Shown in pieces: positions 1-64,000 of a DNA stretch of 64,000 nt (position 1 is its first letter; the number at the start of each line of letters is the position of its first letter). The translations under genes were made by a program, and so were the position numbers. Below the pieces are notes generated by a model. The model had not been told where the DNA came from, ran no database searches, and saw only the letters and a list, made by a program, of their open reading frames with translations. The stretch comes from Chrysophaeum taylorii (Eukaryota; Sar; Pelagophyceae; Pelagomonadales; Pelagomonadaceae), in NCBI GenBank assembly GCA_029834535.1, contig JAQMWT010000523.1:186001-250000 (forward strand), read 5' to 3'.

Positions 1-318
1 GCCTGCCGCGCGCTCGGCGCCCTGCGAAAAGCCGCGCGGGAGGCCGGGGCCGAAGACCTGACACCCGCCTGGCTCGCCGGAATATCGTCCGAAGACATCG
101 CGGGCATCATCAGCATGGTCAATTACCGAAACACCAAGGCCAAGGCGCTCCGCGAGGTCGCTTTGACGGTCAAAATGGCGCGGGGCCGCGTCGCCACGAC
201 CCGCCGGGGCTACGAGGACTATCGCGGGGTCGGCAAGGAACTCGCCGGCCTCCTCGTCGTCGTGAACACCCCCGATCTCGCGCGAGCCTGGTGTGAAAAA
301 TCCATCATCCCGACGTAG
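1..318 (+). CDS. Endonuclease III-like HhH-GPD protein, C-terminal piece (5' end outside window)
   Basis: The frame is open from base 1 and ends with TAG at 316-318. The segment EDIAGIISMVNYRNTKAKAL followed by EVA and, later, YRGVGKELAG matches the stretch of Nth/NTH1 that leads into the helix-hairpin-helix LPGVGxKTA. This family excises oxidised pyrimidines from DNA. Two things are odd. The residue where the catalytic lysine normally sits is Glu (GVGKE instead of GV-G-x-K). The protein also stops soon after the hairpin, without the catalytic Asp and iron-sulphur segments. A further exon on this strand would have to overlap the next gene, whose stop is only 10 bp away. It is therefore either a divergent, probably inactive paralogue or a decaying copy. 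Only the last 105 residues are visible, so the assignment is tentative. Confidence 0.45.
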   Translation, partial: ACRALGALRKAAREAGAEDLTPAWLAGISSEDIAGIISMVNYRNTKAKALREVALTVKMARGRVATTRRGYEDYRGVGKELAGLLVVVNTPDLARAWCEKSIIPT

Positions 319-328
319 TAAGATACTA

Positions 329-1297
329 TTATCGTGGGACGAGTTGGCGCGTGTGGTTGGTGGCGCGGGCGAGCATGGCTTTCGTCTCGAGTATGCTCGG
401 ATGGTCGGCGCCTACGGCGGCAGTTTCGATCGCGAGGATGGACTCGTAAAGACTCGCTGCCTCGGAGCGCCGGTCGAGCTCGACCAACGCGGCGGCATGG
501 CTCTTCTTCGCGCGGAGGGCGTAGGCGTGGGTCTTGCCGAGCTTGCGGTCGGCCGCCTCGGCCGTCTGCGCCGCGATGGGTTCGGCCTCCTCGAACCTCG
601 CGAGCGCGGCGAGCACGTTGACCAAGACGAGGCCGGCGGCGACGTCGAGGACGTGATCGCCATTCCGTCGCCGCGCCCTCTCCCACGCCCTTTGCACGAT
701 CCCGAGGGCTTCGGCCGCCTTGCCGGACGCGGCGAGATGCGTCGCGCGACCGATCTCGGTCCACGCGTCGCCGTCGGCCCCGTCCGCCGACCCCTCGCCG
801 CGCGCCGAGAGCGCGACTCGAATTGGTCTCGTGACAAACGCGCGCAGGCGCGCGTCGGGTGACGACCGGTGTAGCCGCCAGAGCTGTCGCTCGAGCTCGA
901 GCTTGAGCGCCCCCGAGAACGGCTGTTTGCACGCCTCGCACAGCGACCATCCTTTCAAGTTCTCGTTCGTCGACGCCTCCGCCACGACGCACTCGACGTG
1001 GCACCACCCCGCCGACCCACGGCACGTACATCCCCGCATCAAAGGCACCTGCTCTCCCCCGCACACGCGACACGCCACGCCGCTCGGCGCGGGCAGATCA
1101 CGCAGCGTTACCAGCACGCGCTCGATCGCGCACTCCATCGCCACGAACGGCTTCAGGGCCTCGTCCGAGCTGCAGAACTCCCTGTGCAAAGCCCACGCCC
1201 TCTTCTGGCACGCGCGGTCGCAATAACGCACGGCACCGCACCGACCGCACCGAAGTGACGCGTCCTCGCGACGGCACGCATCGCACCTCGCCATCAT
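329..1297 (-). CDS. MYND zinc finger / RING-variant / TPR protein
   Basis: The start is taken at the ATG at 1297 because the MYND finger begins immediately (MMARCDACRRE); the open frame upstream is low-complexity sequence. The protein is 322 aa. Residues about 5-42 form a canonical MYND finger (CxxC, CxxC, CxxxC, HxxxC). Residues about 70-125 hold a second cysteine/histidine cluster (CRVCGG, GCTCRG, CHVEC, CEAC) that reads as a RING-variant (RINGv/RING-CH) finger. The C-terminal half is alpha-helical TPR of the kinesin-light-chain type, with phrases such as AEALGIVQRAWE and RSEAASLYESILAIE. MYND and RINGv fingers mediate protein contacts or ubiquitin transfer; no specific role can be given. 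It is convergent with the endonuclease III-like piece (10-bp gap). Confidence 0.78.
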   Translation of the reverse strand: MMARCDACRREDASLRCGRCGAVRYCDRACQKRAWALHREFCSSDEALKPFVAMECAIERVLVTLRDLPAPSGVACRVCGGEQVPLMRGCTCRGSAGWCHVECVVAEASTNENLKGWSLCEACKQPFSGALKLELERQLWRLHRSSPDARLRAFVTRPIRVALSARGEGSADGADGDAWTEIGRATHLAASGKAAEALGIVQRAWERARRRNGDHVLDVAAGLVLVNVLAALARFEEAEPIAAQTAEAADRKLGKTHAYALRAKKSHAAALVELDRRSEAASLYESILAIETAAVGADHPSILETKAMLARATNHTRQLVPR

Positions 1298-1479
1298 TAC
1301 TTGCAAGGGGGGGGGGGGGGTGAAGACTGTGCCTGAAAGACGGGGGCAGGCGAAGGGAGGACGGGCCCTCTCGATGGCGGTGCAAATGTGAGCATGCAGG
1401 GTGTTTACGTACGTGGGTTTTTTGCACACATGGTCATTCATTATTATAGACAACGCAATGGAGGCTAGCTATAAATGAC

Positions 1480-4400
1480 CTAATCTGGAGCGTCGTAGGG
1501 CGTAGCGCGCATACTTACCGCGCGTGATGACAAAGAAGCAAGCGCCGCCCTTTTCCGGGTCGTGTCGCGAGTAAGCCTCTTTCGAAAGCATTCGACACAG
1601 AGAACGAACTCGACGGGCGAACTGCCGGGACGGCGGGTTTCGCGCAGCGTCTTCGCTTCGCCCGCCGAGATAACTCGAAAGCAAGACGAGCAGGACGTTT
1701 TCGCGGCGGCGGCGTGCTCATCAAACAGGTCGACGATCCGCTGCTGACTGGTGCCTCGCAGTACGCCGATACTGCGCATGAGCAAGGTGTTGTCCAGATC
1801 TGTGCCGGGCTCGTGGACTTGCTCGATCAAATCAAGCCAGCGAACGCACCCTCGTAGATGGCTCATCATGTCATGCTCGTGCTTACCTGTGCCAATCGTC
1901 GTTCCGGACGGCAGCCGTAGGGCCACGATGTACAGGCGCACTGCCTTGTACTGCAGGTCTCTCGCTCCAGGCCAGTGCACCGCAAAGCTTAGAGCGCGCG
2001 GGAGCGATTCGAGCGCGACGTTTGTCCACAGAAGCGTTTGATGCCAAACGACTACCCTCGCGCAGTCCGCGACGGCGCACGCGAGGTCGACCCACATTTC
2101 GGCAATCGGCGCGCTCTGGACTTTCCACGTAATCAGGAGGACCATGGGCTGACTAAGGGTAAGTTCGACGAGACGGAGGATGTCGCTGTCCATGTCCGGT
2201 CGCGCGGCGTCGCGGCCTTGAGTGATTGCGAGCACCACCTTCTGAAACGCAAGAACGTGCTTTAATGCGCGCGAGAGGAAACGACCAATGAACAAGCCAA
2301 GCGCAGCGCGCGGCATCATGTTGAGCATAAGGGGGCCCTCATTGTACGCCTCGATCAGATAGCCTGTCTTGTCGAGATCTGGACACCCCAGAAGCTTGCA
2401 AGTGACCTCGGACCACACGTCGGGCATAAGTTGTGCTAGCATGGCCTCGAAGTACAAGGTAAGGCGACCAGCGTCGTCCGACAGGACGTCGTTGCCATCG
2501 GGCGGATCGCCACTACTCTCGTCGAAGATGCTCGTCGAACCCCGCTGATCGCTCAAAACGGGGATAGATCCAAAGAGGTCCTTGTGATCGATAGTCCTTA
2601 GAACGAGCTTCGACTCGTCTGCGTGAGTATCGGCTGCGCCGACCAACGCACCCTTTCCACGGAAACGTCCTGCGGCGCTGTCGTTGTCTGTGACAACAGA
2701 GCGTACCACAGCCTCAAGAGGCGGCACGCTTACACAAAACGCTTCCCAGCAATCGAGTACGGTGGTCGCGACACCCTTGTTAACCCTGAGCGTTGCACGC
2801 ACTGTCAACGACGACAAGCCACAAATATATATTTCAATGCACCGCACATGTAAGGCCAACACGCTTTGAACTTCGCAAGAGCAAGGACCTGGATAGACGC
2901 GGCGTCGGCTAAATGTAAAAAACAGGTCTTTTGTGTTTGAGGAACACCGCGAGCTCTTGACAGCTTTCGAAGCCGCAACAAACAAGGGCACAGGAAAATG
3001 CTCGCTTCGGCCCTGGGATGCAATAGCCTGAGACGACGACGCACACGTTCTAACTGGAATGAAGATAGAGTATTCTCGCACCGAAAAGGCTGCCAAGATT
3101 ATAGGAATTGCAATGAACAATTTAGGTGAAAAGAGAGCGATTCTGTGAAGTGATGACCGATTAAGTGCTTGCGCCAGGAAGGCTACGCAACGAAGGCCAT
3201 ACTTTGCGACCTCGTTTGTTGTACTCGACCCAAGAGCATTCTCTGTGCATGCCAGAAACACCGGCAAACTCATAATTATCACCGAATCCATCAATGACAA
3301 ATCCTTGGCGCGGGTGTCATCGCTCGAAAAATGTGCTCGTTTGAGCCACATGGCGCTCGCTCGCAATCCCTCGAGAACGACCTATTTATTGGTTGGTTGA
3401 AGAGGGAATCAGCTCGCTCTGTCTGACAAGTAGTAAATGCGCACCGTCGAGTCAGGATCATAGGCCTTCCACCACGTAAGCACGAAAGACATGCGTTCCA
3501 GCACCAAAGCAGCAACCGACGCGCGTGGCTTGGCGACGCAACAGGCGTCGCATCGCAAAATTTGGCAAGCTGCCAACACAGCATGCTTGAGATGAGTAAA
3601 TCGTGAAAGAGTTCCACGTGCAATCAAGGAGGGTCCTGACGACATGTCACTGTCCGGAAGTCTTCGGATGAGTTTTGTGAGACCCACGCGTACGGCAAGC
3701 TGTTTGCGCCGTTTCTCCACAGAAAGCCGACGACAACCAGACGAACTGGTCCGTCTTCCATCTTTGCGGTGGTTTACTGCAGAGGATGATGGTGGGACGT
3801 AGTCCTCGTCATCAGATTCTACGTCCTCCGCAATCAGCGACATTACGCTCTTGAGAGTGTCAAGGCACACACGAAGAATGAGACTGCGATCAGATTCCGT
3901 TTCCCGGCACGAGTGGGCGAGGGCCTCATCAAAGCTTCTCATCACTGTGCTGCAGTCCATGCAACAAAATGTCGGTGCACCTTTCTTGTTCGTGATGCGC
4001 AAATATAGCCCCGCTGTCATTTCGTCGAGGTCACGTACACACTCTCTGAGGTTGGACGACGCAAACAGCTCGTCCGGATCCAAGTCGTAGATCTTTACGC
4101 CTGCTTTGTCCCTGGTAGTGAGTCGCCGCAGCGCATGAAAATACAGAACCTTGACGCGATTCGATGAATCTCGTCCATTGTAAGTCTTGAGAAAAGCCCA
4201 CAGCTCCTCCGCATTGGAGTCAAGATTACTATCGAGAAGAACCGAAAATTCATCGTTTATCTCGATAGTGCGAATCGATGGCGATGTCTCTGTGGCTCGC
4301 TCACAGTTCGAGTCTCCGAGAGGCCGCGTTGATTGACCCTGGGCATCATCAATTTGGCTGGTATCGTGTGGTGTCTTCGGAGTGCATCCAAGACCATCGA

Positions 4401-7400
4401 TGACGGGCGGGAAAAAGTTCAGTAGATCTGCATCGCTGCACATCGAAATGGACGAGAGAATTGTCGACTCCCTCTCGCGCGCCTCGTTCGCATCCTTGCG
4501 CTGGGAATCTCCAGATGAAGGAAGAGTCGAAGCAGGCCGAATTGGTTCAGGTTGACTTGGTTCCAGAGTTAGTTCATGGTGACTCGGTTCCACCGCAAGA
4601 GATATGATTTCACTAAGCTCAGCTGATGCTGCACGCGCTTGATCCCCGGTCATGAAGCGCTGCGTGATGCTTAGCCGACACCTGCGTGAGATGAATCACC
4701 ACTATAGGCGCGAATGATGGCCTACGCATGGGCAGCTGCCGAGCGTTCCTCAATCTGCTCGCAAAGAGCGATGGCTTCGTGCACAGAACCGCATCGCCTA
4801 ACGACGTGGAAAGCACAACGTCATGGGTTGATTGCGCATCGAGGAACACTTACAGGCAGTCAGCAACAGCTTCAGAAACGACGAGCTCTTCGTCGTCCTC
4901 CACGAGCATGCGCGAGCGAGCACTTGCCGCGCACACCGCACCGCGGGTAGCCGACGCGAGGCGTTCGTCTCCAGCCTGAGCGAGAGCCGTCTAACGCGAG
5001 AAGAAAGTGGAGCTCAACAGACTCGAACGAAAGCGGCCGCAGCTCTGTCAAAAAGATGATGCGCCGCACTGTCATCGTCGCTCGCCGCCGCGGCTTCCAC
5101 GAGATCGACGCCGCGCGCATACCTGCGTTCAGATCGTCCAAACTACGACAAAACCAGAACGCACCATTCGTCGGACGACAGCGCATAGTCTGCATCCGTA
5201 GGGGCGACAAAGCGAGACGCAAGTCCACTCGTGAGCAGCTCGCGCTCGATCGCCTTTGCCGCAGCAGCATTTTGTCCAACTTCGCAGATGACGAGGCGCG
5301 AGCGACAGCGAGTGATCGCCGTGTACAGCAGCATAAGTTCGGTCTCGAGTTCGGCATCAACTCGACTAGCTACCGATGTGCGCTGCTCCCGCTGCTGTCT
5401 TTTGCGCAGTTGTTTGACATGCGCAAAAACGCGAGCCCAGGAGCTCTTCTTTTTGCCTCGAGCGTAGCCGACGTCGGAGGCACACTCTCGGCAAGCAGTC
5501 GGCGAGTCTGAGACAATATTGTAGCACACGACGCAGTCGAACTCCAGTCCCTTCGCGTCGCGAATCCCAAGAACGAGCGACTTGTCGTTCTTGTTGAGGC
5601 GCTTCTCTACTTCGCTTCGAACCTCATCATGAACAATGACTACAAACCGCTCATCGCGCTCAAGCATCTCCACGACGGCCGCCTCGTCATCTTTGGAAGC
5701 GAAGGCTGGCAGCGGACCGCGCGCAAGCCTGCCACAAAAAAAAAAGGAAATAGTGAACGTGGGAGGAGCAGGAAGAGGAAAGCGCTAATCCTTCATAAAA
5801 CTGAGACGTACGCAATTTCAGGCGCGAGCTTATCGACGGCGCCGCCGGGAAAGGATGCATGAATGCACTCTACGACGCGCGCTGCGAGGTCGAGCACGCC
5901 CGAGTGCGCGCGGTAATTCTTGAAGAGCTTGACGACTTTCGGTGCACTATTTTTTGGAGCCTTGGCAACATGGGTGACGGTGGCGTGAATAGCTGCGCGC
6001 ACGTCGGCGAAACGAAAGTGGCTATAGCAGACGCTTTGCGCGGTGTCACCAGCGAGCCAGAGTCGCGCGGGATCAGCCCCCACCGCAAGCAGGGCAAGAA
6101 TGACGTGTGCTTGTGTCAGATCCTGGGCCTCGTCGATGTAGACACGGTCGAAGGGTGCAACACGACCTTCCCAGCCGAGGCGGAGAGCGGCCGACGCAAC
6201 GTCACGCACTCGGTCTGTCTCGTCCCAATAGGTGTTGCGGCCACGCTCGAGCAGATAATCGTATCGATCGCAGAGGCGTAAGGCCTCTTGACGACCTGCC
6301 TCATCGAGTCGCGACCTGCCATTGAAGGCATCGTTCATCGCAAATTCGTCGCCACGAAGGCGACGACCGAGTACGACAGCCTCAGCCGAGCCTTTTATGA
6401 AGCTGCGAATCTGCGTCCACGCGGCGAGCGGCTCGAGCGCAGATTGCCGTTGGAGCGCGTCGTCGTCGTTTGAAGTTTTCGAAAGAAGGTCGCGAAACGC
6501 AGCAAACGAAACACGCCGACCACGGGGAGGAGGGTGTGGTGAAGGGAGAGAACTGTCCTGTCGTATGAGCGCGGCGAGGCTGTCGACGAACGCATCAAGG
6601 TCGAGCGTTCGCGTGGCGTCGAAAGACCCGCCGGACGCCTTAAGGAGCCGCTTCACGTGATCGCAGAGTCTACGCGACTGCGCAACAAAGACCTGGCGCA
6701 GCGCTGGCGCGTGTTCAGCCTCGTGGAGCATGCGCATGGCCGTACATACGGTCTTACCTGTGCCCGAGCGGCCCAACAGCAATACGGCACTGTGATTGGT
6801 TGCGTTGATAAGGTGACGCTCGTCGCTCGACAGCGCGAGCGGCGGCATCCATCGGTCGTCGGCCGCGAGTCGATGGAGGTCTTCGCGCCGGACGTGATAG
6901 CATGGTAAAGGCGAGTCAGAGAGCGGATCGACGAGCGCACCGTCGTCGCAGGGCGGATGATCCGCGGGATGATCCGCGGGATGATCCGCGGGATGATCCG
7001 CGGAATGATCCTTAGTCCCATCGGGTTCGCGCGGTAGACGCAGAGACTCAACTCGACGTTCGTCGGCCTCGTCGACGAGGCGCGCGTAGCGCGAGATCGC
7101 GTCGTGCTTGACCACGAACCAAATGACCACGCCTGCATGCTGCTCCTCCCAGAGCACGCGCATGCCCGAGTCGAGCTTCGCCTCGAGTAGCTTGCGACGC
7201 TTCGTGCCCTTGAGTATCTTGGCCGTCGCGCGCGTCCTGTCCCCTCCGACTATCCTCTCGACGCGCTCGGCGAGCATCGACCGCCATTTCGGATCCGCGC
7301 GTCGTATCCAGTCGACCGCGTGCTTTGTCCACAACGCATGCCGGTAGAGACTGTCGATGGCGACCTCTGGCACCACGGGTTTGTCGTCTGGTCGCTCTTC

Positions 7401-7949
7401 GGCGCGGAGCTCGTCGCCGTCGTCGTCGTCAGAAAAAGAAGAAGAGGCCTCTTTCGGGGATGCGTTCTCGGCCGCGAGCCTCAGGCTGGCGACTTCGTCG
7501 AAGGTGTCGTCGTCTGTCAATCTTTCGGCCACCAGTCGGTCGGCCGCAGCCGACGATTGCGAGCGTCGGCCGGTTGCCGCTTCGACGAGCTCCGCCCAGC
7601 CGACGAGCGCGACGGGTCTGTCGATGCCGCCAAACTCGGTTAGCGCTTGGTACGCAGCAGACCACTTGTGGTGCGCGGCGCGGCTCTCTTTCGCGAGAGC
7701 TAACATTTTGGCCGCGCGTTCTTGCTTGCGCTTGCTGGCCCAGTCTTGCCAGCTGCGCGACAAGGTCCGCGCAGCCGAATCCTCGAGCTTGCGACGGCGA
7801 TTTTGCCGCGCAAGCGAAACAGCATCCCGCAGCACCTTGTCGAGGTCAGATCCGTCCGCTTCGGCCTCCAAGAGGAGCTCGAGCAGGGGTCCGTGCAGCG
7901 CGGCAGCGACGCCGGCGGTGACGACGGGGTCGAGGTGGATCATCATCAT
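1480..7949 (-). CDS. TRANK1-like superfamily 1 helicase, seven exons
   Basis: Splice sites read by eye give exons 7949-5812, 5728-5165, 5122-5023, 4975-4854, 4797-4726, 4681-3445 and 3381-1480. The phases are all compatible and encode about 2,044 aa. Residues about 390-400 hold Walker A (LLGRSGTGKT), about 603 the DEAQD box, about 640 AGDTAQSV, about 680 the KNYR box, about 770 AKGLEFDCVV and about 845 LLYTAITRCRSRL: a UvrD/Rep-like core as in vertebrate TRANK1. Past the helicase the protein continues with EWYARG, RAGDERLASA and HEAIALCEQ, as in TRANK1 where the motor is followed by helical repeats. A cysteine cluster near the C-terminus (CSSCF...CVECF) recalls the zinc-like site at the TRANK1 end. 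Introns are 83, 42, 47, 56, 44 and 63 nt. The last junction is least certain, so 1480-3381 could be a separate gene. Biological role unknown. Confidence 0.72.
6957..7012. repeat. 12-bp tandem repeat inside helicase exon 1
   Basis: The unit GATGATCCGCGG is repeated about 4.5 times in frame. It gives a (ADHP)n stretch in the linker just before the helicase core, which should vary in length between strains. Confidence 0.85.
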
Positions 7950-7980
7950 TTAGAGAGCCGTTGAACGGCGAGATATTATT
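7950..7980. promoter_or_regulatory. 31-bp head-to-head promoter of helicase and LYR genes
   Basis: Only 31 bp separate the two start codons. The 5' UTRs must overlap or be almost absent, and any core promoter elements must lie within the transcribed parts. No TATA box is visible. Confidence 0.5.
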
Positions 7981-8470
7981 ATGGCCGCCCGCCCGGTCCT
8001 CCTCACCAACCTCTACCGCCGCGCGTTGCGCGCAGCGAACAAGTGCCCCGATCGTCAGCAGGCATCGACGAGCGCTCGTTGTTTTCTGACTGCCTCCATA
8101 GGCCACGACGATGAGAGCGTACGTTCGATCGTCGTTCAGGACCAACGTCGTCGGAGGGGACGCGAGGCGCGTCGCCGCCTTGCTCGAAGACGCCGAAGAC
8201 CAAGTCTCGCGAATGGAGTACTTACACAAACTCAAGGGCAACAGCCGCCGACTTTCGACCATGGATAGACCGGCCCGCACCTACGAAGCGACCGACCTGC
8301 GACGATATATGACGAAGCACGGCTTTGACGTATTTGCCGACTGGGAGCTAGACGAACTGCGCGGCTTGCGACCGGAGGACGCGGTCGAGCACTTCGGTTT
8401 GTCTCCGGCACAAGCCGTGCGTCTCACATCCAAGATTCGTGGACTCTCTGCCGGCCGGGCCCTCGAGTGA
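7981..8470 (+). CDS. LYR-motif protein (Complex1_LYR family)
   Basis: Exons 7981-8053 and 8118-8470 join across a 64-nt GT-AG intron to give 141 aa. The N-terminus MAARPVLLTNLYRRALRAAN carries the L-Y-R signature, followed by DPYVRSSFRTN and a helix ending EDQVSRMEYL, the usual three-helix layout. LYR proteins act in mitochondria as assembly factors or subunits that bind acyl carrier protein or iron-sulphur machinery. The last 70 residues (a helical segment with VFADWELDELRGLRPEDAVE) are not part of the core family and look like a small SAM-like or helical extension. The alternative acceptor at 8105 would need a phase-0 donor, which is not there. Which LYRM subtype it is cannot be decided. 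Confidence 0.7.
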
Positions 8471-8692
8471 GAGAAAGCGAACCCGCAACGCCCGGTTCGT
8501 TGTTCGCATATTCAGCAATCCACCATCAAGTCGCAGCTGGTCTGGCTTTTAAACAAACAACAACGCTAACAACAACATGAGGACTCATCCCATTTACATT
8601 ACTTAGATCGATGTCGCGTGACTCTATCTGTATAACCGTCGTCAGCGATATAAGCGCCGAGTCATCATTGGCAGTCACAGAACAAGGAAGTC
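8471..8692. other. Shared 3' flank of convergent LYR and selenoprotein genes
   Basis: Convergent 3' UTR space of 222 bp. On the minus strand, where a SECIS element for the selenoprotein candidate should lie, there are short inverted repeats, for example TGACTC near 8662 with GAGTCA near 8620. I could not fit a canonical SECIS (AUGA core, apical AA, GA) by eye. Confidence 0.4.
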
Positions 8693-9244
8693 CTATTTGT
8701 CGAGAGCATCAGGCACCTTGCGACCCACGGCGTTGAGGCCTTGGACCAAGCAGCGTCGCACTTCGGCAAGCTGGTGTTCGCCCGTAATTTGGCGAGTCGC
8801 GGAGACGACTCTGCCTCGCGCGCCGTCACTTGGGTCGACGACGCGCAGGTACCCCCATCAGCTCGTAGCGAGATCGCCGCCCCAGCGACGATGGGGTTCG
8901 TTCGTGTCCGGATTCCCGCGATGATACGTGTTGAACGCGACGCAAATAAAGTTGCGAGCAGCCGCGAGGATGCGTTCGTCCTCGAAGATGCGGCCCGCTC
9001 GCTGGCACCCACGTCACCCGGGCCATTCGACGAAGTTCGCCAGAACGAGCTTGTTCTGCCGCTTCGCCGTCGCAACGATCGCTTCGAGAGAGAGGGAAGT
9101 CACCTCGGCCCTCGAGTTGAGGTTGGCATACTCCAGTTTACCGAGCTCGCAGGGCCACGAAGACGCCATCGCCCGAGGTCTATTCCTGCTCCGACGCGGC
9201 CACACTTCACGCTTCGGGTGCTTGGCCGACAGCCACCCTAGCAT
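8693..9244 (-). CDS. Thioredoxin-fold selenoprotein candidate with two in-frame TGA (Sec) codons
   Basis: A single frame runs from ATG at 9244 to TAG at 8693-8695 (183 residues). It is interrupted only by TGA at 9014-9016 and 8858-8860, both in conserved-looking positions. The first lies in NFVEWPG-U-RGC, giving a U-x-x-C redox motif exactly where thioredoxins have CxxC after a W. The protein continues with FEDERILAAARNFICVAF, typical of the thioredoxin_7-like fold (xFxDxxVxxxLNxxFV). The second lies in DLATS-U-WGYLRVVDPSDG, the position just before the beta-strand that carries the cis-Pro in relatives. No TAA or TAG occurs in the frame. Neither TGA can be removed by a plausible intron. A later start at 9169 (MASSWPCEL) is possible. 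Likely a thiol/selenol oxidoreductase; substrate unknown. Confidence 0.68.
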
Positions 9245-9854
9245 CGAGTGGTTTGAAACGCGATTACGAAAGGCCTGAGCCGACCCACTCGAACACAGCC
9301 TTTTCTTTTCTTTCTTCCTGGCACGCAGAAGCTTTAAGGGTGGGGTGTTCCTGGCAAACGCTCCCCGAAACGGTTTCGACCGTTAGTAAGGGTTTCAAAA
9401 CGACTCTTTGTGATGACCAATTTGCGTGGACTGTGTTGGAGGTTGTGAAAAGACGTCTAGAACACGTGAGTGGCGGGTGGTGCCTGAGGGCCCCTCCACG
9501 TATGCAATCAAGGGTATGTAAAAGATGACTGTTAAAACTTAGTAACGAACCAACTATAATTAACTATCTACCTAAGGCCAGCATGCTCTCGAATCTCGTC
9601 TTGGTTCCGTCCCAAGCGCCCACCGAGGGCTCCGCAGATGACGTACGGGAGGACGCTCGCCAAGGCACTCCGGAAATGCGACATCCCCTTCACGTCGTGG
9701 CACGACCTCGCACAAGACCGCGGTCCGCAGTGGCGGTCCGCCATCAACGCCTTTTCATCCCTCGCCTCCACCCCAACTGTGTGATTTTGCTCTGTGATCC
9801 TGGACCGGCTCCTGCTGGCCCAGCCTGGCTCCCATGCCCGAGAGAGGCCCGAAG
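9245..9854. other. Intergenic stretch without recognisable gene
   Basis: Short frames on both strands show no domain or codon bias that convinces. It includes the upstream region of the selenoprotein gene and ends at the TTAG array. Confidence 0.4.
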
Positions 9855-9907
9855 CTAGTTAGTTAGTTAGTTAGCTAGTTAGTTAGTTAGCTAGTTAGTT
9901 CGTTAGC

Positions 9908-9954
<47 letters not shown>

Positions 9955-9987
9955 CTAGTTAGTTAGTTTGCTAGTTAGTTAGTTAGC

Positions 9988-10026
<39 letters not shown>
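9855..10026. repeat. (TTAG)n tetranucleotide array
   Basis: About 170 bp of TTAG units with scattered TTCG/CTAG/TTTG variants. The next array has no variants, so this part is older or less homogenised. Confidence 0.95.
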
Positions 10027-10029
<3 letters not shown>

Positions 10030-10142
10030 GTTTGTTTGTTTGTTTGTTTGTTTGTTTGTTTGTTTGTTTGTTTGTTTGTTTGTTTGTTTGTTTGTTTGTT
10101 TGTTTGTTTGTTTGTTTGTTTGTTTGTTTGTTTGTTTGTTTT
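10027..10142. repeat. (TTTG)n tetranucleotide array
   Basis: About 29 nearly perfect TTTG units. It runs directly into the reversed LINE 3' end, so the array is best read as the LINE tail, (CAAA)n then (CTAA)n on the minus strand. Confidence 0.95.
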
Positions 10143-10186
10143 AGGCCAGCCCCGTGCATGGGGCTTAGGCTAATACCAACGCCGAA
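10143..10186 (-). mobile_element. LINE 3'-terminal fragment
   Basis: Read on the minus strand, the sequence matches the 3' end of the LINE at 31669-31712 over about 44 nt, including ATTAGCCTA, CATGCA and GGGCTGGCCT. It is a 5'-truncated insertion consisting of little more than the 3' terminus plus its simple-repeat tail. Similarity may extend a short way beyond 10186, but I cannot delimit it. Confidence 0.6.
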
Positions 10187-10548
10187 GCGCGGGTCAGAAT
10201 TACAGGGTGTTTGTACGAGGGGCGTCGAAAGGAGAGTCGGCGGAGAGTGATCATCAGGCTTATCGCCATGCGACGCGGAGAACGCGATGTGACAGACAAC
10301 AACCAACACGTGGTTAACTTTTCCTGCTGCGACCCCCGGAAATACCCCGTCCAACTGCGAAGGTTCCGGCTACCAACCGGCCCACCTGAGAGGCGAACAG
10401 GTGCTTACCTACGCCGGGAGGGCGGATGCCCTCGCAAGGCGCAGGATTCGTATGGCACCATCGCGACCTAGCGGCTAACGGTCGGGACTCCGAATAAAGG
10501 GGTAAGGGACAACGCGTTTTTGAGAGACTGCCCAACTGAATCGCGTCG

Positions 10549-11289
10549 ATGGCACCGAAAGCGACCCCCGCGAAGAAGGTGAAGAAGAAAAAAGCGGCGG
10601 AGAAGAGGAAGGAGTCGTTGGATAGTGGTGGTGGTGGTATCGAGGAAGAATTTGAGAGGCTGTTGGGCTGCAAGCTGTCTCCGGTCTTCACCGACGAGAA
10701 CGGCTTTTGTTTTTGCGAAAAGCATCGGCGCCAGCATTGCCACGAGTGCCAGCTCTCGTTCTCGCTGCCAAACAGGATGCTCCGCGCCGAGCTCAAGGGA
10801 AGGACGGTCGACGTGGCCAAGGAAACCGAAAAGAACCAGCGGAAGCACGCGCACGAGCTCATGTCGATGCTCGACTTGAACAAGGGTTCGAAGCTCGATC
10901 TTGGCACCACGGAGGCTGAGGCCCTCCAGAATGCCGCGAACAAGACTTGCCGGCACTGCGGAAAGACCGGCAAGATGTTGAGGTGCAACCGCTGCAAAGT
11001 CGCCGTGTACTGCAGCGCGACGTGTCAGAAGGCGGCGTGGCCAGAACACAAGCTGAAGTGTCGCGAGCCCGACGGGGCCTGGTACATGGATACCAAGGCT
11101 GGCAGGTCCCGCGTGCTGCCACCAACCGATCCGCGTTGGGGCAACCCGACGGAGGAAGACCGCGAGCTTGCACGGTCCCTGCTCCGCCGAGGTCTCACCC
11201 CCGCGCGGGTCCACGACGAGGGCAACCCGATGGTCGCCGGGTGGATGCTGGGTTTGCAATGTGAAGAGATAATGGAGGGCGCCCCTTGA
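10549..11289 (+). CDS. MYND zinc-finger protein
   Basis: 246 aa. A lysine-rich start (MAPKATPAKKVKKKK) could be a nuclear localisation signal. Residues about 50-80 hold a first Cys/His group (CFCEKHRRQHCHEC). Residues about 130-168 form a canonical MYND finger (CRHCGK, CNRCK, YCSATC, HKLKC). The C-terminal 75 residues have a conserved look (LPPTDPRWGNPTEEDRELAR) but no named domain. MYND proteins bind proline-rich partners, often in transcription. It differs from the upstream MYND gene in lacking TPRs. The ATG at 10549 is the first in frame after the LINE-derived flank. Confidence 0.75.
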   Translation: MAPKATPAKKVKKKKAAEKRKESLDSGGGGIEEEFERLLGCKLSPVFTDENGFCFCEKHRRQHCHECQLSFSLPNRMLRAELKGRTVDVAKETEKNQRKHAHELMSMLDLNKGSKLDLGTTEAEALQNAANKTCRHCGKTGKMLRCNRCKVAVYCSATCQKAAWPEHKLKCREPDGAWYMDTKAGRSRVLPPTDPRWGNPTEEDRELARSLLRRGLTPARVHDEGNPMVAGWMLGLQCEEIMEGAP

Positions 11290-11312
11290 GGTGATTACTA
11301 GAAAAGCTATCA

Positions 11313-11720
11313 TTACTCCCAGCCGGGGAGGCTGATACCGGCAGCCTTGGCTTTGGCAATATCGTCGGACGTGGGCTTCTCGAACTCGGGTTTATACGGG
11401 TCGGGGCCTTGACCCTTGATCTGTTGAAGCGAGATTTTTTGCGCGCACATCGTACACAGGGGCGCGCCGACGAGCTCCATGATGTACTTGGGGGCGTCGA
11501 CCTTGTCCGTGCAGTCCGTAACGACGCACTTCTCGCCAAACAATCGGTACTTCTGCGTCAACTTGGGTTGGAGGGCGGCAAAGGGAGCGAGGGTCCCCAG
11601 GCCGTTCCAGTGGACAATGGCGTCCACAGTCACGACATCGACCTTTGGTGCCGTCGCCGTCGACGCCTCCGCGAGCGCGGGGCCGTTCTCCTTGATGTAC
11701 TCCTGAGCAAGCGTCGTCAT
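11313..11720 (-). CDS. Orphan protein divergent from psbU
   Basis: The start is placed at the ATG at 11720 (MTTLAQEYIKENGPALAE), giving 135 aa. The open frame upstream runs through the promoter repeats, so it is unlikely to be coding. Two cysteine pairs (VTDC, CTMC) are spaced as in a small metal site, but no family is recognised. The protein is soluble, without a signal peptide. It shares a 140-bp divergent promoter with psbU, so light-linked co-expression is possible (inference). Confidence 0.55.
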   Translation of the reverse strand: MTTLAQEYIKENGPALAEASTATAPKVDVVTVDAIVHWNGLGTLAPFAALQPKLTQKYRLFGEKCVVTDCTDKVDAPKYIMELVGAPLCTMCAQKISLQQIKGQGPDPYKPEFEKPTSDDIAKAKAAGISLPGWE

Positions 11721-11860
11721 GGAAGAAGCAAGAAACAGCGTGGCGTCACTTTGCGGATTAGGGTATTCTTTCAAATACAACATGACGTCACGATGCGGAT
11801 TAGGGTTTCTGTTCTCGTTGAAGCTCGCGAGTTGACGATCAGGCCGCATCTTAGTCAATC
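11721..11860. promoter_or_regulatory. Divergent psbU promoter with TGACGTCA and duplicated TGCGGATTAGGGT boxes
   Basis: A 13-bp direct repeat, TGCGGATTAGGGT, occurs at 11752-11764 and 11794-11806. Each copy is preceded by a GCGTCAC/TGACGTCAC element, and the perfect palindrome TGACGTCA lies at 11783-11790. TGACGT is the core bound by bZIP factors, including the blue-light aureochromes of stramenopiles; that link is inference. Confidence 0.6.
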
Positions 11861-12364
11861 ATGAAGACGTTCGCGCTCCTTTTCGCCGGCGCCGCCGCCC
11901 TCGCCCCCCAAATGGAAACACGCCGTGCCTTCTTCCAGGGCGCCGCAGCGGCCACCGCCGCGCCGATTGCGGTACGGATTGCGCCAGTTTTTTTTTTCTA
12001 TCTCACGTTGGTCCAATAGGTCCAGGTCGCCAACGCTGACGTCGACTACGCCGGCGTCGGGTACCTTGGGGGCTCGACTAAGGTGGACATCAACAACGCG
12101 AACGTCCGCGCCTACGTCAAGCTGCCTGGCATGTACCCGACGGTGGGGGGCAAGATCGCGACCAACGGGCCGTACAAGTCGGTCGCTGACATCTACAGCA
12201 TCAAGGGTCTCTCGGAGAAGGAGAAGGCTATCGTCAAGAAGTACGAGGCTCGTCTCGTCGCCCTCGAGCCTAGCCCCATGTGAGTTGTCCGGAGTGTCGG
12301 TTTTATCACGTCGCCGCAATGCAGGTACGTCATCGACCGCATCAACAACGGCCTCTACCGCTAA
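11861..12364 (+). CDS. psbU: Photosystem II 12-kDa extrinsic protein PsbU
   Basis: Exons 11861-11971, 12020-12279 and 12325-12364 (introns 48 and 45 nt, GT-AG) encode 136 aa. The mature part starts near VANADVDYAGVG and carries the PsbU fold with a double helix-hairpin-helix-like motif (DINNANVRAYVKLPGMYP, IYSIKGLSEKEKAIVKKYE), ending VIDRINNGLYR. PsbU sits on the lumenal face of photosystem II and stabilises the oxygen-evolving cluster. The presequence is tripartite: ER signal (MKTFALLFAGAAALAP), short transit part, then a twin-arginine thylakoid signal (RRAFFQG...ANA). Green plants lack PsbU, so the gene marks a red-type plastid. Confidence 0.95.
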
Positions 12365-12775
12365 GACAAGGCTGACGCCCAACAACACCACCACCCGGCT
12401 TGTGGCTAGGGGCGCCGCTCTCTGACCACCCTGGGAGATTGCATGGGAGGTTCTGCGCGCGCGAGAGCTCGTAATCGAGATTCTGAAAGTACTTATTTCC
12501 ACACCATCAGCCCATCAACCGAGCGAGCGAGCAAACGAACGAACGACAAAGGTTGCGAAGCGATTATTGTCTCCCTTGTTTTTGTCTTACGGAGGAGGAC
12601 GCCCTGTGTGCTAGATATTTTTCTTACGTAAGATTCGCGTGCCGACTGTGGAAATATTGTGCCTCTTCGATTCTCCTTCGCAGTCACTCTTCTTCAGTAA
12701 GGACCCTGCCGAGTTGGATGGTATGCCCTCGCACGCAGGCGACGGCGCACGCTTGAGGCGCCAATCCCTTTCACC
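12365..12775. other. psbU 3' flank, no gene seen
   Basis: Lower GC than the genes on either side, with no convincing frame. Confidence 0.4.
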
Positions 12776-13288
12776 ATGGGCAGTCGGCTATTTAAACTCC
12801 GGCCCGCTGACGAGGGCCGTTTACTGTTAGAGTCCGCTTCCCGCCCCATGCTGCGGAAGCCGCTGAATTTAAAACTCGGACATATGGTGCCTTACAATAT
12901 CAACGGCCGGGCTTTACCGCCGCAAAGCTGGAAAGAACCGATCTCCCCCTCTCCAAGGAAGGTGGGGCGACGCGTCGTCATGACTCCGAAGTTGTGCGGC
13001 ACGGCCGAAATACGTGGACGTGGATTTTCGTGGCGCTCCGCGCCGCGGCGCAGTCTGCGCACATTGATTGCCCGTAGCACCGCATTGGAAAGGGTTCAGG
13101 AAAAAATAGAGTCTGCGACTCCCGCCGATGTACTTGCGCTTCTCGTCAGTTGCTGGGAACTCATGTGTGTCGGCGAAGCCGGAGTCTCAATGGCCACGCG
13201 CCGTGGTCTCTACACAAAAGCGCAGCCGGCCGTTTCTTCTTCGGCGACTCCTGTGTTCCGGCCGGATCAGGAGTTGCCGAAGGGATGA
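12776..13288 (+). CDS. Unassigned open frame, 170 aa
   Basis: An ATG-initiated frame of 170 codons with arginine-rich, irregular composition; no domain, presequence or repeat is recognised. It lies between psbU and a plastid membrane protein gene. It may be non-coding or the remnant of a gene. Confidence 0.2.
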   Translation: MGSRLFKLRPADEGRLLLESASRPMLRKPLNLKLGHMVPYNINGRALPPQSWKEPISPSPRKVGRRVVMTPKLCGTAEIRGRGFSWRSAPRRSLRTLIARSTALERVQEKIESATPADVLALLVSCWELMCVGEAGVSMATRRGLYTKAQPAVSSSATPVFRPDQELPKG

Positions 13289-13435
13289 GTCCCCCTTGGA
13301 GCAGTGATCATGGTTAAACACCCCTTGCTCATTAAGGGGATGTGTCTGAGACACGATTTATTACGCAGGATGTACGCATGTGCACCCAAGAGGTTTCCGA
13401 TGTCTCGCACATCCTTAAGGGTTAAGTGTGGGGAG

Positions 13436-13987
13436 ATGCGTCGCGCATGGCCAGTCATCAGTTGTCTCGTTTTCGCTAACGCCTTCGTCTCGGTGCCGCC
13501 TCAGCCGCTCACTGGTAAGCGCAGTGCACGTGTGGTCTTGGCGAAGAGCAGCGACGAAGAGCCGTTGGAGCCGTTGAACCCCGATCTAATCGCCGGGGAC
13601 GTCGCAGTGCTCCTCGCCGCAGCGTGCTACCAACAACTCGTCGGTGTGTTGGTCGACGAGTCCTTTCCGGGTTGGGCGACCCCCTTGACCGTGGAAAGCT
13701 TCGAAAACTTACCGAACGTCGTCGGCGCCACCGGTTTGTGGAGCTGTCTCTGGATCATTGCTGGAATGCGGCACCGCGTCTTCTCGGCTACTTACACCAC
13801 AGGATTCGCGCAGCTCCTTAACACCGGGGTCGACGCAGCGTGCTTGCGCGTGGCGTTGGAAATTCTCAGACTCGTCGTTACTCACGAGCCCACGAGCTGT
13901 CTCGTGCTGTTGACGAACACGGCCGACAATGTTCTTTGGCTGCTCGTCTGGCGCTACCTGCGTCTCCTGGTTCTCTGGAAGGAGTAG
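13436..13987 (+). CDS. Plastid-targeted membrane protein of unknown function
   Basis: 183 aa from the ATG at 13436, chosen because a clean signal peptide follows (MRRAWPVISCLVFANA/FVSVPP) with the phenylalanine expected at a red-type plastid presequence junction. The longer upstream frame adds unrelated sequence. After an acidic linker there are three to four hydrophobic helices (DVAVLLAAACYQQLVGVLVD, GATGLWSCLWIIAGM, CLRVALEILRLVV, DNVLWLLVWRYLRLLVLW). The motif VDESFPGWATPL resembles small conserved membrane proteins of algal plastids and cyanobacteria, but I cannot name the family. Likely thylakoid or inner envelope. Confidence 0.65.
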   Translation: MRRAWPVISCLVFANAFVSVPPQPLTGKRSARVVLAKSSDEEPLEPLNPDLIAGDVAVLLAAACYQQLVGVLVDESFPGWATPLTVESFENLPNVVGATGLWSCLWIIAGMRHRVFSATYTTGFAQLLNTGVDAACLRVALEILRLVVTHEPTSCLVLLTNTADNVLWLLVWRYLRLLVLWKE

Positions 13988-14675
13988 TCCCTCTGTTCTA
14001 TGATTTGCACCGTGCATTCTGTGTGCATGTGTATATTCCGTTTGCATGTACATGTGGGCCGCGTAGTCGCGTTGACGTCCTCCCTCTCCACGGAGGGAAT
14101 TAATGAGAGGGAGCCCTCACGCCCGCGTCGTCGTCGTCGCATCCGTATGCGGGTATCTCATACGTCGCGTGTGTGTACGTTTTCTCTCGACGACCTGTAT
14201 AATCCTTTCTCTTGACGACCTCCATAATCCTCTCGCTTTCTACTTCGTGTGGTCTTGGGGCTGATGCTTTTATTCCCGCTTTTTTTTTTTTTTTGTCGCC
14301 GTGGTCGCGCGGGGTCGTCCGCGTTTGCGTAAGCGCCATGACTCGCCGGATATGTCGCGGGGGACCAAGTTGCCTGCGCCGTTTAACCACGTATTTATTT
14401 CGCGCTCTGGTTGTAGTTGTAGTTTCCCCTGTTGTCGCACCCTTGTCCGGCAGCGTGCTGCTGAGTCGGAGCACGCCTAGTCCCAACGCCATGTACATAC
14501 AAAAGCTATTCCAAGACGCGCCGTATTTTTAGCGTTACCTTCTTCTCGTGGCTTCATGCCCCACGTCCGGCCGCATTCCGACCCCAGGCGCGCTTCTTTT
14601 TTTGCGATAACGCTGCACGGACCGCGGGCTCCGCACCTCGCCTCTTCCTTCCGAACAAGAACTAATATTACTTTT

Positions 14676-14982
14676 TATGGTTTGCAACTAACTCACTGGC
14701 TCAAAGCTCGTAGTGCAAAGAGCCAGATTGGATCTGCGCACGGGAAACAAGGAAGAAGCAAGAACGCAGTAATGTGATTATTATGGTTTGCAACTCCCAG
14801 GCTCAAAGAGCAAGAATATTACTATTGTAATTAACACCCAGGCTCGAACAGCAGCCTGATTTAATCAAAGAGCGCAGAGGCGGAGGGCGCCGGCCCGCCT
14901 AGTGGCAGTAGTGCAACGCCGGGCTAATTGGTGGTTATTGTTATTATTGCTACTATGGCGAGTAACAACTCCCAGGCTCAAA
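14676..14982. repeat. Three dispersed direct repeats, core CAACTCCCAGGCTCAAAG
   Basis: Copies at about 14676-14706 (diverged), 14782-14808 and 14953-14982, with a partial copy (CACCCAGGCTCGAAC) near 14838. Spacing is irregular, so it is not a simple tandem array. Function unknown. Confidence 0.6.
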
Positions 14983-16126
14983 GTGCCCTGGCGAATGGAT
15001 GGGTGCAGAGGAAGGGTAATTATCCCGCGATGGAAAAAAAAAAGATCACTGAGGGACGTAGAGAAAGAAGCGCACGGGGTGGGGGGCGCAGATCAGGGAG
15101 CCAAGGGAGAGAAAGGGGAGGAATGGACAGTAGACAGGGCGAGGACGGCAAGGAAAAGACGCAAAAGATGCAGGAAAAAAAAAAAAACGAAAGGCGAAGA
15201 AGAGGCGCGTGAAGAACGGGGAGAGGAAGTGTGCTACATATTATAGTTTGTTAGATGAGATCCGCGACCCAGAAACTAACACGTTGCGATTGCGCGTTAA
15301 CAGTTGTTTCACGCACGCCCCTACTTTTCCCGTCGTCGTCGCGGCGCTGAAGGGAGATTAAATCCAGCGCGCCGAACGCAATGCCTGCGGTGCCGGCGTA
15401 GGAGCACCCCCGTAGACGAGGACATCCGTACCGCACCCAAACCAATAAGAGGCCTCAGTGCCTAGTGGGGTCGGTCCTCGTGAATTTAACGGCGGCGTCG
15501 TCGAGGACGAGCGCCTTCAATTTCGCAAGCTCCGCCAGAAGTCGGACATTCATTCAGCAGCGTCAGGTCGTCGTCGTTGGGGCGCCGAATCAGGTGCATT
15601 TTCTTGACTTTGCAGTCGACCGCCAGCATCGTTTGGGCCGCATCAAATATCTTGAGCGCGTCCATATGGCGGCGGCCGCACGCGCGGCCGACGAGGAAGG
15701 GTATCTGGGAGAGTCCGCGCCGTCGGCATCAGATAGTCGTCGCAGTTGTCCCCAATGAATGATGACCCTGTTCATCTGGATATTCAATAACAGGCGGATC
15801 AAAATATTCTCGTAGATGGGCCAAGAGAGAAGAGTGTGAATTCATCGGAGTTGACTGCCCCGGATTACGGTGTCCTTTCTTCGCAGCGCCTCTCCGACTC
15901 CAAGAAGGTGCTCCATCGAGGATGCCGCTCGTCGCTCCCGACGTTGTGCTTTGCGAAAACGGCACAATGGCTTCTTCAAAACAGACCGCGGCGCGTTTGG
16001 TGGGTTGGGATCTCATATCCGAAACTCATGGGACAGTAAAAATGGCTGTTGTCGTCCGTCGCGCGCCTAATGATTGTCCGGAGAAACCTACATTTTTTTG
16101 GGGGGAGTGTTAGGGGATACTGTGAA

Positions 16127-16134
16127 TGACGTCA
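16127..16134. promoter_or_regulatory. TGACGTCA box upstream of the multicopper oxidase
   Basis: A perfect TGACGTCA palindrome lies 87 bp before the ATG, followed 13 bp later by CCCTAACCC. The psbU promoter combines the same two elements. Confidence 0.5.
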
Positions 16135-16220
16135 TCCATCCTCGGACCCTAACCCTGTATACACAGCACCGATACCCTCCCTTTTTTCTGAGGTCCTCAG
16201 TTGGGGCGGTTATTGTTGTG

Positions 16221-17848
16221 ATGGGTGATGGAGAAGAGGTTGTTGCGCGTTGGTCGCGAGGACGGGCGCAGCGGCGCGCGATCTGTATCGGGGTGGGAGT
16301 AGCGGTCTTCCTGATCGGGTACGTCGCGATTCCCAGCAGCGCGCGTGCGGGTGGTGTTGTGATGGGGGTTGATGAGTTCTCGCCCAAGGAACGCCGGATG
16401 GTGCGCGAAAAGGATCGCGTCGTATCGACGACGCTTCGCGTGGTCGTCGGCGTCGACGCGCGCGGGGTGGTCGCGCGCAGCTACGACGGGCTGTTTCCTG
16501 GGCCAACGCTTCGGGCGCGTCCGGGCGACACGCTCGTCGTGAGACTGGCGAACGAGCTCGGTTAGTGGCACGGACGACGAAACGAGACCGCCCCGCAGGC
16601 GGGAGTTTGCCGTCCACGAGCGTCCCGAACGCGCTGCAGTGGCCGAACGCGACGTCGCTGCACGTCCACGGGCTTCACGTGTCTCCGCTCGAGGACGACG
16701 TCTTTTCGGTCGTCGGCCCGGGCGAGTCGAAGACTTACCGGTACGCGATCGCCGACGACCATCCGCTCGGGACGTTTTGGTACCACGCGCACTATCACGG
16801 GTCCTCGTCGATCCAGGACGCGGGCGGTATGGCGGGCGCGCTGGTGATCGACGGCGGGCTATCGCGGCGGCCGGGCGAGGTCGTTATCGTCCTCCAGCAG
16901 ACGAACCTCGCCGTCGGCAAGGCGCGCAACTACGCGTTTGCCTCGAACGTCTCCGGGTCTTTGCTCCCCGTCGTGGATTCTCCCGATCGTCTCGCGAGAG
17001 CGCCTTTGAATAGGTCATTTTTCACCGTCAACGGTAGAGTGAAGCCGACGCTGAAAGTCGAGGGCCGCCAGCTCTGGCGGATAATCAACGCGGCGTCGAA
17101 CGACTTCGTCGCGATCGAGATCCCGGACGCCTGCGACGCGTGGACCGTCGCGCGCGACGGCATATCGATTCCCCCGCGCCGCGATGAGTTGATTCTTCTG
17201 GTCCCTGGTTCGCGCGCGGATCTTTCGGTGGCTTGCGACGCGAACGGAAACGTCGTTTCGCGCCTCGAGGACCGGTCCTTCGTCGGCGCGAAGACTGCCG
17301 TTTTCGAAGGCGTCTTGTTCAAAGTTGCGGCCGCCAGCGGACACCAACACCGAGGGCTCGAGGGGGGTATTGTGGTCGCGCCGCCGCCCGCTTCTCTCCT
17401 CGAGGAAGCTTCTGCCCGTTTTTTCTCCTTCGAATGGTCGCAACGGCCGACTCGCGTGGCGAGAGGGGGTGTCCCCTACGAGTGGTACGGCATCAACGGC
17501 CGCGAGTACGACCACTCGGTGGTGGCCCGCGAGGTCCGCCTCGGAGAAGTCGAGGAGTGGCTCGTCGTCTCGAATCAAAATACCAACCACCCGTTCCACG
17601 TTCACGCGTTTCACTTCCAAATCGCGAAAATAGAGCCGGCTTCTTTTTCGTACGGAGGGGGAGCAGCACCAGACTACCGAGTCGGGGACTGGCGCGACAC
17701 GATCGCAATACCGGCCCCCGGCAACGTCACCGTGCGCTTCCGACCAGATATCCCTGGCGGTTTGGTCCTCGCTCACTGCCACATCTTCGTCCACGCCGAC
17801 CTCGGCATGCAACTCTTGTTCCGAGCCAACAACACAACCCCATCGTAG
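16221..17848 (+). CDS. Membrane-anchored multicopper oxidase
   Basis: Exons 16221-16560 and 16599-17848 join over a 38-nt GT-AG intron (NELG/GSLP) to give 529 aa. Residues about 17-40 form an N-terminal signal anchor (ICIGVGVAVFLIGYVAI). All four copper-ligand motifs are present: HVHGLHVSP, WYHAHYHGSS, HPFHVHAFHF and AHCHIFVHADLGM, the last carrying the Cys-His and Met of the type 1 site. The three-cupredoxin layout and length fit laccase/ferroxidase-like oxidases, which couple four one-electron oxidations to reduction of O2 to water. Iron oxidation for uptake is a common algal role, but the substrate cannot be read here. A short microsatellite follows the stop codon. Confidence 0.9.
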
Positions 17849-17852
17849 ATTT

Positions 17853-17907
17853 GGTTAGGTTAGGTGAGGTGAGGTTAGGTTAGGTTAGGTTAGGTTAGGT
17901 TAGGTTA
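17853..17907. repeat. (GGTTA)n pentanucleotide array
   Basis: About ten GGTTA/GGTGA units in the 60 bp between two convergent genes. The same pentamer forms telomeres in arthropods, but here it is internal and short. Confidence 0.9.
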
Positions 17908-17911
17908 TTTA

Positions 17912-20299
17912 TTACCCCTTGTTGATGCCTATGCCATCGTAGCACGTGCAGCCCATCTCGTTTTCGAGCGTGTCGTCCGCCCCGTGTTGGATCAGGTACT
18001 CGGCGAGGGTGCCCTCTTGGTCGTAGGCCATGGCAAAATGCAGCGGCGTGTTGCCGCTGGCGTTTCTGTGATTGATGTCGGCGCTTCTGTGGAGGAGAAG
18101 CTCGACCATCTTTATATTCACGTTCTGGGCAGCAATGCAGAGCAGGGTGTTGCCCTTTTCGTCCTCCTTGTCGACCGGAAACCCGAGGTTGAGCGACTCT
18201 TCGAGGCGCCGGAGGCGGCCGTTCCTCGCCTGCGAGAAGACGGCGTCCACCGTCGGGACCTGCGCGGCCTCGCGCTCGGCGGTGGCGGCCTCTTCTCGGA
18301 GGACGACGGCCCGCTTCACGACGTCCGCCTCCGACAGGGGCTTGAGCCGGTCTCTCGCGAGTACGACCTTGCGGACGTGCAGTTTGTGCTCCATGCCCAA
18401 GACCTGGACGAGGTCCTCTTCGCGCAGCTCGAGCAAAAACTCTCCGTCGACGCTCGCCTCGGCGAAGGCCGCCTTGTACTGGCCGAGCGTGAGAGTGTCG
18501 AGCCAACGGCCGACGTCGTAGACCGACCAGAGCCGCATCTCGGCCGGAAACGGCTCGGCCTTTGACCGCTCGGCGTCGCGCTCGGCCGCGCGCGCCGCGT
18601 CGAGCTCGGCCTGCTTCTTTTTGACCGTCGCAGCCATCACGTCCTCGGCGCCAAGCTTCATGTGCTTGATCGACGGCACGTTGGCGGCCGTGGCGGCGGC
18701 CGCCGCCGCTGCGGCGGCGTCGGCCGACGACGCGACGGCCGCCGTCGTCGTGTCGGCGTTCATCTCCCGCAGCTGCTGGAGCATGTTGAGCGACGAAAAG
18801 TAGGAGAGCGACATCGACATGAACTGAAACTTCATCAGCTCCTCGGTCTGGCTGAACATGGTCGCCGCCCGAGCTTCGTGCTCCTTGGCGCGGAGTGCGG
18901 TCGCCGTCGCGGCGGCCGCCGACGTCGCCGTCGCCGTTTCGAGCTCGATGCCCTTCTCGCGCAACGCGTCGAGCTCGTACTTTTGCTCCTGAAGCAGCTC
19001 CATCAAATTCCGCTGCAGCCGTTGGAATTCGCGGTCTTTGCGAACGCGCGTCGCGTCCATGTCGGCAATGCTCACTTCGAGCCGCTCGAGCGCGTGCTTC
19101 TTGCGCGACACTTCCTGAAACACGGCCGCGAACTCCGTCTCGAGTTCCTGGCGCTTGCGCTCGCGCTCGGCGCGCTTCCGGTGAATCGCGATCTCCAGAG
19201 CGTGGCTGTCGGCCCGTAGCTTGCGCGCGGTCGACGTCTTCACGCCGCCAACTGTTGTTGTTGGTCTTCGCCGGTGCGACGTACTCGTCGCGAGACTCGT
19301 TGCTTCGTCGTCGACTTCGCTCGTCGACGCCATCGCCTCGAGTATGTCGGGCGGTGAGGCGCCGTCGTCTTTCAGTTCGCCCGTCGACGAAAAGCCTGCG
19401 GCCCCGACGATGCCCTGGCGCAGGACCTCCCTCTCGTGCGTGAGCTCGCGGAGATCGCGTTCGATCTCGTCGATCTCTTGGAGTTCGCGCTCGAGCGCGC
19501 CGAGCTCCTTCTCGCTCTCGCGCAGCTCTGCGTTGATGTGCGAGACGCGGCTCTCGGCCTTTTCCTGCGCGCGATGTAGCAAGTCGATCTCCTCGCGCTG
19601 CCTTTCGAACGCGACTTTGCTCTCTTCGATGAGCCGCAACCCCAACCTCAGGCGCTCGGGCCCGGGCTGGGCGTTCTCCCAGTCGCGGCGACGCTTCGTC
19701 CTTCGTCGGCCGATGTGTCCGCGGTAGCACCGTTGGATCTCCTCGGCCGCTACGATCCGCACCCGGAGAGCATAAAACTCTTCGCGCACAACCTTCGCGC
19801 GCCACGCCGACTGGATTCTGGCGGCGGCCTCGGCGCGGTTCCGCAACTCCTCGAGCCGCGCCCGCTCCATGAGCGCCGTCATCCGTCCTCGAAATCCCCG
19901 GTACGTCCGCTGGACGAAACGTGCCGCCAGCTCGCACCGCCGCGCGCGCGCCGTGCAGCGTCCCGCGAAGCCCCGCGCGACGCGCTGCGCGATCGTCGCT
20001 GATTCGCCGAGCAATAGATTTTTCGTCTCGAGCGACAGCAGCTGGCGAACAAACCGCCGCCCGAGCGCGCCACGCATCGCCTGCTGGACTCGCACCGCCG
20101 CCCGAGCACGCTCCACTGTCTGCCTCATTTGCTCCCGAAATGCGAACGCCTTCTGCCGCCCGTGAACCCCTCTCACCATGTTCTGGATTCTCTCGGCCAT
20201 CTCCTGGAAGATCTCGACGTGTTCGGCCTCGATCATCGCCTTTAGCCGCTCCTCGCGCTCCAGCTGCGCGGCGGCCATCTCGCGCTTTGGCCGCCTCAT
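17912..20299 (-). CDS. IQ-motif, coiled-coil, SAM and ankyrin-repeat scaffold protein
   Basis: 795 aa in a single exon. Residues about 60-210 contain several IQ-like calmodulin-binding motifs (AVRVQQAMRGALGRR, ARFVQRTYRGFRGR, AARIQSAWRAKVVR, EEIQRCYRGHIGRR). Residues about 225-500 are coiled coil, broken by a Ser/Thr-rich linker. Residues about 600-670 form a SAM domain (WSVYDVGRWLDTLTLGQY, LVQVLGMEHKLHVRKV). The C-terminal 90 residues hold two to three ankyrin repeats (NTLLCIAAQNVNIKMVELLL, GNTPLHFAMAYDQEGTLAEY). An alanine run (about residues 555-570) is encoded by GCC/GCG repeats. Most likely a calmodulin-regulated cytoskeletal or ciliary scaffold (inference). Confidence 0.88.
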   Translation of the reverse strand: MRRPKREMAAAQLEREERLKAMIEAEHVEIFQEMAERIQNMVRGVHGRQKAFAFREQMRQTVERARAAVRVQQAMRGALGRRFVRQLLSLETKNLLLGESATIAQRVARGFAGRCTARARRCELAARFVQRTYRGFRGRMTALMERARLEELRNRAEAAARIQSAWRAKVVREEFYALRVRIVAAEEIQRCYRGHIGRRRTKRRRDWENAQPGPERLRLGLRLIEESKVAFERQREEIDLLHRAQEKAESRVSHINAELRESEKELGALERELQEIDEIERDLRELTHEREVLRQGIVGAAGFSSTGELKDDGASPPDILEAMASTSEVDDEATSLATSTSHRRRPTTTVGGVKTSTARKLRADSHALEIAIHRKRAERERKRQELETEFAAVFQEVSRKKHALERLEVSIADMDATRVRKDREFQRLQRNLMELLQEQKYELDALREKGIELETATATSAAAATATALRAKEHEARAATMFSQTEELMKFQFMSMSLSYFSSLNMLQQLREMNADTTTAAVASSADAAAAAAAAATAANVPSIKHMKLGAEDVMAATVKKKQAELDAARAAERDAERSKAEPFPAEMRLWSVYDVGRWLDTLTLGQYKAAFAEASVDGEFLLELREEDLVQVLGMEHKLHVRKVVLARDRLKPLSEADVVKRAVVLREEAATAEREAAQVPTVDAVFSQARNGRLRRLEESLNLGFPVDKEDEKGNTLLCIAAQNVNIKMVELLLHRSADINHRNASGNTPLHFAMAYDQEGTLAEYLIQHGADDTLENEMGCTCYDGIGINKG

Positions 20300-22095
20300 A
20301 ATGCTCGACGACGACTAGACTTACCTGACGCTGCTGGTGTCACATGATACGATTGATCGAGCCAAACGGACCCATGGATACGATAATATGATGGAGTGCT
20401 ATTGTTGGGGATGCTCAGAGGTCAAAACCCTAATCCTAATTTTGCAGTTTCTGACACAGAATCTAGTAAATCTCGCCAGGAAGCATGTCGCGTCGCGCAT
20501 ATGGACAGGCGTGAGGCGGCGTCGAGTGATACGTTCTCACGGCGGGTTTATGGATGGTTCAGCAGCGTGTGGGTTGAATTCGGAATTGGTGGTGTGGTTT
20601 CAGCGTGACGGCTGATGGGAAGCGCTAGGTTAACACTTCTCCGAGCAGGATGGTCTCTGGTGGCTGAGTCGGCTGGTCGGCGGGGCTAGGGTGGTCCTCG
20701 GTGTCCTGTGATGATGCTTCGACGTCTGTAATGCGCTCCCATCGCAGCAAATGCTGACCCAGTTTAGCACGCAGCTGCATAACAGCATCCCTTTTGTTGA
20801 CAGGGACTATGCGAGACTCCATTGGCTGATATTATGCTGGGTCGACAACAATTGGTGGAGGAAAACTTGCCGGTAGGCCTCATCACGCTCCATCTATGCT
20901 TGTTGTTTTAAGAAACGATTCGGCAATATCAGTGTGAAGAAGTTCTTCGCATCGCGCGTTGATTGCAGCGAATGCTGCTTCTGAGGCTTTGGCACGATCT
21001 AAACCCTCTTCGGGCGGCTGCGTATCACGCTCTAAATGCGCGAAAAATAGGTTATTATTATTATTATTATTATCGGTTTTTTAATTCAACGACGCCACAT
21101 GACGTTTTACCCAAAAACAACTCTGCATTCTCGAACAGCTCGGGCTCTCGATCGTCAAGTTCGTAACGAGAAGCCGCTGTTTTGCGCGACTCAGATTTGC
21201 GCGGGTGCGCTCCGTTTTGCCGGCGAGGATGGTGGAGCGCCAATAATGGAGAATGACTCTGAAGCGCTCGACGACTTGTTGAGTTTCCACATCTTCCTGT
21301 CGAGCCCCGAGGAGCTTCATCATTTGCAGTGTGCTTGCATCGCACCACGCGGGCATTCAAGTCAGCCTGATACGCTCGGTAAGGCATGCGTTTGTCTTCG
21401 CGAAGGCGCGCAGCCTTCTCACTCACTCAGATCGGCGTTGTCTCTCTCGATGCGTATATCCTGTTATTGTCGATCGCAATAATTTGTCCACGTCGGCAGC
21501 GGCCGGGAGTTTCTTCTTGCGACCACCGCCTAGGTCACGGCACGATTCGCCCGTTTCGACGAAGGTCGCGGGGCAGGAGTCGTATCGCGTTGACGTCCAG
21601 GCGCCGCCTCACGCAAAGGTGGGGCACCCCGACGTTCGCGACGACCGCGCCCCTCCGTGACGTCGCCGCGGCGACGTGTGTCATTCTGCTGACTCCGACA
21701 AGTTGCACCGTGAAAACGTAGTTGGCGAGGGAGCGACCGCGCGTTGCGGACGCGACGGCGGTCGACTCCCGCTCGATCCGCAATTCTCCCCAAGGGCACG
21801 TATCGCCCATACCAAGCTTCTGGAGGGTTGTGTATCACGTTCTGAATCCTGGACATGTCCGTAACGCGCTCTTTCTCACCGCTCGTACGCCCCGACGTCG
21901 TCAAAAAAAAATCAAGTTTAGATGTCGATCGCTGTTTTACGGAGCGCTCAAGCGAGGCGCACGGCCAGACGACGCGTCCGCGCTCGCCATCGAATGCTGA
22001 CAGTTTTAAGAGTTCTGGCCGTCGTTAATTAAGCTCACAATAACGCGAAAAATCGCCGCCGAAAAAAAAAAAAACACCACCCCTCGAACGCTCGT
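20300..22095. other. Gene-poor gap of 1.8 kb
   Basis: Contains a (TTA)n microsatellite at 21051-21074 and scattered short frames. A minus-strand helical frame around 21081-21356 (QQVVERFRVILHYWRSTI) looks protein-like, but I cannot extend it. An A-rich run near 22061-22075 precedes the JmjC gene end. Confidence 0.4.
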
Positions 22096-23286
22096 TTATG
22101 CCCCGACGACGCGGCCGTCTTGCTCGCGAAGCGAAAGGGAGATGGAGAGGAGGGGGTCTTCGGGGTGTCGGTCGTCGCTTAGGGCGACGGTGTGATGGGC
22201 CCAGTGGCTCGGGAACCAGATGGCATCGCCCGGACCGAGGATTGCGTCTCGGGCGACCGTCGCGACGACCGCGGCGGACTCCGAGTCGAGAACGGTCTGG
22301 CGCGCGTTCGGGCGGTCAAGGACGTCGACCTGGCAGCGGCGGGCGAGCGGGTGGTCGTCGGGGAAGGGTCGGAGGTGCGGGAGGGCGTGTGGCGGCCAGA
22401 GGACGACGCGCTTCCGGCCGACGACCTGGACGAGGTGCGAGTCCTGCGCGTCGTAATGGAGGGGGGAGTAGACGCCCGAACGCGAAGCCCAGAGTCTCGC
22501 GATGGGCGCGCCGTCGAGAAATCCGAGGTCGACCTGGTCCACGAGGCGCCGGGGGGCGAGGGTTTGGACGTAGACGACCTCGTCTTCGCCGTCGAGTCGT
22601 CTCGCGGCGTCGCCGCCAGACAGCGCGACGGTGACGCTCGGCGGGGCCACCTCTCCGTCGCGGACGCGGGGATGCGACTCCCGGACAAAGGAGACGGCGT
22701 CGGTCGGGGCGACGCGGCACACCGCGAAGGGGAGCGACGCTAGCGTCTCGCGAGTCCATCGAGGGGGAACGACCGCGTTCCGGAGAACCACCGGTTCCCC
22801 GCGACTTCGTGCCTCGCGCAGGGCCTCTCTCGCGGTCGCCGCGTCCTCGCAGTCGACGGCACGAACTTTGCCGCACGATATCCAGAGCTTGGCGCCATCG
22901 CAACGCGTCTCGTCGGGCGGAAGAAGGCGCTTTTGGAACCTCGGATCCTCGGCGAGGCGAGAGAGGAGGCTTCCAGCGGCAAAGATTTCGGGGGGCAAGA
23001 GGTCCTCGACGAGCGCCCTCGTCTCGGGCTCGAGCTCCTTGAGGGCGATACCGTCGTGATACATGAGCTCGCAGAAGAACAGGAGCGCTGCGGACCTGCT
23101 ACGTCCGAGGGCGGCGAGAATCGCGCTCCAGGCGGGGGCGAGCGCCAGTCTCTCCGACCGCGCCTCCTCGAGCGTCACCATTGCGAGCGGCACATCCCCG
23201 CGCACCGCCGCCTCGCGCGCCCGCGTCACGGCCGACAACCCATCGGCGGCGGCCGTCACCAACAACAAGCACCAGATTACACGCAT
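22096..23286 (-). CDS. JmjC-type 2-oxoglutarate/Fe(II) oxygenase with signal peptide
   Basis: The start is taken at the ATG at 23286, since MRVIWCLLLVTAAADGLSA is a signal peptide; the longer frame adds seven residues in front. 396 aa. The C-terminal 230 residues are a JmjC/cupin_8 domain: the Fe(II) facial triad is visible as H-x-D in SPLHYDAQDSHLVQVVGRKR and the distal His in FPSHWAHHT, with the cosubstrate lysine region in VVLWPP. The N-terminal half is helical without a known domain. Family members hydroxylate proteins, tRNA or histones; the signal peptide points away from the nucleus, towards secretory or plastid space. It lies 17 bp upstream of the Tic20 fusion gene's 3' end, same strand. 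Confidence 0.85.
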   Translation of the reverse strand: MRVIWCLLLVTAAADGLSAVTRAREAAVRGDVPLAMVTLEEARSERLALAPAWSAILAALGRSRSAALLFFCELMYHDGIALKELEPETRALVEDLLPPEIFAAGSLLSRLAEDPRFQKRLLPPDETRCDGAKLWISCGKVRAVDCEDAATAREALREARSRGEPVVLRNAVVPPRWTRETLASLPFAVCRVAPTDAVSFVRESHPRVRDGEVAPPSVTVALSGGDAARRLDGEDEVVYVQTLAPRRLVDQVDLGFLDGAPIARLWASRSGVYSPLHYDAQDSHLVQVVGRKRVVLWPPHALPHLRPFPDDHPLARRCQVDVLDRPNARQTVLDSESAAVVATVARDAILGPGDAIWFPSHWAHHTVALSDDRHPEDPLLSISLSLREQDGRVVGA

Positions 23287-23303
23287 AATGATGACCGAAT
23301 TAA

Positions 23304-24410
23304 TCACGAAGGGGGGGTGGAATCATCATCGTCCTCAAAGAGTGCGGAGAAGTCGGCGTCGCTCGCGGCCTTGATGAGGCTCTTGATGGTTGCGTCGAAG
23401 TCGTCCGTGAACCGCTTGGCGAGCGTCCCCGTGCCCGGGAGTTTGTCGGCGGCCGCACCACCAAACAGGGCCGCCGCCGTGCAGGCGGCGACGATGTATT
23501 CGAGGCCGGTGGCGAAGACCGCCGCGTTCTGCGGCGCGAGCGCCGTCAGGAGCGGGAGCGCAACGACAGCCACGAGGTCGAGGAGGATTGCGTGGCGTGC
23601 GGAAAATCGCGCAAGTCGGGGTGCCCCCGCGTTCGAAGCGAGCGCCGAGAGGCCGAGCAGCGCGAGGATTCCGCTAAAGGGAAGCGCGCGGAAGGCGATA
23701 CTCGCTTGGAGCAAGGCGGCGACGGCGCCACCGAGGATCGGGGAGCCGACGCCGGGGGGCGGGAGCGCGTAGGGGAGCGCTTCGAGGGCCGGGAGCAAGT
23801 ACGCGAGGGCCGCGACCAGCCTCGCGTCGACACTCGTGCTGTTCGCCACGGCTTCCCAGATGGCAATGCGCTTGTCGGCGACAGATTCTTCCGTGGTGGT
23901 TTCGTTGCGTTCCGCCTGCCGTTGCTCGCGGAAAGACCGCTCGAGACGTTCGCGGAATTTCTCCACCGAAATCATCTCCCTTCGCTCGAGTGCCCCGTCA
24001 GCGTTAGCGTCGAGATCCCGCAACACCGCCCGGACTCCGTCCCCCTCCAGCATGCGAAGCGCACGCGCCGCCGAACGCGCGTTGGCGTTCTCGTCTACGA
24101 GCTTCGTCCTGAGCGCCGCGCGCAATTCGTCCAGCGACACGCGCCCGTCGCCGTCCTCGTCGGCGAGACGGAAGAACGCGTCCATCTCCGCCTCTCCTTC
24201 GGCGGCGCGCTCAGCCTGCATGCTGCGCTCGATCAACGCGACCTCCTCGCGCAGCGCTCGGGCCTCATCAAGCAACTCCGCCGCGCTCTTGCTCTTCTCG
24301 GTCGTCGCGCGCCGTGCGACTTGGAGCCGAGTCGTCGTCGTCGGCGTCGGCAACAAGAACCCCATGCTCCCGCCAATCATCATCATCATCATCATCGTCG
24401 TCTTCATCAT
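23304..24410 (-). CDS. Plastid protein with EF-hand pair fused to a Tic20-like membrane domain
   Basis: The start is placed at 24410, giving a signal peptide (MMKTTMMMMMMIGGSMG/FLLP) with the plastid-type Phe junction; 368 aa. Residues about 45-80 form a short coil. Residues about 80-150 carry two EF-hands with good loops (DEDGDGRVSLDE and DANADGALERRE). After a coiled linker, residues about 215-320 form four hydrophobic helices. The last of these, RFSARHAILLDLVAVVALPLL, matches the Tic20/Ycf60 signature (RFNxxQAIxLDxxxxxP), and AYLLPALEALPYA opens the domain. Tic20 forms a protein-import channel of the inner plastid envelope. Calcium control of import would be a natural reading but is inference. 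Confidence 0.78.
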   Translation of the reverse strand: MMKTTMMMMMMIGGSMGFLLPTPTTTTRLQVARRATTEKSKSAAELLDEARALREEVALIERSMQAERAAEGEAEMDAFFRLADEDGDGRVSLDELRAALRTKLVDENANARSAARALRMLEGDGVRAVLRDLDANADGALERREMISVEKFRERLERSFREQRQAERNETTTEESVADKRIAIWEAVANSTSVDARLVAALAYLLPALEALPYALPPPGVGSPILGGAVAALLQASIAFRALPFSGILALLGLSALASNAGAPRLARFSARHAILLDLVAVVALPLLTALAPQNAAVFATGLEYIVAACTAAALFGGAAADKLPGTGTLAKRFTDDFDATIKSLIKAASDADFSALFEDDDDSTPPS

Positions 24411-26328
24411 GTCTCGTGTGTTCGTGTTCGACAGCTTCGACTTGGTTGTTGTTACAACTTTTCTTGTGTATTCGGGATCCAAGGAAGAAGACCCTGCTGA
24501 GGTGGTCGCGGTGGCGACTTCAACAACTGACGATGCCAAAGAATTTTCTTTAAGTGGGTCTGAGAACTGACTGAAACCCTAGGTCCAAAAGGACCGGATG
24601 TCACAGGGTGCCTGGTAAGTTGCGTTGACAAGTTCCTTACGTTTCTGGGCATTAAAATGCCCGCGTGAACAACAACGTGAAAGTTGGCTTGATCCGGGTC
24701 GACGTTCGACCATATTCCAGGCAGTCAGCGCGACAACAAAAATGTTTGCGGACTTGGGATTGAGCAGTAACCTGAAACTGCTCGCCGTATGTTGCGACCG
24801 CTAGGGGTTTAGCGATTACCATGTCGTCTCCAACCGCCCGCTCAAACTCACGACGCGGCATCCTCTCTTAGAAGCCGCGCGTGCCAAGTGATGCCACTTT
24901 GACCTCAAACGCAACAAGTCGCGGACTACGTGCGATCAAAGTTCGGTGCAGACGGGCAGCTCGACGTTGCGACAGTTCTTGTCTCAAACAGCTCGCGGGC
25001 TAGGAGAAGCCCGTAACCGTTGTCGAGATCGACGGGGTTTCTTCGGCCGATACGATTTGAGCCCGGTCCAATCTCATGATCAGGGCCTCGGTATTCTCAT
25101 CTTGAAAGGCGACGCCGGTGTTAACACTCTCCTACTCGATCCCGAAGAAGACGGGCAGCTCTTCGTCTCGGCAAAATTCAGTTCCGATTGGTTTCGAAGA
25201 AGAGCTCAACTCCTGCTTCCGCAAGTGGAGTATTCTGTCGACGCGCAACGAGGCCTAGGCAAAATGTCCGGCTTTGGACTGTTGACGGGGCAACTGTTTG
25301 TAGTCTACCTCGTTGAGGCTATGTCGGGATGGAAATATTCGACGAGTTCCCTGATGACGCGAGCGCGTCGCGGAGTCGAGCGGGGCCGAGCGTGCCATTC
25401 TCGATCGAGTCGTTGAGGTGCAGAAATGGGACGTCGCCATCTCGCACTCGTCGATACGCGCGGCCGGCGTGCTCGTGAAAAACACCGCTAAGGAAACTTA
25501 CGCACACCGCAGGCGCCGGGTTCAATCCCCCTTTGCCGCCTTCAACAGCATGAAATTTCTTCCCAAGTTGTTTTCCAAGGCGCACGAGCGTGCTACTCGC
25601 GCGCGGCTCAGAACGAAGCGCTTGCGAGCTTTTTTACCGGTGAAAGCGCAACACGGCAATGTCAACGAGCGCATCGTGAGTGGCCCGAGGCTTACACTCC
25701 TTCACAAGGCGCCGCCGTCGCCGCCTGCAAGACGCCGAAGCCTCCCAAGAGGGTCGTGCGCATGGAGGGACCTTCGAAGCCGAGCCCTCAATGTGGCGCA
25801 CTCCCCGACTGGCCCCCGCTAGTAAATACTTAGTTCTGCGTGACCCCCGAACCGTCTAGTAGGAGATCTTCCTGATGGTTTGTAGTTGCCGGTCCATGCA
25901 ACAGACTTTACGGCATTTGATTTCAAGAGAGGCACGGCCCCGCATGATGGCAATGAGCGTCGTCGTCGTCTAAATAACCTGCGCGAACCTAGAGCTACTC
26001 AGGAACATCGCGACTTGAGCTTCGCGTGCCACCCACATAATTAAAGGGCAACAACGTCGCAAAACCACATACGCGGCCCCTACAACGCTCGCTACCCGAG
26101 GGTGGGTGGGTGCGTGGGTGGGTGATCAGTAACATTATAGTGACCGGACCCTAGCCACGTACTCATTGAGCACGCAGAACCACCACCATTGGCGACACAG
26201 AAGGGAAAAGGAATCGCGCCGTTAAAGAAAGGAAGGCTGCGGCGCGCGGGGCGGCACCACGGCTGACTCTCTCGATCGAGAGGAACACCATCACCATAAA
26301 GAAGCGGGAGTCACCGTGTCAATCGCAA
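24411..26328. other. Gene-poor gap of 1.9 kb
   Basis: Holds several short plus-strand frames between 24940 and 25820 without a recognised domain; they may be remnants of an older gene. A GGTG-rich microsatellite lies near 26098-26123. Confidence 0.4.
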
Positions 26329-27047
26329 CTAGAAGAGACCGAAGAACTTCTTTGGTTCTTGGTTGAGTTTTGGGGACTTCCCTAGGCGGCGCGCCTGTTC
26401 AGGAGAGAGCGCGCCAGCATCGCGCCACATTTGCTGATCCCTGGTGATGCCGTTCTTCTTGGCCCGCTTGTCGGCCTCGATCGCCGCCTTCCCGGTCCAG
26501 TCGGCCCCGACCTGAGTACCCCAGATGTTGGTCGAGGGCTTGAGCTTGTTGTACTTGTCGTCGTATTTGTTCTTCTTCATATCCTTGGCCTTGCCGTCGT
26601 TGAAGGCCTTCATACCAAAGCCCGTCGTCTGCCAGCCCTTCTTGCCCTTGAGGTCCGAGTTGTCCCAGGAGCCGCCCCGCTGCATGTAGGGCACGTCCTT
26701 GAGGGCGATCTTGCCGGCGCGAACCTTGGATGGATCGACGGGCATAAGATGCTTCGCTTCGCCTTTCTCGAGCGCCGCCACGAACGACATCATGCTGCGG
26801 CTCTCGAAGCCTCGCGTCCCGCCCTTGCCGAACTCTTTCTTGGCCCGCTTCGCTGCCTCATCTTTCTTCAACTTCTCCCACTGCGCCTTGGACAAGCCGT
26901 CAGGTACCTGCAGCAATCTATCGAACAAGGTCAACAACAACACCACGAGGGACGCACGTAGCCCATGGAAACAACCAACCGGGAGCTGCGGACGGGCGCC
27001 GTGTTGAAGGCGCGCACGCCGAGGAGCGCGGCAAGCACCAGAATCAT
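26329..27047 (-). CDS. Plastid-targeted lysine/glycine-rich orphan
   Basis: Exon 1 (27047-26958) and exon 2 (26907-26329) are joined over a 50-nt GT-AG intron in phase 0, giving 222 aa. The N-terminus MILVLAALLGVRA/FNTAPV is a textbook red-plastid presequence, and a transit-like RSSRLVVSMGY follows. The mature protein is basic and rich in Lys, Gly and Trp, with phrases such as GGSWDNSDLKGKKGW and STNIWGTQVGADWTG. No transmembrane segment is seen. I do not recognise the family; the presequence and gene structure make it a real gene. Confidence 0.75.
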
Positions 27048-27365
27048 CGCACGCGCTGATTCTGGGACACCTGGTGTGGGTCTGCCAGCTGCAGAACACA
27101 AGTTGAAGTAGTTTTATAACGAAGGTTGGTAAGCTGGGAAAATGACATTGTCCAGGGGGTTTCTGGTCATAAGAGGGGGGCTAGAATAATGTCCCCAGGG
27201 GTCTGTCTGTCTTTGAGTGAGTCCGCTGCTGCAAGCTCTCTCTCGTCGGAGCGCTCGTCCGAGCAGGCGCATCGAGGCGAGGATAAATCAAAGAGGGACC
27301 GCCAGCGTCGCCCAGCCGACCGACGTTAGGTCGCCGACGATAAATCTATGTAATAATTGCGAATA
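27048..27365. other. Spacer upstream of the plastid orphan
   Basis: 318 bp between the plastid orphan's start codon and the stop of the transporter gene, both on the minus strand. No box or frame stands out. Confidence 0.4.
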
Positions 27366-28727
27366 TTAGACCCTCGAGGGCTGCGATGATGATGGTGATA
27401 TGCGCGAACCGCCGTCGTCGTCGATACGATACGACGGCGGCGCATCTCTGCGGTCCTTGTCGTAGTCATGGTCGTCGTCGTCGACCCGGAGCAGGAGGCC
27501 AGGTGGTGAGAGGAGAGCGTCGCGGTCGGTATCTGCGGGCCGGCAGTGCGCCTCTACGACGAGCGCATGAACCAGGATTGCGGAGCACGCGGCAATAGCG
27601 GCGAACGCGGGCGAGATGGCTCGCGCGAGGAGGGTCGGAGGCAACGCGAGGAGGACGATCTCGGTGATGTTGTCGACGAGGACGAGGAGACCCGCCGTCG
27701 TGGTCTCGGTCGCCGGAACGAGCTCGGCGCCGAGCTCGTAGAAAATAGGGTCGGTCCCACCCTGGGCGAGACCAAGCGCGGCGGAGAGAGCGTAGAGGCC
27801 CGTTCTCGGTAGCGTCACAACCGACCAGGCCGTCGCGCACGCGGCGGTCCCGAGGAGAAGCCAGACGAGGGGCGGCTTGAAGCGCGCGGCGTCCTTCGCG
27901 GTCTGGCGCAGCACGCAAGCGACCCCGATAGAACCCGCGACGCCAGCGGCGGCGTTGGCGAAGCCGATCCACCCGACGGTGCCGGCGGGTTCTCTTAATG
28001 TTACCTGAAGGGCCCCCTGCCAGGCGGATGCGGCGCCCGTGACGAGCCCGGAGGACGCGAGCGCGGCGGCGTAGGATCCCCACGACGACGACAGCCGTCG
28101 ACGCTGAGCGACGGCAGCAGCGCTCGGCGGAAACAAGGGAGCGTCTCGAAACCACGGGCTCGCGAAACACGGAGGTGCCGCTACGAGCGCCAGCAACCCG
28201 AGGTAGACGCCGACCCCGCGACGCGCGAGCGCGGGCGCGACGGGATACAGCAGCACCACCCCCAGGTTGTTGGCGGTGAGCGCGACGGACGTAGCCAGAA
28301 ACCGCTCGCGCTCCGGGAACCACGCGCACGCGAGCTTGCTGCTCGTCGCCATAAGCGCCGGACCCGCGGCGGCGTTGAGCGACTGCGCGACGATCAACAT
28401 TGCACCCACTAGTTTGGGGGGGCCGTGGCGACACGCGCCCGCGGCGCACCTCAAGACGGCGCCAGCCATCACGAGAAATGCCCCGCCGACAACGAGACGC
28501 CGCAGCCGCCCGATCCGCATCTGGACCGGACCCACGACCACGCCCACGATCGCCCCCAAGTTCAGCAGCAAGTCGATCATGGCGTCGTTCGGGACGGCCG
28601 ACCCGAAGTACTCCTTGACGTCGCGGGGGTCGCACGCCGAAAAGCATATCCATCCCATGCACTCGGCGCAGCTGGCCCACGACAGCACGCCGAGCATCAC
28701 CCATCGCTTCGGATCATCAACGTACAT
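27366..28727 (-). CDS. Major-facilitator transporter, SLC49/FLVCR-like
   Basis: About 453 aa from the ATG at 28727 (MYVDDPKRWVMLGVLSWASC); a longer frame reaches 28799, but its first residues are encoded by a dispersed repeat. Twelve hydrophobic helices are visible. The first (RWVMLGVLSWASCAECMGWI), the loop after TM2 with GPVQMRIGRLRR, and the TM5 phrase ALTANNLGVVLLYPVAPALA follow the FLVCR/DIRC2 pattern (xNxLGxxxxxxxxP). SLC49 proteins move choline, ethanolamine or haem-like cargo; the substrate cannot be told here. The C-terminal tail is acidic and disordered. Single exon. Confidence 0.78.
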   Translation of the reverse strand: MYVDDPKRWVMLGVLSWASCAECMGWICFSACDPRDVKEYFGSAVPNDAMIDLLLNLGAIVGVVVGPVQMRIGRLRRLVVGGAFLVMAGAVLRCAAGACRHGPPKLVGAMLIVAQSLNAAAGPALMATSSKLACAWFPERERFLATSVALTANNLGVVLLYPVAPALARRGVGVYLGLLALVAAPPCFASPWFRDAPLFPPSAAAVAQRRRLSSSWGSYAAALASSGLVTGAASAWQGALQVTLREPAGTVGWIGFANAAAGVAGSIGVACVLRQTAKDAARFKPPLVWLLLGTAACATAWSVVTLPRTGLYALSAALGLAQGGTDPIFYELGAELVPATETTTAGLLVLVDNITEIVLLALPPTLLARAISPAFAAIAACSAILVHALVVEAHCRPADTDRDALLSPPGLLLRVDDDDHDYDKDRRDAPPSYRIDDDGGSRISPSSSQPSRV

Positions 28728-29923
28728 CACACCGTCTTCCTGGATCCTATTCCGCTTTGGCTTTGGAAGGTCGACTGCTAAGAGGGGGGGGGGGTGCATG
28801 AAGGATGTGGGTGGTTTTGTGGGGTAGGAGGGATGTGCCTGACGGGCGGAGATAAGTATGCGGGACTTCTTGCCTCATCTTCCCCCCTCCTCGTGGAAGT
28901 TTCTTCACCAGCAGTCTTTGTTTTCTGGCTTCTTCTGAAGCGCCACCTCGCTGTTTGTTTCCTCGCACAATTTGCCCGCCTCCTTCGCTCCTTTTTTTGC
29001 CGCCAAGGGGTCTGCTTGTGCTGGGTTGCCTACTCTTTCGGCCGGCCGGTTGCCATCTAAACTTACGTTCGTGGCGAAGAACGCATCGGGAGATGGTGTC
29101 TGAAGTCGCGTCTCTGCATCTCTTCGAATCCTGCAGGGCGTGACGGTCTGGTGGTGACATCCTCGCTAAATTCCATAGGAATAGCTCGCGCCGATCATGC
29201 CTCGTAGAATGGCGTACCCTCGCACGTTTCCGGCATCTCCTTCCTCCCGCTTCATCACTCAAGGCGAGTGTATCACACGACTTGTTTGTGCCGCGCCAAG
29301 CATCTTCTCCTCGAGGTGCCGGCAACCCTATGTCTAATCATAAAGCTTTCGTGTTCGCATTGTTATCTGAATTAAGTGCATTTTTTATTGTCTAAAGTCG
29401 GGTTTTCGTCGTCCAAACAGTTTATTATTCTGGCTGAGCGAATTTTTGTCGCGACGCTCTCCCATCGTGGAGCAGCTCATAGGCTGATTGATATTCCAGG
29501 CCTGGCCTTAAGAGACAGAGAACTGCAGGCAAATCAAGATGTGGCGCTCGTCCACTTCGTCGTGCTGCCTCTTTTTGCGTGGGAATCTTCTTGGTGTGTT
29601 GCGATGATCGAGACAAAAGGTCACTGCGCCAAGACCCTCGGCTGTCTTAGAAGATGAATGGTGGGTCTACGCGACAACAATACACAACAACGAGTCCGTA
29701 TTTGGGGTGCGACTTCGATGAAAATTAATGGAGCGGGCTCAGCTGAATTGCTGGCCTACGTTAAGACAAATTAAACTGACATTTTCGCATTCGTCTACAC
29801 TCCGTGAAAAAAAAAATGTTTGAGCGCGATCATAGTGCCTTCACGTGAACGTGGTATGGTAACCCGTGAGGACTTCGGGCTTTTCTACCTCATTCCACTG
29901 AGAGTTGAGAAGTCTCTAAGGCC
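28728..29923. other. Spacer between transporter gene and LINE, one repeat copy
   Basis: Contains the first copy of the dispersed GTCGACATTTAAA repeat (28772-28850). Beyond it there are no frames with a recognisable domain. Confidence 0.4.
28772..28850 (-). repeat. Dispersed repeat copy at the transporter 5' end
   Basis: Read on the minus strand it contains GCACATCCCTCC, CACATCCTTCATGC and CCCTCTTAGCAGTCGAC, the same order of blocks as at 33440-33560. The first residues of the longest transporter frame (HPPPLLAVD) are encoded by it. Confidence 0.7.
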
Positions 29924-31712
29924 GTGGTACAGGCAAAGGAACGTTGGATCTGCTCGATGTGTGACGGGCTGAATGCCGGCTGCGAGTCGCGTGGTGGCAC
30001 GAAGCGATATTGGGAGATTGTCGGCCGTCTGAAGAGCGGCTTGTCCAAGGATAGGTCGTCAGACACTCCTGCGCAAGCCGGATGGTACGCGCTGTTCAGC
30101 ACCTCGCGAAAATGCCGAAGTGTTCCGTTCACATTTTGCGAAGCTTCATCACCGCCGGCCTTGTTTTGACGCAAAAGCCATTAAGGATATAGATCAGCGG
30201 TCAATCCTTGATGAACTTGGTGCTGTACCGTCAGATGACGAGATTCGTCGTGCTGTGCGGCAGCTCAATCTTTCCGCTGCTAGATCATCGGGCGTTCGTG
30301 CGGAGATATGGCGGACGCTCGCTGGTCGTCAGAGCACATTTAGGATCATCAGTACAGTAGCGCATGATTTCTGGTCGTCCGAGAAACACAACACGAAGCG
30401 TGGGATATCGGCCTTCTTGGTATTTTGCCGAAGAAAGGTGGCCTTTCGCTCCCAGGTACCTATCGCGGCGTGATGATGCTCGAGGTCGCGCAAGAGATTT
30501 GTCTCCAACATCATACGCGCGCGTCTCGGCGTAATCTCATCTGAGCTCGAGTACGAGTCACAGTGCGGTTTTCGGCCCGGACGGGGGACTGTCGACGCAA
30601 TCTTCAGCCTGAAGGTGGCAATGAAGAAGCGTCGCGAGCACGGCATGGAAACTTGGGTACTAATCATTGATTTCGTCAAGGCTTTCGACCGCGGGAATTA
30701 TTACTCTGGTCGGGCGTTCCAGCGAAACTCGTACGCCTCATTCTAGTTCTCCACCGTATACAAATGCGGTTCTCCGTCTCCGGCGCTACCGCCTCGATCG
30801 ACTCCAGCATCGGCATAAGCATGGTGATGTCCTAGGTCGGGTTCTTTTCGTTCTATTCATGGCCGCCTTGACCATTTCTTGGCGACGTCGTGGAGGTTGG
30901 GAACCAGCAACCGCGTTTTCAAGACGAAGCAAGGTGATGTACTCACTGGGCGTCGCTACAACGCCAAACGCGGCTCTGCCGAAGTCGCACTAAAAGAGTC
31001 AGCGTACGCAGATGATGTGGCATTCCCGTTTCCCGATCATCGCGCTGTGAATGAGGCGACGCCCCGTCCCATCCGGCACTTTGCCAGATGGGGCATGGAA
31101 GTCCACACGGGTGAACGCCAAGCAGGGAAGGAGACGAAATCCGAGATAGTGTTTGTCGCCAAGCCAGGCATTCTCTACAATGACCCGACAACCTACGATG
31201 GTACCGACCATCCTCGCCATCCTCCTTCAAAGTGCGGAATCATGGCGCCTAACCGAGGTGGCCTACAGTCGTCTACGATGCTTTCACGCACAATGCGCAC
31301 GCGCGATGTGCCGCGTTACACGTCGCCAGACTGGCAAGATCCTATCAAAACTTCAAACCTCCTCCGGCGCCTCGGCCTGGACACTATCGACATCTACATC
31401 TCGCGCCGACAAATTCGCTGGGCAGGCCGCGTTGTGCCCTGGAATCGCCTCCCTCGGGAAATACCCACCTCCTGGAGAGCCTCCAAAAGTCCCCGCGGGT
31501 CCCCACATCTCAAGTACGGCCGTGGTCTCAACAAGGCACTCCGCAAATTCAATATACTCCCTATGGCCTGGTACTCCCTTGCTGAAAACCGTGACAACTG
31601 GCGACATCAAATCAACTCGTCCTCAACCCCCCCCCCCCCAACTGGCGACAACAAATCAATGCGCTATGGCGCTGGGATTAGCCTACGCCGCATGCATCGG
31701 GCTGGCCTCTAG
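29924..31712 (+). mobile_element. Decayed LINE (non-LTR retrotransposon) with reverse transcriptase
   Basis: Protein fragments in several frames follow the normal order of a LINE ORF2 from the pre-RT region to the C-terminus. They are YWEIVGRLKSGLS, FAKLHHRRPCFD, DDEIRRAVRQLN, the RT phrases CGFRPGRGTVDAIFSLKVAM and VLIIDFVKAFDR, then SAYADDVAFPF with the YADD catalytic box, HFARWGMEVHTGE, and the terminal RRQIRWAGRVVPWNRLP. At least four frame changes and several stops make it inactive. The endonuclease domain is missing, so the copy is 5'-truncated. The 3' end (ATTAGCCTA...GGGCTGGCCT) is followed by short TAGT units, the same terminus as at 10143-10186. The clade cannot be fixed by eye. Confidence 0.85.
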
Positions 31713-31954
31713 TTAGTTAGATAGTTAGGATATGGGGAAATTCTGATGATTCATGGCCGAGTGCTAAATGTGGGAGGTGAGTTCCCGGACACAAAGAAGC
31801 AACTTTTTTTTTCGCCCAATAGACTGTAGTGTAGGTCCTTCCCTTGCTCGTTTCAAAGACGCTTCGTCATAGTACAAGGACCTTTAAAAAAAACGCAAGA
31901 AGAGGGCATTGGGGAGACAGACGACGAACCGTAAGTGCCAGGCGAGCTCGAGAG

Positions 31955-32032
<78 letters not shown>
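31955..32032. repeat. (GAAA)n microsatellite
   Basis: About 19 uninterrupted GAAA units, purine-only on the plus strand. Confidence 0.95.
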
Positions 32033-32058
32033 GATCCGACGAAAACGACGATCCACAA

Positions 32059-32096
32059 GAAGCACTGAGGTCCACGTAAGAGGACCTCAGTGCTTC
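32059..32096. repeat. Perfect 15-bp inverted repeat (hairpin)
   Basis: Arms GAAGCACTGAGGTCC (32059-32073) and its exact reverse complement (32082-32096) flank an 8-nt loop. It lies 26 bp after the GAAA array. Confidence 0.9.
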
Positions 32097-33367
32097 CAGA
32101 GAAAAGAAGCACCGAGCCAAAAGGGGAGGACGGGTGGGCTGGAGCTCAGAAGGCGATTCACGAAAAAGAGGCGCTGAAGGAGAATGGTGGCGACAAGATA
32201 GAGTCATTTACGCGCATAAAAACAAGAGCAGAGGCAAGAACAAAGCGCTAGAGGACTTATAGTGGGAAGATGAAGCGGAAGACAACGCTGCGAAGCGATC
32301 AGTTTTGAGCACACATCGCAGACATGTCGCCGGAATGTGGCCCGCTCGAGGCGACCGAAAGCTGTCGGAAACGAGTGAATTACATGTCGTGAGCATCCAA
32401 GGTACAAGTGACAAGGGTGGCAATGACCGCCGAAGGCAATCGATGGCGGACGACGGCATACGCGGCGTCAACGCCATTGACTGGATGATGAGCAGAAGAA
32501 CGGTGCGCCCGCGTGTCGAATACGAGTGGAGCCTGGCGAAAAGAGAGACAGGGAGCTAACCAGCCCCGCAGATATGTACTCGCAAGCACACGACGATGAT
32601 GAAGCAGAACAGTATCGCCACCGAAGTTGGGTGTGAGCACGTAGCCAGAAGATGGTGACACGATATGTGAAAACCAACATCGACCACATTCGATCAGGGA
32701 CTACAAACAAACTTTGAGGCAGCAGATCGTTTTTGCCGGGTGGCTCATTTTGCCTAGGGGACTTTACAAGCACAGCGCGCACAATTAACAATTATGCGCG
32801 GGCCTACGAATAATCACTGGAAAAGCAAAGCCAGAGGTGCGGCATCCAGAAGACTTCGTCCATATGCATGTAGACGCGAAACCCCAATTGCGAGAGCGGA
32901 GTCGAGCTGACTCCGACATAAAAAGTGTGCCAATGGAAGCTGACAGACCAGCCATGGCGAAATCGAGACGGACCATCCGCGCCCGCAACGCACCGACCAA
33001 GTGCCGCACGGCCATCGGCGAGATGCTGGAAGGAGTCGACAAAGGTGAATATATTGGGTACAGAGTGGACGGCGCTCGGGGTGGCCACGCATCCACGCAA
33101 GGGCGCTGGTTATTGTAAGAAATTCCCAGGCTTCGTTCTCTCGAGCCATACCGTGACCGGGGAAGTCGTTGTATCATCTCGGCACGCTTATGGGCGAAGG
33201 TGGTGACGGCGACGGCAAGGGCTACCAGATGGACGAGAATGGGTCTCGGAAATCGAGGGAGTACCGGAATCCCCCAAGCGCAGGTGAACACCAGCGTCCG
33301 TCCGTGGACTGCGTCGGGCGCCAAGTTGGAATTTCTGCTCAGAGACTTTCTTGGAACTGTCGTGTCG

Positions 33368-33407
33368 AGTCCGAGTTCGGTACCCACAGTCCGAGTTCGG
33401 TACCCAC
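33368..33407. repeat. 20-bp tandem duplication
   Basis: The unit AGTCCGAGTTCGGTACCCAC occurs twice in direct succession, directly before the dispersed-repeat cluster. Confidence 0.9.
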
Positions 33408-33413
33408 AGACAG

Positions 33414-33620
33414 ACTTCATGCTCCCCACACACACACCCCTCTTAGCAGTCGACATTTAAACACAGACAGTCTCTGCCCGTCAGGCACATCCCTCATACC
33501 CCACAAACCCACCCACATCCTTCATGCTCCCCACACACACCCCCCTCTTAGCAGTCGACATTTAAAGACACCCCTCTTACTACGGAGTCTTAGCAGTCGA
33601 CATTTAAAGACAGACAGACT
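33414..33620. repeat. Cluster of dispersed repeat copies (GTCGACATTTAAA core)
   Basis: The block CTTAGCAGTCGACATTTAAA occurs three times. The longer module running from GCACATCCCTCATACCCC through CATCCTTCATGCTCCCC to CCCTCTTAGCAGTCGAC occurs once complete and once in part. Related copies lie at 28772-28850 and 37165-37240. Confidence 0.75.
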
Positions 33621-33640
33621 TTGCCTAAAAAGTGAAAAAT

Positions 33641-34309
33641 CTAGATGATCTTCGGTGTCGAGCGAAGTGTAGGCACGAGTCTCGTCGCTTCTGTCGCACA
33701 GTGCTTCCGGCGGCTGTCGAGGCGACGCAGGTTCTCGTGACTGCCCATCCTTCCTTTCGAAGCTGCTGTTGAAGGGCAGCTCGTCGAAAAAGAAAAGACG
33801 CGACCTTGTTTGACAAAAGATTCTGTGTGGGGTGAGAGCGTGGCGACAGTCCGAGGGAACAACCGCGTGCCGAGGCGTTCAACCTTGGAGCCCGTAAAGC
33901 GGCACTGGTTGATCGCCGCGAACCGATCGGCCAATACACGGTACTTATTATTTTGGCACTCGATGCCGACGCGTGGCACGCCTGTCATCAGCAGCGAGTT
34001 GTGACCCATGACGTTCGCGTCGTAGACACCGAGCCCGAGGTCGTGGTCCTTACCGCGATGGTCGCGGATCAAGAACCCCGTTTTGTCCCGGTGCTTGTGG
34101 AATTTGAATGGTCGGTCGTCCAAATCCGAGCTCGCGAGAATGAACTCGTTCGTAGCCTCTCTCACAAGATGGAACGTCGTCACTTTCCCGTGAGATGGAT
34201 GGACGCTCGCTTCGAGCCGCCGACTCACTCGCCACCGACTCACTCGCCACGAAATCGCTCGAGGCCTGTGTGGTTGATTTTGCGGCGTGGAGGGTTCAAC
34301 GAGCACCAC
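33641..34309 (-). CDS. Unassigned open frame, 222 aa
   Basis: The middle part (HLVREATNEFILASSDLDD, KTGFLIRDHRGKDHDLGLG, NSLLMTGVPRVGIEC) reads like a beta-rich folded domain, but I do not recognise the family. The first 35 residues are Arg/Pro-rich with an in-frame duplication (SWRVSRWRVSRR). The last 50 residues are irregular, so the real gene may be smaller or spliced. The start is uncertain. Confidence 0.38.
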   Translation of the reverse strand: MVLVEPSTPQNQPHRPRAISWRVSRWRVSRRLEASVHPSHGKVTTFHLVREATNEFILASSDLDDRPFKFHKHRDKTGFLIRDHRGKDHDLGLGVYDANVMGHNSLLMTGVPRVGIECQNNKYRVLADRFAAINQCRFTGSKVERLGTRLFPRTVATLSPHTESFVKQGRVFSFSTSCPSTAASKGRMGSHENLRRLDSRRKHCATEATRLVPTLRSTPKII

Positions 34310-34509
34310 TCAACCGCAGCACACCAGTCCGTCAGAGTCTGTCTCAAAGGGTGCGAACAACCAAGGTCGCTGCTTGCCGATCGCAAGCGAGCCGACTCAT
34401 TTTTTTTTTTCTCTTGATGAATATAGCACTGCTGAGGTCGTTCGTCGTAGGCAGCCATTTTGCGATTAAAATTGTTCGGACGAACGAAAGGACTTCCTTC
34501 GGATACACC

Positions 34510-35460
34510 TCAAGAATTGACCTCCTGGGGGGCTATTGGTTGGTGGTGGTCCCGAGGGAGACCTTCGCGCTCCCGAAGCGAGGAGGAGTACTCGGCGCAG
34601 GAGCGCTCGAGGTACCCCAGAGCGGCGTGGAGGTCGTGCTTGTCCTGACAATGGGCGGCGAGTTGGCGCAGGCCGCTCGCCTGTTCGGCATGGGCGGCCC
34701 CAAAGACGAGACCGCGCAGGTTGGCGGCTTGGGCGTAGGCAGTCTCCGCGTCTTGGAGGTGGCCGTGTGCGGCGAGGGCGGCGCCGAGGTTTTCGATCCG
34801 CGTCGAGAGGGCGTCCGCCGCGTCGCGAGCGACGGCGGCGCGGGTTTTCGCATCGTCCTGGCGTTCGACCAATTGACGAAACGAGCGCTCGAGCGCGAGC
34901 TTGTGGTCCCTGCGGCTCTCGGCGTCGCGCGACTGTTGCGTTTCGAGGCCGGTCGCGCGTCGCTCGGCCGCCGATCGAGCTTTCTCGACGCGCGCGAGGC
35001 TTGCCTCGAGGTCCTCGCATCGCCGTGACTCGCGCGTCCGGAGCTCGTGCTCTCGAGCGAGCTGCGCGGCGATCTCGTCGTAGCGCTGGCGCAGTCCTGC
35101 GGCGCGGGCCGTCGAGGTAGTCTTTGCGCGGAGCGCGAGGAGTTCGCTTCGGAGCTCGGCACTGGCTTTCGCCTCGACCGTCCGAGCCTCGAGTTCCGCT
35201 GCGAGCGCTTCGGCGACGGCCAAATTGGCGCCGCTCGCATCCAACGTGGCTTCGGAGAGCGCGCGGGCCGCATCGCCAGCAGCCTCGAGCGCGGCGCACT
35301 TGGCCTCGAGCGCAGCGCATTTTGTCTCGAAGGCCCGCACTCTCTCTCGCAACTCGGAGGCCGCACCCTCGGCCGCCTCCTGCGCCTGTTTGGCCGCGTT
35401 GATCTGTGACTCGGCGGCGGCGGCGGCGGCGGCCTTGCTAGTGCCGGGCTTCCTAGACAT
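34510..35460 (-). CDS. Coiled-coil protein with C-terminal TPR-like helices
   Basis: 316 aa. An alanine run after MSRKPGTSK is followed by about 190 residues of strong coiled coil rich in Ala, Glu and Arg, with a tandem KCAALEAKCAALEA. The last 90 residues form helix pairs of TPR type (LQDAETAYAQAANLRGLVFG, DLHAALGYLERSCAEYSSSL), as in kinesin-light-chain-like repeats. No enzymatic motif. Codon use and length argue for a real gene; the function is unknown. Confidence 0.65.
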   Translation of the reverse strand: MSRKPGTSKAAAAAAAESQINAAKQAQEAAEGAASELRERVRAFETKCAALEAKCAALEAAGDAARALSEATLDASGANLAVAEALAAELEARTVEAKASAELRSELLALRAKTTSTARAAGLRQRYDEIAAQLAREHELRTRESRRCEDLEASLARVEKARSAAERRATGLETQQSRDAESRRDHKLALERSFRQLVERQDDAKTRAAVARDAADALSTRIENLGAALAAHGHLQDAETAYAQAANLRGLVFGAAHAEQASGLRQLAAHCQDKHDLHAALGYLERSCAEYSSSLREREGLPRDHHQPIAPQEVNS

Positions 35461-35630
35461 AGTGTTGGTGCTGGTGAGAAATCTTGGTCCGTTACAACTA
35501 TGGTTACTTGTACCACCACCACCACCACAACTGAAAAAAGCGTATAGCCCCCTATAATAATAACCTCAAGTAGGACCCACCACCCACACAAAATGACTGT
35601 CGTCGTCGACCTTTTGAAAACCTATTTTCA

Positions 35631-37109
35631 TTAGAGGGGGGGGCGGCGCTTTTGGGAGGAGGAAACGACCACAAGAACCGTCAGGAGCGTCGTCGCAAGC
35701 GCCGCGGCGGCGCGCCACGAGAGGACGATGGAGCGGGTGGGGTGTCTCGCGCCGGAGACGCGGACGCCGGCGACGTAGACGTCCAGGAGGTTGCGGTCGT
35801 CGCCGTTCCAGACGAACTTTTCGAAGAGGGCGTCAAGGTCGTCGTCGGGATAGGCGTCCAAGGGCCCGGTAGAAGCGTCGACGAGGAGGGCGTCGAAGAA
35901 ACGGCCTCGGGAAATCTCGCCGGCGTCGAGGCCGAGGACGTTGGCGCCGCCCTTGGTGGCGAGGTAGAGGGCCTCGCGCCAAGTAAGGGCCTTTCGGGGG
36001 TCGGCGTCGCGGTCGGCGACGAGACGCGAGGTGACGACAGCGAGGCGAACGGCGTCGAGCATCGACGTGGACCAGCCGCCGGCGACGTCGGTGCCGAGAG
36101 CGACGGAGACGCCGTCGTCGAGCCAGCGACGCACGTCGCAGAGCGCGCGCCCGACGATGAAGTTAGAGTTGGGACAGTGGACGACGCCGGCGCGGGCCGA
36201 CTTGACTTTGTCGCGCTCGAGGTCGTCGCAGAAGACGCAGTGCGCAAAGTAGGAACGATCGTGGAGCAGGCCGGCGCGGTCGTAGACGTCGGCGTAGGAC
36301 GCGGCATCGGGAAAGAGCTCCATCACCCAGTCGCACTCGGCGCGGTTCTCGGAGAGGTGGGTGTGGACGGGGAGGCTTAGGTCTCTCGAAAGAGTGCCGA
36401 GGCGCGCGAGGAGGTCGGCCGTGCAACTCGGAGCGAAGCGCGGGACGACCGAAGGCGTGACGAGGCCGCGACCGTCCTCGCCCTCACGCGTCGCGGCCAC
36501 AAATCTGGCGGTCGCCGCGGCCGAGGCCTCGGCGCTCGGTTCGATGTAGTAGGCGGGCGCGTTGGCGTCCATCGACACCTTGCCGACGTGAGCGCGCTGA
36601 CCGCGACGCCTGCAGACGGCGACGAGCTCGAGAGTCGCCTCGACGTGGATCGTCCCAAAGTAGGACACGGTGGTCGAGCCGTTCCGCAGGTGTCTCCGCA
36701 CTGCGGTATCGTAGACGCGCCGCGCGTGCGCGACGTCCTCGAACTTGGCTTCGGCCGGGAACGTGTACTCGTCGAGCCACTCCAACAGCGGTAGATCGAG
36801 TCCGTTTCCGACGAAGGCGTGCTGGGGGGCGTGGGCGTGCGCGTCGACGAGCCCGGGCATCAGGAATTGCGTGGGCCCCAGAACGACGACGCCGCGGGAG
36901 GTATTAAAGGTAGCAGCGACCTTGGAGTACGCGGGGTCCCCCACGTCCACGGCTGCGGCGATCCGACCCGATCTCGGGTCTACGACAACCAACGCCTGCG
37001 CCGAGGCGAGCGACACCGATCCTGGCCCGTTTTTGTCGCCGAACCGCACGAAGGGCCCCCTGAACACGAGAGCCGCGTCGCGGGGGGGCAGCATGCCATC
37101 GTCATCCAT
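35631..37109 (-). CDS. GDA: Guanine deaminase with C-terminal membrane anchor
   Basis: 492 aa, single exon. The amidohydrolase zinc site is complete: LMPGLVDAHAHAPQHAF (HxH), VHTHLSEN, YFAHCVF and ALGTDVAGG (Asp). The guanine-deaminase signature follows the first motif (GNGLDLPLLEWLDEYTFPAE). The enzyme hydrolyses guanine to xanthine and ammonia in purine salvage and breakdown. After the usual end (NLLDVYVAGVRV) comes a hydrophobic segment (AAAALATTLLTVLVVVSSS) followed by KRRPPL. This predicts a tail-anchored form at the ER, mitochondrial or peroxisomal membrane; guanine deaminases are normally soluble. It is followed by cruP on the same strand. Confidence 0.9.
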   Translation of the reverse strand: MDDDGMLPPRDAALVFRGPFVRFGDKNGPGSVSLASAQALVVVDPRSGRIAAAVDVGDPAYSKVAATFNTSRGVVVLGPTQFLMPGLVDAHAHAPQHAFVGNGLDLPLLEWLDEYTFPAEAKFEDVAHARRVYDTAVRRHLRNGSTTVSYFGTIHVEATLELVAVCRRRGQRAHVGKVSMDANAPAYYIEPSAEASAAATARFVAATREGEDGRGLVTPSVVPRFAPSCTADLLARLGTLSRDLSLPVHTHLSENRAECDWVMELFPDAASYADVYDRAGLLHDRSYFAHCVFCDDLERDKVKSARAGVVHCPNSNFIVGRALCDVRRWLDDGVSVALGTDVAGGWSTSMLDAVRLAVVTSRLVADRDADPRKALTWREALYLATKGGANVLGLDAGEISRGRFFDALLVDASTGPLDAYPDDDLDALFEKFVWNGDDRNLLDVYVAGVRVSGARHPTRSIVLSWRAAAALATTLLTVLVVVSSSQKRRPPL

Positions 37110-37164
37110 TATGGATACTACTACGTTAGATGTAGTCTTTAACGGTCTCGGCTGCTAAGTGGGG

Positions 37165-37240
37165 AGTGCGTGTGTGGTGTACGAAGGATGTGGGTGGTGG
37201 TTATGTGCAGTCTTTAAATGTCGACTGGTAAGAGGGGGTG
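37165..37240 (-). repeat. Dispersed repeat copy at the cruP 3' end
   Basis: Minus strand: CCCTCTTACCAGTCGACATTTAAAGAC, shown here as CCCTCTTACCAGTCGAC plus ATTTAAAGAC, then CACATCCTTCGTAC and a Pro-rich block, matching the cluster near 33.5 kb. It supplies the last residues and stop codon of cruP. Confidence 0.7.
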
Positions 37241-39084
37241 TAGTCTTGGCCTGCGCCAAATTTGAGGGCGTCGGCAAAGCGGCGAAGGCGGAAGGCGAGC
37301 TGGGGGTCGGAGGTTCGCGCGGCGAGGTGTCGCATCGGGGCGTCCAGGGCGTGGTGGCCGGCGTCGTACGCGAGCATCGCCAGGAAGTGGCGCAGCCAGT
37401 CAGCGAGCTCTCGGGGGCCGATGTAATAGAGAAGGTTTGGGATGTTGATGGGGTCTCGCAGAGTCGCGAGGGCGAGGACTTTGAGGAGACCTCGGGGTTG
37501 GACGACATCCTGATTGAAGGGGCGGAGGACGTCGTTGCCGAGGTCTTTCATGTTGTCGTAGTTGAGACGCATCAATCTGTTGACGAAGTTCGCGGGGCGC
37601 GAAGAGGTGACGGGGACGACAAATGCACGTTGGAACATCCAGGTGGCTGCGAGGTTGGGGGTGTAGGGATTGAGAGCCGCGAGATCAGCAGCTTGGAGGG
37701 CGTTCGAATCGAGGGCTTCGAGGATTCCGGCGCAAACGCGGTCGACGTGACGGGTCAACGCGCCAAAGCCGCCAAAGGAGAGCGGGGATTGGGTGCCCGA
37801 GGCGTCGCCGATCGCAACGATCCTGTTCCAGCGCGACCGCAGGGGCGAGTCCTTGTAGGTCGGGAAGATACCGTACAGGCACCGCAAAATTTGGAAATGG
37901 CCCGCGTCGATCGCTCGATCGACGAGATCCGACCTGTCCGGGGTTTCGGCCTCCGCGAAGCACGCGGCGTTGCGGCGCTGGTATAGCGGTAGCATGTCCC
38001 AATAGTCCTCGAACTGGGCCTCCACCGAATGGCGTCGGCGATCGCTAGCGTCGAGATAAGTGAAGAGGTACGTCGTCCTCGCGTCCGGCCCGAGGGACGC
38101 CGCGGGAAAAGCCTCCCAAAAGTATTGGCGGTCCTCGCGCGAATCTTCGTTGGTATATATGAGGTCGCCGTAGGAGTTGTCGCTCGCGTATCCTTTCGCG
38201 GCGGTGCCGACGACGCAGCAGACGCCCGATGGTCTCGGCTCGACTCCAAAGTTGATTTCTGTTCTCGTTTGCCGCGAGATTGGGCTCGCGTTGCCCATCG
38301 CGTCCACCACGAGCCGCGCAGCGCAGACTTCATTCCTGTCGTCGTTCCCGACGATCCGCACGCCGTCTTCGAAGACCTCGACCCCAGCGCACGAGGTTTC
38401 CTCGAGCACGACGCCGCCGGCTCCTTCGAAGTTGGCGCGCGCGCGAGCTACTGCGACGTCGGGCCGTACCCCTATATTCAAGACGCTCGGCATCCAGATT
38501 TCCTGGGGGTCATCGCTTTCGCGGTCGTTGAAGCCCGCGCGCACGGACCCAAAGTGCGACGCGACCAGCGTCCCCGGCTCGCCCTCAAACACTTCGCGGA
38601 CGTCGGGAGTCCCGACGGCGCCGTCGACGTCCGACGCGTCGAAGACGCCGGCGGCCACGAGGTCCCAGACCTCGTCGAGCGACAAGTTCCACTCCTGATT
38701 CCTGCCGGCGACGCGTCCGCGCTCGACGACGACGCACTTGGCGCCGCCGCGCTGGAGAGCCGCCGCCGCGAATATGCCCAGCGTGCCGCCGAGCACGCAC
38801 ACGTCGAATCCCGGTGGGCCGCACCTCCCCTTGCGCACCGTCACGAACGGCTGTTCGAGGGGTCGGCTTGTTCCGTCGCGCATCGCTCGCCACGAAGCGT
38901 CGAGTCGTTTCAGCCCTTCGTACGTCCCCGAGCTCCCGGCGCCCTGCCCGTCCCCTTCGTCCTCGAGCGTTTCCAAGATGTGCTGGGTCCGCGTTGCGTG
39001 CAATCGTGTCTTGGGCTGCCGTGCGGGCCCCACGACCAGCGCCGCCGTGGTGGTGGCCATCAACGACAACCACCGCCACGTCAT
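37201..39084 (-). CDS. cruP: CruP-type lycopene cyclase paralogue (FAD oxidoreductase)
   Basis: 627 aa. The N-terminus (MTWRWLSLMATTTAALVVGP) is a signal/transit presequence. A Rossmann FAD motif follows (FDVCVLGGTLGIFAAAAL, VVERGRVAGRNQEWNLS). Motifs particular to CruP are clear: EIWMPSVLNIGV, VVDAMGNASPISRQ, QYFWEAFPA, RCLYGIFPTYKDSPL, GDASGTQSPLSFGGFGALTR and NPYTPNLAATWMFQRA. CruP is a plastid relative of the CruA lycopene cyclase, linked in plants to limiting carotenoid epoxides and reactive oxygen; cyclase activity itself is debated. The last dozen residues (TPSYQSTFKDCT) come from a dispersed repeat. A TTC run separates it from the MgtE gene (36 bp). Confidence 0.9.
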   Translation of the reverse strand: MTWRWLSLMATTTAALVVGPARQPKTRLHATRTQHILETLEDEGDGQGAGSSGTYEGLKRLDASWRAMRDGTSRPLEQPFVTVRKGRCGPPGFDVCVLGGTLGIFAAAALQRGGAKCVVVERGRVAGRNQEWNLSLDEVWDLVAAGVFDASDVDGAVGTPDVREVFEGEPGTLVASHFGSVRAGFNDRESDDPQEIWMPSVLNIGVRPDVAVARARANFEGAGGVVLEETSCAGVEVFEDGVRIVGNDDRNEVCAARLVVDAMGNASPISRQTRTEINFGVEPRPSGVCCVVGTAAKGYASDNSYGDLIYTNEDSREDRQYFWEAFPAASLGPDARTTYLFTYLDASDRRRHSVEAQFEDYWDMLPLYQRRNAACFAEAETPDRSDLVDRAIDAGHFQILRCLYGIFPTYKDSPLRSRWNRIVAIGDASGTQSPLSFGGFGALTRHVDRVCAGILEALDSNALQAADLAALNPYTPNLAATWMFQRAFVVPVTSSRPANFVNRLMRLNYDNMKDLGNDVLRPFNQDVVQPRGLLKVLALATLRDPINIPNLLYYIGPRELADWLRHFLAMLAYDAGHHALDAPMRHLAARTSDPQLAFRLRRFADALKFGAGQDYTPSYQSTFKDCT

Positions 39085-39120
39085 TATTATTTTTATTGAG
39101 TTCTTCTTCTTCTTCTTCTT

Positions 39121-40218
39121 CTAGTGTACGGGCTTAGAAGAGACCGCCGCCGCCGAAGGAAGGATGGCCTGGCCGACCGAGCAGAGGAGGAGGACCCCGC
39201 AGAGGTCGACCATGGTCGCCAGCGCGGGCGAGGCGCAATTACAGGGATCGACCCCGATGGCGTCCAAGAGGAGGGGCGCCGTGGTGCCGACAAGGATGGC
39301 GGAGATAATGGTGAGGACCATGGTGGTCCCGATCGCGAGGGCCGTCTTGGCAGCGTAGATCGCGCCGTTGGCCATGAAGAGGGCTCTTAAAAAGGAAGCA
39401 ACCCCGAGGACGAGGGCGAGGGGGAGGGCGGTCGCGAGCTCGCGAAGAAGAACGCGCCGGGCGTCCCTGCGTGGGTGGATGTCGCCGACGGCGAGGCCCC
39501 GAATGACGACGGCGCTCGCCTGGTTGCCCGCGTTGCCCGAAGTCCCCGTGATGGTGCTCACGAAGAGGGCGAGAAGGAGGTGATTCGAGAGGAGGGTGGA
39601 AAAGCGGTTGAGGACGACCGTCGAGACGCTCTGGAGCACCAGAAGCGAGAGGAGCCAGGCGACCCGGTTCCGCGCGACGCTCCAGGGATTGGCGGAAAAG
39701 TATGCTCCGATGCCGCCCGCGGCGGCCAACTTCGCGACGTCCTCTGTCGCCTCGGCGTCGAGCGTCGCCATGAGTTCCGAGGGCGACAACGCGGCGACGA
39801 GGCGGCCCCGATCGTCGACGACAGGAGCAACGGCCGTGTGGGTCGTTCGGAGAGCGTTAAGAGCGTCGTCGAGGTCGTCGTTCGCTCGCACGACCGTCCC
39901 CGAAGCCCTCACTAGATCGGCCACCGGCGTGCTCGGGTCCGCCAACAGGAGTTCGGTCGCTCCAACGTAGCCAATGTACCGCCCATCCTCGGCGACCCAC
40001 GCGAGCCCGAGCTCGGAGATCCGGGAGGCGCAGCGGTCGCCGGCCCGTCTCAGTCGTCGCACCTTGACCAAACAGTCCATCACGGTCCATTTGTGGTCGA
40101 GCACCAGCTCTCGTCCGTGGAACTGCGGGGTCTCGAGGATGTGCTGCTGCACCGTCACCGACATCAACGGCGCCTGGAGACCCAAGGCGACGCCGGCCAA
40201 GTTGAAGTATAGCAACAT
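39121..40218 (-). CDS. mgtE: MgtE-family magnesium channel, plastid-type
   Basis: The start is set at 40218, giving a presequence (MLLYFNLAGVALGLQAPLMS); 365 aa. Residues about 45-160 are a pair of CBS domains (WVAEDGRYIGYVGATELLLA; VVDDRGRLVAALSPSELMA). Residues about 190-355 are the five-helix MgtE pore with the signature GTSGNAGNQASAVVIRGLA and a second conserved stretch, GTTAPLLLDAIGVDPCNCASP. MgtE homodimers pass Mg2+, gated by magnesium on the CBS/N domain. The bacterial MgtE-N domain is much reduced, as in plastid homologues. The start codon is 63 bp from that of the giant gene on the other strand. Confidence 0.85.
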   Translation of the reverse strand: MLLYFNLAGVALGLQAPLMSVTVQQHILETPQFHGRELVLDHKWTVMDCLVKVRRLRRAGDRCASRISELGLAWVAEDGRYIGYVGATELLLADPSTPVADLVRASGTVVRANDDLDDALNALRTTHTAVAPVVDDRGRLVAALSPSELMATLDAEATEDVAKLAAAGGIGAYFSANPWSVARNRVAWLLSLLVLQSVSTVVLNRFSTLLSNHLLLALFVSTITGTSGNAGNQASAVVIRGLAVGDIHPRRDARRVLLRELATALPLALVLGVASFLRALFMANGAIYAAKTALAIGTTMVLTIISAILVGTTAPLLLDAIGVDPCNCASPALATMVDLCGVLLLCSVGQAILPSAAAVSSKPVH

Positions 40219-40281
40219 CGTTCCGGTCCTTTTTAGCGCCGAGAGAGAAGAAGAAAATGGTGGAAGCACGATGATGATGAG
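40219..40281. promoter_or_regulatory. 63-bp divergent promoter between mgtE and giant FG-GAP gene
   Basis: Only 63 bp separate the two ATGs. The sequence is purine-rich (GAGAGAGAAGAAG on the plus strand) and without a TATA box. Confidence 0.45.
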
Positions 40282-43200
40282 ATGAGGCTCCCTTTTGGGT
40301 TGTGCGCAGCGGCGGCGGCGTACACCCTCGAACTCCACTCGGAGCCGCCGGGGGGAGTCGCAGGCGAACCGTTCGGGGTGCAGCCGGTGGTCAAAATATA
40401 CGACAACCAGGGCGCCCTCGACACGTCCTTCTCGGGGTTCGCGTACGCCGAGCTCTACGACTCGCCCAGCGGGACCGAGAAGTTGAGGTACAACGGCAGC
40501 ACGGCGATCTCGAGGGTCTCGATAATAAATGGCTACGCAACCTTCGAGGGGCTCTACGTCAACGAAGTCGGCGAAGGCTTCTCAATTCGCGTCGTCGGCG
40601 AAGACGACGACTACGACGAGTTCGCGTTTGTGATTTCTGGAAGCTTTGATGTCGTGAACGGTGCGCCCTATACGCTCAGCTTGGTCGGTTTTCCGAGCTC
40701 GGGGACGGGGGGCACGCCGTTTCGATTGCAGCCATCGCTTCACGTCGTCGACGTCGGCGGCAATAGAGTATACGATCTTAACGCCGGGTCGGTCGCCGTC
40801 TCTTTGAACAAAGGAGTTCTTTTACCGATCGACATGCTCTCGCAGCCGGTGACCGACGGCGAAATTCAGTTTTCGGGATTGTATATCGACGAGGCTGATT
40901 CCGGATACGTGTTGAAATTCGAGATTGTTGATTTGGAGCTTTCGGGCCCCCGCTTAGTCTCGATGCCTTCGATTGCTATCGTCGTCGGCCCGCCGGTTTC
41001 GATGACCTTTTGGGAAACGCTCCCTCGCGCCGACGAGACGTCGCTCGTGTCGAAGGCGGGGTATCCATTCCCGCGCCAACCCGTGCTTCGCGTTCTCGAC
41101 GCCGCCGGTAACACGGTCGTCGTCGACGACGACGACGAAAGTTCCGCGTACCTGGTGATCGCGACCGTGCACACAAATCCCACGGGAACGACCTTCATTT
41201 CGGCAGAGGCAGCTTACGCGTTTATGGATCGCGACCGCATCTCGTTCTCGAATTTGGGTCTCGCGACGGTTGGCGAGCGCTACGCCGTGAGGTTCGCGTT
41301 GTATTCGTACCAAGGCTCCACCAATCTCGTCGACGTTGGCGTCTCGGTGGACACGGATCGATTCGACGTCGTAAATGGCCCGCCGCACCATCTCGGTGTT
41401 ATCAGGTCGGCACGGTTCGCGACGGCGGGAGGCACCGCGTTTCCCCAACAACCAGTCGTCGGGATCTACGATAGGGGCGGCAACGTGTTGACGGACGAGA
41501 ACGATGCCTGGATGGAGGCGACGGTGGCGCCGTCGATGAGCACCACGACGACGGTGCGAGGCGACAACGTGATTTCGATCGATACCTCAAGGTACCCGCC
41601 TCCAGAAATACGAAGGGTAACGGCGACGGCGGCCCCCGGGACCACTCTGCGAGACGACGAGGCGGCCGCGGGCGACGAGTTACTCGTAACTATCGTCTTC
41701 GACGCCGACGTTATGCTCGTCACGTCCGACGGATCGCCTCCGATTCTGGAGCTTTATGTGCGGAATGACACGCACCCCGGCCGCGCGGTCTACGTTTTTT
41801 CCGGAAATGAAAATATAATCGATTACACCTCGACGCCCACCTTCAGGTATGCCGTTAGGGAGGGCGACCAGGTCTCTCGCTTGGACGTGTTTTCGCCAGC
41901 AGCGCTTCGGGTGGCAACCGTCGTCGACCCTCTCGATCGACCGGTCAACTTCACGCTCCCGACTGGCCGGTGGACCAAAGGGGCGCTCGCCAACACGACG
42001 CGTCTCCGATTGGATACGCGGCCGCCACGGGTCGTCGACGTTTCGATAGTCGGGTTGACTCCGGGTCGAGTCTACGCGGCGGGGACCGAGCTGGTGTTTA
42101 ACGTGACATTCTCCGACGACGTTCTGGTTTTCGTAGGTATCAACGACGGGCCGTACCTCCCTCTCGGGAACTTGAATGGTTCGGCGATCCGAGAGGACGG
42201 CTACGCCTACGCCGAGTATTCTTCTTCTTCTTCTTCTTCTTCTTCTTCTTCTTCTTCTTCTTCGAGCGGATCCGATTATTATTCGAACGTGCTCGTGTTC
42301 CGGTATGCAACGCGCGCCGACGAGGCCACCGTCGGCTCGTTGCCCGTCGATATCGCCGTCAACGCGAGCCTCGTTCTCCCCGCGGGGACTTACGTCTATA
42401 GGCGGTCGGCGGCGCCCGTGACGCCAATCGATAATTCCGCGATCGCGAGCAATCGGTCGTCGGTCGCGTCCTCGTACGTCTACGTAGACAACACGCCGCC
42501 CGCTGTCAACGCGAGCCTCGGTGTCATGGCACTCTCCGCGAACGGAACATACTATGCCGGCGACACCATCGATTTGGCCGTCGCTTTCGATGAGCCGGTC
42601 GAAATCTCGGAGGTGTCGCCACCCGTGCTCCTCCTCGACACGGGGGTCGGCGTCGCGTTGGCTGCCGAGTATTCAGGCGGGACCGGCACCAAGCGCCTCA
42701 CCTTCCGCTACACCGTCATCGAGGACGATTCTTCCACCCGACTTGATGTCTACGATCCCTCGTCGTCGCTCCAGAACGGTGGCGGCTTTGTGCGCCGGAT
42801 TGCGACGACACCGCTCGTCGACGCCGATCTCGATCTCCGCCCGTCTTATCGCGCTGGTACGGGGCTCACCAACCAGTCGGCGATCACTGTCGACGGCACG
42901 GCGCCAATTATCCTGAGTTACGGCGGCACGGCGAACTTGACGCAAACAACAAAGAATTCGACGACGACAACAACAACAACAACAACATATGTCGCCGACG
43001 ACGTGATTCTTATACGCGTCGTCTTCGACAAGCCGGTCGTCGTCTACGGCACGCCGGGGCTCATCCTCGATTGTGGCGCCGTGTCTCGGACGGCAACGTT
43101 CGGTTCGGGCAACGGGACAACGTCGCTTGTGTTTGAGTACGAAGTGCAGGTGGGAGATGAGACCGAGCAACTGGGGATCGCGGCGACGGTAGCGACCGTC

Positions 43201-46200
43201 TCGCAGGGCTACGCGACAAACGCCTTTGACACCTCGACTGGCATAATTTTGTTAGCATCGACCGCCCCCGTCGTCGAGGCTTATCTCGGCATCCAGTTTG
43301 CGGCCGACCTCACGTCCCGTGCTTTGGGGGCGCCCATTTTTGCGTCGGCATTTTCCAATCTAAACAACACCCTCGTCGGCACCGAGGTCGTCATCAAGGT
43401 GGACGCCACGGCGGCGCGACCAACCAGAGTCGTGTCAATCGATTACGACACGCCGCCACCGTCGTCGATTGGCGCCGGCGAGCGCGTCATTCTCACTGTG
43501 GAATTCACCGACGAAGTCCCGTTGACAAACCAACCACCGGAGCTGCAACTCAACACTGGCGGGCGCGCTCTTTGGCTCGACGGCGCGGGCACCAAGTTCT
43601 GGCGATTCCGGTACGTTGTCGAAGCGGGCGAGAGCAGGACACCTGTATTCGACGTCGCGCTTATTTCGGAATATATCTCGTCGATTCCCGCGGGCTCGCC
43701 GCACCACACGGCGCTCTGGTGCAACGTGAGCGCGGGATGCGAGCTGTACGACCGAGCAGACAACGCGGTCAACCTTACGATGGACAATACGACGGCGATC
43801 TCCGCGGGTCTTCGCGCACACCCGGTCGAGATTGATACGACGGCGCCTCGCGTCAAGGACGTGTGGTCGCGCACCCCGGCGTCGTCGTACGAGCCCGGTC
43901 CAACGGGCCCCTACGCGTCCGCGCCAAACTGGTACACCGTCGGCGAGCGACTCGAATTCGTCGTCGAGTTCGACAAGCCCGTGACAATCGCGACCGACGA
44001 CGGTCCGCTGCTTGGGGTAGACCTCGGTCCGGGGAGCACGAACCCGTACGCTGCGTTCGAGGCCCTCGAAACTGACACGACAATGCGGTTTGGGTTGGCG
44101 GTGAGCACGGGCGATGCGACCGACAACCTCACGCTCGTCGACTTGAGCGACAACTTCCACCAGGCCGAGGTGTACCGGAAATCCACGGCGCCGACAACAC
44201 CCATCAATTACACGCTTTCCGCACATCTCCGTGGCCGCATGTTGGGCGCCAACCGGAGCACGACGACGCCGCTGGTTGTAGACACGAGCCGCGTCCCGCG
44301 AGTTACCGACACGCGATTCGCCGTCGGCCTCGTCGTCGGCGGCAACGCGTCGTCTGCTGTGGGGGAAGAGGCGGTCCTGGCGCCGGGCGATGCCGTCGAC
44401 ATTGAGGTGGAGTTCGACGCGTCAGTCGCTGTCTTCGGCGCGCCATTGCTCCTTTTGAACGCCAACGCCGAATCAAGCGCCGCTTACGTCTCGGGCTCGG
44501 GCACGCCGGTGTTGAGGTTCACGTACCAAGTGAGCGTCGGGGACCATTCGCTGCACCTGGACTACACCGACACCAACGCGCTCCGAAGAGGTCGCATCGA
44601 CCCGGAGGCGACGGCGTTCGAGCAGCTCGCTGCGCGCGCCTGGATTCGCGCAGCTTCGAGCTCGCCATCTCTCGCTGCCGACCTTGTGCTCGGCTCGCCG
44701 GGCACGACAAGATCGTTGAGCTCCGCTGCCAAAGTCCGCGTCGTCGTCGACTCGACGGTCCCCACCCTCACTCGAATCCGGCCGATGCCGACGGTGGCCT
44801 CGCTTGCCGGCCAGCGCGATCGAAGAAGAAGAAGTGATGTGGTCTACGACAAGATTTATGTCCAAGCCGAATTCACGGCGCCCGTGGCCGTTTCGGGATC
44901 TCCGCGTATCCGCCTCGAGACGGGGTCTGTCGATCGTGCGGCTGTGTATCACAATGGCTCGAACACGTCCGTGTTGTTGTTCGAGTACGAAATCCAGCCA
45001 GGAGACAAGACAAGCCGCTTGGAGTATTATTCGGACGTCGACGCGTTCCGGACGTCGAAAGACGCTCTCGAGCTGGAGGACGACGCGACATGGGTCAGGC
45101 GCTTCTCCGCAAACCCAACGCTCGACGCCGACTTCCATCTCAACCCGATAGACGCCGACCTCGTGTCTAACGGCGCGACGTACCGCGACGACGGCGCTCT
45201 GGTGCAGCTAGACGGCGGCGTCGCGTACTATCCCGATCTCGCGTGCACCTTGTTCGCGGACGACTACATCATGCGCTTTACGTGCGATCATCCCGACCTC
45301 GAGGGCCGCATCATCCTCCGCGGTTCGACATTTTTCGACGTCGACTTCGCCGTCGACTCGGTCCTGCGATTGGGCGACGCCGCCGTGTACAACGCGAGAA
45401 TCGAGGCCTTCGCCGTGCCGAACATCGGATACTACTACTCCCACTCCGGCGAGCCGTCGGACTTGTTTGGGTGGGCTGTGGACGTGGACAGCACCGCCGG
45501 TAGCCACGGAGGACTTCTGGTAGCGGGCGCCCCCGGAAAGGCGCGGCCGCTCCCCGAGATCCAGATCGTCACTTTAGTTGGGGTCGTCGACGCCCTCGCC
45601 GGCGAGGAAGCCGAGCTCGAGGTGCAATCGTATGGTGTCGGTGTTCTGGTCCAGCCGGCCGTCCAGTCGTTTATCATCTCCGCCGACCCCTACACGACGT
45701 TGGACGGCACGTTTGAGGTGATCTACGCCGAACCGTCCGGCTCGGAGCTGGCGGCGAGCGCCGTGATTCCCGTGGGGTCCTCGGCTATTGCCGCCGCGCA
45801 GCTCTTGATGAACGCGTACCCCGACCTCGGGCTCGTCACTGCTACCCGAGAGCCGTACGAATGGTGCGCGTGCGCCGGCGGCGCTAATTGGACCTTTTCC
45901 TTCGACGGGCTCGTCGGGTTATCGCTGGTCGGAGAAATCAAAGTGGACGTCTCCGGCATCGCGACGTCGGGGGCCTCCGCGTCGGCGGTCGCGAGGCTCC
46001 ACGAGAGTTCGTACGTCAACGGCACGTGGCGGCTAGACATGCCCGAGACGAGACTCGTGTCTGCCAAGAGGACGCGCGGGCTCCGGTCCGACGCGACCGC
46101 CGAGGATCTGAGAGATGCGATCGAGGTCGACCTCGCGCCGTTGCTGGTCAAAAACGTGGACGTCGAGGACGCGGACTCGCGAGGCGGGCGACGGTGGGCA

Positions 46201-49200
46201 GTCACGTTCGCGCACCAACAGCTTCCATATTTTACCAACGACGTCCCGCAACTCGAGGCGATCGCGCTTCCCGAGCTCCTCGAGAGCAGCGGCCCGGGTG
46301 CCAACGCGTGGGCGTACACTGTCCGCGACGGCGCGAGCCCGGTGACGGGGCATTTCACTCTCAAGTGGCGCGACCCAAAGAAGACGACGCCGAGTATTCC
46401 CTACAACGCGTCGGCGAACCAAGTCCAATTTGCGCTATCTACGCTCGAGTCCATCAGCTCTGTCAAAGTGAGCCGCCACGAGGCGCTGTTGGGCGAGGGT
46501 TTGTCGTGGCGCGTCACGTTCCTCGGGGTACGGGCGCTGGACTCGCGCACGTCGAGCGCGTGGCTCGCCGCGCCGATGGGCGATCTCGAAAAGATCCAAG
46601 TCGGCGACATCGAGGAGCTGTTGGGCTCGACCCCGAGCATCACCGTGAGTAAATACGACGACGTGCCGTCGTGGGCCGGGGCGCGACGCGGTTCGCGCGG
46701 CATCGGCGCCGGCGCGGCGTACGTGTTCGAGCGCTCGACGATTAGCGAGGCGGACACGAGCGTCAAATGGGAGACCGAGTTTCCGCTCGAGACGCAGCGC
46801 GCCCAAGATTACAACGGTGAGGGCATGGGGCTCGGGCACAGCGTCTCGTTCGCGCGCGGCATCGCTCCCCGGTCCGCGTTCGTGCTCTTGGGCGCGCCGT
46901 ACGCCGAGTACCACGGCGTCCGCGAGCAACAGCGCTTCGAGTGCGACGCGTTTGGGGGGTATTTCCGCCTAGGTCTCCGCGGCTTCTGGACCGATGCTAT
47001 TCCCTGGAACGCGACCGTCGCGGAGTTCGCGGCGCGCCTCGGAGGCCGCTTGAACGACCTCGACCCGCTCCACCCCGTCCCGGCCCTCGAGATCATCGCC
47101 GTCGGCGGCGCGACGCACGCGTGTTCGCCGTCGAGAAATGCCTCGAGGAACGAGTCGATTCAAGTCACCTTCATGTCGCCGCCGTCGGGCCCGGGCGTCG
47201 AAGGTACCACGGTCGCGGACGTCGAGCTCCTCGAGCTCGACGACTCGGCGTTGTTGTTGACCGGCGGCACCAGGAGTAGCACGAGGGTCGTCGAGGTGCG
47301 CAAGGGCACGCGTCAGCCGCACGGGCTCGGCGCGCTCGGGGATGCCCGCGGCGCGGCGTTTCTGTACGAGCGCCTCGAGAACGACAGCGGCAACAAGTAT
47401 TGGCCGATGCGCGCCAAGCTCGTCGAGCACGAGGCGTGTCGCGAAGGCGACAGATTCGGGTGGGCGGTGGCGCTCGTCGCGTCGGCCGGCGACGACGACG
47501 CAGGCGGCCTCGTTGCAGCCGTGGGCGCGCCGAGCGCTGGCACCGATCGTGCCGGCTCGGTGTTCATCTTCTCCGCCCTCAACGGCTGGGAACGCGCGGG
47601 CGAACCGTTGACGTCCGTCGTCGCCGACTCTCGCGAATTCGACGAGTTCGGGTACGCGGTGGCGATGGTGCGTTCGAGCAACGTGTACACGTTGCTAGTG
47701 GGCGCGCCCGGCGACGACGAGAACACGGGCGCGGCCTACGTGTTCAAGGCCGAGTCGTTTGAAGAGGCCACGGCCGGCGAGTTCTTGTACGCGCAGCGCC
47801 TCGACGGCGACCTCGACGGTGCCGCTATCTTTCGGCCGCGCAGGCCAGGCGACCGCTACGGTTGCTCGGTCGCCCTCGATGGAAACGACCTCGTCGTAGG
47901 CGCGTCTGGGGCGACCGACACTACCCTTCGCGGGTTTTTGTTCGAGGACCCCGGCTGGGAGGTCGGAGTCGTGAGCGTCTTCAAGCGCGACTCCCCCAAC
48001 GACAACTTCTACTTTGTCCAGAGACTAAGACCGACGGACGTGCTCGCGGGCGACCGCTTTGGCACGTCGGTCGCCATCGGGAACGGGACCGTCGTCGCCG
48101 CGGGGCTCCAGGGGTTGCGGAACCTCGGCGAACGCGGGGTTCCGACGGACGCTCCGCTCGTGCCGCGCCAGGCGGTCTGGGCGCTCGAGACGTCCTCGGA
48201 CGGAAACGACGGCATCGGCGGCACGTTCCGGATCGGCTGGAGAAGCCTCAACACCTCGGAGACGGCCGAGGTCTGTCTCGGCGAGTTGCCGCTCTCGAAA
48301 ATTACGGATGGGTGCGAGGTCGTCGCGGCCGCCGCGCACGACCCGACGTATCGCGCCGACGGCATCGAGCGCTGGACGCGGGACATCAAAGCGGGGGCGA
48401 CGGCGCTCGAGGTTCGCACGGCCATGGAGGACGATTTAGGCACCGGCGACCTCATGGTGTCGCGGAGTGGTCCGTTTGACTCGTCGGGCGGCGGGTACCA
48501 GTGGAACGTCACGTTCGCGGGCGTCGACCACGACTTGTACGAAGGCATCCCGCCGCTGGTCGGCGACGGTTCGGGTTTGGTCGGCGGCCAAGGGTCTTAC
48601 CACCCGCGTTTAGACGTCCAACTCCTGAACGCGCGCCCGCCGTACGTCCGGGGGCTCGGCCACCTCTTCACGCGCGGCGACGACGGAATGTTCGCCGAGC
48701 AAGCCCTCCTCCGGCCGTACACGTTCCAGCGCCAGGACCTGTTTGGATTCTCGGCGGCGCTCGACGGCGACGTCGCGGTGTTTGGCGCCCCCAACTCGGA
48801 CAGCGAAGAGACGGGCATAAACTCGGGTGCCGTGTCGGCGTACGACCTCTCGTTCGTTTCGTTGGAGTTCGCGGACCGGGACCTCAACGTGACCGAGGGC
48901 GATACGCTCAAAGTGCGGCTGCGGCGGCGGCGCGACGCCGAGGGCATCGCGGGCGGCGGCGGCGGCGGCGGCGCCGACCGGAGGCTCTACGCGTACGTCT
49001 ACACGCTCTCGCGAAACGCCGACACGACGACGCAGACCTTTTTCAAGCTCCTCTACGGGCTCGAGAGCGGTCGCGCCGTCGCCACGGGCATGACGGTTAT
49101 CGACGCGGTCGGCGCCGGCAGTGCGCACGCGCGGGCGCAGTACTACGGCGGTCCCTCGAACGCGTCGGCCTGGGTCGACGGCGGCCGCGACGACCTCGGC

Positions 49201-52200
49201 GTCTCGGACTTCATCCCGCTCGGACTCCAGGCGGTGATGCGCCCCGGGGAAGAATCGATCGACGTGACCTTGGAGTCGGTCGACGACGCGATTCGCGAGG
49301 TTCCCGACGAAGCCGTCGACGTGATTTTGTGGATGCCCGGGATGCTGGCCTCGCCGCTCGGGAGTCAGCAGGCGCGCGCGACGATTCTCGACGACGGCGA
49401 CGGCCTCGACGGGGCCGCGATTACCGTCTTCGACAAGCTCGGCGAATCCTCGGTGCCGCGCGTGGCCAAGACGCTCACGCCGGCCGAGATCGCGACCGGC
49501 GTCGCCATAGAGAGCCGCGAGAGTCGGTCGTATTATGACGACCGCGAAGCGGCGTCGGTAGCGGCGGCGTTTGCCGAACGCGACGAGATTGTTGTGGTTT
49601 TGGGGTCCTCCTCGTCCGAGGAGGCTCTCGTCTACCGCCGGTCGGCCGACCGCGGTCTCTGGACGCTCGACGCCGAGCTCGAGGCTGCGAACTACACGGC
49701 CGTTGTTTCCGGGGGCCAGCAGCCCAAAAAGTTTGGGGCGGCCGTCGCGGGCGGCGTCGTCTACGGCCGGGAGGACGAGTCTGCTGCGTCGTCGACAATC
49801 CTCGTCGGAGCGCCGGGCGAGGCGGCCGCGTACACGTTCGTTCGCGTCGCCTCGAAGAACAACAACAACAACAACAACAACACGTCGTCTTCTACAAACG
49901 CGACGACAAGCAGCCAGCCGTCCGTGGCGTGGGAGGTCGAGGCACGGCTGAGCGCGGCCGACGCGGCGACCGAAGCGCGGCACGAGTTTGGCGGCGCCGT
50001 GGCGATCGACGGCGACATCGCGGCCGTCGGCGCGGCGGGAATAGAGACGGTCTTCGTCTTCTACCGGCGGTGGGACAGCTCTCAGTACGCTTGGGCCGCG
50101 ACGCCGTCGGTCGTGCGGAGCAGCGACTACGATTTCGACGTACTCTTGGGCGGTACGGTCGTCTCGATGCACGAACAGGGCTTCGGGAAAGCCGTCGCGC
50201 TCTCGCAGAACGCGCTAGTCGTCGGCGCGCCGTTCGCCGACTACGGGAACCGCGGGTCCACCTTGGACCGCGAGACCTTCGATACGAACGGCGTCGACAA
50301 CCTGCGTCTCGGCAAGGGCAAGGCGTACGTCTTCCGGTCGTCGCCGCCGCGGGCGACGGCGACGGTGCGCGGCGACGCGGTGCTGTCGAACGGCACATTC
50401 ACGCTCGGCGTCTCGGTCGCCAACCGCAGCGGCTGCGAGACGGACCCGCTGCCGCACGACGCCTCGGCCGAAAAAATTCGAGAGGCGCTCGAGGCAAAGT
50501 GCTCGGGAGAAGTCGTCGTCGGCGAAATGGTCGTGACGCGCGGCGATCCGGGGACGACCTACAACGGCGGGTCGCGGCAGAGCTGGACGATCACGTTCCT
50601 CGGGGAGACGGCGTCGCCCCCGCCCCTGGTCGCGCGGTGGCGGGGGGCGGGGTGCGACTCGAGCTGCGACGCGTTCGACGCGACGTGGGCGCTCGCGCCG
50701 TCGCGGCAGGTCGTGATCGAGGACGAGGTGTCGCGCGGCGCGTGGGCGGAAGAAGCTGCCCTCCAGGCGCCCGATCGCGTCAGCGGCGCGCGTTTTGGGT
50801 CGTCGTTGGCGCTCGACGGCGACCGGCTGGTGGTCGGAGCGCCGCGCGCTCCGGGCGCGTCCAAAACGACCTGGGACTTTGAGACGGGCGACCTCGTCGG
50901 CTGGGAGCGCTCGGGAACGGCCTTCGACGCGCAGCCGACCTACGGCGACGGGCCGGCGTACCGGCAAGATGCCGAAAACGACATTCTCGGCGCGGGGTCG
51001 AGCCTCGCGCGCGAGGGCGGCCGGCCGCGGGCCGCGCGGCCGCGCGGACGATATTTTGTCGGCACGGGAGAAGACCGGCCGGGCGACGCGAGCGATGTGA
51101 CGCAACCACTTCCAGGGACCTCGGCGGGCGCCGCCGGTTCGGACGCGGCCGTCGGCACGCTGACGTCCGAAGCGATTCCGCTCCCGACGACGGGCGAGTT
51201 TCTGGCCGCGTCGTTTCTCGTGGGGGGCGGATGCGACGCGCTCAAGGAGTACGTCGAGCTCCTCGTCGACGGCGTCGCCGTCGCGCGCGAGACGGGGCGG
51301 TGCGACGAGCGCATGTACAACGCCTCCTGGGACGTGACGCGCTTCGGCGGCCGCGCGGCCGTGATCCGCGTCGTCGACGCCTCGCGGAGCAACTGGGGCC
51401 ACGTCAACGTGGACCACTTTGGATTCTCGTGGCTCAACAGAGGCCACGGCCAGGGCGAGATCGCGGGGACTTCGCACTTTGCCTCGGGCGGGCGATGGGG
51501 AGCCCAAACTGTCGACGCCGGCGCGGCCTACGCTTTTTTTAGAGACGACTACGGCGAGTGGAAAGCGGAGGCGCGGCTGAGCCCGTCGGACCGGCGCTCG
51601 GGCGACCTCTTCGGGTCGTCGGTCGCGATTTCCTCCTCGAGCGGCCTCGCGGCCGTTGGCGCCCCCGCGGCCGACGCGCGGACCCACTGGCGCCTGCCGC
51701 CGCCGCTCCGGCCGGTCGGTGCCGGCCCGCGTCGTCAGCTCCCGCTCGACCCCGCGACCTTCGAGGACGTCGCCGCCGTCTACGCCTCGCCCGACGACCG
51801 ACCCCGCGCCACGCCCGTCGAGCTCCCGGTCGCCGAGAAGACGCCCTTTCAGCGCGAGTGGTCAAATTCCGGGATAAGCGGAGTCTGGGACGTGCTCGCT
51901 TCCGACCGCGAATCGGGAAGGACCGCGCGCGAGCCCGGCGATGCCCAAGACGAATCGAAAAAGGCCGGCGCCGTCTACGTGTTCGAGCGCGCCGAGGCCC
52001 GGTGGTCGGGGATCGAGCTCGTCAAGCTCCAGCCGCCGTCGATGTTCGCGCGCGACAACTTCGGCGCCTCGGTCGCTTTCCTCGACGACCGATTACTCCT
52101 CGCGGGCGCGCCGGGCGACGACTCCTTCGGTACCAACGCGGGCGCCGCCTTCGCCTACGACCCCCACGCCTTCCGCGTCCGCTTTTCCCAGTCCGAGTTT

Positions 52201-52608
52201 ACCGTCGTCGAGGGCGGCGACGACGCCCAGATCACCGTAGAGCGAGACGACGACGACGACGACGACGACCAAGACGTGACGATCGCGTACTCGACCGAGG
52301 ACCTCTCGGCCAAAGGGGTGGACGCCTCGAAATTCGCCGCGTGCGGTGCCCTCGCTCCCACCGCGCGCGAGGGCTGCGGCGACTACCAGCAGACCATGGG
52401 CACCCTCACCATCCCCGCCGGCGACACCTTCGCCTCCTTTCGCGTCCCCGTCGTCGACGACCGCTGCCACGAGCACTACTCCGAGTACCTCCAGCTCACC
52501 CTCTCGATCCCGGGCGCCCCCGCGCTCCTCGGCGCCCACTTCATCGCCCGCCTCCGCATCGACGACGACGATTTGGACGACCCGCCCTGCGCCCACACTT
52601 TTCTCTAG
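40282..52608 (+). CDS. Giant extracellular FG-GAP / Calx-beta protein, 4,108 aa, intronless
   Basis: One uninterrupted frame of 12.3 kb. A short hydrophobic signal follows Met (MRLPFGLCAAAAAYT). Residues about 10-430: four Ig-like repeats marked by GGTPFRLQPSLHVVD and AFPQQPVVGIYD. Residues about 440-1,620: eight beta-sandwich repeats of the form (x)PxV...AGDxIxxxVxFDxPV...GxPxLxLxTG...FxYxVxxGD. From about 1,720 on: FG-GAP (integrin-propeller) units such as RFGTSVAIGNGTVVAAG and DNFGASVAFLDDRLLLAGAP, with GxFxLx...W.VTFxG repeats inserted among them. Calx-beta domains lie near 2,860-3,030 and 3,950-4,090. No membrane helix is seen at the end (PCAHTFL). Probably a secreted adhesion or cell-coat protein. 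Poly-Ser, poly-Thr, poly-Asn and poly-Asp runs are microsatellite-encoded. Confidence 0.9.
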   Translation: MRLPFGLCAAAAAYTLELHSEPPGGVAGEPFGVQPVVKIYDNQGALDTSFSGFAYAELYDSPSGTEKLRYNGSTAISRVSIINGYATFEGLYVNEVGEGFSIRVVGEDDDYDEFAFVISGSFDVVNGAPYTLSLVGFPSSGTGGTPFRLQPSLHVVDVGGNRVYDLNAGSVAVSLNKGVLLPIDMLSQPVTDGEIQFSGLYIDEADSGYVLKFEIVDLELSGPRLVSMPSIAIVVGPPVSMTFWETLPRADETSLVSKAGYPFPRQPVLRVLDAAGNTVVVDDDDESSAYLVIATVHTNPTGTTFISAEAAYAFMDRDRISFSNLGLATVGERYAVRFALYSYQGSTNLVDVGVSVDTDRFDVVNGPPHHLGVIRSARFATAGGTAFPQQPVVGIYDRGGNVLTDENDAWMEATVAPSMSTTTTVRGDNVISIDTSRYPPPEIRRVTATAAPGTTLRDDEAAAGDELLVTIVFDADVMLVTSDGSPPILELYVRNDTHPGRAVYVFSGNENIIDYTSTPTFRYAVREGDQVSRLDVFSPAALRVATVVDPLDRPVNFTLPTGRWTKGALANTTRLRLDTRPPRVVDVSIVGLTPGRVYAAGTELVFNVTFSDDVLVFVGINDGPYLPLGNLNGSAIREDGYAYAEYSSSSSSSSSSSSSSSSGSDYYSNVLVFRYATRADEATVGSLPVDIAVNASLVLPAGTYVYRRSAAPVTPIDNSAIASNRSSVASSYVYVDNTPPAVNASLGVMALSANGTYYAGDTIDLAVAFDEPVEISEVSPPVLLLDTGVGVALAAEYSGGTGTKRLTFRYTVIEDDSSTRLDVYDPSSSLQNGGGFVRRIATTPLVDADLDLRPSYRAGTGLTNQSAITVDGTAPIILSYGGTANLTQTTKNSTTTTTTTTTYVADDVILIRVVFDKPVVVYGTPGLILDCGAVSRTATFGSGNGTTSLVFEYEVQVGDETEQLGIAATVATVSQGYATNAFDTSTGIILLASTAPVVEAYLGIQFAADLTSRALGAPIFASAFSNLNNTLVGTEVVIKVDATAARPTRVVSIDYDTPPPSSIGAGERVILTVEFTDEVPLTNQPPELQLNTGGRALWLDGAGTKFWRFRYVVEAGESRTPVFDVALISEYISSIPAGSPHHTALWCNVSAGCELYDRADNAVNLTMDNTTAISAGLRAHPVEIDTTAPRVKDVWSRTPASSYEPGPTGPYASAPNWYTVGERLEFVVEFDKPVTIATDDGPLLGVDLGPGSTNPYAAFEALETDTTMRFGLAVSTGDATDNLTLVDLSDNFHQAEVYRKSTAPTTPINYTLSAHLRGRMLGANRSTTTPLVVDTSRVPRVTDTRFAVGLVVGGNASSAVGEEAVLAPGDAVDIEVEFDASVAVFGAPLLLLNANAESSAAYVSGSGTPVLRFTYQVSVGDHSLHLDYTDTNALRRGRIDPEATAFEQLAARAWIRAASSSPSLAADLVLGSPGTTRSLSSAAKVRVVVDSTVPTLTRIRPMPTVASLAGQRDRRRRSDVVYDKIYVQAEFTAPVAVSGSPRIRLETGSVDRAAVYHNGSNTSVLLFEYEIQPGDKTSRLEYYSDVDAFRTSKDALELEDDATWVRRFSANPTLDADFHLNPIDADLVSNGATYRDDGALVQLDGGVAYYPDLACTLFADDYIMRFTCDHPDLEGRIILRGSTFFDVDFAVDSVLRLGDAAVYNARIEAFAVPNIGYYYSHSGEPSDLFGWAVDVDSTAGSHGGLLVAGAPGKARPLPEIQIVTLVGVVDALAGEEAELEVQSYGVGVLVQPAVQSFIISADPYTTLDGTFEVIYAEPSGSELAASAVIPVGSSAIAAAQLLMNAYPDLGLVTATREPYEWCACAGGANWTFSFDGLVGLSLVGEIKVDVSGIATSGASASAVARLHESSYVNGTWRLDMPETRLVSAKRTRGLRSDATAEDLRDAIEVDLAPLLVKNVDVEDADSRGGRRWAVTFAHQQLPYFTNDVPQLEAIALPELLESSGPGANAWAYTVRDGASPVTGHFTLKWRDPKKTTPSIPYNASANQVQFALSTLESISSVKVSRHEALLGEGLSWRVTFLGVRALDSRTSSAWLAAPMGDLEKIQVGDIEELLGSTPSITVSKYDDVPSWAGARRGSRGIGAGAAYVFERSTISEADTSVKWETEFPLETQRAQDYNGEGMGLGHSVSFARGIAPRSAFVLLGAPYAEYHGVREQQRFECDAFGGYFRLGLRGFWTDAIPWNATVAEFAARLGGRLNDLDPLHPVPALEIIAVGGATHACSPSRNASRNESIQVTFMSPPSGPGVEGTTVADVELLELDDSALLLTGGTRSSTRVVEVRKGTRQPHGLGALGDARGAAFLYERLENDSGNKYWPMRAKLVEHEACREGDRFGWAVALVASAGDDDAGGLVAAVGAPSAGTDRAGSVFIFSALNGWERAGEPLTSVVADSREFDEFGYAVAMVRSSNVYTLLVGAPGDDENTGAAYVFKAESFEEATAGEFLYAQRLDGDLDGAAIFRPRRPGDRYGCSVALDGNDLVVGASGATDTTLRGFLFEDPGWEVGVVSVFKRDSPNDNFYFVQRLRPTDVLAGDRFGTSVAIGNGTVVAAGLQGLRNLGERGVPTDAPLVPRQAVWALETSSDGNDGIGGTFRIGWRSLNTSETAEVCLGELPLSKITDGCEVVAAAAHDPTYRADGIERWTRDIKAGATALEVRTAMEDDLGTGDLMVSRSGPFDSSGGGYQWNVTFAGVDHDLYEGIPPLVGDGSGLVGGQGSYHPRLDVQLLNARPPYVRGLGHLFTRGDDGMFAEQALLRPYTFQRQDLFGFSAALDGDVAVFGAPNSDSEETGINSGAVSAYDLSFVSLEFADRDLNVTEGDTLKVRLRRRRDAEGIAGGGGGGGADRRLYAYVYTLSRNADTTTQTFFKLLYGLESGRAVATGMTVIDAVGAGSAHARAQYYGGPSNASAWVDGGRDDLGVSDFIPLGLQAVMRPGEESIDVTLESVDDAIREVPDEAVDVILWMPGMLASPLGSQQARATILDDGDGLDGAAITVFDKLGESSVPRVAKTLTPAEIATGVAIESRESRSYYDDREAASVAAAFAERDEIVVVLGSSSSEEALVYRRSADRGLWTLDAELEAANYTAVVSGGQQPKKFGAAVAGGVVYGREDESAASSTILVGAPGEAAAYTFVRVASKNNNNNNNNTSSSTNATTSSQPSVAWEVEARLSAADAATEARHEFGGAVAIDGDIAAVGAAGIETVFVFYRRWDSSQYAWAATPSVVRSSDYDFDVLLGGTVVSMHEQGFGKAVALSQNALVVGAPFADYGNRGSTLDRETFDTNGVDNLRLGKGKAYVFRSSPPRATATVRGDAVLSNGTFTLGVSVANRSGCETDPLPHDASAEKIREALEAKCSGEVVVGEMVVTRGDPGTTYNGGSRQSWTITFLGETASPPPLVARWRGAGCDSSCDAFDATWALAPSRQVVIEDEVSRGAWAEEAALQAPDRVSGARFGSSLALDGDRLVVGAPRAPGASKTTWDFETGDLVGWERSGTAFDAQPTYGDGPAYRQDAENDILGAGSSLAREGGRPRAARPRGRYFVGTGEDRPGDASDVTQPLPGTSAGAAGSDAAVGTLTSEAIPLPTTGEFLAASFLVGGGCDALKEYVELLVDGVAVARETGRCDERMYNASWDVTRFGGRAAVIRVVDASRSNWGHVNVDHFGFSWLNRGHGQGEIAGTSHFASGGRWGAQTVDAGAAYAFFRDDYGEWKAEARLSPSDRRSGDLFGSSVAISSSSGLAAVGAPAADARTHWRLPPPLRPVGAGPRRQLPLDPATFEDVAAVYASPDDRPRATPVELPVAEKTPFQREWSNSGISGVWDVLASDRESGRTAREPGDAQDESKKAGAVYVFERAEARWSGIELVKLQPPSMFARDNFGASVAFLDDRLLLAGAPGDDSFGTNAGAAFAYDPHAFRVRFSQSEFTVVEGGDDAQITVERDDDDDDDDQDVTIAYSTEDLSAKGVDASKFAACGALAPTAREGCGDYQQTMGTLTIPAGDTFASFRVPVVDDRCHEHYSEYLQLTLSIPGAPALLGAHFIARLRIDDDDLDDPPCAHTFL
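42219..42263. repeat. (TTC)n microsatellite coding poly-Ser
   Basis: About 15 TTC/CTT units read as consecutive serines within the giant protein, so length changes stay in frame. Confidence 0.9.
49858..49881. repeat. (AAC)n microsatellite coding poly-Asn
   Basis: Eight consecutive AAC codons in a loop of the giant protein, close to the TTC and ACA runs in style. Confidence 0.9.
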
Positions 52609-52673
52609 TACGTTCTTGAGTTGAAACAACAAACAAACCCTTGAAGGGTTATTTATTTCAATTATTACTACTG

Positions 52674-53900
52674 ATGTTGTTGTTGTTGTTGTTGATCAGA
52701 CTCGTCGCGGCGCTCGACGTCTCTGCCAAAGGACCTCCTCGGACCGCCCTCCTCAAGCAACTGAGACGACAGGCGCTTGTCGTTGGCATCCTAGCAACAG
52801 CAACCACGGCGTGCGCGGCGGCGCCGTTGAGCGCCGAGCAGCGCTTCGCGGCCGAAGCGTGGCGCGAGACCGACAGACTGTTCTACGAGCGGACCTTCAA
52901 CGGCCTCGACTGGTTCGGCGAACGCCAGAAGCTCGTTGGGCGGTCCTACAAGTCGGCCGACGAGGCGCGCGCTGCCGTCGCCGAATTGCTCTCTCGCCTA
53001 GGCGACCCCTACACGCGCTACGTCGCTCCGGACGCCTACGAACGCCTCGCGGCCGCCACCGTCGGCGACGCGGCCTTCGTCGCGGGCGCCGGCGTCCAGC
53101 TGGTCGACCTCGATGGCCCGACGATCGTCGATGTCGAGCCGGGCGCCCCCGCCGACGCCGCGGGTTTGCGGCCGGGCGACGTCGTCGACGCCGTGGGAGG
53201 CGATTCCGTCGCCACGGCCGCCGACGCCGCGCGACGGCTCCGCGGAGCCGAAGGCTCGAGGGTCGAGGTCACCGCGCGCCGCGGGCAGTCTACCGTCCGC
53301 GCCTCGATCTCGCGCGCGATCGTCGCGTTGTCCTCGGTCCGCTTCACGTCGGACGGCGCGCTCCGGATCAGATCCTTTTCCTTGGAAACCCCCGACCTCG
53401 TCGCCAAGAAGCTCCCGGGGAGCGGCGCGCTCCTCGTGGACCTCCGCGGCAACGGGGGCGGCTCCCTCGAGGGCGGCATCGAGACAGCGCGCCTTTTCCT
53501 CAAGAGCGGCGAGAAAATCGTCGCGGTCCTCGACAAGCGCGGCGCGCCCTTCGAGTACGCCGCGATCGAGGACGGTCCGGCGGTTTCGTTTCGGGGCAAG
53601 ACCACGATCCTCGTCGACAAGCAGACGGCATCGGCGGCCGAAGTGTTCGCGGCTGCTCTAGCCCAGAACGGCGTCGCGACCCTCGTCGGCGCCCAAACCG
53701 ACCACACCTACGGCAAGGGTGTCATCCAGGTCGCCCAGCCCCTCGGATCGCCCCCCGGCGCCGGTGGCGCCGCCGCCGTCACCGTCGCAAAATACACCAC
53801 GCCCGACGGCTCCGACATCAACGGCAACGGCATCCCGACAACCAGGACCGTCGACCGCTGCACGCTCGCAGACGCGCCCCGCCAGTGCCTCTCCTCTTAA
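52674..53900 (+). CDS. ctpA: Carboxyl-terminal processing protease CtpA (D1 protease)
   Basis: The start is at the ATG at 52674, the first methionine of a leucine-rich ER signal (MLLLLLLIRLVAALD); 408 aa. A second, twin-arginine-like thylakoid signal follows (LRRQALVVGILATATTACAAA). Residues about 60-100 are the helical N-domain, about 130-215 the PDZ domain (GAGVQLVDLDGPTIVDVEPG, AAGLRPGDVVDAVGGD) and the rest the S41 protease core. The catalytic Ser is in KQTASAAEVFAAAL and the Lys in TYGKGVIQ; LLVDLRGNGGGS is also conserved. CtpA removes the C-terminal extension of the D1 protein in the thylakoid lumen so that the manganese cluster can assemble. It ends 5 bp from the convergent PRCC gene. 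Confidence 0.93.
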   Translation: MLLLLLLIRLVAALDVSAKGPPRTALLKQLRRQALVVGILATATTACAAAPLSAEQRFAAEAWRETDRLFYERTFNGLDWFGERQKLVGRSYKSADEARAAVAELLSRLGDPYTRYVAPDAYERLAAATVGDAAFVAGAGVQLVDLDGPTIVDVEPGAPADAAGLRPGDVVDAVGGDSVATAADAARRLRGAEGSRVEVTARRGQSTVRASISRAIVALSSVRFTSDGALRIRSFSLETPDLVAKKLPGSGALLVDLRGNGGGSLEGGIETARLFLKSGEKIVAVLDKRGAPFEYAAIEDGPAVSFRGKTTILVDKQTASAAEVFAAALAQNGVATLVGAQTDHTYGKGVIQVAQPLGSPPGAGGAAAVTVAKYTTPDGSDINGNGIPTTRTVDRCTLADAPRQCLSS

Positions 53901-53905
53901 TTTTT

Positions 53906-54661
53906 TTACCACCCGTACCGCGACTGGGTCTGGTGCTTGGTCCTCGTGGACACGTTCTTCTTCTCGAGGAGCTCGAGCTCCCTTTCGGCCGCCGACACGG
54001 CCAGGGAGTTGATTTGGTGCCGCCGCCGCTGGAGCTTGGAGGGTCTCAGCGTCTGGATGTTGGTCCCCGTCTTGGGGTTGTAGAACGAGGCGGCCACCCG
54101 CACCTCCCCCGTGAACTCGCTCGTCGCCGCGAGCTGCTCGGGGGTCCGCGTGTCCGCTCGACCCCGCACCTCCACGACCTCCTCGCCGTCCAGCGCCGAC
54201 ACGTCTCCCTCCATCAAAGCCGTCTCCAGGGCGCGCCGCTTCTGCTGCCGCCGCTCCGGCTTGCTTTCGGCATTCTTCGTCGGAAGCCTGAACAATCGAT
54301 CCGGCGTCGGGCCTTCTTCTTCTTCCGACGACGACGACCCGGGCTCCTCCCTTGGCGGCGGCGCTGGCTTTGGCTTTGGCTTTGGCTTAGCTTCCTCCTC
54401 TGGCAGGCCCGTCCGCGCCGCTGGCAGCATCGCCAGGAGCTTGTGGTCCGACCGCCGCGGCGGCATTGACGACGACTCCTCGGGCCCGGCGACCCACGCC
54501 GCCCTCTCGTCGTCCTCGTCGTCCTCCACTTTCCCTTCCAGGGCGGCCCGGATCTCGGGCGGGAGGAGCGCCGCCGCCTTCAAGTATCGCTTCCCCTTGT
54601 CGCTCACCGCCGGCGTCTCCCCTTCGTCCTCCGAATCCGAGTAGGCCGCGACGAGGCTCAT
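53906..54661 (-). CDS. PRCC-family protein (mitotic checkpoint/splicing-associated)
   Basis: The start is at 54661 (MSLVAAYSDSEDEGE), the family's typical beginning; 251 aa. The middle is disordered, with a (KP)n run and acidic serine clusters. The C-terminus follows the PRCC pattern: a conserved FYNPKTG, then RRRHQINSLAVSAAERELEL and the terminal TQSRYGW. PRCC in animals is nuclear and associates with splicing factors and MAD2B; the conserved C-terminus is shared with plants and protists. It is followed 13 bp upstream by another minus-strand gene, which suggests very short UTRs. Confidence 0.75.
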   Translation of the reverse strand: MSLVAAYSDSEDEGETPAVSDKGKRYLKAAALLPPEIRAALEGKVEDDEDDERAAWVAGPEESSSMPPRRSDHKLLAMLPAARTGLPEEEAKPKPKPKPAPPPREEPGSSSSEEEEGPTPDRLFRLPTKNAESKPERRQQKRRALETALMEGDVSALDGEEVVEVRGRADTRTPEQLAATSEFTGEVRVAASFYNPKTGTNIQTLRPSKLQRRRHQINSLAVSAAERELELLEKKNVSTRTKHQTQSRYGW

Positions 54662-54674
54662 GCCCGTTATTGAA

Positions 54675-55526
54675 TCAAGAAGCCTTACCACACACACCGA
54701 GGGCGGGCGGGGGGTCCGAATCCCGGCGGACCTCATCTTCGAAGGTGTCGGAGTAATTGTCGGAGGTCGACGACAATGGCTCATCCGCCGCCGCCGCCGC
54801 CGCCTGGAAGGAGTGCTCGACCTCGACGGGCTCCGTGAAGAAGACGTGGGGCTGGGTCCCAGCGTGCGCGACCGATTCGTCCGCCTCGAGCCCCAGTTGC
54901 CACTCCTTCGACTCGAACGTCCGGACGTTGTCCTCCGCCGTCTCGAACTTACGAACGTTGCTCGTCCCCTCGGCCTGGCCGAGCCGCGTCGGCGACTCCG
55001 CCGCTTCGCGGGAGTAAAAGGCCGGCGGCATATCTTGTTTTCGGAACGCGCGATTGTTTATCGGCGTCTCGCGAACCTCGCCGAACGAGTCCCAGGCGCT
55101 CCGCGCCGCCGGGTACAAGTGCGAACTCGCGGGCGTCAACGGGACGCCGGCATCGCGGCAGGCAGCCCGCACGCTCTCCCACAATTTCATCTCCGGCTGC
55201 GGCCACTCGTTTTTGTTCTCGCCGCTCCACCGACAATCATCAAACCTCACGCGCTGCGCCGAGATTGATTGCCTCGCGACGTCGATCTCCACTTTCTGCT
55301 GCGCGCTCTGCGTCCGCGCCACCCTTCGTCTCCCATTGCCGCCGGCCTCGGCAACCCGCTGCAGGCTCAGCTTGCGGATCGGCGCGTCCATGCTGACGGG
55401 CTTGTGACAGTCCACCATCGACTTGGTCTTCCGGCCCTTCCTCTTCGGGAGGGGCGGCGGCGCCCCGAACGACCTGTTGACGTTGACCACTCGGTTGCAC
55501 CAGTCTGGCCTCGTCGTCGTCGCCAT
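54675..55526 (-). CDS. Orphan protein, 283 aa
   Basis: ATG at 55526 (MATTTRPDWCNRVVNVNRSF). The sequence has an ordered first half (RVRFDDCRWSGENKNEWPQP, SSHLYPAARSAWDSFGE) and a disordered acidic second half with an alanine run. No signal peptide, membrane helix or known domain. Its frame, its tight spacing to neighbours and the 88-bp divergent promoter shared with the next gene support it as real. Confidence 0.6.
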   Translation of the reverse strand: MATTTRPDWCNRVVNVNRSFGAPPPLPKRKGRKTKSMVDCHKPVSMDAPIRKLSLQRVAEAGGNGRRRVARTQSAQQKVEIDVARQSISAQRVRFDDCRWSGENKNEWPQPEMKLWESVRAACRDAGVPLTPASSHLYPAARSAWDSFGEVRETPINNRAFRKQDMPPAFYSREAAESPTRLGQAEGTSNVRKFETAEDNVRTFESKEWQLGLEADESVAHAGTQPHVFFTEPVEVEHSFQAAAAAADEPLSSTSDNYSDTFEDEVRRDSDPPPALGVCGKAS

Positions 55527-55614
55527 CGACGTCGGTTAACGACGACGACGACGCCGCCTAACGGACGTCTTTCCTGGAACTTTTTTTTCTTTTCACAACG
55601 CTCATACCAACAAC

Positions 55615-56049
55615 ATGACCTCGCAAGACGACCTACTCCAAGCGGTCGACGAGGCCTGCGAGCGCATCGTCGCCTTCCTCGGCGAGAGCAAGGTTCCGGA
55701 ACAGTCGTTGGCCACGATCTCCAAGCTGGCGGCCGACCACGCGGCCGAGGACGTCTTGGAGCGCGCCGAAGAAATGGGTTATTGCATGCCCTACATGAAC
55801 CACGGCAATCTCGTGCGACTCCTCACGACCGCCTGGGTGGCCACCTGCGGCTACAAGCAGCTCCTGCGCAAAAAGGCATTCCGCCTCTGCATGCGCCTCG
55901 AGGCCGACAACAAGACTGACCCGGACGAACTCGAGGAGGCGAGAAGAAGGCGCGACGAAATGGATCGCTCCTGCGCGCTCGCCAACCTCAAGCTCTACAA
56001 AATGCGCTTCTTGAAGCTGTCCTACGACGCCGAGCACAAGGCATCATGA
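55615..56049 (+). CDS. Small helical orphan protein, 144 aa
   Basis: The ATG at 55615 follows a pyrimidine-rich stretch. All-helical protein (LQAVDEACERIVAFLGESKV, AEDVLERAEEMGYCMPYM, ANLKLYKMRFLKLSYDAE). No family recognised. It has the codon style of the neighbouring genes and is the last clear gene before the low-GC island. Confidence 0.65.
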   Translation: MTSQDDLLQAVDEACERIVAFLGESKVPEQSLATISKLAADHAAEDVLERAEEMGYCMPYMNHGNLVRLLTTAWVATCGYKQLLRKKAFRLCMRLEADNKTDPDELEEARRRRDEMDRSCALANLKLYKMRFLKLSYDAEHKAS

Positions 56050-59000
56050 CCTCGTCACCACCCTCCCTCCTTAGAGAACGGTAAAAATCACTGTGCCTCT
56101 GGTAGAGAATGATGGCAGTGGTAGTGCTGCCTTTCGTCCTGTCCTCGAACGACACAAAGAGCAGCACGGTGTGCGACACAGCGATTTAGTGGTTGTAGGT
56201 GTGAAGAGGGTGTGGTTAAGGGGGGTTCCTAACCCTAAATGGAATTTTCTATCTCTACGCCCTCGCAGATTGATTGAACTCGGGGATGAGCAGCGAAATC
56301 TGGGACAAACAAAACAAATGTCTGGCCAGGGACAAATGGATGTCGAGTCGTCGTGAGGAGGCGTTGAAGTAAAGTGTGCGAAGTGCATGAAAGAGATAGA
56401 GGAAAACGAAACGCAGGTGGTGTGTGAAGTGAGAAAGGAGAAAGAGCGGGTGATCAAAGAAAGGCGAAAGAATTGATCGTGAGTAAGAAGAAAAGTGGAG
56501 GAAGATGCTAAGTAGGCTAACGATGAAGTATGGCGAATGGTGTGCGAGAGATCAGATCGTCGTCTTGCACGGTGGCTAATGATATAGGGGACGGTGTGTG
56601 CCGGTGGATAAATCCGAAATAGCTGGGGAAGCATGTGAGTAGAGCGGGGGGTCTAACGAATAATAGTAACAGGAGGGATCATGGGTGAGGCAGTCGGGAA
56701 TTGTGCAGCAGACCAATGGTTGATCGAAAGGCGAATAATGGGAGTGGCCGTAGGGATGAGACGCTATTGTGGCTAATGGTGGGCCAGTGAAGATTTGACG
56801 ATATGACGGAGTGATAGCGTGATCCCATGAAGAGATATGACCATTTAACCAAATCGGTTTCGACATGGTAAGGTAATCGTCGTAATGAGAGCGAGTAAGG
56901 CGGTGCTGTCTCTGGAAGATGAGGGAACCAGAATTGCCTGTCACATACGTGTCAAAGCTGTCGTCCTGAGTGTAGCGTGGGACAGCTGAAGCTAGGCTAT
57001 GAGCGTCTAAAATGATGTGGGTGTAATCGTCATGCGATGGTGATATCTTTATAAAGCTGTCTGGGGTTGGCCATAAATATGAAAACTCTAAATTTGCTGT
57101 AGCTTTGGGTTCGTAGTCTCGTGTAAGTCGCCAGTGGCTATCATCAAAAGATGATTGGGGGGAGACTGAGATTTGCGAGTGTATCGCGTATGATGGTGGA
57201 TACAGGCGTGTGTCCTGCCCTGACGAGTCGGTGCTCTGTGCAGAAAATGCAGAAGAGTTAGGCAACAGAAGAGAAGGCCTGAAGGCGATGGACTGCTTGA
57301 AGATAGTGTCCGTGCCAGGGGGGGAGTTGACTTCGAAGGTATGGTCAAAGTCGCATCTTTCGTGTTCTATGTTGCAAAGTGATCCTGAACTGTGACAATC
57401 GACTGATCCATTCATTTCATGTCCGGAGTCGTTGACATCAGAATCAAACGAAGCGTTTTCACCAGAATCAAACTTCCCTTGATGTACAAGCGCGAGGGAG
57501 CGTGGTGCATCCCTGGTGAATCGTGCAGTGACTGAAAGGGGAGACATTCGACAGAAGGGTGTTGTCGATATGCGCGAGCTGTACAGTTGACAACGTGTAG
57601 GGAGCGTATGTTTCAAGAGAGGATTGATCTGTGGACGGGGGATGTCCGAAGAATGAGCATGATGTGAGCTCCTGTCCATAATGCGAGAGCTGTCCGGCAA
57701 TGAGTCATGTGAGACTGTGGCTAGCAGCGAGTGTGTGGGAATGAAGAAGTAGGTAGGCATGGCAGTTAACTTCCCTTGATTCGTAACACAACTGGGTGGG
57801 GCTAGCGGTGTGCGGCAGTGAGATGCGGTGAAATGCTTAGAGCAGAGCGCGTGTCCAACCTGTGGAGATTGGGGGTTATCCTCGCGGGTGCGACGGGAAG
57901 CGTCGACTGGGTGCGAATCGCAATGGCGGCTGTTGGGCTCAGAGTTCTGCAATATGGAACCTGCAGTGCGAACGGAGAGGAGCGAACCGAGTGCGTCATA
58001 AGAGCGTAATACGCTAGTGCTGTCTGAGCTGTGTCCGAAGCATGATTCCGATAACAACGTCGACAGACGCGAGATATGAACAGAACTGGACGAGGATTTC
58101 GCGTGAAGTTGCGCTGTAACCGAACCATAGTTGTGCAGAGCTTCAACGTCAAGCATAGTGCTGGGAGGGACGTGAAGAGAGGTGAGTAAAGGACTCTGCG
58201 TGCGGCTATCATTTGGTGGCGGGCATTTATTGTGCGAGACTAGCGATAACGGCGAAGTGCTGCGTTGGCATGACTGAACTTCGTTTGCACGTTGCAGCAT
58301 GCTGGATAAACTCGAGCGAGGGTGGAATGCTGAAACTTGAGAGGTCTGACCTGCGAGAGATTGACGGAAGAGCGTGGGAGGCTCGGAATTGCATTGATGA
58401 CGGAACTTGGTGTCATCACAAATCGTCGGGGATTTGGTCGTCGGGAGTCGTGTTGAAGGCGGGAGGAACGACGAATACTCATCAGGTCTTGGCGTGTGAC
58501 AGAGGTCGTAGAAAGAGGGACTTCGGTACGTGCCTTGAATTGAGTTCCGATGTAGCCAGAGTAGCCATAGGAGGCATGACTGATACGAATCGAAACGAAT
58601 CTTTTCGTCGGTAGAATTCTAATGCGCCATCGTAATTCGAACTGGGTGAAATCTTCGAATTGCTGGTGAAACCGAGAGACCATGATAGCGAAACGAGCGC
58701 AGAGCCGGGCGGCGGTCGGATGAGGCGCTTCAGCGGTGGCTGAGACGACAGTGTTCTGCGCATCATGAATCATAAGGTGTTTGGGCATCGTACTGTGCGA
58801 CAAGCGAGCGTGCGTCTAAGTTGACTGTGGGTGTACCATGGGGATGGCGCAATGTTCGTAGTCTAAACCGAGAGGGGCGGTGAGCGTGTCGTCGCGAGTG
58901 AATTGTAGCCTGTGTGGTGTCTGGGCTTTAATCGGAGTATGACATATGACGTCATACAAAGCGATGAGAGCTGAATCAGACGCGAGGGGACTCGTTAGTA

Positions 59001-61787
59001 GTGCCGGGAGCAGCATGTCGGGGGTGGCGCTCAGAGATGAGGGTGGAACGCAGTCCACTTCTATCTTGGTTGCCGTGCGTCGCGGTACTATGGGCGTAAA
59101 CAAATGACATGAAGTAAAAATGCTTGTGTCCCAAACGAGAATGCGGTTATAGTCGCACGGGGAGGTTTCATTATGTCTCTGCTGCAGTCAAATGCTTTGG
59201 AGGAAACCAAGGGAGAAACCACGAGCGCATGGGTGGCGTCTGGTGGCCAAAGTTCCTGTGGGAGTGGTTGAGGTGACTCCAAAGTAGGATTCCTTCTTGG
59301 GTATGACTCAAGCGTTGCAACGAGTTCATGCTCGAGATCATAGTCGTCCATTAGATGACTAGAGGTGGTCGCGAATGAGCGATACGTCGACCTGGTGTCA
59401 GGGGAGACCAAGGTGGTGCAGTGACCTGACTGGCTGAGGTAGCCGTGCTGGTAAGATTCCCAGCGGGTGCGCATAACTCTGCAGAGTGGTGACATTGGCT
59501 TGTGCCTGATCTGCAGTCGTGCAGGGAGGCGAGATCGTCTGTGCTAACACGAATTGCAGCGACAGGGAAGGGTCAGGTGCCTGGGGGGCTGAGAGGCGGC
59601 CTTTGTCTTCCAGAGGCGAAGGGGTCAAGCAAATCTGTAGCTTCGTCTCGTCGTGATCGGATAGGCGCAATGAGCTTGTGCGCATGATCATGGTGCGCTT
59701 ACCTGTGTCTTCATGACGTACCTTTGTGTCCTGTGGTGGTGCTCCTGCGAGCGGGACATATCTTAAGGATTGGTCCATCGGATGGGGTGCATCAGCTATG
59801 AATGAGACAGGAGCCAGTAGCAGTGCAAGGTCAGGTGATAGAACGTTTGCGTGGTCGAGTAATTGAGCGTTGGACCTGAGCATCGTCTGAATAGTCTGGA
59901 ACCGTGTTGTGCAGTTGGTTTACGTTGTCTCGTCTGCTACATCAATGAGCTGGCTGGTGTAGCTGGCCGTTGTGGTCTTATCTTTCGTCTTGTCGTCCAA
60001 TAGAGACGGCGAGATAGTACTCGTTGCTATGTGCGAGACTTTAAGTAGCTGTTGAGAGGCTGTTGAGAGCTGAGTGCTCTCTTGTCTGGCAGTTTCTGTT
60101 GCTTTGGAGTTCCAGAGACATGATTGCGCAGCTTCAGACGTCTTGGCATTGGGGATTGCCATGAAGTAACTCGTAAGTTCAAAGTCGGACGTGGGAAAAT
60201 GCATCGAAAGACCTGTGAGGTCACCAGTGATATACGCCCTCGTAAGGCGTGCGCGACGTGGTGCGGGCGCGAGCGACTTAGGTTGGTGATCTGAAGGTCG
60301 TGAGATATGTTGCGGCGCGGAGCGTCGGTGGAAATGACGAAAGTCGTGGTGTTAGATGCGGTGACACGGAGAACATCGAAAAGCGTGTCATGCTCCAAGA
60401 GCGAAAGCGCGTGATGCGGGTGGTCCGAAGTCAGTGCAAAAAGGGGTGTGGCTCGCGGCTGACCTGTCTGCAAGGTAGGGCAGATGGGCGCGTGAGCTGA
60501 GATCCCGTGGTGGAGGGTATCCGGCCTGAAATGCTTGGGGTCCAGTGCGGGAATTCGAAAAGAGGGGTCGCCGAAGGAGAGTGCGAATGAACCAAGGGCG
60601 ATATAAGGGTCAGTCCTGCTCGGAGCATCCTCAATAGCGGAGATGCTGGGACCAGTGCGGTGAGTGCCGGAGTGACCGGGGTTGCCCTTAGGCGTGTAAA
60701 GCATTCGAAGGTGCGGGCATGTGACATGCGTCCTCAAATGAGGAGTGACGTGCTGAACGATAAGACGCTTTTGAGGGAGGCAACGTACATGACTTGGGTG
60801 CATGTTTGTGGTGGAGCCGGCAGCTGGCGTGGGGCGTTTGTCGTGCATTCCAGTGATGCGAAAATGCTTACAGAAGTGGTTCAGTTGAAGCGAGTCTGTG
60901 CATAGTGCGCGGAGAATGTTTCCTGAGAGCGCAACGTCGATTTTCCGGAGGCAGCGCTAGCGTGTGGTGTCCAGAAGAAAGCTATGCAAGGGGACATACA
61001 GGACCGAAGTGGTCGCAATGGTATTGTGCGTAGTTTGCGGCTTATCGGGTCGTTCAGAACTCTCGAAATCTGTGTCTGTTACTGCAGCCATGGGGAAAGG
61101 TGTCCAGAGGCTTGGTCGCGGTGAGACATAAGGATCGGCAGTCAAAAGGAGTGCGTCCTCTGACCGAAAGTTAGGGAGCGGGTGATCAGGTGCTGCAACT
61201 GGTGCTCGTGCGAAGACATCCATCAAATCGTTACAATGTGGTCGCAGATGGGTCCATGCAACCTGCTGAGCAGTGTCATCCAGTGCATCCGATCGAGAAG
61301 GTGGATGGTGGGTGCAGCAGCAAGCGCCGGTGAGTAGCAGTGTGCGCCTGTCTTCGAGGAGGGGATGCGGAGAGGCGGAACCAGCTTCGAAGTGATCGGG
61401 AGCTGCTGATCGAGTGATATCGAACAAGGCGGGAGTGCCTGGTGAATCTGAGCTGATACCTGCAGGTGCGGTGAGTGCCTGCGAGTATGGTGACCGTTGG
61501 ACTGTTGACAGCGTGTCTTGTCCTTGTGGACACGGCATTGCAGGGGCATTGATGGTTCTTGGATCAGGCGGCTGACCTGGAATGGTCGAGGAGACCATCT
61601 TCGAGACTTGTGAAGTGGGTCCTGCTACTTCGCTGTATGCATCATACCAGGGGACTGAATCGGAGGGGATGTTGTCAGTGGCCTGCGCCTCTTGTGCCCG
61701 GTGCATGGAATACGGCGGAGCCTTAGGTTCTTGGGTGTGGTTGCCATAGTCGATGTAGGCATAATACTCGGGAACATCTCGAGGTGT
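56050..61787. other. Low-GC, strand-asymmetric island without recognised genes
   Basis: From just after the helical orphan the sequence changes: the plus strand becomes rich in G and purines and the minus strand poor in G. Long open stretches on the minus strand (for example 56576-58300, 60027-60848 and 60957-61706) encode Ser/Thr/His/Pro-rich chains without any domain I know. Low G lowers the chance of TAG and TGA, so open frames here are weak evidence for coding. No reverse transcriptase, integrase, capsid or polymerase motif is seen. Confidence 0.5.
56576..58300 (-). CDS. Long serine/histidine-rich open frame, 574 aa
   Basis: The longest frame of the island. Composition is dominated by Ser, His, Pro, Thr and Tyr, without repeats or domains. 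It may be a disordered protein, an exon of a larger unit, or an artefact of base composition. Confidence 0.28.
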   Translation of the reverse strand: MLQRANEVQSCQRSTSPLSLVSHNKCPPPNDSRTQSPLLTSLHVPPSTMLDVEALHNYGSVTAQLHAKSSSSSVHISRLSTLLSESCFGHSSDSTSVLRSYDALGSLLSVRTAGSILQNSEPNSRHCDSHPVDASRRTREDNPQSPQVGHALCSKHFTASHCRTPLAPPSCVTNQGKLTAMPTYFFIPTHSLLATVSHDSLPDSSRIMDRSSHHAHSSDIPRPQINPLLKHTLPTRCQLYSSRISTTPFCRMSPLSVTARFTRDAPRSLALVHQGKFDSGENASFDSDVNDSGHEMNGSVDCHSSGSLCNIEHERCDFDHTFEVNSPPGTDTIFKQSIAFRPSLLLPNSSAFSAQSTDSSGQDTRLYPPSYAIHSQISVSPQSSFDDSHWRLTRDYEPKATANLEFSYLWPTPDSFIKISPSHDDYTHIILDAHSLASAVPRYTQDDSFDTYVTGNSGSLIFQRQHRLTRSHYDDYLTMSKPIWLNGHISSWDHAITPSYRQIFTGPPLATIASHPYGHSHYSPFDQPLVCCTIPDCLTHDPSCYYYSLDPPLYSHASPAISDLSTGTHRPLYH

Positions 61788-63958
61788 CTAGGTCTTTGAC
61801 TTGTCGAAAGTGGGATCGAGCTGGCTTGGTGTTTCTTCGACAAGATTGCTTCCTGGGCCGTTGTGCCCGAAGAGAGAAGAAGCCCTTATGCATGTCTCGG
61901 CAGCATGATGGTGAGCATGACCATCTGGCAAAGAGCTGTCTTTTGATAGTTCGGAACTTGTCGAATCTTGATTTGGGTGGTCTTGATTCTTGGTGGGACT
62001 TTGCACGTGGTGATCTTCGCTGGTGGTAGGGGTACGGTCGCCAGTGTTGAATGTACGCCTTCGCAACTCGGACGCGGGGATGTGGTCCGAGTTGGAATGA
62101 ACCAGGTAGCTGATAAGGCGAGCGGGTGCAAAGTGGTTCAGAGGGTGCCAAAGAGGCGAAGAGTGAGTGGGTAGAGGAGGAGGGGCCAGAGATGGCGGGG
62201 GTTTGAGAACAGAGAGACGGAGTGGGTGGTGAACCAGGAGAACCAGGTCCAGGGTATCCGTGGAGGTGGTGATGATACTCGGGGAGAAAAGAGGCATTGG
62301 AGGTTGGTTCGGAGGGGGATGAGGGTTGGTTGTGGATGGGGAAAGGAGGTGAAAGATGCGATGCAGCATCTTGAGTGGGGTGGGTGGCATCCAATGAGGT
62401 GAGAATGGTTTGGAGGACGGCGTTGATGTCAAGGTGGGAGCTGCGGATGTCAGCGTGGGCAGTTTCGAGTACCTTGAGCTGGGAGTGGGTGAAATGAAGT
62501 TCGGCTTGGGTGGAGACCAGTTCGTCGGCTTGGATGGCGAGCTGGGCAGTGGCGAAAGCCAGGGCGGCGTCGGTGGTGGTGAGTTTGTTGGCTGTGGAGG
62601 ACAAAGCGTCATCCTTTGCGAATGAGCATGGCCTTGGTTACGGCCAATTCAGCGGTTTGGAAGCGGAATGCAGCCGTAGTGGCGGCCAACTCGCGTTGGA
62701 GCGCAGACGGAGGTGCATTGGAACTTGGAGAAAGGAGGTGGAGTGTCGCTTGAGTGGGGACTCGAGTGGGGACGGAGGAATCGTCGTAGTCGTAGAATAT
62801 ATAGGCACGCGGGTAGAGGTGCAAATCGGGGGAACAGCGACTTTCGAAAGGTGATGAAGGTCTGTCATGAGGGTGCGATGGTTGGGCGGCAGGAACTTGA
62901 GCCGCGGAAGGAGCTGTGGTAGAAATGGAAGTGCCAGGGCCGTCGTGGCCGTAGGTGGCATGGTCTTGCGGATGGAGAGGAAATTCCTGAGTAGAGTGAC
63001 TTGCGGAAGATGATGGGTATCGGACAAGGGAATCCGACAGTGGGGCGGCATGAGCTTGAGCCGCGGTGGGGGCTTGGTCAGGGATGAAGGTGCCGGGGCC
63101 GTCATGGCCGTATATGGCATGATCATCAAGGAAATGAGTGGTGTGGCGAGGGGGTTGACGAGGATGTTGGGGAACTACAAGTTGTATAGGTGGTGTAGCA
63201 GGAGTCGCCGACAGTGGGGAGTTAGGCTCCAGTGAAGGAGGTGGAGGCTCCGGTGGGGTTGGCGGAGTGAAGGGAGTAGTGTTTATTGGTGGTGGTGGTG
63301 GAGTGTTCGATATTCCTGGTGCGATATTCGAACGAGGTGGAGTGTCCTCGTGAATGTGGGGTGTGCCAGGTTGTGGAGTAACCTTGGCTATGCCTGGGTC
63401 CGGAGGGAAGGCAGCTGGGTCTGAGACTTTGCCGTGGGGTGTTTGACATCCGGTGGGGTTGTCGGCAGGAGGTGGGTTCTGTTCATGGTCGAGAACGTTT
63501 TGAACTGTAGGAGGGGGGGTGACCATAGAGATGATCGGGTCTTGGGTCGCGACTTCGTGAGAAGTTTGCTTGTGCTTGAGGGGAGTTGCCGGAAGAACAG
63601 CAGGTTGGGGAGCTTGTTCAAGTTGCTCGTCTTGATCGAGTCGCTCGTCTTGATCGAGTTGCACGTCTTGATCGAGTTGCTCGTCTTGATCAAATTGCTC
63701 GTCTTGATCAAATTGCTCGTCTCGAGCTTCGATTGCGGCAGTGGTTTTGGCTCTGAGATCAGTGTAATCAGCGGCGATTCTAGCTTTGCGAATAGCTTGA
63801 TCATCGGCGAGTTGATCTAAGAATTTAGCTTTGATCTGTTGGCAACTAGCGGCGAACTCAGCAAATAAATCGGCTTGGAACTGTTGAATGAGAGCTTGTT
63901 TTGTAGCGAATTGCGTCGCTACTTCCGGACTCGTGACTTGTGGGTCGTGAGTCGCCAT
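61788..63958 (-). CDS. Proline-rich coiled-coil protein with GH(D/N)GPG repeats
   Basis: The ATG at 63958 (MATHDPQVTSPEVATQ) opens a frame that joins, over a possible 50-nt GT-AG intron (62641-62592), to a second open part ending at 61788; together 706 aa. The first 110 residues are helical and include a six-fold DEQxDQ repeat. Then follow long Pro/Thr-rich stretches and three copies of a GH(D/N)GPG(T/S) motif near 63.1, 62.95 and 61.86 kb, which supports the reading frame on both sides of the intron. The function is unknown; a disordered structural or surface protein is possible, as is part of a mobile element. Confidence 0.42.
63621..63728. repeat. 18-bp tandem repeat, about six units
   Basis: The unit TTGCTCGTCTTGATCGAG and close variants encode the acidic DEQ(L/F)DQ repeat of the minus-strand protein. 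Confidence 0.9.
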
Positions 63959-64000
63959 CGTTTTCGGGTTGCGTTTTGCGCGTTGTTGGTTGCCTTTCAC

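Follow-up and report, generated by a model that had tools for sequence, protein, structure and literature searches.

The locus examined here lies in a 64,000-nucleotide stretch of a Chrysophaeum taylorii contig (the window). On its minus strand, from 9244 to 8693, a frame of 183 residues ends in TAG and contains exactly two internal TGA codons and no other stop, as an initial annotation had noticed in proposing a selenoprotein with two selenocysteines (Sec). The likely coding sequence, 9169..8693, runs from an ATG at 9169 to the TAG at 8695-8693 and specifies 158 residues. TGA1 (9016-9014) is residue 77 counted from the ATG at 9244 and residue 52 from the ATG at 9169, and opens a U-R-G-C redox motif (9005..9016). 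TGA2 (8860-8858), the presumed second Sec, is residue 129 or 104 on the same two scales. A SECIS-like element follows the TAG at 8665..8638. Residue names such as U77, C80 and U129 are numbered below from 9244.

Several other features mark the window. A probable convergent gene occupies 7981..8460 on the plus strand; it starts MAARPVLLTNLYRRALRAAN and its 3′ end points towards that of the two-TGA gene. A short intron probably accounts for the break in its frame, and its product may be an LYR-motif protein. Upstream of the two-TGA gene, positions 9856..10140 hold about 71 tandem copies of TAGT. Farther away on the plus strand, the 4123 codons of 40237..52608 form one uninterrupted frame whose product has FG-GAP repeats and matches Calx-beta, and the stretch 56001..64000 shows a sustained positive GC skew of 0.26-0.42, above that of the rest of the window.

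Coding signal across the two TGA codons

We scored the frame with a codon model for which 44 non-Sec loci of this genome, with two genes counted twice, supplied 8548 codons. Read through both TGAs, positions 9169..8696 score +36.0 bits, compared with a mean of -50.8 bits for 2000 base shuffles of the same positions (z 6.6 for the true frame), +5.7 bits for the antisense frame, and -26 to -65 bits for the remaining four frames. The score is positive in all three segments, at 17.1 bits before TGA1, 8.4 bits between the TGAs and 9.8 bits after TGA2, which confirms the earlier impression that coding sequence in the same frame flanks each TGA. The coding signal of the two-TGA frame is not a chance effect.

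The same scoring makes the start at 9244, assumed in the initial annotation, the less likely one. The 25 codons that follow that ATG (9170..9244) score -14.8 bits and are probably 5′ untranslated, so the protein probably starts at the ATG at 9169 (MASSWPCELG). Upstream of the ATG at 9244, the same frame stays open for another 46 codons.

A distant relative of a thioredoxin-like (seleno)protein family

Searches of protein databases, plasmids and viral contigs found no homologue of the two-TGA protein, and hence no orthologue with Sec or Cys at TGA1 or TGA2; in its own genome (70.8 Mb, 697 contigs), its sole match is its own locus. Profile searches were more informative. The best NCBIfam match is NF041383 (VPGUxxT thioredoxin-like (seleno)protein, type 2), with an E value of 5.7e-6 and 26.2 bits, and aligns residues 28-157 of the 158-residue protein with positions 11-132 of the 287 in the profile; the type 1 profile, NF041382, matches with an E value of 0.0036. 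Since these scores lie far under the curated cut-offs (275 bits for NF041383), we regard the protein as a distant relative of this family and not as a member. Pfam Thioredoxin_7 (PF13899) matches residues 27-85 with an E value of 6e-4 and 19.9-21.6 bits, short of its gathering score of 27 bits. A structure model computed from the single sequence had a low mean pLDDT of 46.6 and gave meaningless Foldseek matches, and both were discarded.

To read the preferences of the profiles, we scored single-residue substitutions of the two-TGA protein. On NF041383, replacing the TGA1 residue with A or S loses 6.4-6.6 bits, replacing the P at -2 with A loses 5.2 bits, replacing the G at -1 with A loses 4.5 bits, and replacing the W at -3 with V gains 4.7 bits; these scores place the VPG-Cys/Sec motif of the family on WPG-TGA1. 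The VPGU motif is thus present as WPGU, with the P, the G and the Cys/Sec column in agreement. Cys is preferred at +3 as well, where a change to A or T loses 6.4-6.6 bits: the protein has Cys in place of the T in the family's name, and NF041383 itself ranks C over T by 6.6 bits. Thioredoxin_7 likewise favours Cys at both places of the UxxC motif, losing 5.9 bits when U becomes A and 6.7 bits when the Cys at +3 does. By substitution scoring on these two profiles, and not by comparison with individual orthologues, the first TGA therefore aligns with the Cys/Sec of a thioredoxin-like family, in support of the proposal that WPG-U-RGC is a selenol form of the CxxC active site. An alternative placement of the VPGU motif at the profile's cis-Pro loop was rejected: VPGC tried at five places changed the score by -2.6 to +0.9 bits, three of the five test sequences being one residue short.

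The profile gives a different picture at TGA2. Eleven replacements there shift the NF041383 score by between -0.9 and +1.8 bits, and A (+1.8), S (+0.9) and T (+0.6 bits) are slightly preferred over C, from which we conclude that the family has no Cys at this position. In the NF041383 profile TGA2 does not fall on a Cys or Sec of homologues, so the case for a second Sec rests on the gene's own frame, and a Sec at this position would be new. The initial annotation had placed TGA2 just before the strand that follows the redox site, and the alignment to the profile is consistent with that placement, although Cys is absent from the family at this point. On the evidence of spacing and of a small NF041383 gain (+0.9 bits) when G131 is changed to P, we presume that TGA2 lies two residues before the cis-Pro position.

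NF041383 is longer than the algal protein, and its later part points to a possible partner. In 38 bacterial genomes the profile found matches in 26, with 31 of 32 matching rows at profile positions 104-250. Five of the matching bacterial pieces (L135, L137, L138, L141 and L142) are MsrA by Pfam, and the three of these that were also run on NCBIfam match NF041383 at about 145-199. The model thus seems to combine two domains, one thioredoxin-like and one MsrA-like, and from this combination the most likely work of the algal domain would be electron transfer to an enzyme with a thiol or selenol, perhaps a methionine sulfoxide reductase; by the fused-domain argument, the free-standing domain may serve an MsrA. 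A search of 395 genomes of the phylum to which the Desulfosarcina genome belongs returned no NF041383 match at an E value of 1e-12, a result that is not proof of absence. One further locus, in a deltaproteobacterial genome (L136), reads as a Sec-MsrA with the motif GUFWGP.

Selenocysteine decoding and the 3′ element

The genome encodes a tRNA-Sec (60 bits) whose anticodon loop, CUUCAAA, contains UCA, and family searches identified genes with an in-frame TGA of SelW, SelT, SelH, GPx, SelM/Sep15, MsrA and peroxiredoxin types, the names SelW, SelT and SelH being our own assignments from the sequences. Another pelagophyte, Aureococcus anophagefferens, is credited with 82 selenoprotein genes in PMC7539508.

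We used the selenoprotein genes as controls for the 3′ end of the two-TGA gene. Of 17 listed matches with an in-frame TGA, 14 were used (L013-L015, L017-L019, L021-L023, L028, L033, L035, L041 and L049); L029, with both a TGA and a TAG and no Sec at the site, and L039, whose TGA lies in a probable intron, were dropped, and C435:15586 was also left out. For five of the 14 (L014, L015, L022, L033 and L049) the stop is a TGA picked at the domain end, and L049 is a match under the Pfam cut-off. This last locus matches the AhpC type weakly, has U-P-P-C within a long frame, and probably encodes a Sec UxxC protein. For comparison, 46 loci were hand-picked from 62 without an in-frame TGA, and 44 were counted, two being too near the locus end; two genes are present twice among those picked, and some of the stops may lie in introns.

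The controls share a 3′ style. The first ATGAC lies 24-55 nt past the stop in all 14, and whereas 14 of 14 Sec controls have ATGAC within 110 nt of the stop, just 4 of the 44 non-Sec loci do (Fisher p 3e-10). The nine controls whose stop was not picked at a domain end all finish in TAA or TAG, and every one of them has the ATGAC. In 12 of the 14, the ATGAC is followed by a 5′ arm 11-14 nt long whose pairing score is at least 17, a loop, and CGA or TGA, and eight of these 12 long-armed controls have CC in the apical loop. One control, L013, has two candidate elements, 24 and 155 nt past its stop.

The two-TGA gene carries a compact version of this arrangement. Its core (8665..8638, minus strand) begins 27 nt past the stop and consists of ATGAC (8665-8661), a 6-bp stem (UCGGCG/CGCUGA) with a 7-nt loop, and CGAC (8641-8638), so that the two halves of the quartet flank a stem. 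In the single-strand fold, the centroid structure shows the 6-bp hairpin and a possible outer helix between UCUGU (8677..8681) and ACAGA (8627..8631). Helix II, at 6 bp, falls short of the arms of about 11-14 nt, as it does in L028 and, with a short arm, in L015; the apical loop, CUUAUAU, has neither AA nor CC; and the folding energy of the element is not better than that of shuffles (z -0.11). The Sec-MsrA gene, L028, is the one other gene found with the 6-bp form: at its second ATGAC, 69 nt past the stop, GCCUCG-CAAGAUU-CGAGGC is followed by UGA. Within 83 loci of the genome this short form, which we defined post hoc once these two genes had been seen, occurs at 2 of 365 ATGAC sites, namely those of the two-TGA gene and L028; because loci overlap, the 365 sites represent 322 different 60-nt contexts. 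At 60% G+C, random sequence has the form at 147 of 200000 sites. Across the 64-kb window it occurs at 2 of 90 ATGAC sites, the other being at 39084 (minus strand) with just two G-C pairs.

Two further measures were set aside. Scored for a long arm, the two-TGA element reaches 17.0, a value that 15 of the 90 ATGAC sites in the window attain, this one included. A second long-arm candidate, GTGA at 8427 (score 20.6), was not adopted, being antisense to the possible gene there; among 126 one-kb pieces taken from the window, 10 reach a score of 20, counting ATGA alone. An initial set of SECIS scripts detected nothing convincing either in the controls or in the two-TGA gene and was replaced after we had read the control 3′ ends. 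Rfam SECIS_1 (RF00031) had no match in the window, nor in the whole genome at an E value of 1, and because the genome is rich in selenoprotein genes we judge that model to be insensitive and its null result uninformative. Its location and motif give the element the appearance of a SECIS of this genome; given its stem length and its lack of AA or CC, we call it SECIS-like. The SECIS anticipated at the 3′ end of the gene is thus represented by an ATGAC/CGAC element at the expected distance, but one of non-canonical form that Rfam SECIS_1 does not find. Knowing this compact, ATGAC-based style of SECIS, which Rfam misses, would make it easier to detect other selenoproteins in algae of this kind.

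A two-selenocysteine reading and its alternatives

The family match at TGA1, the presence of tRNA-Sec(UCA) and of selenoprotein genes, and the ATGAC...YGA element all support the selenoprotein reading, and we consider it likely that the gene encodes a genuine two-Sec thioredoxin-like protein of a selenoprotein-rich alga. We propose that UGA-1 would be read by tRNA-Sec, giving a UxxC active site (WPG-U-R-G-C) its selenol, and that UGA-2 would be read as a second Sec in a loop facing the active site, near the cis-Pro position. One short hairpin (ATGAC, 6 bp, CGAC), 27 nt past the TAG, would drive both recodings. The product would be a thiol-selenol oxidoreductase with U77/C80 as its redox pair and U129 nearby in the fold, assuming that a thioredoxin-like structure extends beyond the profile match, and U129 might take part in catalysis, resolve an intermediate, or be neutral. 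As a more tentative extension, on the doubtful side of even, the UxxC Sec and a lineage-specific Sec of the cis-Pro loop might form a diselenide or a U77/C80/U129 relay within one small domain, with the protein acting as electron donor to the alga's Sec-MsrA and both genes being decoded by a hairpin well short of textbook length.

The alternative that survives best is that only TGA1 encodes Sec, TGA2 having arisen through a recent disabling mutation, polymorphism or assembly error, or serving as a regulated stop. NF041383 lacks a Cys at TGA2, the sequence examined comes from one assembly, and the codon scores are lowest around TGA2, at -2.0 and +1.7 bits in the pair of 20-codon windows containing it; the two-TGA frame is still top among the frames shown in these two windows, and in the next one (8854-8795) two other frames outscore it. 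Against this, the frame continues beyond TGA2 for 54 codons without another stop, at +9.8 bits, and the part after TGA2 adds about 5 bits to the NF041383 match (26.2 bits for the full protein versus 21.0 when cut at TGA2). A working SECIS would be expected to decode both UGAs. We therefore judge a single functional Sec unlikely.

Considerably less probable is that a Cys-type thioredoxin-like gene gained two nonsense codons and is now decaying as a pseudogene. Two stops, a weak thioredoxin match and the failure to find an orthologue would suit decay, but TAA, TAG and frameshifts are all absent, the two stops being TGA; one of them coincides with the first Cys of CxxC; the coding signal persists in all three segments; and the SECIS-like element is placed as in the selenoprotein genes of the genome. 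A 189-nt intron (GTGACG...CCCAAG, its donor overlapping TGA1) would take out both TGAs, and is the one such case among 13 possible GT-AG introns, 40-200 nt long, whose removal would skip TGA2 and keep the frame, but we find it scarcely credible because it would discard much thioredoxin-like sequence, including the +3 Cys preferred by the profile, and windows scoring up to +10.3 bits per 20 codons. Equally implausible is that the true gene is the antisense plus-strand frame at 8654..9241, which runs for 195 amino acids without stops in the same codon register and nearly ties in codon score past TGA2 (10.6 versus 9.8 bits), but has no Pfam match and scores 5.7 against 36.0 bits over the whole gene.

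Few proteins are known to carry two Sec residues in one redox domain. In the two-Sec reading, the second would stand at a place without Cys in the closest family model, and so would represent a gain of selenium and not a swap of Cys for Sec. The closest relatives by profile, NF041383 and NF041382, resemble the two-TGA protein in having VPG and Cys/Sec on WPG-TGA1 and in preferring Cys at +3. NF041383, however, spans 287 positions with a later part that is MsrA-like over the region covered (about 145-200), whereas the two-TGA protein corresponds to the first domain only, has W in place of V, and carries its presumed second Sec where the profile has no Cys column. Thioredoxin_7 has its domain in common with the two-TGA protein, with CxxC there and UxxC here. 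A literature search for VPGUxxT and VPGU found a single review (PMC13188914), which lists the family as hypothetical protein OS_HP5 among prokaryotic selenoproteins, whereas the two-TGA gene comes from an alga.

Among pelagophytes, PMC5917014 reports 59 predicted selenoproteins in Aureococcus, some of them labelled ‘Thx domain’ or ‘Hypo’. The ‘Thx domain’ selenoproteins resemble the product of the two-TGA gene by description, as thioredoxin-domain proteins of a pelagophyte; given that thioredoxin-domain and hypothetical selenoproteins are mentioned there, the two-TGA gene may already be on a published list. A precedent for more than one Sec is PDI_e, described in PMC7539508 as an algal thioredoxin-like selenoprotein with three neighbouring Sec residues in a GUGUU motif. 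Like PDI_e, the two-TGA protein would contain more than one Sec, but where those three are close neighbours, the two presumed here lie 52 residues apart.
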